Shown piece after piece: positions 1-64,000 of a stretch of DNA of 64,000 nt. The DNA is from Microbispora sp. H11081 (lineage in GTDB: Bacteria; Actinomycetota; Actinomycetes; Streptosporangiales; Streptosporangiaceae): contig NZ_JABBWV010000001.1 of NCBI RefSeq assembly GCF_012999535.1, positions 992,001-1,056,000 on the forward strand, given 5' to 3'. A program made the translations under genes and the position numbers. A model generated the notes under the pieces. It did no database searches and was not told the DNA's origin. It saw nothing but the letters and a program-made list of their open reading frames with translations. Each line of letters opens with the position of its first letter. Position 1 is the first letter of the stretch.

Positions 1-1
1 C

Positions 2-13663
<13,662 letters not shown>

Positions 13664-13723
13664 CCCCGCCGCACGCCCTTTCCCGCGTAACGACGGATCT
13701 TCAGGACGGAGAGCGGTTCATCC

Positions 13724-24275
<10,552 letters not shown>

Positions 24276-24283
<8 letters not shown>

Positions 24284-27200
24284 CGAGAAGCGACTGGTCG
24301 AGTACCTCCAGTGGACGACCACCGAGCTCACGCGGGTGAAGCGGGAACTGGCGGCCCTGACCGAGCCAGAGCCGGTGGCCGTGGTGGCGATGGCCTGCCG
24401 GTTCCCCGGCGGAGTCCGCTCGCCGGAGGACCTGTGGCGGGTGGTCGCCGAGGGTGCCGACGCGGTGGGAGAGCCGCCGGACGACCGCGGCTGGGACCCG
24501 GCGCTGCGCGAGCACACGAGAGCAGGGGGGTTCCTCGACGACGCGGCGGGCTTCGACGCCGCCTTCTTCGGGGTCGCGCCGCGCGAGGCCGCCGCGATGG
24601 ACCCCCAGCACCGCCAGCTCCTGGAGGTGTCGTGGGAGGCCATGGAGCGGGCCGGCATCCTGCCCGCCTCGCTGCGCGGCAGCCGGACCGGCGTGTTCAC
24701 CGGGGTCATCTACCAGGACTACGCCCCGCCCCTGGACGGCGTGCCGCCCGAGGCCGAGGGCTACCTGATGACCGGGAACGCCACCAGCATGGCCTCGGGC
24801 CGTCTGGCCTACACCTTCGGGTTCGAGGGGCCCGCCCTCACGGTGGACACGGCGTGCTCGTCCTCGCTCGTCGCGATCCACCTGGCCGTACGGTCGCTGC
24901 GGGCGTCCGAGTGCGACCTGGCGCTCGCCGGTGGGGCGACGGTCATGGCCACACCCCGGGTGTTCGTGGAGTTCGCCCTGCAGGGCGGGCTCGCCGCCGA
25001 CGGCCGGTGCAAGGCGTTCTCCCGGTCGGCCGACGGCACCGGCTTCGGCGAGGGCGCGGGGATGCTGGTGCTGGAACGCCTCTCCGACGCCGTGCGCGCG
25101 GGCCACCCGGTCCTCGCCGTCATCCGCGGGTCGGCGATCAACTCCGACGGGGCGAGCAACGGCATCACCGCGCCGAGCGGCCCCGCCCAGCGCAAGGTGA
25201 TCGAGGCGGCCCTGCGGGCGGCGGGACTGTCCCCGGCGGACGTGGACGCCGTCGAGGCGCACGGCACCGGGACGGCGCTCGGCGATCCCATCGAGGCGGG
25301 CGCCCTCATCTTGGCGTACGGCACGGCCCGGGGACGGCGGGAGCCCCTGTGGGTCGGCTCGGTGAAGTCGAACCTGGGACACACGCAGGCCGCCGCCGGG
25401 GTGGCCGGGGTCATCAAGATGATCCAGGCGCTGCGGCACGAGACGCTTCCGGCGACCCTGCACGCGGACGAGCCGTCCGCGCTGGTCGACTGGGACGAGG
25501 GCAGGGTGGCCCCGCTGACCCGGCCCCGGCCCTGGCCGAGGACCGACCGGCCCCGCAGGGCGGGTGTCTCCTCCTTCGGCATCAGCGGGACCAACGCCCA
25601 CGTCGTCGTCGAGGAGCCCCCGGCCCCGAAGCGGGACGGAGAGGCCGCCGCGGGGCCGCCTTCCGGACCCGGCGAGCGGCCGCGGGCGGAACCGGGCGCG
25701 GAGCCGGTGGCGATCCCCTGGGTGCTGTCGGGCCGGTCTCCCGAGGCGGTCCGCGCCCAGGCCGCACGCCTGCGCGACCTGCTGCGCGCCGGAGGCGCGC
25801 TCGGGGAGCCCACGGCCGATCTCGCGGCGGTGGCGCGGACGCTGATCGGCGCCCGCTCGTCGTTCCGCCACCGGGCGGTGGCGACCGGCGCCGACGCCGC
25901 CGAGCTGTCCCGGGATCTGGCCGCGCTGGCCGCGCCCGTCGCGCCGGTCGGCACCGCCCGGCCGGCCCCCGCGGTGGCCTTCGTCTTCTCGGGTCAGGGC
26001 ACCCAGCGCCCCGGCATGGGACGGGAGCTGCACCGGCGGTTCCCCGCGTACGCCGAGACGTTCGACGCCGCCTGTGCCGCGCTGGACCGCGCGCGCGGGC
26101 GGCGCGGCGCGGACGGTCCGGGCGTGGCCGAGGTGGTGTTCGCCCCGGAGGGCTCGCCGGCGGCCGCGCTGCTGCGGCGCACCGAGTTCGCCCAGCCGGC
26201 GCTGTTCGCCACCCAGCTCGCCATGTTCCGGCTGGCCGAAGACCTGGGCGTGACCGGCGGCGCGCTGCTCGGCCACTCGATCGGGGAGCTCACGGCGGCG
26301 CACGCCGCGGGGGCCCTGTCGCTCGACGACGCGGCGTCCCTGGTCGTCGCCCGCGCCCTGGCCATGCAGGCGGCCCCGGAAGGCGGGGCGATGGTGTCGC
26401 TGCGCGCGCCGGAGCCGGAGGTCACCGCCTCGCTGAAGGAGGTGGACGGCCTGGTCGCGGTGGCCGCGGTCAACGGCCCCCGCTCGACGGTGATCTCCGG
26501 GGACGCCGCCGCCGTCCGCAAGCTGGCGGCCGGGTGGCGGGCGCGAGGGGTGCGCGCCAAGCCCCTCGCGGTGAGCCAGGCGTTCCACTCGCCGCACATG
26601 GACCCCGCGCTGCCCGGCCTGGTGGAGGCCGCCCGTGCCCTGACCGTACGGGAGCCCGCCGCCGTGCTGGTCTCCACCCGCACCGGGAGGGCCGCGACGA
26701 GAGAGGAACTGACCGCGCCGGACCACTGGGCCGCCCAGGTGCGTGAGCCGGTCCGCTTCCACGACGGGGTGCGGGCGCTGCGCGCCCTCGGCGTGGACAC
26801 CTTCGTGGAGATCGGCCCCGACGCCACGACGGCCGGCATGGTCGCCGACTGCCTCGCGGAGGAGGGCGCCGAGATCGCCGCGATCCCATTCGTGCGCGAC
26901 CCGTCGGACGAGGCCCGCTCGGTGCTGCGCGCGCTCGCCCAGGCGTACGCGCGGGGCGTCGCGGTCGCGTGGCCGAAGGTGATCGGCGAGGGCCCGGCCG
27001 CCGACCCGGCCGCCGTCCCGACCTACCCCTTCCGGCACGAGCGCCACTGGATCACCCCCTCGTACGGCGTCCGGGGCGGCTCGCCGCGGGAGCGGGAGCT
27101 GTGGCGCGCCGTGGACGACCTCGACGCCGAGCGGTTCGCCGCCCTCGTCGGGGGCGTCGCCGCGCCTCCCGGCGTCCTGGGGGAGGTGGTGGCGGCGCTG

Positions 27201-27635
27201 CGGCGCTGGCGGTACGGCGTGCGCGGGCAGGAGCCCGCCGAGGTTCCGGCCCCGGCGTCGTCCCCGCTCGACGGGGTGCCCGCCGCGGAGCGGCACGGCG
27301 TGCTGCTGACCATGGTGCTCGCGGCCGTGGACGGCGCCCTCGGACACGCCGTGGGAGCGGCCGGCCCACACGACGACCTCACCCAGGCGGGCATCACCTC
27401 CTTCGGCGCGCTGGAGATCGCCGGGCGGATCTCCCGCGAGACCGGCGTGAACGTCCCGCCCGGCCTGGTGCTCGACCACCGCACGGCCCACGATCTGGCG
27501 GCCCGCCTGAACGAGCTGCTCGCCTCCCCGCCCGCCGAGAGCGCTTCGGCTTCCGATACCCCCTCGCCTGCCGGGATCGTCTCGCCTCATGAGGCCGCCG
27601 GACGATCCGAGCACGACGCCATGGAGCCCCGATGA
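24276..27635 (+). CDS. Type I PKS terminal module F (KS-AT-ACP), no thioesterase
   Basis: 1119 residues; the ATG lies 8 bases inside the previous gene, so the two are translationally coupled. Order: docking helix (1-30), KS (33-448, Cys194 in DTACSSS, EAHGTGT, NLGH), AT (567-858, Ser668 in GHSIG; QAFH where malonyl ATs usually have HAFH), a helical segment (about 937-985, [10 protein letters not shown] to ALRRWRYGV), and ACP (about 1005-1081). The helical segment resembles the dimerisation element that precedes KR domains in AT-KR modules, but no KR follows, so it may be a remnant of a deleted KR. The ACP is divergent: Ser1042 sits in [10 protein letters not shown] rather than G(F/L)DSLTAVEL. 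With no reduction and no TE, the module should present a beta-ketoacyl thioester, the substrate used in tetronate ring formation. The FkbH gene starts within its last codons. Confidence 0.94.
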
Positions 27636-29533
27636 CCACTGACACCGCCGCCGCCCTCGCGCGGCTGCGCGGGCTGCACCGGGACGGGGCGCTCGCCGAG
27701 CGCTTCGACGAGGTGGGCCCGCTCCTCGCCGCGATGTCCGCCGAGGATGCCGCCCGCGCGGCGCGGCTGCTCGCCCGCGCCGACCTGGACGCCGCCCGTG
27801 AGCTCCACCCGCGGCTCCCGGCCGTGCGGGTGACCGTCACCGGGCATGGCACGCTGGAGGCGCTGCGCGTCGGGCTCGTCGGCGAGCTGGCCCGGCATGG
27901 ATACGTGCCGTCCGTCCGGCTCACCGGCTTCGGCTCGTACGTCTTCGAGCTGGGCGACCCCGGCAGCGAGCTGTACGCCGAGCGGTCCGACCTCGTGGTC
28001 TGCGTGCTCGACCACGCGACCGTGTTCGACGAGGTGGGCGTGCCGTTCACGGCCGAGGACGTGGAACGCGTGCTCGCCGGGAAGCTGGCCCTGTGGCGGG
28101 GGCTGGCCGCGCGGTGGGGCGAGAGCGGCTCGGGGGCGCTCGTGCTCAACACGGTGCCGCTGCCCCGCCTGTGGCAGGCGCGGCTGCTCGACCACAGGTC
28201 GCGGGCCCGGCTGGGCGCGGCCTGGCGCCGGGCCAACGCCGAGCTGCTGGAGCTCGGCGCGTCCGCCGGCCGGGTGGTCGTCGTGGACGTCGACCCGCTG
28301 CTGTCGTCCGCGACGGAGCTGAGCGACCCCCGCTTCGAGACCTACGCCGGGGCGCACCTGTCCGACGGGCTGCTCGGCGCGTACGCGCGGGAGCTTGGCC
28401 ACCTTGTCAGGGCGAGGACCGGGCGGGCCAGGAAGGTGCTCGCCCTCGACCTGGACGGAACGCTGTGGGGCGGGATCCTCGGCGACGACGGCGTGGAGGG
28501 CATCGAGGTCGGGAACGGCCCGCGCGGCGAGGCCTTCCGTCGTTTCCAGGGGGTGGCGAAGCAGCTCGCCTCCCAGGGCGTGCTGCTCGCCGCGGTCAGC
28601 AAGAACGACCGGGACACGGTGCTCGCCGCCCTGCGCGACCACCCCGGCATGCTGCTGCGCGAGGACGACTTCGTCCGGGTCCTGGCCGACTGGGGTCCTA
28701 AGCCGGTGAGCCTGCGCGCGTTGACGGAGGGCCTCAACCTGGGCGGCGACAGCGTCGTGTTCGCCGACGACAGCGTCCACGAGTGCGCCGCGGTCGCGGC
28801 CGAGCTCCCGGAGACCGTCGTGGTCCACCTGGGGGACGACCCGGCGCTGCACGCGACGACGCTGCTCGCCGACGGGTGGTTCACCACGACCGAGGTCACC
28901 GCGGAGGATCGGGCGCGGACCCGCCGCTACCAGGAGGAGACGGCGCGGTCGGAGTTCCTCGCCGCCGCAGGCTCGGCCGAGGAGTTCCTGGCCGGCCTGG
29001 ACGTGTCCGTACGGCTGGCCCCCGCGGAGCCGGGGGAGGCCGCCCGGCTCTCCCAGATCACGCTGCGGACCAACCAGTTCAACCTCACCACCGAGCGCCT
29101 GCCGCCGGAGGAGGTGCGGGAGCGGGCGGAACGGCCGGGCTCCCGGGTGCTGGCGATCTCGGCGGCGGACCGCTTCGGGAGCAACGGCGTGGTCGGCGCG
29201 CTCTTCCTGCGCGCCCGGCCGGACGGCCTGGTGATCGACAACTTCCTGCTGAGCTGCCGGGTCTTCGCCCGCGGCATCGAGCAGGCGGTGCTGTCGGCGG
29301 TGCTCCACGCGGCCCGGGAGGCCGGCTTCGCCGCGGTCCACGGCCGCTACGTGCCGACCGCCAAGAACGGCAAGGTCCGCGATCTCTACCCGCACTACGG
29401 CTTCACCCGGCTGGAGGAGGGGTCGCGTTTCGTCCACGACCTCGTCGAGATCGTCGGCGTGCCCGCCCATCTCACGCTGCGCGCCGAGGGGCGCGTCGTC
29501 CCGGAGGCGTCCCCCGAGGCGTTGACAATCTGA
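27632..29533 (+). CDS. FkbH-like HAD phosphatase/glyceryltransferase
   Basis: 633 residues; ATG overlaps the PKS stop (ATGA), with ggag six bases upstream. Family knowledge: FkbH proteins take 1,3-bisphosphoglycerate, remove a phosphate and load a glyceryl group on an ACP; the unit is used for methoxymalonyl-ACP or, in tetronate pathways, as the three-carbon part of the ring. Visible here: an N-terminal region of about 260 residues, the HAD nucleophile motif DLDGTLWGG (about 272-280), SKND (about 325), VFADDS (about 376-381; relatives usually have DDN), and a C-terminal acetyltransferase-like domain with [10 protein letters not shown] (about 475). No methoxymalonyl genes (FkbG, I, J, K types) are nearby and no AT here looks methoxymalonyl specific, so I infer a tetronate role, equivalent to AbyA2 of abyssomicin. 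The partner stand-alone ACP and KAS III are not in the window. Confidence 0.93.
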
Positions 29534-29546
29534 GGCAACCTCAGGT
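29529..29546. promoter_or_regulatory. Putative TetR operator upstream of the flavin monooxygenase gene
   Basis: The sequence tCTGAGG-CAA-CCTCAGGt matches, with one mismatch, the palindrome found three times between tetR and the MFS gene near 45.6 kb. It overlaps the stop codon of the FkbH gene. A degraded second copy (TGAGG-AAA-CCTCC) lies at 29568-29580. Both are 50-100 bases before the TTG start at 29631, a sensible place for a repressor. A TTGACA hexamer at 29522-29527 abuts the site, but I cannot pair it with a convincing -10. Confidence 0.6.
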
Positions 29547-29630
29547 TGACTGTGCCGCGACGTAACGTGAGGAAACCTCCGGATACGCCCCAGTTGCCCC
29601 CCTGCATCACCCCTTGCGAAGGAGAGGACG

Positions 29631-30617
29631 TTGGCCGAGGGAATCGCCGTCTCCGTGCACGACACCGCCCCCGTCTGGCGCGGCGGCACCGCGGGCGACG
29701 CGCTGCGCCGCTCCGTCGACCTGGCCCGGGCCGTCGAGGCCCTGGGATACCGCCGCTACTGGGTGGCCGAGCACCACAACACGCCCGCGCTCGCGACCTC
29801 CAGCCCCGCCGTGCTGGCGGGCTCCATCCTCGCGGCGACGACCACGATCCGGGCCGGCTCCGGCGCCGTGCTGCTGCCCAACCACTCGCCGTACGTGGTG
29901 GCCGAGCAGTTCGGCGTGCTGGCCGGGCTCTACCCGGGGCGGGTCGACCTCGGCCTCGGCCGCGCGCCCGGCGGCTCGGGGGAGGCCGCGGCCCGCCTCG
30001 GCGACCCGCGCCGGCTCGACTTCGGCGACGCGCTGCGCGAGTTGCACGAGTACTTCGCCGGCGGCAGCGGCGGCGTCCGCGCGATCCCCGAGCCGGGCAC
30101 CCCGCCCGAGATCTGGCTGGTCGGGTCGAGCGCCTCCAGCGCCGCGAACGCCGGCCGGCTCGGCCTGCCGTACGTGTACGCGCACGCGATCGTGGGCGGC
30201 GGGGCGCCGGAGGCGCTGGACGCGTACCGGCAGGCGTTCCGGCCGTCGGCGGCCCTGGCCCGGCCGCACGCCTGCGTGGCCGTGATCGCGGTCGCGAACG
30301 ACAGCGACGAGCGCGCGCACCGGCTCGCCGCCTCCTTCGTGTACGGCCAGATCCTGATGCGCACGGTCGACCCGGCCACCGTCCTGCCCACGGAGGAGGA
30401 GACGGCCGCCCACCGGTTCGGCCCCGCCGAGGAGCGGTTCCTGCGCGAGAAGATCGACCCCCAGTTCGTCGGCAGCCCCGAGCGCATCGCCCCCCGCCTC
30501 GGGGACCTCCTGCGCCGCACCCGCGCCGACGAGCTGTTCGTGCTCACGCAGGTGCCCGACCACCAGGCCCGGATCCGCTCCTACGAGCTGATCGCCAAGA
30601 TCGTCTCGTCTCTGTAG
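29631..30617 (+). CDS. Luciferase-like (LLM) flavin-dependent monooxygenase
   Basis: 328 residues. The TTG start is chosen because gaaggagagg lies just upstream and the N-terminus then begins a few residues before the first beta strand (AVSVHDTAPV), as in the family. Motifs of the MsnO8/bacterial-luciferase-like group are present: LGYRRYWVAEHHN, SGAVLLPNHSP, EQFGVLAGLYPGRVDLGLGR. Such enzymes use FMNH2 and O2 and need a separate flavin reductase, not seen here. The gene lies between the PKS/FkbH operon and the ABC transporter genes and has its own putative TetR operator. A tailoring oxidation of the polyketide is likely. From memory, the abyssomicin cluster encodes a comparable flavin enzyme (AbyE). 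A defence or detoxification role cannot be excluded, given the shared operator with an efflux pump. Confidence 0.88.
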   Translation: MAEGIAVSVHDTAPVWRGGTAGDALRRSVDLARAVEALGYRRYWVAEHHNTPALATSSPAVLAGSILAATTTIRAGSGAVLLPNHSPYVVAEQFGVLAGLYPGRVDLGLGRAPGGSGEAAARLGDPRRLDFGDALRELHEYFAGGSGGVRAIPEPGTPPEIWLVGSSASSAANAGRLGLPYVYAHAIVGGGAPEALDAYRQAFRPSAALARPHACVAVIAVANDSDERAHRLAASFVYGQILMRTVDPATVLPTEEETAAHRFGPAEERFLREKIDPQFVGSPERIAPRLGDLLRRTRADELFVLTQVPDHQARIRSYELIAKIVSSL

Positions 30618-30638
30618 CCGCCTGACGGCCGCGCCGCC

Positions 30639-30666
30639 GCCGGTTCAGCCCCGCTTTAGAACCGGC
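30639..30666. terminator. Inverted repeat after the flavin monooxygenase gene
   Basis: An 8-bp perfect stem (gccggttc / gaaccggc) with a 12-base loop lies 21 bases after the stop. A second small hairpin (ggccgga / tccggcc, 30683-30703) follows. Neither has a T-run, so either could be a terminator or an operator for the transporter genes. Confidence 0.35.
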
Positions 30667-30733
30667 CACCACTGTGTGTACGGGCCGGAGATCCCTTCCG
30701 GCCGTGAGCGACGTGGCGAGGAATGAGACGAGC

Positions 30734-32458
30734 ATGGGTGCTGCCAGGAGGCCCGTAACCACCAGGAGGAGCGGAGCCACCGGGAGGGCTGGAACCACCA
30801 CCGCCCCCGCCGTGGCGGTGGGGGCCGCCATGCTGGTGCTGGCCCTCGCCGCCGGCTGTTCCTCCGGTGCGGACGGGCCGGCCCCCGCCGCCGGAGGCGC
30901 GGCGGGTGGCGGCGAGGCGGGCGCCGCGTCCCCCCGCGCCGGAGGGACCCTGCGGCTGGCGGTGGAGAAGGAACCCGAGTGCCTGGACCCCCACCAGAGC
31001 CCGACGGAGTCGGCCCGGCTGCTGACCCGGCCGCTCGTGGACTCGCTGGTCTACCAGGACCCGCGCGGCGGCCTGCACCCCTGGCTCGCCCGTGAGTGGA
31101 CGGTCTCCGGCGACCGGCTCACCTACACTTTCCGGCTCCGCGAGGGCGTCACCTTCACCGACGGCCGGAAGTTCGACGCGGCGGCGGTGGTGGCCAACCT
31201 CGACCACGTGGTCGATCCGAAGACCAAGTCGCTGCTCGCCGCCAGCCTGATCGCGGCGTACGAGTCGGCCAAGGCCGTCGATCCGCTGACGGTCGAGGTG
31301 AAGCTGAAACGGCCCGACTCCGGCTTCCTGTCCGCGCTGGCCCAGCCCAACCTCGGGATCGAGTCCCCGGCCACCCTGAAGGGACCGGCCTCGAAGCTCT
31401 GCGCCGTCGTCGTCGGCACCGGGCCGTTCAGGAGCGACGGCGGATTCACCCCGCAGAAGGGCATCGACTACGTCAGGAACCCCGCGTACGCGTGGGCGCC
31501 CGAGGGAGCGGCCCGCGGCGGTCCCGGGTTGCTGGACCGCATCGAGGTCACGGTCGTGCCGGACAACTCGGCCCGCCTGGGGGCGCTCACCAGCGGCCAG
31601 GTCGACGCGGTCACCGGCCTCGCGCCGGCCGGCATAGGCACGCTGAAGAGCACGCCCGGATTCGCCCTGCACACGACACGGTTCCCCGGCGCCAACTACA
31701 GCTACTGGCCCAACACGGCGAAGGGCCCGCTGAGCGACGTCAACGTGCGCAAGGCCCTGCGGGCCGGCATCGACTGGCGGCGGATCGTGAAGAACGTCTA
31801 CTTCGGCGTGTACGACGGCGCCGACGGGCCGCTGTCGGCCAGCACCCCGGGCTACGACCCCTCGGTCGCCGCGGCGTACGGCCACGACCCGGCAGAGGCG
31901 AACCGGCTGCTCGACCAGGCCGGATGGACGCAGCGGGACGCGCAGGGCTACCGGACGAAGGACGGCAGGAGGCTGACGCTGCGCCACATGTGGTCGGACC
32001 CGTCGGTCGGCAACCTCGCGGTGCAGATCCAGGCCGCGGCCAGGCAGATCGGCGTCGAACTCGTCGAGGAGAACCTCGACGGCGGCACCTTCGTCGACCG
32101 CCTGCTGGCCGGCGACTACGAGCTGATCGACACCAGCTTCTCCTCGCCGGGGCCCGACGTGCTGCGGGTGCTGTTCGGCGCCGACAACATCCCCACGCCC
32201 GAGCGCGGGATCAGCAACAACATGGCCAGGTACGACAACCCCGAGGTGGAGTCCGCGTTCAGGCGGGCGCTCGGCGCCAGGGACCAGGCCGAGCAGTTCG
32301 GCGTCTACGCCGAGGTGCAGCGGCGGATCACCGAGGACGCGGCGGTCCTGCCGATCTACTCGCCGCTGTCCACGCTGGCGGCCCGCGAGGGTGTCCGCGA
32401 CGTGCGGTTCAACGTCGACGGCACCCCCGACCTGTCCGGCATATGGCTGGCGTCCTGA
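30734..32458 (+). CDS. ABC transporter substrate-binding lipoprotein (SBP_bac_5, oligopeptide type)
   Basis: 574 residues from ATG 30734; in-frame GTG codons at 30674 and 30704 would give a slightly longer N-terminus, but the ATG puts a normal twin-Arg-poor signal peptide at the front. The lipobox is LALAAGC (Cys about 42), followed by a Gly/Ala linker, so the protein is probably lipid-anchored outside the membrane. Family 5 features follow: GGTLRLAVEKEPECLDP, GTGPF and DVNVRKALRAGIDW. It begins a transporter operon with two permeases and a double ATPase. Such systems import peptides in most bacteria; here the position inside a polyketide locus suggests self-resistance or export-linked recycling, as proposed for the AbyF proteins of the abyssomicin cluster (from memory). 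Confidence 0.9.
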   Translation: MGAARRPVTTRRSGATGRAGTTTAPAVAVGAAMLVLALAAGCSSGADGPAPAAGGAAGGGEAGAASPRAGGTLRLAVEKEPECLDPHQSPTESARLLTRPLVDSLVYQDPRGGLHPWLAREWTVSGDRLTYTFRLREGVTFTDGRKFDAAAVVANLDHVVDPKTKSLLAASLIAAYESAKAVDPLTVEVKLKRPDSGFLSALAQPNLGIESPATLKGPASKLCAVVVGTGPFRSDGGFTPQKGIDYVRNPAYAWAPEGAARGGPGLLDRIEVTVVPDNSARLGALTSGQVDAVTGLAPAGIGTLKSTPGFALHTTRFPGANYSYWPNTAKGPLSDVNVRKALRAGIDWRRIVKNVYFGVYDGADGPLSASTPGYDPSVAAAYGHDPAEANRLLDQAGWTQRDAQGYRTKDGRRLTLRHMWSDPSVGNLAVQIQAAARQIGVELVEENLDGGTFVDRLLAGDYELIDTSFSSPGPDVLRVLFGADNIPTPERGISNNMARYDNPEVESAFRRALGARDQAEQFGVYAEVQRRITEDAAVLPIYSPLSTLAAREGVRDVRFNVDGTPDLSGIWLAS

Positions 32459-33450
32459 AGACGTCCCCGGCCGGGGTGGCGGAGGCGCGGAACCGCCGCC
32501 GCTCCGGCCAGGGCCGCCGGACGCTGGTGCGCCTCGTGCTGGTGCGCCTGGCCGCCTCGGCCGGCGTGCTCTGGGGCGCCGTGACGGTGACGTTCGTGCT
32601 GCTGCAGGTCATGCCGGGCAGCACCGCCGACGTCCTGCTCGCGCGCTCCTCGGTGAGCCCGGAGGTGCGGGCCGGGATCGTCGCACAGTACGGGCTCGAC
32701 GACCCGCTCCCGGTGCAGTACCTCACCTATCTCGGCCGGATCGCCCGCGGCGAGTTCGGCGAGTCGTACGTCCTGCGCAGGCCGGTGTGGGACGAGATCG
32801 CCGCCCAGCTTCCCGGCACGCTGCTGCTGGTGGCGACCACCCTGCTGGCCACGGTCGTCGCCTCGGTCGTGCTCGGGGTGGTGAGCGCCAACCGCCGGGC
32901 GTGGGTGCGCTCGCTGTTCGCGTCGGCCGAGTCGCTGGTCGTGGCCCTGCCCCCCTTCTGGCTCGGGCTGCTGCTGCTGACCGTCTTCTCCTGCACGCTG
33001 CACTGGTTCCCGGCCATCGGGTCCTCCTCGCCGTCCGGGCTGGTCCTGCCGACGGCCGCTCTCGCAGCCGGGCCGGCGGCCGTGGTGGCCGGCGTGCTGC
33101 GGGAGGGCCTGCTGCGCGCGATGGACGAGCCGTTCGTGGTGACCGCGCGTGCCCGGGGCATCGGCGAGGCGGCCCTGCGCCTGCGCCACGTGCTCCGCCA
33201 CGCCCTGCTCCCCGTCACCACGCTGCTCGGGTGGATCGCCGGCTCGTTGATCGGCGGCGCGGTGATCATCGAGATCGTCTTCTCCCGGCAGGGCATCGGG
33301 CGGCTGGCGCTGTCGGCCGTGGCGAACAAGGACATGCCCATGGTCATCGCGGTCGTCCTCGTGACGGCGGCCGCGTTCGTGCTGGTGACGATCGCGGTCG
33401 ACATCCTCACCTGGGTGATCGACCCCCGGACGCGCGACGCGGGGAGGTAG
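32443..33450 (+). CDS. ABC transporter permease (DppB/OppB type)
   Basis: 335 residues. ATG 32443 overlaps the end of the lipoprotein gene by 16 bases and gives the expected start: a basic N-terminus, then the first membrane segment (about 33-55, ending in VTFVLLQVMPG). Several hydrophobic segments follow, with the inner-membrane loop motif TARARGIGEAALRLRHVLRH (EAA-like) before the last helices. The PGS/PGD signature after helix 1 and the length fit the first permease of oligopeptide systems. Partners are the permease at 33454 and the ATPase at 34251. Confidence 0.92.
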   Translation: MAGVLKTSPAGVAEARNRRRSGQGRRTLVRLVLVRLAASAGVLWGAVTVTFVLLQVMPGSTADVLLARSSVSPEVRAGIVAQYGLDDPLPVQYLTYLGRIARGEFGESYVLRRPVWDEIAAQLPGTLLLVATTLLATVVASVVLGVVSANRRAWVRSLFASAESLVVALPPFWLGLLLLTVFSCTLHWFPAIGSSSPSGLVLPTAALAAGPAAVVAGVLREGLLRAMDEPFVVTARARGIGEAALRLRHVLRHALLPVTTLLGWIAGSLIGGAVIIEIVFSRQGIGRLALSAVANKDMPMVIAVVLVTAAAFVLVTIAVDILTWVIDPRTRDAGR

Positions 33451-33453
33451 CCG

Positions 33454-34254
33454 ATGCCAAGGAGCCTGTGGCCGTGGGCGGCCGTGCTGCTGGTGCTGGC
33501 CGTCATGGCGGCGGCGCCGTCGCTGTTCACCGGGATCGACCCGGACGCGGCCGACCTGGACGCCCCGCTGCGCCCGCCGAGCGCCGAGCACTGGCTCGGC
33601 ACCGACCAGAACGGCCGCGATCTGTACGCCCGGATCGTGTACGGCGCCCGGCCGTCCCTGCTCATCGGGACCGGCGCGGTCCTGCTGGCGCTCGCGGCGG
33701 GGGTTCTGATCGGGGTCGCCGCCGCCCAGCTCGGCCGTGTCGCCGACCAGGTGCTCAGCCGGTCGCTCGACGTGGTCATGTCGGTCCCCGGTCTTCTGCT
33801 GGTGTTCCTCGTCGTGGCCGTCCTCGGGCCGGGAGGCGGCACCGCCGCGATAGGGCTCGCCGTGGTCTCCATGCCGGGCTTCGCCCGGGTGGCGCGCGGC
33901 GAGGTGATCCGCCTGCGCTCGGCCCAGTACGTCGAGGCCGCCCACGGGTTCGGCTGGTCGCGCGCCCAGGTGGTGGCCAGGCACGTGCTGCCCAACGCGG
34001 CGGGCCCGGTCCTGGCGCTCGCCACCGTGAGCCTCGGCGCGATGATCGTCGCGAGTTCCTCGCTGAGCTTCGTGGGCCTCGGCCCGCGGCCGCCGACGGC
34101 CGAGTGGGGGGCCATGCTCTCCGAAAGCCGCGAGTTTCTCGCACTCGCCTGGTGGCCCGCCGTGTTCCCCGGGGTCGCCATCACGGTCGCGGTGCTGGCC
34201 GTCACGTTCGTCGGGCAGCACCTCAACCGCCGCGTCGAGGGGAGGCACTCGTGA
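33454..34254 (+). CDS. ABC transporter permease (DppC/OppC type)
   Basis: 266 residues, short for the family (about 280-300) because the N-terminal cytoplasmic part is trimmed. ATG follows ggggagg, 3 bases after the previous stop. The hallmark H-W-L-G-T-D-Q-N-G-R-D is at about 46-56, and the EAA loop (YVEAAHGFGWSRAQVVARH) sits near 170, followed by LPNA. About five membrane segments are visible. The stop overlaps the GTG of the ATPase gene (GTGA), indicating coupled translation. Confidence 0.92.
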   Translation: MPRSLWPWAAVLLVLAVMAAAPSLFTGIDPDAADLDAPLRPPSAEHWLGTDQNGRDLYARIVYGARPSLLIGTGAVLLALAAGVLIGVAAAQLGRVADQVLSRSLDVVMSVPGLLLVFLVVAVLGPGGGTAAIGLAVVSMPGFARVARGEVIRLRSAQYVEAAHGFGWSRAQVVARHVLPNAAGPVLALATVSLGAMIVASSSLSFVGLGPRPPTAEWGAMLSESREFLALAWWPAVFPGVAITVAVLAVTFVGQHLNRRVEGRHS

Positions 34255-35918
34255 CGCCGGCCGGCCCTCTTGTCGCCGTACGGGACCTCACGGTGCGCTT
34301 CCCCGTCCGCCACGGAATGGTGGAGGCGGTGCGGGGCGTGTCGTTCCGCGTCGACCGCGGGCAGGTCGTCGCGATCGTCGGCGAGTCGGGGTCGGGCAAG
34401 AGCGTCACGGCCCGCAGCCTCGCCGGCCTCGCGGGGGACGGCGCACGGGTCGGCGCAGCCGAGTTGACGTTCGACGGAGTCGACCTCCGCGAGGTGCGGG
34501 GCCGGGCCTGGCGCGCGCTGCGCGGGCGCCGGGTGGGGTTCGTCCTGCAGGACGCGCTCGGCTCGCTCGACCCGCTGCGCCGCGTGGGCGCGGAGGTCGC
34601 CGAGCCGCTGCGGGCTCACCGGATCGTCCCGGGACGGCAGGTGGACGCCGAGGTCGTGCGGCTGCTCGGCGAGGCGGGGATCCCGGCTCCCGAGAGCCGG
34701 GCGCGGCAGTACCCCCACCAGCTCTCCGGAGGGCTGCGCCAGCGCGCGCTCATCGCCTCGGCGCTCGCCGCGCGGCCCGACCTGCTCATCGCCGACGAGC
34801 CGACGACGGCCCTGGACGCGACCGTGCAGCGTCAGGTGCTCGCGCTGCTGCGCGAGCGCGTCGGCGACGGCACCGCGGTGCTTCTCATCAGCCACGATCT
34901 CGGCGTGGTCGCCGAGATCGCCGACCACGTGTACGTGATGAAGGACGGGCTGTTCGTGGAGGACGGCCCGGCCGCCGCGGTGCTGGAGTCGCCGTCGCAC
35001 CCGTACACGAGGACGCTCGTGGGCGCGGTCGCCGGGCATGGGCGCGGGGCGCGCCCGGCGGGCTCCGCCGAGCCCCGGAGCGCGGGGACGGCCCGCGAGG
35101 TGCTGCGGGCCGAGGGCCTGGTCAAGCGCTACACCCTGCCGGGGCGTGGCGAGTTCACGGCCGTGGAGGACGTGTCGGTCACGGTCGGAGCCGGGGAGAC
35201 CCTGGGCGTCGTCGGCGAGTCCGGCTCGGGCAAGACCACCCTCGGCCGGCTGCTCATGGGCCTGCTGGAACCGGACGCCGGGCGCGTGCTGCTCGACGGG
35301 CGGCCATGGGACGGCCTGCGCGGCGCCGAACGGCGCGCGGCACGGCGCGGGGTACAGATGATCTACCAGCATCCGCTGTCGTCCTTCGATCCCCGCTACA
35401 CGGCCCGGCAGATCCTGGAGGAGCCGCTGCGGGCGGACGGCACGCCGCGCGAGGAGCGCGACCGGCGGGTGGCGTCGCTGCTGGAGCACGTCGGCCTCGC
35501 CCCGGACGTGCTCGACCGGCGGGCCAGGGAGCTGTCCGGGGGGCAGCGGCAGCGCCTGGCCATCGCCCGCGCGCTCGCTCCCGCACCGCAGGTCATCGTC
35601 TGCGACGAGCCGGTCTCCGCGCTCGACGCGCCCATCCAGGCCCAGGTGCTCGACGTGCTCACCGACGTCCAGGAGCGGCTCGGCGTCGCGTACGTGTTCG
35701 TCTCCCACGACCTCGGCGTCATCCGGCGGCTGAGCCACCGGGTGGTGGTGATGAAAGACGGCCGGGTGGTGGAGAGCGGCGAATTGGAAAAGGTATTCGA
35801 CCATCCCGAGCATCCGTACACGAAAGCGCTCATCGACGCGGTTCCCCGTTTCGCGTGGCGTTCCAGCGGAGTTTCCAGCGGAGGTTCGAAAAGGGGGGCG
35901 AGCGTGACCGGCGCATAA
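34251..35918 (+). CDS. Dual ABC ATPase (DppD-DppF type fusion)
   Basis: 555 residues from GTG 34251, overlapping the permease stop by 4 bases. Two complete nucleotide-binding domains lie in one chain. Domain 1 (about 1-265): Walker A GESGSGKS, signature LSGGLRQR, Walker B LLIADEPTTALD. Domain 2 (about 283-535): Walker A GESGSGKT, signature LSGGQRQR, Walker B VIVCDEPVSALD. The fusion replaces the usual separate D and F subunits, unlike the second transporter in this window, where they are separate genes. It powers the lipoprotein/permease system encoded just upstream. The next gene is 119 bases away with its own likely promoter. Confidence 0.94.
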   Translation: MTPAGPLVAVRDLTVRFPVRHGMVEAVRGVSFRVDRGQVVAIVGESGSGKSVTARSLAGLAGDGARVGAAELTFDGVDLREVRGRAWRALRGRRVGFVLQDALGSLDPLRRVGAEVAEPLRAHRIVPGRQVDAEVVRLLGEAGIPAPESRARQYPHQLSGGLRQRALIASALAARPDLLIADEPTTALDATVQRQVLALLRERVGDGTAVLLISHDLGVVAEIADHVYVMKDGLFVEDGPAAAVLESPSHPYTRTLVGAVAGHGRGARPAGSAEPRSAGTAREVLRAEGLVKRYTLPGRGEFTAVEDVSVTVGAGETLGVVGESGSGKTTLGRLLMGLLEPDAGRVLLDGRPWDGLRGAERRAARRGVQMIYQHPLSSFDPRYTARQILEEPLRADGTPREERDRRVASLLEHVGLAPDVLDRRARELSGGQRQRLAIARALAPAPQVIVCDEPVSALDAPIQAQVLDVLTDVQERLGVAYVFVSHDLGVIRRLSHRVVVMKDGRVVESGELEKVFDHPEHPYTKALIDAVPRFAWRSSGVSSGGSKRGASVTGA

Positions 35919-35946
35919 GCCATTCTGAAGCCCGGCTTAACCCGCC

Positions 35947-35976
35947 TTGTTCCTGAATTATCCGCCTGCTTAACAT
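35947..35976 (+). promoter_or_regulatory. Possible promoter for the P450/ferredoxin operon
   Basis: TTGTTC (35947-35952) and TAACAT (35971-35976) are 18 bases apart in a locally AT-richer gap of 119 bases before the P450 gene. A purine-rich ribosome site (gaaggaaaaaggga) precedes the ATG at 36038. This is assigned by eye only. Confidence 0.35.
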
Positions 35977-36037
35977 CGCGGCGTCGCTAAGGAACGAAAC
36001 GACGTCCGGCCTCTCTCTCGCCGAAGGAAAAAGGGAA

Positions 36038-37225
36038 ATGACGGAAGCTCCGCCGTACCCCCAGAAGCGCACCTGCCCCTACGAGCCGCCCGCCGGCTAC
36101 CGCGAGATCGCGGAGCGGGGACCGGTGCTCAAGGTGACCCTCTTCGACGGTCGCGAGGCATGGATGGTGACGGGCTACCGGGAGTCCCGGGAGATCCTCA
36201 CCCACCCGAACCTGTCCTCGCAGCGCACCCATCCCGGGTTCCCCATCGTGGCGCCCCGGTTCCGCTCGCAGATCGCCCGCACGCTGGCGCTCATCGCGAT
36301 GGATCCGCCCGTCCACGACGTGTACCGCCGGTATCTCAACCCCCACTTCAGCCTCAAGTCGGTCCGCCGGATGCGGCCGGAGGTCGAGCGGATCGTCGCG
36401 GGCTTCGTCGACCGGATCGTCGAGCACGGCCCGCCGGCCGACCTGGTGCCGCTGCTCGCGGTGCCGCTGCCGTCCCTGGTCATCTGCCGCCACCTCGGTG
36501 TGCCGTACGAGGACCACGACTTCTTCCAGGACGCCAGCGGCAAGGTGATGCTCGGCACCGAGGAGGAGTCGGCGACGGCGGCGCAGGACCTGTTCGACTA
36601 CATCGACCGGCTGGTGGCCGAGCAGATCAAGGACCCGTCCGACGGGCTGCTCGGCACGCTGGTCCGCGAGCGCGTCGTCACCGGCGACATCGGCCACGAC
36701 GAGCTGGTGTCGATCGCGCTGGTGCTGCTCATCGCCGCGCACGAGACCACCTCCTCCTCGCTGGCCCTGGGCGTCATCACGCTGCTGGAGCACCCCGAGC
36801 AGCTCGCGCTGCTGCGCGAGGACCCCGAGCGGCTCCCCGGCGCGGTCGAGGAACTCCTGCGCTACATCGCCACCACCGACCTCGTCGCCACCCGGGTCGC
36901 GAAGGGCGACATCGAGATCGCCGGCCACCTCATCCGCGAGGGGGAGGGCGTGCTCGTCTCCGGGACGCTGGCCAACCGCGACGCGGCCGTGCATGAGCGC
37001 GCCGACGAGCTCGACGTCCTGCGCGAGGACAGCCACCACCTCACCTTCGGCTTCGGCATCCACCAGTGCCTCGGCCAGAACCTCGCCCGGATGGAGCTGG
37101 AGGTCGCTTTCCAGGAGCTGTTCACCCGGATCCCCGGGATCCGGCTGGCCGCCCCGGTCCCCGAACTGCCCATCCTCGGCGCGGGGACGGTGCAGCGGGT
37201 GCTCCGGCTCCCGGTCGCGTGGTGA
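36038..37225 (+). CDS. Cytochrome P450 (first of two)
   Basis: 395 residues, a normal size for soluble actinobacterial P450s. The I-helix motif is LLIAAHETTSS (about 230-240), the ExxR motif is EELLR (about 271), and the heme loop is FGFGIHQCLG with the Cys ligand near 346. The ferredoxin gene follows with a GTGA overlap, so it is probably the electron donor. The two P450s here share the phrase GFGIHQCLGQNLARMELE and similar N-termini (PYPQKRTCP / AYPQDRACP), so they likely arose by duplication. Spirotetronate clusters use such enzymes for epoxidation or hydroxylation of the cyclised core (AbyV and AbyX, from memory). The substrate cannot be read from sequence. Confidence 0.95.
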   Translation: MTEAPPYPQKRTCPYEPPAGYREIAERGPVLKVTLFDGREAWMVTGYRESREILTHPNLSSQRTHPGFPIVAPRFRSQIARTLALIAMDPPVHDVYRRYLNPHFSLKSVRRMRPEVERIVAGFVDRIVEHGPPADLVPLLAVPLPSLVICRHLGVPYEDHDFFQDASGKVMLGTEEESATAAQDLFDYIDRLVAEQIKDPSDGLLGTLVRERVVTGDIGHDELVSIALVLLIAAHETTSSSLALGVITLLEHPEQLALLREDPERLPGAVEELLRYIATTDLVATRVAKGDIEIAGHLIREGEGVLVSGTLANRDAAVHERADELDVLREDSHHLTFGFGIHQCLGQNLARMELEVAFQELFTRIPGIRLAAPVPELPILGAGTVQRVLRLPVAW

Positions 37226-37437
37226 CGGCCGTGTGGGTGTCGGCCGACCAGGAGCGCTGCATCAGCGGCGGCCGCTGCATGGCCGCCACATCCGAGGTCT
37301 TCGACCAGGACGAGGAAGGCCTCGTCGTGGTCCTCACCCCGCAGGTCGCGCCGGAGCTGGAGGACCGGGTCCGGAAGGCGGCCTACCTCTGCCCGTCACG
37401 GGCGATCAGGATCGGCGACGGCCCCACCCAGGGCTGA
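37222..37437 (+). CDS. Ferredoxin, 3Fe-4S type (P450 partner)
   Basis: 71 residues from GTG 37222, whose last two bases form the P450 stop. The pattern is that of P450-associated ferredoxins: CISGGRC near the N-terminus, FDQDEEGLVVVL in the middle, and LCPSRAI near the C-terminus. It should pass electrons to the adjacent P450; no ferredoxin reductase gene is seen in the window. Confidence 0.92.
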   Translation: MTAVWVSADQERCISGGRCMAATSEVFDQDEEGLVVVLTPQVAPELEDRVRKAAYLCPSRAIRIGDGPTQG

Positions 37438-37499
37438 TGCCCATCCGCCGGGCCACACCGGAGCCATGGCTCACGCACAACAGGAACAGGCGGACGGAA

Positions 37500-38657
37500 A
37501 TGACAGAAACGGCACGGGAAGCCTCTCCTCTTCCCTCGCTGACCGGAATGAGATTCGTCGCGGCGTTCCTCGTGTTCGTCTGCCACGCCTGCGTGCTGGG
37601 GTACTTCCACCAGGACGTCGCGGCCTCGCTCCAGACCTACGCCTTCACGTCCGGCTGGCTCGGCGTGGAGTTCTTCTTCGTGCTGAGCGGGTTCGTGCTG
37701 ACCTGGTCGGTCCGGGAGGGCGAGGCGCGCACCCGCCTGTGGCGGCGGCGGCTCGTCAAGGTCTACCCCAACCACGTCGTCACCTGGCTCGCCGCCCTGG
37801 GGCTCGCCCTCTGGGCGGGCCAGTCCGTCGACCTGCTCACAGCCCTGCCGAGCCTGCTGCTCGTGCACACCTGGCTGCCCCGGGCCGAATTCATCCTCTC
37901 GATCAACGTGGTCACCTGGTCGCTCGCCTGCGACGTGCTGTTCTACCTGGCGTTCCCGTTCCTGTACCGGCTGGTCCGGCGCATCCCGGCCGCCCGGCTG
38001 TGGCCGGCGGCCTGCGCGGTCGTCGTGGTGATCGCCGTGCTGCCCGCGATCGCCCTCGCCGCCCTGCCGGGGACGCCGAAGCTGCCCGGCCAGGAGATGT
38101 CGCTCACCCAGAACTGGTTCCTCGTGTCGTTCCCGCCGACCAGGGCGCTGGACTTCGTCCTCGGCATCCTGATGGCCAGGATCGTGGTCGACGGCCGGTG
38201 GATCCGGCTGGGCTGGGCGCCGGCGCTGGCGATCCTCGCCGCCGCCTTCGGCCTGCAGATGTTCCTGTGGCCGACCGTCTACGGGCTCACCGCGCCCGTC
38301 GCGCTGCCGATCGCCCTGCTGATCGCCGCGGTCGCCGTCGCCGACCACCGGGGCCGCTTCAGCCCGTTCCGCTCCCGCCCCCTCGTCTGGCTCGGCGGCA
38401 TCTCGTACGCCTCCTACCTCGTCCACTTCCTGGTCCTGACGTACTCCCACGTCGCACTCGGGGCCGACCGGACATGGGACGCGCCGTCCGCCCTGTTCCT
38501 CGTCACCGCCCTGTTCGGGGTGACGACGCTGCTGGCCTGGGGGCTGACGCGGTTCGTCGAGGAGCCGGCGATGCGGGCCTGGGCCGGCGTGCGGCCCGCC
38601 ACCGGGAACGGAGCCGCGCCGCTGCCGGGGGCCCGCTCGCCCGAGCCCACCGCCTGA
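37500..38657 (+). CDS. Membrane acyltransferase 3 family (OafA/YrhL-like)
   Basis: 385 residues. ATG 37500 follows a weak cggacgga and begins just before the family's first helix (LPSLTGMRFVAAFLVFVCHA, with the conserved R and H). About ten hydrophobic segments follow, with FFFVLSGFVLTWS (about 60-72) and GGISYASYLVH near the C-terminus, all typical of integral membrane O-acyltransferases. In polyketide loci these enzymes usually acylate a sugar or hydroxyl group. Its place between two P450-ferredoxin pairs suggests acylation of a hydroxyl made by a P450. An alternative idea is acylation of the tetronate hydroxymethyl before elimination, but the known enzyme for that step belongs to a different family. 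Confidence 0.9.
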   Translation: MTETAREASPLPSLTGMRFVAAFLVFVCHACVLGYFHQDVAASLQTYAFTSGWLGVEFFFVLSGFVLTWSVREGEARTRLWRRRLVKVYPNHVVTWLAALGLALWAGQSVDLLTALPSLLLVHTWLPRAEFILSINVVTWSLACDVLFYLAFPFLYRLVRRIPAARLWPAACAVVVVIAVLPAIALAALPGTPKLPGQEMSLTQNWFLVSFPPTRALDFVLGILMARIVVDGRWIRLGWAPALAILAAAFGLQMFLWPTVYGLTAPVALPIALLIAAVAVADHRGRFSPFRSRPLVWLGGISYASYLVHFLVLTYSHVALGADRTWDAPSALFLVTALFGVTTLLAWGLTRFVEEPAMRAWAGVRPATGNGAAPLPGARSPEPTA

Positions 38658-38719
38658 CCGGACGCACCCTCACCCCCTTCGAGACCGGCTTCGAGACGGA
38701 AGGAACCGAGGTACCTCAC

Positions 38720-39958
38720 GTGAACGCTCCGACGACTACCGCGAACGAGGATCTGTTCGCCTATCCGCAGGACCGGGCCTGCCCCTGGCAGCCGTCCCCG
38801 GGCTACCAGGACCTGGGGCGGCAGGGGCCGCTGCACCGGGTCCGGCTCTGGGACGGCAGGTGGATCTGGATGGTCACCGGCCACAGCCAGGCCCGCCGGC
38901 TGCTCGCCGACCCGCGTATGTCGGCCGACCGGTCCCGGGACGACTTCCCCGCCGTCCTTCCCCGGCTGGACGCGCCCATCTTCAAGCCCATCGCGATCAT
39001 CGGGTTCGACCCGCCCGTCCACGACGTGCACCGCCGGCTGCTCGCCCCGGACTTCAGCCTCAAGCAGGTGCGCGCCATGCGCCCGCGCGTGGAGGACCTC
39101 GCCCGGCGGCTGGTGGCGGACATGCTCCAGGCGGGGCCGCCGGTGGACCTCGTCGAGGCGTACGCGCTGCCCATCCCCTCGATGGTGATCTCCGAACTGC
39201 TCGGCGTGCCGTACGACGACCACGAGTTCTTCGAGGCGAAGACGGTGGGGCTGCTGCAGGCCAAGTCGGCCGAGGACGCGGAGAGGGCGGGCCGGGAGCT
39301 GTGGGACTACCTCGACGGGCTGATCACTCGCAAGGAGCGCGAGCCCGGCGGCGCCGGCGTGCTGAGCCGCCTCGCGGGCGAGGTCGACGAGGACGGCGAC
39401 CTCACCCGCGAGGACCTGCTGCGCATCGCGCTCGCGCTGCTCATCGGCGGGCACGACACGACCTCCCAGATGATCGCGCTGGGCGTCGTCACGCTGCTGG
39501 AGCATCCCGGCCAGCTCGCCGCGCTCCGCGCGGACCCGGACGTCCTGCCCGCCGCCGTCGACGAACTGCTGCGTCTGGTCTCCATCACCGACGTCTCCGG
39601 CGTCCGGGTGGCGACCGAGGACATCGAGATCGACGGGGAGGTGATCAGGGCCGGGGAGGGCGTCCTGGTCTCGTCCTCGATGACCAACCGCGACCCCGGC
39701 GTCTTCCCACGGCCGTACGAGTTCGACGTCCACCGCACCCGGGGCGGGAACGCGGCGTCGGGCCGCCAGCACCTCACGTTCGGGTTCGGCATCCACCAGT
39801 GCCTGGGGCAGAACCTCGCCCGCATGGAGCTGGAGGTCGCCTTCTCCGTCCTGTTCGAGGGGATACCGGGCCTGCGGCTCGGCGTTCCGCTGGAGGCACT
39901 GCCCTCGCGCAGCGGCGGCACGATGCAGGGCGTCCACACCCTGCCGGTCGAGTGGTGA
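38720..39958 (+). CDS. Cytochrome P450 (second of two)
   Basis: 412 residues from GTG 38720; aagga and gagg lie upstream. No better start exists because the frame upstream runs through the acyltransferase gene. I-helix LLIGGHDTTSQ (about 243-253), ExxR as DELLR (about 284), heme loop FGFGIHQCLG (Cys about 362). Closely related to the P450 at 36038. The ferredoxin gene is 28 bases downstream. Confidence 0.95.
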   Translation: MNAPTTTANEDLFAYPQDRACPWQPSPGYQDLGRQGPLHRVRLWDGRWIWMVTGHSQARRLLADPRMSADRSRDDFPAVLPRLDAPIFKPIAIIGFDPPVHDVHRRLLAPDFSLKQVRAMRPRVEDLARRLVADMLQAGPPVDLVEAYALPIPSMVISELLGVPYDDHEFFEAKTVGLLQAKSAEDAERAGRELWDYLDGLITRKEREPGGAGVLSRLAGEVDEDGDLTREDLLRIALALLIGGHDTTSQMIALGVVTLLEHPGQLAALRADPDVLPAAVDELLRLVSITDVSGVRVATEDIEIDGEVIRAGEGVLVSSSMTNRDPGVFPRPYEFDVHRTRGGNAASGRQHLTFGFGIHQCLGQNLARMELEVAFSVLFEGIPGLRLGVPLEALPSRSGGTMQGVHTLPVEW

Positions 39959-39986
39959 GCCCCGCAGGGGAGAGGGAGGAGAAGCG

Positions 39987-40244
39987 ATGAAGGTGACCGC
40001 CGACCGGAGCCGCTGCATGGCCGCCGGGCACTGCGCGATCAGCGCGCCGGACGTCTTCGACCACGGCGAGGACGGGCTGGTGGTGGTGCTGGACACGGAG
40101 CCGGGGGAGGAGCGGCGCCGGGAGGTGGAGCTGGCGGAGGACCTGTGCCCGTCCCGTGCCATCGCCATCCTCCGCACCGCCGCGGTGGCGGGCCCGCCCG
40201 ACGCGGGCACCCCGGACACCCCGGACACCGCGTCCGCGGGCTGA
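39987..40244 (+). CDS. Ferredoxin, 3Fe-4S type (second)
   Basis: 85 residues, ATG after gggagagggaggag. CMAAGHC and LCPSRAI give the three-Cys pattern; FDHGEDGLVVVL is the usual middle segment. The C-terminal Pro/Thr-rich tail (GTPDTPDT) is extra compared with the first ferredoxin. It ends the + strand tailoring operon and is followed by a strong hairpin. Confidence 0.92.
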   Translation: MKVTADRSRCMAAGHCAISAPDVFDHGEDGLVVVLDTEPGEERRREVELAEDLCPSRAIAILRTAAVAGPPDAGTPDTPDTASAG

Positions 40245-40283
40245 CGGGCGAAGCGGCCTCCGCCCCCGGCTGAGCGATCCCGC

Positions 40284-40322
40284 CTCCCGGCCCCGGCGGC
40301 ACGGCGTCGCCGGGGCCGGGAG
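40284..40322. terminator. Bidirectional hairpin between convergent genes
   Basis: A 15-bp perfect stem (40284-40298 with 40308-40322) and a 9-base loop lie in the 87-base gap between the ferredoxin (+) and aldo/keto reductase (-) stops. It has no T-run, as is common for actinobacterial terminators. Confidence 0.8.
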
Positions 40323-40331
40323 CGGTGTGGA

Positions 40332-41330
40332 TCAGAGGTCGACGAAACGCATGCTCTGCTCGTTCCAGCGGGTTCCGTGGACCTCGTCCGCCGGCACGGC
40401 GGCCTCGGCCGCCGCCAGGTCGGCCCGGGTCAGGCTCAGGAACACCGCGTCGAGGTTCTCCTCCAGATGGGCCCTTCGCTTCGCGCCGGGGATCGGGACG
40501 ACGTCCGCTCCCTGGTGGTGCAGCCAGGCCAGCGCGAGCTGGGCCGAAGTGATCCGCAACTCCTCGGCGAGCTCGCCCAGGCGGTCGGCGAGGGGCAGGT
40601 TGCGGGCGAGGTTCTCCGCCGAGAAGCGGGGCAGGCCGAAGCTCCGGAAGTCGCCGTCGTCCAACTGCGCGCGGGAGCGGACCGCGCCGGCGAGGAAGCC
40701 CCGGCCGAGCGGCGCGTACGGCACCACTGCGATCCCCAGTTCCCGGCACACGGGGAGGACGCGCCGCTCGATGTCCCTCGACCACAGCGACCACTCCGTC
40801 TGCAAGGCGGCGATCGGGGCCACGGCGTGGGCGCGCCTGATGGTCTCCGGCGCCGCCTCGCACAGCCCGATCTCGCGCACCTTCCCGGCGGCCACGAGCT
40901 CCGCCATCGCGCCGACCGTCTCCTCGACGCCGACCTCGGTGTCGACCCGGGTCAGGTAGAGCAGGTCGACGTGGTCGAGACCGAGCCGCCGCAGGGAGTC
41001 GTCGCACGCCCGCCGCACGTACGGCGCGTCTCCCCGAACCCCGGAGCCGACGCCGGGGCCGGGGCGCACGACGCCGAACTTGGTCGCCACCACCGCCGAC
41101 TCGCGGCGCCCGGCCACGGCGCGGCCGACCAGTTCCTCGTTGGCGCCGTGGCCGTACACGTCGGCGGTGTCGAGCAGGGTCGCGCCGAGGTCGAGAGCGC
41201 GCCGGATGGTCGCGACCGCCTCGGCCTCCGAGACGGGACCGTAGAACTCGGACATGCCGAGACAGCCGAGTCCCTGCGCCCCGACCGTCAGGGAGCCGAT
41301 CCTGCGGGCGGGCAGCCGGGTGAGAGTCAT
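40332..41330 (-). CDS. Aldo/keto reductase family protein with catalytic His replaced by Thr
   Basis: 332 residues. The AKR fold signatures are present: [34 protein letters not shown], and the C-terminal cofactor segment ([17 protein letters not shown]). Three of the four catalytic residues are in place (Asp54, Tyr59, Lys84), but the position of the active-site His (normally ...YxHRVD) reads YLTRVD, with Thr127. In other AKRs a change here alters the reaction, for example His to Glu in steroid 5-beta reductase. ATG 41330 follows gaggga. The gene lies 12 bases after the AbyU-like gene and is probably co-transcribed with it, so it may act on the polyketide. Confidence 0.9.
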
Positions 41331-41342
41331 GGCGTCCCTCCG

Positions 41343-41888
41343 CTACCGGTAGACCACGATCGCGGACTCGTACGCGTCGTGGGCCTCCTTGACCAGCGGG
41401 CGGAACCAGCGGGCGCCCACCGCCCCGCGCAGCGGCCCGGCGACGACGACGGCCGGGAAGTACGCGGCCTCGCCTGCGGTGAGCCGCGCGTCGTCCACCA
41501 GGCCGCCGGAGCGGATGACGTTGCCGTCCCGCAGCCGGATCTCCTCGCCGAAGTACGCGATGAAGTGGCCGTCGTGCTCCTGCTTGTAGAGCATGCGGCC
41601 GGCGCCGGTCGTCTCGCCTAGCGGCTCTCCGCCGGGGCCGAAGATCTCCAGCCTGACGGTGGCGAAGTCGTTCTCGGTCGGGGTCGTGCCGGTGGGGTCG
41701 GCGTTGTTGGAGCGGTACTCCACGACCTTCTCGGTGAGGTCGCGCAGGATGAGCGACCGGCCGGGCCGGGCGAGGGCCCCCACCCGGTCCGAGGTGGTCT
41801 CCGGCGGCGCGGCCAGGAACGGCACCAGGAAGGAGGTCACCGCTTCGTGCACCGGCGCGATCCGGTCGGACAGCGCGCGCAGATCCAT
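41343..41888 (-). CDS. AbyU-like/allene oxide cyclase-barrel protein, candidate spirotetronate [4+2] cyclase
   Basis: 181 residues. I use the ATG at 41888 (MDLRAL) because gggagg lies just upstream; an ATG 24 bases earlier would put that site inside the gene. The C-terminal two thirds alternate hydrophobic and polar residues like a small beta-barrel. From about residue 70: FATVRLEIFGPGGEPLGE, then GAGRMLYKQEHDGHFIAYFG, then EIRLRDGNVIRSGGLVD, then YFPAVVVAGPLRGAVGARWF. This order (strand with xGxxxG, dG..xxY..E.I.L.DG.I...G, then a G.L.G.xG..R finish) follows the pattern I remember for AbyU, the abyssomicin Diels-Alderase. It has no signal peptide or membrane segment. The first 50 residues have no counterpart I recognise. 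Setting: directly downstream of the LAL regulator in a locus whose chain would end as a tetronate with a triene, the substrate type of AbyU. The assignment rests on remembered patterns and needs a structural search. Confidence 0.65.
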   Translation of the reverse strand: MDLRALSDRIAPVHEAVTSFLVPFLAAPPETTSDRVGALARPGRSLILRDLTEKVVEYRSNNADPTGTTPTENDFATVRLEIFGPGGEPLGETTGAGRMLYKQEHDGHFIAYFGEEIRLRDGNVIRSGGLVDDARLTAGEAAYFPAVVVAGPLRGAVGARWFRPLVKEAHDAYESAIVVYR

Positions 41889-41948
41889 ATTCGCCTCCCG
41901 GGGCGGAAACAACGTGTTCCGACACTAAAAGGAGGCGCTCAAGCGGCC

Positions 41949-44753
41949 CTAAAAGCGCGTCGCGTATTCCTGTCCTGCCGTCTTCCGCTGAATCGCCAGC
42001 GCGAGTTCCATGCGCGAGCTGACCCCGGTCTTGCGGTAGATGCGAGTCAGATGGACGTCGACCGTCCGCATGCTTATCGTGAGGCGGTCGGCGATGTCCC
42101 GCCGTTTCATCCCCGAGCAGATGAGCAACGCGATCTCGCGTTCCCGATGGGTCAGCCGGCCGAACACCTCCAGCCGGCCGAACATCTCCTGCCGCGCCCC
42201 GGGAGGCGGCGTGGGGGCCGCGGGTGGCCCGCCGGTCCGCCGGCCCAGCCAGTCGAGCAGGGTCACCGCCTCCGACCGCCGCGCGATCTCGGCGGCGAGC
42301 CGGATCGTGTGGGCCGCCTGCTCGGCGCGGCCCTGCTCGCCGAGCGCCCGCGCCGCCTGCCCGAGGGCGTAGCTCTGCTCCACCGGCATGCCGACCGAGG
42401 CGAACAGGTCGGCCGCCTCGCGGTAACACCGCTCCGCCTCGCCCGGAGATCCCTGCACGCGCAGCAGATGGCCGCGGGTCATGGCGGCGTACGCCAGGTT
42501 GGGCGGCACGGGCACCGCCCGGGCGTGCTCCTGGGCCCGGCGCGCCCAGTCGTCCAGGGGCATGCCGGCGTCCATCCCGGCGGCGCAGAGCGTCTCCCAG
42601 ATCGTCAGGCGGCTGCCCGAAGGGATCACCCGCATGTCGGCGCCCCGGCCCTCGTTGAGCAGGAGCGTGACGCAGTGGGTCGGGTCGCCGTCCAGCCAGG
42701 CGCACTTGGCGAGCGTCAGCGCGGCGATCGACGCGCTGCCGTTGACGTGTGCGCCGGTCAGCGCCTGCTGCGCCAGCGCCTGCTGGGCGAGCGACTTGGC
42801 CCGCCCGCTGCCCGGGGGCTGCATCCACACCTCGGCGGCGGATTTCAGCGCCACCGCCTGAGCGTGGCGCAGCGGGTTGCCCGCATCCGACTCGACGATG
42901 GCCTCGTCGGCCGCGTCCCTGGCCTGCCTGAGCCGGCCGAGATGGCGCTCGGCCTCGCTGAGCAGAACCAGGAGCGTCGGCAGCAGGAACGGCCGCTGAC
43001 GCCGCCGGGCGATCTCCACGCCGCGCCGGACCTGCCGCTGGGCGTCGGCGCCCCGGCCGAGGTAGATGTAGGCGAGCCCGGCCAGCAGCAGGCACTCGAC
43101 GTGCCGCGCCATCAGGTGTTCGGGGGTGCGGTCCAGCGACTCGGCGGCGGCGTCGGCCTCGGCCAGGGCCCGGTCCACGTCCCCGGAGGCCACCGACGCG
43201 AGCGCGCGGAGCCCGAGGAGCCCCGCGGCGACCGGGTCGTCGCCCGCGGCCCGCGCCGCTCGCAGCGCCGGCTCCGTCTCGGCCCGGCCGGCCGTACGGC
43301 CCTGCATCGACACGCGGAAGCCGCGCGCGAGGACCAGGCGCGGCCAGACAGGGGAGTCGCGCAGGTCGGGCCGCCTGATGAGGTCGCCGAGCAGGTCGAG
43401 CGTCTGCACGTCCTGGCTGAGCACGCCCTCGACCACCGAGACGAACGCGACCCGCTCCGCCAGCGCCGCCGGGTCCATGGCCCCGCCCGACTCGTGCACC
43501 ACGAACAGCAGGTCGCGGCTCTCGGCCAGCCGTCCCAGGCGGCCGAATGCCGTGCTGAGCGCCAGCCGGGCGCGCACTCCGATCTCGGTCGAGGGAGGCG
43601 CCTCGCCGAGCACCGGCGTGAGCCAGGAGACGCACTCGCTGACGTCGGTCTCCATGATCTCCTGGGACGCGTCCACGATCTGCGCCAGTTCGCTCGCCCG
43701 GGCCCTCGACAGTGAGCTGACCAGGTGGAAGCCGATCTGGGTGCCGGCCTGCCCGCGGGCCGACAGCCGGTGCAGCGCCCGCTGGTGGGCCAGCGCGGCC
43801 CAGCAGGGGTCGATCATCTGGCGCAGCAGCGTGCCGAAGACCTCGTCCCTGATCGAGAAGAGCGTCCCGATGGGCTCCACCCGCACCAGGTCCCGGCGGA
43901 CGAGGCGGCGCAGCGCGGCGGACGCCACGAGCGGGTCGAGTTCGGCGACCTCGGCGAGCAGGTCCGCGTCGAACCGCGAGCGCAGGATCGCCGCCGCGTT
44001 CAGCGCGTACCGCTCGGTGAGCGCCAGGTCGCGCACCTCGCTCATGACGGCGAACTCGTACGGCGCCGGCGCGCCGTCGCCGCCCGAGCGGGCGCTGTGT
44101 TCCAGGGCCTGCAGCGCCCGGAGGTTGAAGGGGTTCCCGCCGCTGCGGTGGCGGAGCTCGTACGGCGCGGGGACGGGCGACATGGCGAGCATCTGCTCGT
44201 CGTCGAGTGGTCCCAGTTCGATTCGCACCGTGCGTCCGAAGGCCGCGGTCACGGACACCGCCTCGGCCAGCCGGCCGGGGGTCTGGCGCGGGCGCAGCGA
44301 GACGACCACGTCGACCAGGGGCACGGGGTCGCCCCCGGCGATGCCCACCAGTTCGCCGATCGTCTGGTCGTCGGCGAGGTGGGCGTCCTCGATGACCACG
44401 AGCTCGCGGTCGGGCCGGTGGCGCCGGCGGCCGAGGCCGACCACGGGGCGGTCGCCCGCCTCGTGGTCGCCGGCCCGGCGCGCCCGCCACAGCAGCTTCC
44501 TGACGGCGTTCATCGCCCGCTCCCGGTCGCCCGAGGAACATCGGTAGACGGTGGCGGGCAGGGCGGTCCACTGACGCTCCCGGACGAGCGCCGACAACAG
44601 GTGCGTCTTCCCGGACCCCGGCTCGCCGAGGACGGCGATGAGACGCCCCTCGGAGCCGGGCTCCTGGGTCAGGGACCGGAGCAGGTCGAACTCGGCCGTG
44701 CGCACAACCCTGGTCGATGCGGCGTCGGTCAGTCTGTCTTCGTACACGCTCAT
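41949..44753 (-). CDS. LuxR-type LAL transcriptional regulator (ATPase plus HTH)
   Basis: 934 residues from the ATG at 44753 (MSVYEDRL). Upstream in-frame starts reach 44876; none has a strong ribosome site, so the start is uncertain. P-loop GEPGSGKT is near residue 53, Walker B LVVIEDAH near 130, a long TPR-like helical middle, and a C-terminal LuxR HTH (LTHREREIALLICSGMKRRD and following). This is the large ATP-binding regulator family that commonly activates macrolide and spirotetronate clusters (AbyH in abyssomicin, from memory). It probably activates the PKS operon and may head an operon with the AbyU-like and reductase genes, which follow after 60 bases. Confidence 0.93.
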   Translation of the reverse strand: MSVYEDRLTDAASTRVVRTAEFDLLRSLTQEPGSEGRLIAVLGEPGSGKTHLLSALVRERQWTALPATVYRCSSGDRERAMNAVRKLLWRARRAGDHEAGDRPVVGLGRRRHRPDRELVVIEDAHLADDQTIGELVGIAGGDPVPLVDVVVSLRPRQTPGRLAEAVSVTAAFGRTVRIELGPLDDEQMLAMSPVPAPYELRHRSGGNPFNLRALQALEHSARSGGDGAPAPYEFAVMSEVRDLALTERYALNAAAILRSRFDADLLAEVAELDPLVASAALRRLVRRDLVRVEPIGTLFSIRDEVFGTLLRQMIDPCWAALAHQRALHRLSARGQAGTQIGFHLVSSLSRARASELAQIVDASQEIMETDVSECVSWLTPVLGEAPPSTEIGVRARLALSTAFGRLGRLAESRDLLFVVHESGGAMDPAALAERVAFVSVVEGVLSQDVQTLDLLGDLIRRPDLRDSPVWPRLVLARGFRVSMQGRTAGRAETEPALRAARAAGDDPVAAGLLGLRALASVASGDVDRALAEADAAAESLDRTPEHLMARHVECLLLAGLAYIYLGRGADAQRQVRRGVEIARRRQRPFLLPTLLVLLSEAERHLGRLRQARDAADEAIVESDAGNPLRHAQAVALKSAAEVWMQPPGSGRAKSLAQQALAQQALTGAHVNGSASIAALTLAKCAWLDGDPTHCVTLLLNEGRGADMRVIPSGSRLTIWETLCAAGMDAGMPLDDWARRAQEHARAVPVPPNLAYAAMTRGHLLRVQGSPGEAERCYREAADLFASVGMPVEQSYALGQAARALGEQGRAEQAAHTIRLAAEIARRSEAVTLLDWLGRRTGGPPAAPTPPPGARQEMFGRLEVFGRLTHREREIALLICSGMKRRDIADRLTISMRTVDVHLTRIYRKTGVSSRMELALAIQRKTAGQEYATRF

Positions 44754-44980
44754 TGTCTGTGACGACCCCAGGCATTTGGTGACCGAAAAGAGCTTTCCGG
44801 CCCGAATCGCGCTCCTTACTCGCATCTGGGCCGAAACTTCCAGTGGGAGGGCGGAGGTTCGGGCGCCGGTCTCCATCGATCCGGCTGTGCGGAAGGGGAT
44901 GCTTCTTACTCTACATTACCTAGCTGCTTTGTTGGTTTTTTCGCTGTGGCACGAAGGGCTGGGGTCGATTTTGTGAAAAG
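44754..44980. promoter_or_regulatory. AT-rich upstream region of the LAL gene
   Basis: This stretch separates the LAL start from the stop of tetR. Bases 44900-44945 are the most AT-rich segment for many kilobases (ttcttactctacattacc, ttggttttttcg), consistent with a promoter firing on the - strand. I cannot fix -35/-10 boxes with confidence. If LAL starts at 44876, part of this is coding. Confidence 0.45.
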
Positions 44981-45586
44981 TCAGTCCCGCGTGGTGATGC
45001 CCTCCAGGGCCAGTTCCAGGAAGCGGGCGCTGCCGTCACGGTCTGGGGTGGCCTGTTCGCGCACCCAGGCGGCGCCGCTGAGGAGGTCGAACAGCTCGTC
45101 GGGGGTCAGGTCGGGCCGCACCCTGCCGGCGGCCTGGGCGGCGCGCAGCAGGTCCGCGCCGCTGCGGTGCATCGCGCTGCACATGGTGTGGGAGGGCGTG
45201 CCCTCGTCGTACATACTCTGCGCGAGGATGCCGACCAGGCCGCGGAAGGTGCTGAAGTGGACCACCGCCTCGCGCATCCAGGCGATCAGCGCGTCGAGCG
45301 GGTCGGGCCCGGCGGTCAGCCGCTCCGCGTGGGCGACGAGGTTCTCCAGGCCGTCCCGGGTCGCGGCCTCGACGAGCGAGGCCCGGGTGGGGAAGTGCCG
45401 GTACAGCGTGCCGATCGCCACGCCGGCCTGGCTCGCGATGTCCTCCAGGGAGGCGTCGGCCCCGGCGCTCTCGAACGCCTTACGGGCCGCGGCCAGGATC
45501 GCGTCGTAGTTGCGCCTGCCGTCGGCCCGCTTGGGGCGCTGGGCGATGTAGGGCTTGCCGTCCACCAGGTACCTCCCGCTTGACAT
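44981..45586 (-). CDS. TetR-family repressor
   Basis: 201 residues. The N-terminal HTH (about 27-73) contains YDAILAAARKAF, SLEDIASQAGVAIGTLYRHF and PTRASLVEA, standard for TetR proteins; the C-terminal ligand-binding half is helical. It is transcribed away from the MFS gene, with three copies of one palindrome in the 121-base gap, one directly touching its start codon. This arrangement indicates self-repression plus repression of the MFS pump, relieved by a small molecule. The same palindrome lies before the flavin monooxygenase gene at 29.6 kb, so the regulon probably includes a tailoring step. Confidence 0.93.
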   Translation of the reverse strand: MSSGRYLVDGKPYIAQRPKRADGRRNYDAILAAARKAFESAGADASLEDIASQAGVAIGTLYRHFPTRASLVEAATRDGLENLVAHAERLTAGPDPLDALIAWMREAVVHFSTFRGLVGILAQSMYDEGTPSHTMCSAMHRSGADLLRAAQAAGRVRPDLTPDELFDLLSGAAWVREQATPDRDGSARFLELALEGITTRD

Positions 45587-45603
45587 CCTGAGGTTGCCTC
45601 AGG
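45587..45603. promoter_or_regulatory. TetR operator copy 1 (perfect palindrome)
   Basis: CCTGAGG-TTG-CCTCAGG, perfect 7-bp arms, immediately before the tetR start codon. The ribosome site of tetR (GAGG on the - strand) lies inside this operator. Confidence 0.75.
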
Positions 45604-45621
45604 TTGAATTCTCCCACTTAA

Positions 45622-45643
45622 CCTGAGACGACCTCAGTATAAA
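45622..45643. promoter_or_regulatory. TetR operator copy 2 with overlapping -10 elements
   Basis: CCTGAG-ACGA-CCTCAG is an imperfect copy (45622-45637). It abuts TATAAA on the + strand (45638-45643) and TATACT on the - strand (45636-45641), plausible -10 boxes for the MFS and tetR genes. Binding here would block both promoters. Confidence 0.6.
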
Positions 45644-45655
45644 TGCGCCCGATAA

Positions 45656-45672
45656 CCTGAGGCATCCTCATG
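45656..45672. promoter_or_regulatory. TetR operator copy 3
   Basis: CCTGAGG-CAT-CCTCAtg, one arm with two mismatches, 36 bases before the MFS start codon. Confidence 0.6.
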
Positions 45673-45707
45673 CTGTTGCCCCCTGTCAGCGGACCCGTGG
45701 AGGTTCC

Positions 45708-47138
45708 ATGACCACCGAAAGCGTCCCAGGCGACGTCTCGTCCGACGCGCCCCGGGCCGACCGCGCCTGGGCCCTCGTGCTCGCGGCGATCGTCGGTGCG
45801 GAGTTCATGCTCCAGTTCGACGGCACGATCGTGAACGTCGCGCTCCCGACCCTCCAGTCCGACCTCCATCTGTCGGTGGCGGGAGGATCGTGGGTGCCGA
45901 ACGGCTTCTTCCTCGCCTTCGGCGGCCTCCTGCTGTTCGCGGGCCGCCTCGGCGACGTGCTCGGGCACCGCAGGGTCTTCCTCTCGGGGATAGGACTGGT
46001 CGTGGCGGCCTCTCTGATCGCCGGGCTCGCGCCGAACCTGGAGGTGCTGCTCGCCGGCCGCGTCCTGCAGGGTGTCGGCGCGGCGATCGCCGGTCCGACC
46101 GGGCTGGCGCTGCTGGCGATCGTCTTCGAGGGGGAGCGGCAGCAGCGGGCCTTCGGCCTCTACTCCACGGTGACCGGTCTCGGCGCCTCAGCCGGCATGG
46201 TGCTCGGCGGCCTGCTCACGTGGGCGGGGGACTGGCGCTGGAGCCTGCTGGTGAACGTGCCCGTCGGGCTGGTCATCATCGCGATCGCCGCCCGCGCCCT
46301 CGGCCTGCGGGACGAGGCGACCCGGTCCCGCCCGCTCGGCCTGCCGAGCGCGCTGCTCAGCACCGCCACCCTCGCCGCCGCCGTGTACGGCCTCGTCCAT
46401 GCCGCGGAGAAGAGCTGGGGCGACCGCTGGACGCTGACCGCCCTCGGCGCCGCGGTCGTGCTGGGCGCGGTACTTCTGCTGGTGGACAGGCGGGCCGCCG
46501 AGCCGCTGCTGCCCCTGGCCGTCTTCGCAGGCCGTGAGCGGGCCGGCGCCTTCCTCGCCCTGCTGCTGCTCGCGGCCGTGCTCACGAGTTTCCTGATCTA
46601 CCTGGTCCAGTATCTCCAGGGCGTGCTGGGCCTCAACGCGCTGCAGAGCGGCCTGGCCATCCTGCCCTTCGGCCTGGCGCTGCTCGTCAGCACCCAGATC
46701 ATCACCAAGTACATCGCCACGATCGGCCTGAAGACACGTGCCGTGGCCGGCCTGCTCGTGGTGCTGGCCGGGGTGGCCTGGCTGACCCGCCTCGACGGCG
46801 GCAGCACCTACGCCGGCGGCGTGCTCCCGGCCCTCATCGTCATGGGGCTCGGCGTCGGCGTGGCGATCATCCCGTTCAACATGATCGTCCTGACCACCGC
46901 GCCGCAGGAGTACGCCGGGGTCACCGCGGGCGTGCTGCAGACGGCGCTCACGATCGGCGGCTCGCTCGGCCTGGCCGCGATGCTGATCCCGCTCACGCGG
47001 GGCGCGGGTGGTCTCGCCGAGACCATCTCGTCGGTGTTCGTCTGGGCCTGCGGCGCCCTGGTGATCGCCCTGCTCGTCGCGCTGGTCTTCTGGTACCGCC
47101 CCGGCGCGCGGGGGGCCACACCCGCCGCCGGGGGCTGA
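45708..47138 (+). CDS. MFS drug efflux transporter, DHA2 (14-TM) family
   Basis: 476 residues with about 14 hydrophobic segments. ATG follows ggaggttcc. Signatures: FDGTIVNVALPTLQSDL in helix 1, GRLGDVLGHRRVF in the loop between helices 2 and 3, and GRVLQGVGAAIAGPTGLALL in helix 4, as in EmrB/QacA-type exporters. It is divergent from tetR and carries the TetR palindromes in its promoter, so it is probably induced by the cluster product or an intermediate and gives self-resistance (AbyD type, from memory). Confidence 0.94.
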   Translation: MTTESVPGDVSSDAPRADRAWALVLAAIVGAEFMLQFDGTIVNVALPTLQSDLHLSVAGGSWVPNGFFLAFGGLLLFAGRLGDVLGHRRVFLSGIGLVVAASLIAGLAPNLEVLLAGRVLQGVGAAIAGPTGLALLAIVFEGERQQRAFGLYSTVTGLGASAGMVLGGLLTWAGDWRWSLLVNVPVGLVIIAIAARALGLRDEATRSRPLGLPSALLSTATLAAAVYGLVHAAEKSWGDRWTLTALGAAVVLGAVLLLVDRRAAEPLLPLAVFAGRERAGAFLALLLLAAVLTSFLIYLVQYLQGVLGLNALQSGLAILPFGLALLVSTQIITKYIATIGLKTRAVAGLLVVLAGVAWLTRLDGGSTYAGGVLPALIVMGLGVGVAIIPFNMIVLTTAPQEYAGVTAGVLQTALTIGGSLGLAAMLIPLTRGAGGLAETISSVFVWACGALVIALLVALVFWYRPGARGATPAAGG

Positions 47139-47164
47139 GGGGGCCGACCCCCCGCGCCCCTTAG

Positions 47165-47200
47165 CGAGGGGCGAGCCGTCCGCAGCCGGCTCGCCCCTCG
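47165..47200. terminator. Bidirectional hairpin between MFS and SARP genes
   Basis: A 14-bp perfect stem (47165-47178 with 47187-47200) and an 8-base loop lie between two convergent genes. Confidence 0.85.
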
Positions 47201-47214
47201 TGTCTCTTCCGGGC

Positions 47215-47973
47215 TCATCCCGCGATGGCGAGGTCGGCGTCGGCGGAGAGGATCGCGAACTGAAGCCGGCGCATGGTCAGGCGGGGGTCGAGCCCGAGTT
47301 CCTCCCGCAGCACCTGCCGGGCCGACTGGAAGACCTCCAGCGCCTCGGCCCGCCGCCCGGAGCGGTAGAGCGCCAGCATGAGCTGCTCGCGCAGGTTCTC
47401 GTTCAGCGGGTACTGCTCGACCCACCGCGACAGGTCGCCGATCACCTCGCGGTGCCGCCCGAGCCGCAGCGAGCACATCGCGATCGCCTCCAGGCACTCC
47501 AGCCGGACCTCCTCGGCCCAGCGGGCGAACGTGCCGACGATGAGCCCGTTGTCGATCCCGGCGAGCACCGGCCCGCGGAACAGGGCCGCGGCGGCGGCGA
47601 ACGAATCCAGCGCCCGCTCCGGGTCGCGGTCCGCCTCGTCACGGCCCGCGGCGTGCAGCCTCTGCAGGCGGAACACGTCCACCGACTCGCGGTCCGTCTC
47701 CAGCAGGTAGCCCTGGGCATGCGTCCGGATGGCCGCCCCGTCCACCGCGGGCTGTACGTGGTTCTTGCGCAGATGCGAGATGTAGACGTGCAGGGCGGCG
47801 CGAGCGCGCTTCGGGGGCTCGTTCCCCCACAGCTCGCCGAGCAACTCGTCGGTCGACACCGGCTGGTTCGCCCGGATCAGCAGCGCGGCCAGCAGCGTCT
47901 CGACCTTGGGCGCGCTGATCGTGTGTGTCTCCTCGTTCACCAGGCGTAGTGGCCCGAGCAATTCGTATCTCAT
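47215..47973 (-). CDS. SARP-family (BTAD domain) transcriptional activator
   Basis: 252 residues from ATG 47973, chosen because ggggaga precedes it and MRYELLGPLRL is the usual SARP beginning; the longer open frame upstream has no family similarity. N-terminal winged-helix DNA-binding domain (about 1-95: APKVETLLAALLIRANQPVS, ELWG, ALHVYISHLRK), then the BTAD domain (about 100-245: GYLLETDRESVDVFRL to RRLQFAILSAD). It has no ATPase or TPR extension, so it is the small type. SARPs bind direct repeats near promoters and activate antibiotic clusters. Abyssomicin has one as well (AbyI, from memory). It probably marks the right-hand edge of the polyketide locus. Confidence 0.92.
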   Translation of the reverse strand: MRYELLGPLRLVNEETHTISAPKVETLLAALLIRANQPVSTDELLGELWGNEPPKRARAALHVYISHLRKNHVQPAVDGAAIRTHAQGYLLETDRESVDVFRLQRLHAAGRDEADRDPERALDSFAAAAALFRGPVLAGIDNGLIVGTFARWAEEVRLECLEAIAMCSLRLGRHREVIGDLSRWVEQYPLNENLREQLMLALYRSGRRAEALEVFQSARQVLREELGLDPRLTMRRLQFAILSADADLAIAG

Positions 47974-48282
47974 TCGTCTCCCCGCGCAGGGCTGCCTGAG
48001 TGCTCCTGAATCGGCGCATATCACCGCGATCACGACGATTCTTGCGAGCGCTCGCGTCCCTGGCATCAGCGGAAGTGCGTACGGCAGGCATATCGGTATG
48101 CGTACGCTCAAGGCGCTGCGCGTCATGAGACGGCTCCGCAAGCCGCTGCCGCTCGCCCACCACCCCCGACGATGGGTGGATTCGACCAGATGACCGCCCG
48201 CCTCGGCGGCCTGTGGGACTCCCTGCTCGGGGAGGGACGCCGCTGGTGGATCACCTCCGCCTCTGGCCGTGAGGAGCGTCGG
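47974..48282. promoter_or_regulatory. Upstream region of the SARP gene; no gene seen
   Basis: No reading frame here has a recognisable product. It contains a 12-bp perfect palindrome, GCGAGCGCTCGC (48044-48055), and a nearby imperfect inverted repeat (gcgtacg near 48075, cgtacgc near 48107), both on the upstream side of the SARP gene. They may be regulator sites. Confidence 0.4.
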
Positions 48283-49338
48283 TTAGAGGTCGCCCGTGGT
48301 GAGCATGATCTTGATCGACTCCCGGGAGGCCATCGCGGCATAGCCCTGCGCCACGTTCTCCAGCGGGAGGACGGTGTCGAACACCGGGCCGGGATCCAGC
48401 GTCCCAGCAGTGATGCGCGAGATCAGGTCGGGGAGATATCGGCGTACGGGGGCGATCCCGAGGTTCAGGCTCAGATTGTGGACGAGCGGCTGGAACAGCG
48501 GCAGCGTCGGCGCCGTGTGCGGCACGCCCACCGCGCCGATGGCACCGCCGTCCCGGGCCATGCCGACCGCCATGGCCCAGGACTCCGGCGTGCCGACCGC
48601 CTCGATCACGTGCCGCACCCCGAGGCCGCCGGTCCGCTCGCGTACCGCCGCGATGCCTTCCTCGCCCCGCTCGGCGATGACGTCGGTCGCTCCGAAGGAC
48701 TTGCCGACAGCGGCGCGGTCCGCGTGGCGGCTCATGAGGAAGATCCGCTCGGCTCCGAGGACGGCCCTCGCCCCCAGCACCGCGCACAGCCCGACGGCTC
48801 CGTCGCCGATGACGGCCACCGTGGACCCCTCGCTGACACCCGCCATGACGGCTCCGTGCAGGCCGGTGCCCATCACGTCCGAGGCGGACAGCAGCGCGGG
48901 GTACACGGCCTCGTCGACACCGGCCGGACCGCCGGGCACCTTCACCAGCGTTCCGTCGGCCCATGGCACCCGCACCGCCTGGCCCTGTCCGCCTTCGGCG
49001 CCCGGCGCGCCGAAGGTGCCGCCCCTCTCGCACGAGGACTGGATTCCGTCCAGGCAGGCGGGGCAGGTGTTGTCGGACCACGTGAAGGGCGCGACGACCA
49101 GGTCGCCGGGGCGGACGGAGCCGACCTCGCCGCCGACCTCCTCCACGATGCCGATGAACTCGTGGCCCAGCCGGGACCGCTCCGCACGGGTGATGACGCC
49201 CCGGTAGGACCACAGGTCCGAGCCGCAGACGGCGGCGCGCAGAACACGCACGACGGCATCGGTCGGCTCGGACAACGCGGGGTCGGGCACGTCCTCGACG
49301 ACGACGTGGCCGGCGGACATGTACAGGGCGGCGCGCAA
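48283..49338 (-). CDS. Zinc-dependent alcohol dehydrogenase (MDR family)
   Basis: 351 residues. The start is a TTG at 49338 preceded by aaggga; the protein then begins RAALYMSAGHVVVEDVPDP, the normal first strand. Catalytic zinc ligands are in AAVCGSDLW and GHEFIG. The structural-zinc loop (CPACLDGIQSSC) has three of the usual four cysteines. The NAD(P) site is GDGAVGLCAV. The enzyme should oxidise an alcohol or reduce a carbonyl. It lies 29 bases after the reductase-amidase fusion gene and is probably co-transcribed, so I place it in the catabolic region rather than the polyketide cluster, though this is uncertain. Confidence 0.9.
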   Translation of the reverse strand: MRAALYMSAGHVVVEDVPDPALSEPTDAVVRVLRAAVCGSDLWSYRGVITRAERSRLGHEFIGIVEEVGGEVGSVRPGDLVVAPFTWSDNTCPACLDGIQSSCERGGTFGAPGAEGGQGQAVRVPWADGTLVKVPGGPAGVDEAVYPALLSASDVMGTGLHGAVMAGVSEGSTVAVIGDGAVGLCAVLGARAVLGAERIFLMSRHADRAAVGKSFGATDVIAERGEEGIAAVRERTGGLGVRHVIEAVGTPESWAMAVGMARDGGAIGAVGVPHTAPTLPLFQPLVHNLSLNLGIAPVRRYLPDLISRITAGTLDPGPVFDTVLPLENVAQGYAAMASRESIKIMLTTGDL

Positions 49339-49367
49339 GGGGATTCCCTTCGTGGGGGTCGGTTCGA

Positions 49368-51512
49368 TCAGTTGAAGGCGGGCCTGCGGAGGTCCACGGC
49401 GAGCGTCGACTCGACGTGGGCGGCCACGGCCAGCAGTTCCATGTCGGTGCCAAGCGGGGACGACAGTTGGAGTCCGATCGGGAGGCCGTCGGAGCTCCAG
49501 CCGCAGGGCAGCACCAGCGCCGGGGCTCCGGTGAGGTTGTGGATGCCGGTGAACAGACCCTCCGCGGCCCCCTCCGGCGTGTCCACGGGAGGCGTCGTGA
49601 CGGGCGCGACGAAGGGCGCGGCGGGGGTCAGCAGGACGTCGATCCCCGCGTAGACCTCGGTCGCGGCGGGCAGCAGCCGCTCCCGTACGGCGAGGGCCTT
49701 CCGGTAGTCGGCCTCGCTCACGCCGGAGCCGGAGCTCAGCAGCCGCAGGGTCTCCGGGCCGTAGTGGCCGGGATCCGCGCTCACCCGCTCCCCGTGCACC
49801 TGCCACGCCTCGTACAGCAGGATGTGGGGGAAGGCCGCGTCGAGTTCGTCGAAGACGGAGCCGTCCACCTCGACGACGGAGTCGCCGGCGTCGCGGAGGA
49901 TGTCCAGCGCCGCCCTGACCGCGGCGGCCACGTCCGGCTGGACCTCGGCGCGCTCAAGCAGGCCGGGGAGCACTCCCACCCGGATGCCGGCACGGGCTCG
50001 CGTCACGGGACGGCCGCCGGTGAGAGCCGAGAAGACCGTGGTCGTGGTCGCGACGTCGCGGGCGAGCAGCCCCACGTGGTCGAGTGTGGGGGCGAGCGCC
50101 TCGACGCCGTCGACCGGCAGCGCGCCGTAGCTGGGCTTGAACCCGACCGTTGCGCAGTAGTGGGCCGGGATCCTGATGGAGCCGCCCGTGTCGGTGCCCA
50201 GCGCCGCCGGGCATACCCCGGCGCCGACCAGGGCGGCCGATCCGCCGCTGGAGCCGCCGGCCGTTCGCGCGGGGTTGTAGGGGTTCATCGCCTCCCGCAC
50301 CTCGGGGTGGACCGCGCCGGCCGCGTACTCCAGCAGCGAGGCCGCCGCGAAGACGTCCGCGCCGGCCGCGCGCAGCGCCTGGACGACCGGGGCGTCGGCG
50401 GCGGCAGGCTCGGCGCGCATCGAGGAGGGATTGCCGTTGCCACGCGGGTGTCCGGCGATGTCGATCATGTCCTTGACGGCGACGGGAACGCCGTGCAGGG
50501 GTCCCTCCGGGGCGCGCAGCGGCGCGGGGAACAGCGTGACCACGGCGTCGAGCGGCCGGCCGAGCCGTTCTGCTCGTTCGTACGCCGCGAGCAGCCGCAG
50601 GTTCGCGACCTCGCAGGTGCGCTCGCCCCGCTCGATCGCCTTGATCAGCTGGCCGGTGTGGGTGGTCAGCGGCCCTGAGAGGTCGTGCAGCAGGTCGTCG
50701 ACCTCGGTCTTGCGCCTGCGGACCATCAGGTCGCGGTAGATGCCGCTGTGGGACTTGGCGCTGTTGCGGTTGAACGTGACGAGCCGGTCGAGCGAGCCTT
50801 CGAGGTCGCCGGGGTCGAAGCCGTCGAACCCCTCGGGCTTCACCGGCGCCTGCGCGAGCACCTCCCTGGCGATGCCGAGCATGAGCGGCCGCCACTCGGG
50901 CGCCTCCAGGGAGTCGGCGATGGACAGGTCGGAGACCGCGCCCGCGTAGAGCATCGCACCGTAGGCCTCCTTGCCCCAGAGGAAGCCCATGATGTTGCCG
51001 GTGGCCTCGGCGTAGGGCAGGGCCTCGACGAGCTCGCGGACCCGCGGTGTGATCTCGCCGCCGGCCGGCTCGCCGACCCGGAAGGTGCCGATGTTGCCCT
51101 GCATGATCCGGCCAGGGCCCAGTACGTCCGCCCCGAAGTTCACGAAGCTCACGAGGAGCCGGTGGGCGCCGACGACGGCGGAGAGCCGGTCGGCGGTCAG
51201 GCCGTTCTGGAAGCTGACCAGGTATCCGTCGGGAGCGAGCCTGTCGCGCACGAGTTCCGCGGCCTGGTCGGTGTGATGGCTTTTGACCGCGATCGCGACA
51301 CGGCTCAGGCGCTCCGGCAGGCCGTCGGGGGTGACCGCCCGCGCCCTCACCGTGAAGTTCTCGACCGGCCCCTCGATGGACAGGCCGTCGCGATTGATGG
51401 CCTCGACGTGCGCGGGGTCGGCGTCGCACAGGAGCACGTCGTGGCCCGCGCGGATCATGTGCGCACCGATCGTGCCGCCGATCGCGCCCGCGCCGATGAT
51501 CGTCAGTTGCAT
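49368..51512 (-). CDS. Fusion of a ketopantoate reductase-like dehydrogenase and an amidase-signature hydrolase
   Basis: 714 residues. The N-terminal half (1 to about 325) is of the ApbA/PanE family: GAGAIGGTIGAHMIRAGHDV for NADP(H), AVKSHHTD, SFQNGL, and the substrate Lys in WGKEAYGAMLYA, ending in the helical domain with NRNSAKSHSG. The C-terminal half (about 335-714) is of the amidase-signature family: Lys in VAVKDMIDIAG, cis-Ser in GGSSGGSAAL, nucleophile Ser in DTGGSIRIPA, so the Ser-Ser-Lys triad is complete. It is one uninterrupted frame. These families are normally separate proteins, and I know of no standard enzyme with this order. A role in releasing an amide and then reducing a 2-keto acid (or oxidising a hydroxy acid) is inferred. 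It diverges from the peptide importer operon. Confidence 0.88.
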   Translation of the reverse strand: MQLTIIGAGAIGGTIGAHMIRAGHDVLLCDADPAHVEAINRDGLSIEGPVENFTVRARAVTPDGLPERLSRVAIAVKSHHTDQAAELVRDRLAPDGYLVSFQNGLTADRLSAVVGAHRLLVSFVNFGADVLGPGRIMQGNIGTFRVGEPAGGEITPRVRELVEALPYAEATGNIMGFLWGKEAYGAMLYAGAVSDLSIADSLEAPEWRPLMLGIAREVLAQAPVKPEGFDGFDPGDLEGSLDRLVTFNRNSAKSHSGIYRDLMVRRRKTEVDDLLHDLSGPLTTHTGQLIKAIERGERTCEVANLRLLAAYERAERLGRPLDAVVTLFPAPLRAPEGPLHGVPVAVKDMIDIAGHPRGNGNPSSMRAEPAAADAPVVQALRAAGADVFAAASLLEYAAGAVHPEVREAMNPYNPARTAGGSSGGSAALVGAGVCPAALGTDTGGSIRIPAHYCATVGFKPSYGALPVDGVEALAPTLDHVGLLARDVATTTTVFSALTGGRPVTRARAGIRVGVLPGLLERAEVQPDVAAAVRAALDILRDAGDSVVEVDGSVFDELDAAFPHILLYEAWQVHGERVSADPGHYGPETLRLLSSGSGVSEADYRKALAVRERLLPAATEVYAGIDVLLTPAAPFVAPVTTPPVDTPEGAAEGLFTGIHNLTGAPALVLPCGWSSDGLPIGLQLSSPLGTDMELLAVAAHVESTLAVDLRRPAFN

Positions 51513-51791
51513 GAGAAGCCGCCTGGTTTGGGAGTGATTGGGGGGCTTTGCCGTTGGACACTACCTGAACCGATATGAATGCTCTAGTCTGCATCTGCTG
51601 GTGAAGTCGGGACGGCGACCTTACGTATGACAGCTGATCGACGCGTAACCTTTACGAAACGTCGTGATGCTCCAATACTTCGTTGCGGGCCGGTCTGATC
51701 CTCCGTCGGACCCCTGGAGGCCGTTGCCGAGGCCCCTTTTTCGTCCATAGAGACCCCTGCGCACCACCGCGAAATCTCGTGAAGGATAGGC
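51513..51791. promoter_or_regulatory. Divergent intergenic region between the fusion gene and the importer operon
   Basis: No gene is seen in these 279 bases. Bases 51550-51600 and 51620-51680 are AT-richer (ccgatatgaatgctctag, cgtaacctttacgaaacg) and likely carry both promoters. An aagga ribosome site lies before the ATG at 51792. I cannot assign boxes reliably. Confidence 0.5.
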
Positions 51792-53441
51792 ATGTCTGAC
51801 CACAGCACTGACGCATCGACCCCATCGGCCTCACAGGTCTCCGCCGGCCTCAGGGTCCCCGACATCAGCCGGCGCCGGATGCTCCAACTCGGCGCGCTCG
51901 GCATCGGGGCGTTCGCGTCCGCGCCGCTGCTGGCAGCCTGCGGATCGTCATCCGACACCTCCACCGGCACCTCGTCCGGCGCGTCGTCCGGCGCCGCCAA
52001 GAAGGGGGGAGATCTGGTCCTCGTCCGTGACCACGACGCGGTGAACATGGACAAGACGATGGTGTTCAGCAACGCCTCGATCTGGACCTACGCGCAGATC
52101 TACGAGCCGCTGGTGGCCATGACGGAGGACGGCTTGGGGGTGAGGCCCTGGCTCGCGGAGAGCTACGAGATGTCGCCCGACAACCAGTCGTGCACGCTGA
52201 AGCTCAGGAAGGGCGTGAAGTTCCACAACGGCCAGCCGATGACCTCGGCCGACGTGAAGTTCTCCATCGACGAGTCGAGCAAGACCAAGGGCGGCTGGGA
52301 GTTCATCAACTCCGCCATCAAGGAGGTGACCACGCCGGACGACTACACCGTCGTCGTGACCACCAAGTATCCGTGGGCGCCGTTGCTGGCCGACCTGAGC
52401 TGCCCGAACAACGGGATCATCCCCAAGGACTACGCGGGCAAGACCAAGGACGAGTTCTACGCCGCCCCGATCGGGACCGGCCCGTTCGTGTGGGGCACCT
52501 GGCAGAAGGGCAGCGCCCTCACGCTGAAGAAGAACCCGTCGTACTGGCAGTCGGGCAAGCCGTACCTGGACTCGGTCACCTGGAAGGTGGTCGCGGACAG
52601 CAACGCCCGCGCGATCCAGTTGCAGGGCGGGCAGGCGCACATCAACGAGAGCCCGCCGTTCTCCAGCCTGGCGCAGCTCAAGAACACGCCGAACGTGAAG
52701 GTCGACCTGTTCCCGTCCACCAGGACGGACTACATCATGATGAACCAGCACAAGAAGCCGTACGACGACGTGCACGTGCGCCGCGCCATCTCCTATGCCA
52801 TCGACCGGGAGGCGCTGGTCAAGACCATCCTGTTCGGCAACGGCACCCCGGCGAACTCGTTCCTGATGCCGTCCACGCCGTTCTACGACAAGAACTGCCC
52901 CGGCATCCAGTACGACATGAACAAGGCCCGGGAGGAGCTGCGGCAGTCGAGCGTGCCGAACGGCTTCACCACCACGTGGCTCGCCATGTCGGGCGACGCG
53001 GTGGACGCGGCGATCGCGCAGGTCCTGCAGGCGTCGCTGAAGGAGCTCGGCATCACGCTGAACATCCAGAACGTGGACCCGAGCGCGCAGCACGACATGA
53101 CCGGCAAGCTGGACTACGAGATCGCGCACTCGTACTGGACGATGGACCTGGCCGACCCCGACGAGCTGGCGCAGTTCGCGCTCGATCCCACTTCCGGCGG
53201 GCACTCCTTCGACACCGGCTTCGACGACCCGTCGATCATCGATCTGGTCCACCAGGCGCAGAAGGAGTTCGACAAGACCAAGCGCCAGGCCCTGTACAGC
53301 GAGATCCAGGCCAAGGCCGCCGAGTCCGCGTTCCTCGCGTTCCTGTTCTACACGCCCTTCCCGTACGCGACGGCGAGCACCGTGAAGGGCTTCAAGGTCC
53401 TGCCGACCGGGTCCTACCACATGGAAGACGTCTCGCTCTGA
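51792..53441 (+). CDS. ABC importer substrate-binding lipoprotein (dipeptide/oligopeptide type), Tat-like signal
   Basis: 549 residues. SRRRMLQLGALGIGAF (about 25-40) is a twin-arginine signal, ending in the lipobox LLAAC (Cys about 52); a Ser/Gly/Thr linker follows. Family 5 features: YEPLVAMTEDGLGVRPWLAE, LRKGVKFHNGQPMTSADVKF, GTGPFVWG, VHVRRAISYAIDREALV. Tat export suggests folding or cofactor binding before secretion. It is the first gene of a nine-gene operon and should define what is imported; downstream enzymes suggest peptides with isoaspartyl or D-residues. Confidence 0.93.
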   Translation: MSDHSTDASTPSASQVSAGLRVPDISRRRMLQLGALGIGAFASAPLLAACGSSSDTSTGTSSGASSGAAKKGGDLVLVRDHDAVNMDKTMVFSNASIWTYAQIYEPLVAMTEDGLGVRPWLAESYEMSPDNQSCTLKLRKGVKFHNGQPMTSADVKFSIDESSKTKGGWEFINSAIKEVTTPDDYTVVVTTKYPWAPLLADLSCPNNGIIPKDYAGKTKDEFYAAPIGTGPFVWGTWQKGSALTLKKNPSYWQSGKPYLDSVTWKVVADSNARAIQLQGGQAHINESPPFSSLAQLKNTPNVKVDLFPSTRTDYIMMNQHKKPYDDVHVRRAISYAIDREALVKTILFGNGTPANSFLMPSTPFYDKNCPGIQYDMNKAREELRQSSVPNGFTTTWLAMSGDAVDAAIAQVLQASLKELGITLNIQNVDPSAQHDMTGKLDYEIAHSYWTMDLADPDELAQFALDPTSGGHSFDTGFDDPSIIDLVHQAQKEFDKTKRQALYSEIQAKAAESAFLAFLFYTPFPYATASTVKGFKVLPTGSYHMEDVSL

Positions 53442-53482
53442 GCAGGGCCGATGCGGACTGAGAACTTGGAGCGAGAGCAACG

Positions 53483-54424
53483 ATGCGATATCTCGTCTAC
53501 GTCCTGAAACGGGTGGTGTCGCTGATCCCGGTGCTGCTCGGGATCTCGTTCATCGTCTTCTTCCTGATCCGGCTGATCCCGGGAGACCCGGCGGCGACCC
53601 TGCTCGGCGTGCACGCCACCCCGGAGGCGATCAAGGAACTGCGCGACCAGATGGGGCTCGAGAAGCCGCTGCTGAGCCAGTATCTGACGTTCCTCGGCCA
53701 CCTGCTGCAGGGCAACCTCGGATACTCCTACGTGTACAGCAGTTCGGTCCTGGAACTGATCACGACCAGCCTGCCGGTGACGATCTGGCTGCTGGTCTCG
53801 GGCACCTTCTTCACGCTGCTGATCGCCGTACCGCTGGCCGTCCTGGCCGCGGCGCGGCGCAACGGGGTCGCCGACAACATCATCCGGGCGGTGCCGGTCG
53901 TGGGCCTGGGCTTGCCGGCGTTCCTGCTGGGCATCGTGCTCATCCTGGTCTTCGGGCTGAAACTGGGCTGGTTCCCGGTCGGGGGGTACGGCCTCAGCCT
54001 GGCCGAGCACCTGCGCGGCATCGTGCTGCCGGGCGTCACGGTCGCGCTGACACTCGCGCCGATCGTGATCCGCAGCCTACGCGCCAGCATGATCGAGGTG
54101 CTGAGCAGCGACTACATCGTGACGGCGCACAGCAAGGGGATCAGCACCGCGCGGGTGGTGCTCGGACACGCCCTGCGCAACGCCGCCGTGTCGTCCGTCA
54201 CCGTCCTGGGCGTCAACATCGCCTATCTCACGGGATCGACGCTGGTGGTCGAACGGGTCTTCTCGCTCCCCGGCATCGGACAGCAGATGATCAATTCGAT
54301 TTTCGGAAGGGACTTCCCCACCGTGCAGGGAATCACTCTGGTCTTCGCGATCATGGTCGTCGTCGTGAACCTGTTGACCGACGTGGCGCACTCCGCCCTC
54401 GATCCCCGGGTCCAGCTCACATGA
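53483..54424 (+). CDS. ABC importer permease (DppB type)
   Basis: 313 residues; ATG after ggagcgagag, 41 bases after the lipoprotein gene. Helix 1 (about 9-30) ends in FFLIRLIPGDPAATLLG, the family signature. The EAA loop (TAHSKGISTARVVLGHALRN) is near 215-235. Six membrane segments. Its stop overlaps the next start (ATGA). Confidence 0.95.
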   Translation: MRYLVYVLKRVVSLIPVLLGISFIVFFLIRLIPGDPAATLLGVHATPEAIKELRDQMGLEKPLLSQYLTFLGHLLQGNLGYSYVYSSSVLELITTSLPVTIWLLVSGTFFTLLIAVPLAVLAAARRNGVADNIIRAVPVVGLGLPAFLLGIVLILVFGLKLGWFPVGGYGLSLAEHLRGIVLPGVTVALTLAPIVIRSLRASMIEVLSSDYIVTAHSKGISTARVVLGHALRNAAVSSVTVLGVNIAYLTGSTLVVERVFSLPGIGQQMINSIFGRDFPTVQGITLVFAIMVVVVNLLTDVAHSALDPRVQLT

Positions 54425-55284
54425 GCGCGATTGCCACCGCGGCCCCCGCCGTGCCGGCGGGTTCCGGCCGCCGCCGCCGGCGCGGACGGTGGAACGCGCC
54501 GCTCGTCGCCGGGCTGATCCTGTTCGGCCTGATCGTCGCCCTCGCGCTCTGCGCGCCCCTGCTGACGAGCCAGGACCCGATCAAGCAGAACCTCCAGGAC
54601 GCCTTCCTCGACCCCGGCGCGAAGGGCCACCTGCTCGGCACCGACGCGCTCGGGCGCGACGTGCTGGCCCGGCTGCTCTACGGAGCCCGGGTCGACCTGC
54701 GGGTCGGCGTGGTGGCGGTCATCTCGCCGCTGATCATCGGCAGCCTGGTCGGGCTGGTCGCGGGCTGGTTCGGCGGATGGGTGGACGCCGTCATCGGCCG
54801 GATCGTGGACATGGTGATCGCGTTCCCGTTCCTGGTCCTGGTCATCGCGCTGGTCTTCGCGATGGGGCCGGGGACGACCAGCATCTACGTCGCGGTCACC
54901 CTGGTCGGGTGGGTGGCGTACTGCCGCATCGTCCGCGGTCAGGTCCTGGTCGCCAAGGAGCAGGAGTACGCCATGGCGGCGCGGGCCAGCGGCCTGCCGA
55001 CGTGGCGGATCCTGCTCCGGCACCTGCTGCCGAACGTCGTCCTGCAGGCGGTCATCTTCTCGATGAGCGACATCGTGCTCACCCTGCTGGCGATCGTGAC
55101 CCTCGGCTTCCTCGGCCTCGGCGTGCCGCCGCCGACCCCCGACTGGGGAACCATGATCCAGGAAGGCCAGCAGTTCATCTTGACCAAGTGGTACATGGCC
55201 ACGATCCCCGGCCTGGCCGTCGTCATAACGGGACTCGCGCTGGCGCTGATCGCGGACGGCATCGTGGAGAAGGCGAACCAATGA
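54421..55284 (+). CDS. ABC importer permease (DppC type)
   Basis: 287 residues. The N-terminal basic stretch (GSGRRRRRGRW) is followed by helix 1, then HLLGTDALGRDVLARLLYG (about 64-82), the DppC hallmark. The EAA loop (YAMAARASGLPTWRILLRH, then LLPN) is near 181-202. It pairs with the permease encoded upstream; both ends overlap neighbours by 4 bases. Confidence 0.95.
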   Translation: MSAIATAAPAVPAGSGRRRRRGRWNAPLVAGLILFGLIVALALCAPLLTSQDPIKQNLQDAFLDPGAKGHLLGTDALGRDVLARLLYGARVDLRVGVVAVISPLIIGSLVGLVAGWFGGWVDAVIGRIVDMVIAFPFLVLVIALVFAMGPGTTSIYVAVTLVGWVAYCRIVRGQVLVAKEQEYAMAARASGLPTWRILLRHLLPNVVLQAVIFSMSDIVLTLLAIVTLGFLGLGVPPPTPDWGTMIQEGQQFILTKWYMATIPGLAVVITGLALALIADGIVEKANQ

Positions 55285-56297
55285 CCCCTCCGCTGCTCGA
55301 GGTGCACGACCTGCACGTCGACATCCCCATGCCGCACGCGCGGCTGCACGCGGTCCGCGGCGTGTCCCTCACGGTGGGCGCGGCCGAGTCGGTGGGGCTG
55401 GTCGGCGAGTCGGGCTCGGGCAAGAGCCTCACCCTGCGCGCCCTGCTCGGACTGCTGCCCCGCCCGGCGCGGATCGTCTCGGGCACCATCCTCATCGACG
55501 GCGAGGACGTCACCGGGCTGCCGGCCAAGCGGCTGCGGCGCCGGCTGGCCGACACGATGAGCATGATCTTCCAGGACTCGCTGACGGCGCTGAACCCGGT
55601 CATGCGGGTGGGCGACCAGATCGCCGAGGCGCCGCTGCGCAGGCTCGGCAAGTCGCGCGGCGAGGCCAGGGCGATCGCCGTCGACCTCATGAGAGAGGTC
55701 GGGATAGCCGATCCCGAGCGCCGGTACGAGCTGTATCCGCACCAGTTGTCCGGCGGGATGCGCCAGCGTGTCTGCATCGCGATCGCGCTGTCCACCAAGC
55801 CCAGGCTCATCCTCGCCGACGAGCCGACCACGGCCCTGGACGTGACGATCCAGGCCCAGGTCCTCGGTGTCCTGCGGCAGCTCAAGCAGGAGGAGCACGT
55901 CGGCCTGCTGCTGGTCAGCCACGACCTGGCCGTGGTCAGCCAGACCTGCTCGCGGCTGTACGTCATGTACGCAGGCAAGGTCGTCGAGTCCGGCGACCTG
56001 GTCGACCTGGTGAGCGAGCCCCGGCATCCGTACACCTTCTCGCTGCTCCGGTCGGTGCCCGACCCGGACCGGCGCGTGGCCCGGCTGCTGACCATCCACG
56101 GCCGGCCGCCCGACCTCACCCAGCCGCTGACCGGCTGCTCCTTCGCCCCCCGATGCCCGTTCGCCGAGGAGGCCTGCCGAGAGGGGGAGCCGGAACTGGT
56201 GCCGGCCGGAACGGGGAGACGGAGCGCCTGCCGGCGCGTGGACACGGCGGAGCGGTGGAGTGCGATGGCCGAGGAAGAAGCGGGGAGCGCGCGGTGA
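55281..56297 (+). CDS. ABC importer ATPase (DppD type)
   Basis: 338 residues. Walker A GESGSGKS (about 42-49), signature LSGGMRQRV, Walker B LILADEPTTALD, switch His in LLVSHDLAVV. The C-terminal domain has the oligopeptide-transporter Cys cluster (GCSFAPRCPFAEEAC) that binds an Fe-S centre in some family members. It works with the DppF-type ATPase encoded next. Confidence 0.95.
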   Translation: MTPPLLEVHDLHVDIPMPHARLHAVRGVSLTVGAAESVGLVGESGSGKSLTLRALLGLLPRPARIVSGTILIDGEDVTGLPAKRLRRRLADTMSMIFQDSLTALNPVMRVGDQIAEAPLRRLGKSRGEARAIAVDLMREVGIADPERRYELYPHQLSGGMRQRVCIAIALSTKPRLILADEPTTALDVTIQAQVLGVLRQLKQEEHVGLLLVSHDLAVVSQTCSRLYVMYAGKVVESGDLVDLVSEPRHPYTFSLLRSVPDPDRRVARLLTIHGRPPDLTQPLTGCSFAPRCPFAEEACREGEPELVPAGTGRRSACRRVDTAERWSAMAEEEAGSAR

Positions 56298-57331
56298 CGG
56301 CGGCTGACGAGATTCTCTCGATCGAGGGCCTGGCCAGGCACTTCAGCCCTCCCGTGTCGGTGACCGACCGGCTCTTCGGGAAGAGGCCGGTGGTGAACCG
56401 CGCCGTCGACGGCGTGGACCTCGTGCTGCGCAAGGGGGAGACGCTGGGCCTCGTCGGCGAGTCGGGCTGCGGCAAGTCGACCCTCGCGCGCACCATCGTC
56501 GGCCTCTACCGCCCCACGGCGGGCACGATCACCTACGAGGGCGAGGTCCTGCCGGAGAGACGCACCCGGGCACAGCAGCGCGCGATCCAGATGGTCTTCC
56601 AGGACCCCTACAGCTCGCTGAACCCGCGGATGACGGTCGGGCAGATGCTCTCGGAGCTGCTCCGGTTCCACAAGCTGGTCCCGCGCAACAAGGTGGACGC
56701 GCGCAACCGCGAGCTGATGCACCTGGTCGGCCTGCCGGAAAGCGCCCTGGGCCAGCGGCCGCGGCAGTTCTCGGGCGGCCAGCGGCAGCGCGTCGGCATC
56801 GCGCGGGCGCTGGCGCTGGAGCCGGCCGTGCTGGTGGCGGACGAACCGGTGTCCGCTCTCGACGTGTCGGTCCAGGCCACCATCATCAACCTGCTGGCCG
56901 ACCTCAAGGAGACGCTCCACCTGTCGGTCATCTTCGTCTCGCACAACATGGCGGTCGTGCGGCAGATCTGCGAACGCACCGCCGTGATGTACCGGGGCCG
57001 CATCGTCGAGACCGGGGCCACTCCCACACTGTTCGACGACCCGGCGCATCCGTACACCAGGCTGCTCATCGGCTCGGTCCCCCGCCTGGTCGGCGCGCGG
57101 GGCCCGGTGGAGGCGGAGGCGGAGCGGACCGGCGACCTCGGTCCCGTGCGGGAGGAGGTCGCGCGGTCCGCGGCGCGCGACGGGACCCACCCCTGCCGTT
57201 TCGCGGACCGGTGCCCGTCCGTCGTCGCCGCGTGCGCCGCCGAGCCGCCGCTGCTCGCCGATCCCCGCGACGCACACAGGCACGCCGCCTGCGTGCACAT
57301 TTCCCACCACCCTGAAGGAGTGATCGCGTGA
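56294..57331 (+). CDS. ABC importer ATPase (DppF type)
   Basis: 345 residues from GTG 56294, overlapping the previous stop (GTGA). Walker A GESGCGKS, signature FSGGQRQRV, Walker B VLVADEPVSALD, SHNMAVV switch. The C-terminus carries the CRFADRCP-type Cys motif. It completes the five-gene importer. Confidence 0.95.
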   Translation: MTAADEILSIEGLARHFSPPVSVTDRLFGKRPVVNRAVDGVDLVLRKGETLGLVGESGCGKSTLARTIVGLYRPTAGTITYEGEVLPERRTRAQQRAIQMVFQDPYSSLNPRMTVGQMLSELLRFHKLVPRNKVDARNRELMHLVGLPESALGQRPRQFSGGQRQRVGIARALALEPAVLVADEPVSALDVSVQATIINLLADLKETLHLSVIFVSHNMAVVRQICERTAVMYRGRIVETGATPTLFDDPAHPYTRLLIGSVPRLVGARGPVEAEAERTGDLGPVREEVARSAARDGTHPCRFADRCPSVVAACAAEPPLLADPRDAHRHAACVHISHHPEGVIA

Positions 57332-58278
57332 GCGGTCCGATCGTCATCGGCAGCGAGCGGAGCGAGGCCGGCCTGCCCGCCGCCATGGAGACGCTCGCCC
57401 GCGGCGGCTCCGCCCTGGACGCGGTCGAGGCCGGTCTGCGCAGGTGCGAGGACAACCTGGACGACCACTACGTGGGTACGGGCGGGCTGCCGAACGCCCA
57501 GGGTGTGGTGGAGCTCGACGCGTCGTTGATGGTCGGCTCGACGAGGGCCTTCGGCGCGGTCGGCGCGGTGAAGGGATTCCCCAACCCCGTCTCCATCGCC
57601 CGGGCCGTCCTGGAGCGGCTGCCCCAGCACAGCCTCCTCGTCGGCGAGGGCGCCGAGCTGTTCGCCGAGGAGAACGGGTTCGCCCGCGCGGATCTGCTGA
57701 CCGAGGAGTCCAAGAAGCTGTTCCTGTCGGCACTCCAGCCCTCGGACGAGTCCGTCGAAGGCGAGCGGACCGCGGCGCAGGCCGGCGACGAGCTGTACCG
57801 CAGGACCGCGCTCGAACTCGTCGGCCGCTTCGCCCCGCACGACGGGCCCTGGGGGACCATCAACATCATCGCCCTCGACGCCTCCGGTGAGCTGGTCGTG
57901 GGCGTGTCCACCAGCGGCTACCCCTGGAAGTATCCGGGGCGCATCGGGGACTCCGCCGTTCCCGGCGCGGGAAACTACGCCGACGCGCGGTACGGAGGCG
58001 CCGCCTGCACGGGCCGGGGAGAGCTGAGCATGCGGGTCCTCGGCGCCCGGGGCATCGTCGCGGACATCGCGCGCGGGCTCGATCCCTCGGCGGCGTGCCT
58101 GGCGATGCTCGCCGACGCGGCCACCCTGCCCGACGAGTTCCGCGCCGAGCTGCGCTGTCTCGCCCTCACGCCGGACGGCCGGCACGGCGCGGCGGCGGGA
58201 CAGGCCGGCTCGTACTACGCGGTGATGACCGAGAGCTCGACCGGACCGGAGTCCCACCCGAGGAGCGTGCTGTCGTGA
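57328..58278 (+). CDS. Ntn-hydrolase of the asparaginase 2/isoaspartyl peptidase/aspartylglucosaminidase family
   Basis: 316 residues from GTG 57328 (4-base overlap). Family members cut themselves before a Thr that becomes the N-terminal nucleophile; here Thr177 in PWGTINIIALD. The residue before the Thr is Gly rather than the common Asp (HDT or HGT forms exist). Downstream substrate-pocket motifs are intact: STSGYPWKYPGRIGDSAVPG, GAGNYAD and the Gly-rich CTGRGE. Known activities are hydrolysis of isoaspartyl dipeptides, asparagine, or the GlcNAc-Asn bond. There is no signal peptide, so it acts in the cytoplasm on imported material. In this operon an isoaspartyl (or beta-methyl-isoaspartyl) peptide substrate fits best. 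Confidence 0.88.
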   Translation: MSGPIVIGSERSEAGLPAAMETLARGGSALDAVEAGLRRCEDNLDDHYVGTGGLPNAQGVVELDASLMVGSTRAFGAVGAVKGFPNPVSIARAVLERLPQHSLLVGEGAELFAEENGFARADLLTEESKKLFLSALQPSDESVEGERTAAQAGDELYRRTALELVGRFAPHDGPWGTINIIALDASGELVVGVSTSGYPWKYPGRIGDSAVPGAGNYADARYGGAACTGRGELSMRVLGARGIVADIARGLDPSAACLAMLADAATLPDEFRAELRCLALTPDGRHGAAAGQAGSYYAVMTESSTGPESHPRSVLS

Positions 58279-59099
58279 AGATCTTCATCTCCTCCGACAT
58301 GGAGGGGACCGCCGGCGTGGTGGACTGGGACCAGTGCGTCATCGGCGGGTCGCAGTACCCGTACTACACCGAGCTGCTGACGGGGGAGATCAACGCCGCC
58401 ATCGAGGGCGCGATGCGGGCGGGCGCCACGGAGTTCCTGGTGAACGACGCGCACTCGAAGATGGCGACCCTGAAACCGGACGCCCTCGCCGGACGTGCCG
58501 GCTATCTGTCCGGCCGGTACAAGCCGATGTACATGATGCAGGGGCTCGACCCGAGCTTCGACGCGATCTTCCTGGTCTCCTATCACGGATCGATGGGCAG
58601 CAGGGGCTCGGTCCTGTCGCACACCTACTTCCCTTCGGCGTTCGCCGAGGTGCAGATCAACGGCGTCGTCGCCGGTGAGGCGGGCATCAACGCGCTCGTG
58701 GCGGCGGCGTACCAGGTGCCGATCGTGCTGGTCACCGGCGACGCGACGACCGCCGAGGAGACCGAGCGGTTCTGCCCGGGGATCAAGGCCGCGGTCGTGA
58801 AGCGGTCGGTGTCGCGGTTCTCCGCCGAGGCGCTGCACCCGGAGGCCGCGAGGGACCTGATCCGCGAGCGGGCACGCGAGGCCGTCGAGCACCTGCCGGG
58901 CGCGGCGCCGCCGTCCATCGGCCTCCCGGTCACGCTCGGCATGTCCTTCCGCAGCAGCGACTACTGCGAGCTGGCCGCCAGGATCGCCGGAGTCGAGCGG
59001 ACCGGGGACCTGTCGGCGGTCATCGTCGGAGACGACCCGCTGTGGATCTATCAGACGTTCATCACGGTCGTGCTGCTGTGCCGGGGGCTGGTCGAATGA
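58275..59099 (+). CDS. M55-family D-aminopeptidase (DppA-like)
   Basis: 274 residues, the same length as Bacillus DppA. GTG 58275 overlaps the previous stop. Zinc-ligand motifs are present: SDMEGTAGV (Asp8, Glu10), NDAHSKM, VSYHGSMG, and GEAGINALVA (Glu), in the family order. Bacillus DppA removes D-amino acids from the N-terminus of D-Ala-D-Ala-type peptides and also sits in a dipeptide transporter operon. Here it suggests that the imported peptide contains D-residues. Confidence 0.92.
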   Translation: MKIFISSDMEGTAGVVDWDQCVIGGSQYPYYTELLTGEINAAIEGAMRAGATEFLVNDAHSKMATLKPDALAGRAGYLSGRYKPMYMMQGLDPSFDAIFLVSYHGSMGSRGSVLSHTYFPSAFAEVQINGVVAGEAGINALVAAAYQVPIVLVTGDATTAEETERFCPGIKAAVVKRSVSRFSAEALHPEAARDLIRERAREAVEHLPGAAPPSIGLPVTLGMSFRSSDYCELAARIAGVERTGDLSAVIVGDDPLWIYQTFITVVLLCRGLVE

Positions 59100-60352
59100 G
59101 GATAGTCAGCGTGCTCACGCAGCCGGTGCGCACCGGCTTCTTCGCCGACGACCAGGCGGCGATCAGGGCCGGTGCGGAGCACGACGGCTTCGCGTACGCG
59201 GGCGTTCCGATCACGCCCGGGTTCTCCGCCATCCGGCAGGCGGGCGAGGCGCTGTCGGTCATGCTGCTCCTCGAAGACGGCTCCGTGGCTCACGGCGACT
59301 GCGCGGCGGTGCAGTACAGCGGCGCCGGTGGACGCGACCCGCTCTTCAGCGCCGCGGCGGCCCGCCGGGACGTCGAGGAGCACCTCGTCCCGATGCTGAC
59401 CGGCGCGGAGCTCGGCTCGTTCCGCGAGCTGGCCGGGCGGGTGGACGCATGCCGCACACCCTCCGGTCCGCTGCACACGGCCATCAGGTACGGCGTGACG
59501 CAGGCGGTGCTCGACGCCGTCGCGCGGAGCAGGCGGCTCACCATGGCCGAGGTCGTGCGCGACGAGTACGCGACCGGCGTCGATCTGGCACCGGTGCCGA
59601 TGTTCGCGCAGACCGGCGACGACCGGTACGCCAACGCGGAGAAGATGATCCTGAAACAGGTGGACGTCCTCCCGCACGCCCTGATCAACAACGTCGACAC
59701 CAAGCTGGGCCGGCGTGGCGAACTCCTCGAGGACTACCTGCGGTGGCTGGTGAAGAGGATCGGGGAGCTGCGCCCGGACAACGCGTACACGCCCAGGTTG
59801 CACGTCGACACCTACGGCACCGTGGGCCTCGCCTTCGACGGCGACGTCGACGCGGTCGCCGTCTACCTCGCCCGTCTCGGGGAGATCGCGGCCCCGTACG
59901 AGCTGGTGGTCGAGCACCCCGTCGACGCCGGGAGCCGGGAGGCCCAGATCGAGACGTACGTCCGGCTGCGGTCCGCCCTGCGGCGGATGGACGCCCGGGT
60001 GAAGATCGCCGTCGACGAGTGGTGCAACACCCTTGAGGACATCGAGATGTTCGTCGACCGGGGCGCGGCCGACGTGATCCACGTCAAGACACCGGACCTC
60101 GGCGGCATCGGCAACACGATCGAGGCGCTGCTGCTGGTGCGCGACCGCGGACTCGTCGCGTACTGCGGTGGCACGTGCAACGAGACGGACCGCTCGGCGC
60201 AGGTCACCGCCAACGTCGCCATGGCCTGCGGCGCGGGACAGGTGCTGGCCAAGCCAGGAATGGGAGTGGACGAGGGACTGATGATCGTGGGAAACGAGAT
60301 GGCACGGGTGGCGGCGATCGCCGCGGCACGCCGGGAGCTGGTCCTGCCGTGA
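59096..60352 (+). CDS. Methylaspartate ammonia-lyase (enolase superfamily)
   Basis: 418 residues, like the about 413-residue clostridial and Citrobacter enzymes. ATG 59096 overlaps the DppA-like stop. The reaction is 3-methylaspartate to mesaconate plus ammonia. Recognised residues: Gln in FAQTGDDRYAN, His in LPHALINNVDTKLG, Mg ligands Asp (HVDTYGT), Glu (VEHPVD) and Asp (VDEWCNT), the catalytic Lys in HVKTPDLGGIGNT, and CGGTCNETD. All expected catalytic positions are present. No glutamate mutase genes are nearby, so methylaspartate is not obviously made from glutamate here; it may come from the imported peptide. A related 3-substituted aspartate is possible as substrate. Confidence 0.9.
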   Translation: MRIVSVLTQPVRTGFFADDQAAIRAGAEHDGFAYAGVPITPGFSAIRQAGEALSVMLLLEDGSVAHGDCAAVQYSGAGGRDPLFSAAAARRDVEEHLVPMLTGAELGSFRELAGRVDACRTPSGPLHTAIRYGVTQAVLDAVARSRRLTMAEVVRDEYATGVDLAPVPMFAQTGDDRYANAEKMILKQVDVLPHALINNVDTKLGRRGELLEDYLRWLVKRIGELRPDNAYTPRLHVDTYGTVGLAFDGDVDAVAVYLARLGEIAAPYELVVEHPVDAGSREAQIETYVRLRSALRRMDARVKIAVDEWCNTLEDIEMFVDRGAADVIHVKTPDLGGIGNTIEALLLVRDRGLVAYCGGTCNETDRSAQVTANVAMACGAGQVLAKPGMGVDEGLMIVGNEMARVAAIAAARRELVLP

Positions 60353-61566
60353 TGCCGCTGGAGGATGTCAGGATCATCGCCATCGAGCAGTACGGCGCGG
60401 GGCCGTTCGGGAGCGTGCATCTGGCGGACCTGGGAGCCGAGGTCATCAAGATCGAGGACCCGTCGACCGGCGGTGACATCGGGAGGTACGTCGTTCCCGA
60501 GCAGCACGGCGAGGACAGCCTGTTCTTCGAGACGTTCAACCGCAACAAGCGCAGCCTCAGCCTCGACATCTCCACGCCCGAGGGCCGCGCCGTGTTCGAG
60601 GACCTGGTCAAGGTCAGCGACGTGGTGCACTCGAACCTGCGGGGGGACGTCCCGGCCAAGCTGAGGATCCGCTACGACGACCTCAAGCACCTCAACCCGG
60701 CGATCGTGTGCAGTTCGCTCAGCGGGTTCGGCATGACCGGGCCGCGCAGCGCCGAACCAGGGTACGACTACGTGCTGCAGGGCATGGCCGGCTGGATGGA
60801 CCTCACCGGCGAGCCCGGCGGACCGCCCACCAAGTCCGGGCTGTCGCTCGTGGACTACTCGGGCGGGCTGGTGGCGGCGGCGTCGATCCTGGCCGCGCTG
60901 CACGCCGCGCGGCGCGACGGCGTCGGCGCCGACTGCGACGTCAGCCTGTTCGACACCGCGATCTCGATGCTGACCTACCCGGCCGCCTGGCAGCTCAACG
61001 GCGACTTCGAGCCCAGGCGCACCCACCACTCCGCCCATCCGTCGCTGGTGCCCTTCCAGGCGTTCCCGACGGGAGACGGCTGGCTGGTGGTCGCCTGCCC
61101 GAAGGAGAAGTTCTTCCGCAGGCTCGCCGGGGTCCTCGGACATCCGGAGTGGCCGGACGACCCCCGATACAGGGACTTCGCCGCCCGGCGGGAGAACGCC
61201 GAGGCTCTGCTGGCCGAGATCGAGGCGGTGTTCGCCACCGGCACGAGCGAGCACTGGCTGGGCCTGCTGCGGTCGGCCGGGGTGCCGTGCGGGCCGGTGA
61301 ACACCGTGGCCCAGGCTCTGCGGGATCCGCACACCGTCGCCAGGGACATGGTCGTCGAGACAGAACATCCCTATTTCGGGACCGTGCGGCAGGTCGCGAG
61401 CCCGCTGAGGGTGGGGTCGGAGAAACGCCCCCACACGCGTGCTCCCCGGCGCGACGAGGACGCCGGCTACGTCCTCGGCGAGGTGCTCGGGTACGACGCG
61501 GAACGAATCGATCGGCTGCGCGCCGCCGCCGACAGCCGGTCGCGGCGCCAGGGTCTGCCAGGATGA
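60352..61566 (+). CDS. Family III CoA-transferase (CaiB/BaiF type)
   Basis: 404 residues from ATG 60352; a GTG three bases earlier is an alternative that would also overlap the upstream stop. Family features: ADLGAEVIKIEDP, FNRNKRSLSLD, and the Asp nucleophile in GLSLVDYSGG (about 167), with a C-terminal GVPCGPVNT segment. These enzymes move CoA between carboxylic acids. Directly after a methylaspartate ammonia-lyase, the natural acceptor is mesaconate, giving mesaconyl-CoA for further breakdown. The CoA donor is unknown. Confidence 0.9.
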   Translation: MPLEDVRIIAIEQYGAGPFGSVHLADLGAEVIKIEDPSTGGDIGRYVVPEQHGEDSLFFETFNRNKRSLSLDISTPEGRAVFEDLVKVSDVVHSNLRGDVPAKLRIRYDDLKHLNPAIVCSSLSGFGMTGPRSAEPGYDYVLQGMAGWMDLTGEPGGPPTKSGLSLVDYSGGLVAAASILAALHAARRDGVGADCDVSLFDTAISMLTYPAAWQLNGDFEPRRTHHSAHPSLVPFQAFPTGDGWLVVACPKEKFFRRLAGVLGHPEWPDDPRYRDFAARRENAEALLAEIEAVFATGTSEHWLGLLRSAGVPCGPVNTVAQALRDPHTVARDMVVETEHPYFGTVRQVASPLRVGSEKRPHTRAPRRDEDAGYVLGEVLGYDAERIDRLRAAADSRSRRQGLPG

Positions 61567-61577
61567 CCACGCCGCCA

Positions 61578-61624
61578 CGAGGTCCGTGACCCGCCCCCGA
61601 AACGCTTCAGGCGCACGGACCTCG
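61578..61624. terminator. Hairpin after the importer/catabolic operon
   Basis: An 11-bp perfect stem (cgaggtccgtg at 61578-61588, cacggacctcg at 61614-61624) with a 25-base loop lies 12 bases after the CoA-transferase stop, between convergent genes. Confidence 0.65.
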
Positions 61625-61632
61625 CACGATCC

Positions 61633-61670
61633 CCGGTGAGCTGGCCGGACCGCTCAGACCGGCTCACCGG
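61633..61670. terminator. Second hairpin overlapping the Lrp gene end
   Basis: Arms ccggtgagc (61633-61641) and gctcaccgg (61662-61670), with further pairing inside, span the stop codon of the - strand regulator. It probably terminates that transcript. Confidence 0.5.
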
Positions 61671-62223
61671 ACGGGGCCGAGAGCAACTCGGCCACCAGAT
61701 TCTTCGGCTCTATCTCCACCAGGCTCAGCGCGGTCTCGGTGCGCTGCACGCCCTCGATCTGCCAGATGCAGTCCATGAGCAACTGCCGCAGGTGCTGGTG
61801 ATCACGCACCCGGAGGCGGGCGAGCATGTCCATGGCGCCGGTGACGATGTCGAGCGCCTCCAGTTCCGGGATCAGGGCGAGCTTCTCGACGAGGTCCCGC
61901 TGCTGGTAGCCCTGGACGGCCGTGATGATCAGGTACACCGTCATCGGATAGCCCGCGGCGCTCCAGTCCAGGCGCACGCCGTACCCCTGGATCACGCCGA
62001 GACGTTCCAGACGCGCGATGCGTTCTCCGACCGCGGGGGCGGACATCCCGAGCTCACGGGCGAGCGCCCGCTGCGAGCGCCTCGAGTCCTGGCTGAGCAG
62101 GACGAGTATCTGCCGGTCGATGTCGTCCAGCGGCGCCGGTGGCGCCTGGACGGGCACGTCGGCGAGAGCACGCAGGGGGGCGGTCGAGGTATGCGAAGCA
62201 GAGGAACGGCGGCGAGGGGGCAT
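61654..62223 (-). CDS. Lrp/AsnC-family transcriptional regulator
   Basis: 189 residues from ATG 62223 (MPPRRR); the start is uncertain because no strong ribosome site is visible and the first 30 residues are low-complexity. HTH: LDDIDRQILVLLSQDSRRSQ, RALARELGMSAPAVGERI. Sensor (RAM) domain: YPMTVYLIITAVQG, LEALDIVTGAMDMLARLRV. It is an amino-acid-sensing regulator, placed between the two catabolic operons, convergent with the first and divergent from the second. It probably senses the amino acid released by these enzymes. Confidence 0.92.
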   Translation of the reverse strand: MPPRRRSSASHTSTAPLRALADVPVQAPPAPLDDIDRQILVLLSQDSRRSQRALARELGMSAPAVGERIARLERLGVIQGYGVRLDWSAAGYPMTVYLIITAVQGYQQRDLVEKLALIPELEALDIVTGAMDMLARLRVRDHQHLRQLLMDCIWQIEGVQRTETALSLVEIEPKNLVAELLSAPSGEPV

Positions 62224-62467
62224 GGCGGGAAGGCTACCCCGCCGGGGGCAGGGAAAGGGCCCTGCCGCCGAAGTCGCCCGTATGACAGGTGCCACATCTC
62301 GCTGCGCGGCCGACACTGCGGCGACAGGTGATCCCGATGCGTTTGCAGTCACCCACTGGTGTTTACGGGTCAAATGGTTAGTATGAGACGCGACTTCCCT
62401 TACAGTTGACCACTCTCAAGGTCGACATTGATTTCACTTCGCATCATCGAACGGAGTGTGAGGACCG
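62224..62467. promoter_or_regulatory. Divergent region between the Lrp and creatininase-family genes
   Basis: No gene is seen. AT-richer around 62365-62440. TTGACC at 62406-62411 with a weak TGATTT 17 bases on could serve the creatininase operon; ggag and gagg lie before its GTG start. An Lrp site is likely here but I cannot define it. Confidence 0.4.
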
Positions 62468-63181
62468 GTGCGGGTCTTCGACAGCAACTGGATGCAGATC
62501 GCCGACTACCTCCGGCGCGACGATCGCATCGTGCTCCCGGTCGGGTCGACCGAGCAGCACGGGTATCTCTCGCTCGGGACTGACGCCTTACTGGCCGAGC
62601 GTGTGTCGGTGGAGGCGGCGGAGCCGCTCGGCGTGCCGGTCCTGCCGGTCCTGCCGTTCGGCATGGCGCCGTACTTCGTGGACTACCCGGGCAGCATGAG
62701 CCTGCGCATGAGCACCTACATCGAGGTGATCCGCGACCTGCTGGACTGCCTGGCCTCCCAGGGGTTCCGGCGGATCGCGGTGATCAACGGCCATGGCGGC
62801 AACGCTCCCGTCGCCGGCCTCATCCGCGAATGGGTGTGCCTGCCGCGCGACGAACGGGTGGAGGTGCTGTTCCACAGCTGGTACAACGCGCCGAAGACGG
62901 CGGAGGCCGCGTCCAGGTTCGACGACGACCAGTTCCACGGCTCCTGGCTGGAGAACTTCGCGTGGACCAGGGTCGACGGCGTCGAAATCCCCGGCGGCAG
63001 CGCGCCGGTCCTGCCGAGGTCGCTGGTGGAGAACGCGACCGCGCGCGAGATGAGGGAGCTGTCCCCGGACGGCAGCCTGGGCGGGGCCTACCAGCGCAGC
63101 GACGAGGACATGCGAATCGTGTGGGACGCCGGCGTGGCCGAGGTCCGCGAACTGCTCGAGAAGGGATGGCTCGACCAGTGA
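62468..63181 (+). CDS. Creatininase-family metal amidohydrolase
   Basis: 237 residues from GTG 62468. Metal-ligand motifs in family order: VGSTEQHG (Glu, His), LGTDALLAE (Asp), INGHGGN (His), and a later Glu near LENFAWTR. The family includes creatinine amidohydrolase, a formamidopyrimidine deformylase and the mycofactocin peptidase MftE, so the substrate cannot be fixed; a cyclic amide or a short peptide is likely. No mycofactocin genes are near. Its stop overlaps the next start. Confidence 0.9.
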   Translation: MRVFDSNWMQIADYLRRDDRIVLPVGSTEQHGYLSLGTDALLAERVSVEAAEPLGVPVLPVLPFGMAPYFVDYPGSMSLRMSTYIEVIRDLLDCLASQGFRRIAVINGHGGNAPVAGLIREWVCLPRDERVEVLFHSWYNAPKTAEAASRFDDDQFHGSWLENFAWTRVDGVEIPGGSAPVLPRSLVENATAREMRELSPDGSLGGAYQRSDEDMRIVWDAGVAEVRELLEKGWLDQ

Positions 63182-63876
63182 CGGCCTCCAGGGACAGAGT
63201 CGCCGTCGTCACCGGCACGGCACACGGAATCGGGGCGGCCATCGCCGCCGCGCTCGAGGCGGACGGGGCCCGGGTGCACGGCGTCGACAAGGACACGGTG
63301 GACGTGACCGACTCGTCCGCGGTCGACGCCTTCTTCGCCGAGATCGGCGACGTCGACATCCTGGTCAACAACGCCGGCGGGGTGGTCGGCCAGGTCCACC
63401 AGCCGCTGGAGGAGATCAGCGACGAGGACTGGTCGGCCGTCGTCGCGGCCAACCTGACCAGCACCTTCCTGTGCACCAGGGCGGTGGTGCCGGCCATGAA
63501 GCGGCGCGGCTTCGGCCGCATCGTGAACATCTCGTCGGGCGCGGGCCGCAGCGTCAGCCTGACCGGCATCCAGGCCTACGCCAGCGCGAAGGCCGGGCAG
63601 ATCGGCTTCACCCGTCAGATGGCTCATGAGCTGGGACGGTTCGGCATCACGGTCAACTGCATCGCGCCGGGGTTCGTCCTGTCCAATCCCACGACCGTCA
63701 AGCAGTGGGAGAGCTACGGCGAGGAGGGGCAGGCCGCGCTCGTCGAAGGCATCGCCGTACGCCGGCTCGGCCGGCCAGAGGACATCGCGCACGGCGTCCG
63801 TTTCTTCGTCTCGGAATCCTCATCCTGGATCACCGGTCAGACCCTCTCGATTGATGGTGGACATGCTCTCTTTTGA
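63178..63876 (+). CDS. Short-chain dehydrogenase/reductase (SDR)
   Basis: 232 residues from GTG 63178 (GTGA overlap). Cofactor motif TGTAHGIG, NNAG, catalytic Ser in VNISSGAG and YASAK, and C-terminal PGFVLSN and SWITGQTLSIDGG. This is a classical SDR. It probably oxidises a hydroxy acid or alcohol released in the same pathway. Confidence 0.93.
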   Translation: MTASRDRVAVVTGTAHGIGAAIAAALEADGARVHGVDKDTVDVTDSSAVDAFFAEIGDVDILVNNAGGVVGQVHQPLEEISDEDWSAVVAANLTSTFLCTRAVVPAMKRRGFGRIVNISSGAGRSVSLTGIQAYASAKAGQIGFTRQMAHELGRFGITVNCIAPGFVLSNPTTVKQWESYGEEGQAALVEGIAVRRLGRPEDIAHGVRFFVSESSSWITGQTLSIDGGHALF

Positions 63877-64000
63877 TTCGACCGACGCCGCCTACCTCGA
63901 CGAGCTCGCCGACTACGTCGCGGTGCCGAGCGTGAGCCGGGACGCCACCCCGGAGACCATGCGGACCGCGGCCCGATGGCTCGCGGCCCAGTTGTCCTTC
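63863..64000 (+). CDS. M20-family metallopeptidase, N-terminal fragment (runs off the window)
   Basis: 46 residues are visible (LDELADYVAVPSVSRD, then TMRTAARWLAAQL), the usual beginning of M20 dipeptidases and carboxypeptidases. ATG 63863 lies inside the end of the SDR gene; ATG 63854 is an in-frame alternative. The metal-binding residues are beyond the window. A peptidase here fits the peptide-breakdown theme. Confidence 0.75.
   Translation, partial: MLSFDSTDAAYLDELADYVAVPSVSRDATPETMRTAARWLAAQLSF

Follow-up and report, generated by a model that had tools for sequence, protein, structure and literature searches.

The locus raises the question whether a small gene, here called U, encodes a spirotetronate [4+2] cyclase, as the original prediction had proposed, and in which of the two abyssomicin series its product would then fall. 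The DNA analysed, in the following the window, is a stretch of 64,000 nucleotides at C1:992001-1056000; the genome measures 7.38 Mb and comprises 50 contigs. We conclude that U is very probably an AbmU/AbyU-type spirotetronate [4+2] cyclase (Diels–Alderase), encoded in a cluster predicted to make a type IIA abyssomicin. What the analysis shows is its family and clade, the fold predicted for it, the residues of the salt bridge, the content of the cluster and the AT and ER motifs of the polyketide synthase (PKS).

Gene, family and predicted fold

U is an open reading frame of 181 codons on the minus strand, reading from an ATG at window position 41888 to 41343; the plus-strand frame across the same bases contains a stop. 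A ribosome-binding-like sequence, GGGAGG, ends 5 nt ahead of the ATG. U is flanked on one side by a LuxR-type regulator gene (ending at 41949) and on the other by an aldo/keto reductase gene (starting at 41330), all three on the same strand. The gap to the reductase gene measures 12 nt, and U and the reductase gene are probably carried on one transcript.

In an hmmscan search against Pfam the protein matched AOC_like (PF18678) over residues 56-178 with an E-value of 2.2e-34 and 118.3 bits, the cut-off being 25.9 bits. No other Pfam family, SnoaL and cupin included, appeared at E-values up to 10, and we therefore rejected a SnoaL, cupin or other fold; NCBIfam returned no family. When the PDB sequences were searched with phmmer, AbmU was the best match (6le0 2.1e-12, 6ymn 2.6e-12), followed by Cyc15b (9qp8, 3.4e-11) and LucK (9uuv, 1.4e-9), the AbyU entries from 2.5e-7 onwards, Cyc15 (8of7, 5e-7) and AbnU (7dvi, 7e-5). 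The names AbnU, Cyc15, Cyc15b and LucK are those of the Foldseek entry titles. A profile built from eight U orthologues brought the same entries to the top as the single sequence. The identity to AbmU is 26% (41/158; 47/160 or about 29% in the phmmer alignment) and that to AbyU 28% (32/115). Thus the family named in the original prediction was right, and AbyU was less well chosen as reference, since AbmU is the closest characterised relative by sequence. PyrI4 was not matched by phmmer at E-values up to 10 and was found by fold alone.

An AlphaFold2 model computed from six sequences is of moderate confidence (mean pLDDT 73.5, pTM 0.66). It places eight strands within residues 45-180, in agreement with the beta-barrel that had been expected, and adds two low-confidence helices at residues 3-24 and 32-40, the average pLDDT staying below 55 in every ten-residue block of residues 1-40. 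With this model Foldseek retrieved Tsn15 (1.0e-11), AbmU (2.9e-11), AbyU (4.3e-11), Cyc15 (4.5e-11) and AbnU (4.8e-11) at the top, and rows 1-41, with E-values from 1.0e-11 to 1.2e-7, consist of these five together with Cyc15b, LucK, PyrI4 and PloI4. Plant allene oxide cyclases come behind these rows, at 2.5e-5. At the level of prediction neither a fold other than an eight-stranded barrel nor a best match to SnoaL or cupin was found. Tsn15, PyrI4, PloI4, AbnU, Cyc15 and LucK belong to other pathways; they share the barrel fold with U and differ in a lower, partial or absent sequence match. The product of Tsn15 is not a spirotetronate.

Since Tsn15 heads the Foldseek rows, we considered that U might be a Tsn15-like pericyclic cyclase that forms another kind of ring, in a polyether tetronate. 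Tsn15, an enzyme of tetronasin biosynthesis, shows the same core fold (excerpt of PMC10946715). By sequence, however, Tsn15 reaches U only at an E-value of 0.11, the later rows near 1 being chance-like, and AbmU is nearly tied with it in Foldseek. The PKS described below, with a loading and six extension modules, follows the abyssomicin pattern, so that no polyether-length chain would be available to U, and it is accompanied by tetronate, transport, P450 and regulatory genes of the abm type. The weak sequence match and the abyssomicin-type cluster led us to reject a Tsn15-like function, which we regard as extremely improbable.

Relatives and the N-terminal extension

The closest named relatives of U are found in Microbispora siamensis (97% identity), Planotetraspora sp. 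A-T 1434 (95%) and Microbispora triticiradicis (90%), with Streptosporangium subroseum (83%) and Actinocorallia sp. API 0066 (69%) further away. Within the window's own genus, that of Microbispora siamensis, four of 15 genomes carry the domain, the window genome counted. In a tree of 49 rows the U clade and the AbyU clade, with 10 and five labelled rows, respectively, are each split off by a branch with a support of 100/99. AbmU sits on a long branch with unsettled bootstrap, and the tree gives it no supported placement relative to the U clade. Three of the 37 short loci offered (L028, L031 and L052) fell below the threshold and stand outside the tree, as do another 15 weak matches to which no locus belongs. 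In genome G612 (C26:51425-55134, L062) a less closely related homologue (53-56%) lies beside A3- and A2-like genes; A1-, A4-, A5- and PKS-like genes are found about 40 kb off on the same contig, in another cluster layout whose PKS was read in part.

U aligns over its full length, from the first methionine, with seven orthologues of 69-97% identity, and in all of them the stretch of about 45 residues that precedes the first strand of the model is kept. The whole-gene dN is lower than dS in all seven pairwise comparisons. The dN/dS ratio is higher in the N-terminal 45 codons than in the barrel in six of the seven pairs, namely those with both ratios defined; in the L015 pair, for instance, dN and dS are 0.218 and 0.575 in the N-terminal part and 0.075 and 0.708 in the barrel. 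For the L017 pair, with a dN of 0.022 and a dS of 0.000 in the N-terminal 45 codons, the zero dS leaves selection on this part not demonstrable.

The original prediction had counted about 50 extra N-terminal residues as a peculiarity of U. This is true with respect to AbyU, which has no such extension. It does not apply to AbmU, whose N-terminal stretch is of comparable length (the glutamate sealing the barrel is residue 47 there and 53 in U) and which has three helices more than AbyU (PMC11318650). The extension is thus an AbmU-like trait and not a new one. AbmU differs from U in carrying about 48 residues beyond the aligned part, a C-terminal tail that U lacks (218 vs 181 amino acids).

Salt bridge and pocket

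We mapped the pocket numbering by alignment, in which each of the 13 named AbmU residues is matched to the correct letter. The residues were tabulated for 30 of the 49 tree rows, leaving aside seven rows that nearly duplicate others and 12 distant ones within the same bacterial family. In AbyU the barrel is sealed by the salt bridge Glu19-Arg122 (excerpt of PMC11268479), to which Glu47-Arg150 corresponds in AbmU (PMC11318650). E53 and R160 of U align with both pairs, and the aligned Glu and Arg are kept together in all 30 tabulated rows. By alignment, the Glu-Arg pair which closes one end of the barrel is present in U.

Eleven pocket residues of AbmU are listed in PMC11318650. Val49, Val121, Phe134 and Phe152 are unchanged in U (V55, V131, F144 and F162), Ile126 is replaced by L136, and Leu51 corresponds to V56 in one alignment and to a gap in another. 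The remaining five, Asp67, Tyr69, Met102, Tyr104 and Gln132, have become A76, V78, A111, F113 and A142, and this combination of Ala, Val, Ala, Phe and Ala occurs in all 10 tabulated members of the U clade. Within the clade L042 (G376) carries Thr at position 56, and L043 (G612) has Leu there and Ile at position 144. The pocket predicted for the U clade would thus be unusually greasy, and in U itself there is no polar residue at the aligned positions.

Tyr76 of AbyU forms a hydrogen bond to the lactone carbonyl in an analogue of the substrate (excerpt of PMC11268479) and is named, together with Trp124, as a key residue (excerpt of PMC12974892). At the Tyr76 position Phe (F113 in U) is found in all 10 rows of the U clade and Tyr in each of the 10 genome rows tabulated for the AbyU clade; AbyU itself prints F in its PDB row because that entry is the Y76F mutant. 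Beyond the two clades AbmU and six genome rows have Tyr at this position, L049 has Leu and Cyc15b has Val, so that the tyrosine is not a defining residue of the family. The Trp124 position is F162 in U and Phe152 in AbmU. In the literature searched we found no paper on AbyU Y76F, although the PDB holds the mutant (8qfu).

A pocket without an obvious catalytic residue could also belong to a barrel that merely binds or guards the linear tetronate while the cycloaddition takes place spontaneously. Synthetic linear precursors do cyclise thermally (PMC11318650), so that a catalyst is not strictly required. AbmU, AbyU and PyrI4, however, likewise have no explicitly conserved active-site residue in common (excerpt of PMC10946715) and act by constriction, and the dN/dS comparisons, with the lower ratios in the barrel, also speak against a non-catalytic role. 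We consider such a role very improbable.

The gene cluster

The genes around U are collected in Table 1. U is accompanied by three PKS genes, the tetronate genes A1-A5 and a gene for a type II thioesterase, in line with the tetronate locus that had been postulated.

Table 1. The gene cluster around U in window positions. Gene starts and genes without a Pfam match come from a simple caller based on GC content by codon position; PKS domains were assigned by motif alone.
Gene	Position	Strand	Assignment	Basis
A1, A3, A4, A5, type II thioesterase	upstream of window		A1, KSIII; A3, ACP; A4, 2-oxoacid-dehydrogenase-type acyltransferase; A5, FrsA-like hydrolase; type II thioesterase	
B1	2..13663	+	PKS, C-terminal part (whole gene C1:986752-1005663, 6303 aa); KSQ-AT(malonyl) loading; M2 AT(methylmalonyl) KR; M3 AT(malonyl) KR; M4 AT(malonyl) KR	motif scan
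B2	13724..24283	+	PKS, 3519 aa; M5 KS-AT(methylmalonyl), no KR motif; M6 KS-AT(methylmalonyl)-ER(Tyr52')-KR	motif scan
B3	24276..27635	+	PKS, 1119 aa; M7 KS-AT(GHSIG/QAFH, read as malonyl)-ACP	Pfam, motifs
A2	27632..29533	+	FkbH-like glyceryl-S-ACP synthase, 633 aa	NCBIfam TIGR01686, E 2.8e-84
E	29631..30617	+	luciferase-like monooxygenase, MsnO8 family	NCBIfam TIGR03558
F1-F4	30962..35918	+	oligopeptide-type ABC importer, as abmF1-F4: binding protein 30962-32458; permeases 32443-33450 and 33454-34254; double ATPase 34317-35918	Pfam
P450a	36038..37225	+	candidate AbyV/AbmV-like epoxidase	Pfam p450; blastp
Ferredoxin A	37219..37437	+	ferredoxin	Pfam
Acyltransferase-3 gene	37548..38657	+	acyltransferase-3 family protein	Pfam PF01757
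P450b	38720..39958	+	P450	Pfam p450
Ferredoxin B	39987..40244	+	ferredoxin	Pfam
J	40332..41330	-	aldo/keto reductase	Pfam
U	41343..41888	-	spirotetronate [4+2] cyclase (very probable), AbmU/AbyU family, 181 aa	PF18678, AbmU match, Foldseek
H	41949..44876	-	large LuxR-type regulator, start 44876 or 44753	Pfam GerE
C	44981..45586	-	TetR regulator	Pfam
D	45708..47138	+	MFS exporter	Pfam; NCBIfam EmrB-like, under its cut-off
I	47215..47973	-	SARP regulator	Pfam BTAD

The gene types of the abm cluster recur here according to the table in the excerpt of PMC5819245, except for abmZ (flavin reductase) and abmK (PPTase), of which no counterpart was noticed among the genes scanned. The differences from abm are the gene order, the acyltransferase-3 gene and the second P450-ferredoxin pair. 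In the same table an aldo/keto reductase is present in the abm and abs clusters and absent from aby. P450a has counterparts at 50-51% in the four AbyU-type clusters that were read (blastp). The acyltransferase-3 protein has counterparts at 40-42% in four AbyU-type clusters and is absent from the abm table in the excerpt of PMC5819245. Gene I, which lies beside D in G073, G058 and G313 as well, is the probable right boundary of the cluster.

Outside the cluster the window holds a single open reading frame of 714 amino acids on the minus strand (49368-51512), in which a ketopantoate-reductase-like domain (ApbA) is fused to an amidase domain, and an apparent operon on the plus strand (51792-61566). 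The latter encodes a second oligopeptide-type ABC importer, an Asparaginase_2-family protein, a D-aminopeptidase (M55), a methylaspartate ammonia-lyase and a class III CoA-transferase, and looks like a system that takes up and degrades peptides or methylaspartate, not one for antibiotic synthesis.

Two related genomes show the cluster in pieces. In G074, of the same genus and assembled as a single contig, it is split inside the F4 ATPase gene into two parts lying 1.35 Mb apart in opposite orientations. The first part (5.75-5.80 Mb; L128, C1:5796082-5796627) runs from A1 to F3 and residues 1-182 of F4, and the second (L067, C1:7143274-7144308) holds residues 184-533 of F4, the P450s, U, H, D and I. 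The arrangement resembles one end of a large inversion, the alternative being an assembly error. In G016 (Actinocorallia) the block of U, J, H, D and I is found about 33 kb from the P450s, and a further FkbH gene, accompanied by large PKS genes (C43:249225-298486), lies about 110 kb from the abyssomicin-type genes.

The PKS and the predicted substrate

By the AT code of PMC5819245 (excerpt) the motif YASH stands for propionate and HAFH for acetate. The KSQ loading module carries HAFH, M2 GHSQG/YASH, M3 and M4 HAFH, M5 and M6 YASH, and M7 GHSIG/QAFH. A DH-like motif is present in M2, M3, M4 and M6, M5 being without a regular catalytic one. M6 has ER and KR, and M5 has no KR motif, from which a ketone at C7 would follow. 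Counting the carbons along the chain ourselves, we predict methyl groups at C12 (from M2), C6 (M5) and C4 (M6), the ketone at C7 and a C8-C13 triene. The methyl-branched diene of the original prediction is supported by the methylmalonyl AT motif of the module expected to introduce this branch. The substrate of AbmU bears methyls at C6 and C12 and that of AbyU at C4 and C6 (PMC11318650). Type IIA abyssomicins are defined by methyls at C12 and C4 and type IIB by C12 alone, and the abyssomicins M-X and ent-homoabyssomicins A and B are filed under type IIA (excerpt of PMC6100094). From its C4/C12 methyl pattern the cluster is therefore predicted to make a type IIA product.

The M2 motif separates the clusters of the two clades. 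It is YASH in all five U-clade clusters in which it could be read (G000, G058, G074, G016 and G376), a count made without G073, whose contig ends before M2, G078, G314 and G612, which were not read so far, and G313, left out because its shortened fused PKS has no M2. In the AbyU-type clusters M2 is HAFH in four of four (G039, G219, G001 and G041), and both M5 and M6 are YASH in three of three, G041 being outside this count. The methylmalonyl motif in M2 led us to reject U as an AbyU orthologue. In G313 (C1:5036587-5050692; L112, L113) B1 and B2 form one open reading frame of 4701 amino acids with only three AT motifs found and several modules missing compared with its relatives, so that the trimethyl pattern is not seen there; this is either a natural deletion or an assembly collapse of repeats.

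At position 52' of the M6 enoylreductase we find Tyr in the seven U-clade clusters read and Val in the three AbyU-type clusters read, 52' being assigned here from the distance to the NADPH motif (88 residues before it in G000). Tyr leads to a 2S (L-methyl) and Val to a 2R (D-methyl) branch, with other residues mattering too (excerpt of PMC6264292). The C4 methyl is therefore predicted to be opposite to that of the AbyU-type clusters. This inversion is uncertain, since positions 46'/47' are Met/Leu here and not the Leu/Ile typical of 2S enzymes (excerpt of PMC6264292); Pro53' is found in both groups.

Stereochemistry and proposed mechanism

By analogy with AbmU, the product of U is most likely of type II (15S). 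With an AbmU identity of 26% and AbmU unplaced in the tree, this call is based on the methyl pattern, the gene neighbourhood and Phe instead of Trp at position 162. For AbmU simulations ascribe the 15S outcome to the preferred binding of the pro-15S conformer (PMC11318650).

U could also belong to the same class of enzyme and nevertheless give type I (15R) products as AbyU does, if the C4 and C6 methyls of the substrate steer the folding and the enzyme follows. Both published substrate analogues cyclise thermally with a preference for type I, and with a C4,C6-dimethyl analogue lacking the C12 methyl AbmU, too, loses its 15S selectivity and yields the type I product (PMC11318650); the uncertainty over C4 points the same way. 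This must be set against the 52' tyrosine, which predicts the opposite C4, against the filing of compounds with the methyl pattern of the U cluster as type II (excerpt of PMC6100094) and against the well-supported separation of the U clade from AbyU. A type I AbyU orthologue in the strict sense we rejected on account of the separate clade, the long N-terminus and Phe113 and Phe162 in place of Tyr76 and Trp124. We hold type I to be unlikely. If the ER prediction is right, C4 is inverted and the substrate of U, unlike that of AbyU, need not oppose type II folding.

From this material we infer the activity of U, its substrate, the stereochemistry of its product and the order of the steps. The PKS would extend an acetyl starter to a triene chain with methyls at C12, C6 and C4, which A1, A2 and A3 would release as a hydroxymethyl tetronate; A4 and A5 would then introduce the exocyclic methylene. 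The linear tetronate would enter the barrel of U, where the exocyclic methylene may be held against the C12-methylated terminal diene, and [4+2] cycloaddition would give the spiro-cyclohexene. A P450 would then epoxidise the new ring and an internal oxygen would open the epoxide. As proposed for AbyU and AbmU, U would act through shape, i.e., by conformational constriction of the linear exomethylene tetronate, and the replacements by Ala and Val in its pocket may leave room for the extra methyl.

A more far-reaching reading, which we put forward tentatively as a serious possibility, is that the U clade lost the polar side chains at the AbmU pocket positions, including the tetronate-bonding tyrosine of AbyU, and acts by shape alone on a 4,6,12-trimethyl substrate whose C4 the PKS has inverted. 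Enzyme and assembly line would then have switched hand together towards 15S. This reading would cover at least Microbispora, Planotetraspora, Streptosporangium and Actinocorallia; the G376 member keeps Thr56 (one of 10).

Relation to known systems

The family, the fold, the cluster type and the predicted product class are already known. AbmU (neoabyssomicin/abyssomicin 2, Streptomyces koyangensis; 6LE0, 6YMN) resembles U in the fold, the N-terminal length, the Glu/Arg pair, Val, Val, Phe and Phe at four of the 11 pocket positions, the aldo/keto reductase in the cluster and the C12-methylated diene. It differs in the low identity, the five pocket residues that are Ala, Val, Ala, Phe and Ala in U, and a substrate without the additional C4 methyl predicted here. 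AbyU (abyssomicin C, Micromonospora maris; 5DYV, 7PXO) has in common with U the fold, the salt bridge and a tetronate triene with C4 and C6 methyls; apart from its separate clade and the Tyr76/Trp124 pair, it differs in a natural substrate without the C12 methyl. The abs cluster with AbsU (abyssomicins M-X, Streptomyces sp. LC-6-2), which was compared by gene table and not by sequence, shares the predicted type IIA methyls and the gene types J, G1, V, C2, D, A1-A5, B1-B3 and F1-F4 (excerpt of PMC5819245).

Genome mining has been reported for 66 genomes with such cyclases (PMC7176366), and the main text of that paper has no word starting with Microbispora, Streptosporang or Planotetraspora. Abyssomicin derivatives were reported from Microbispora rhizosphaerae TBRC6028, according to a title cited in the excerpt of PMC11341043; the literature searched held no further paper naming this species.

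What chooses between the two mirror-like abyssomicin series is under debate, and both the enzyme and the methyls of the substrate contribute (PMC11318650). The U clade offers a natural case in which C4 and C12 methyls occur together with a predicted inverted C4 and a predicted apolar pocket. Assayed on the published substrates, its members could separate enzyme control from substrate control and show whether the tyrosine hydrogen bond is needed. Clusters of the U type furthermore flag strains in which type IIA abyssomicins may be expected.
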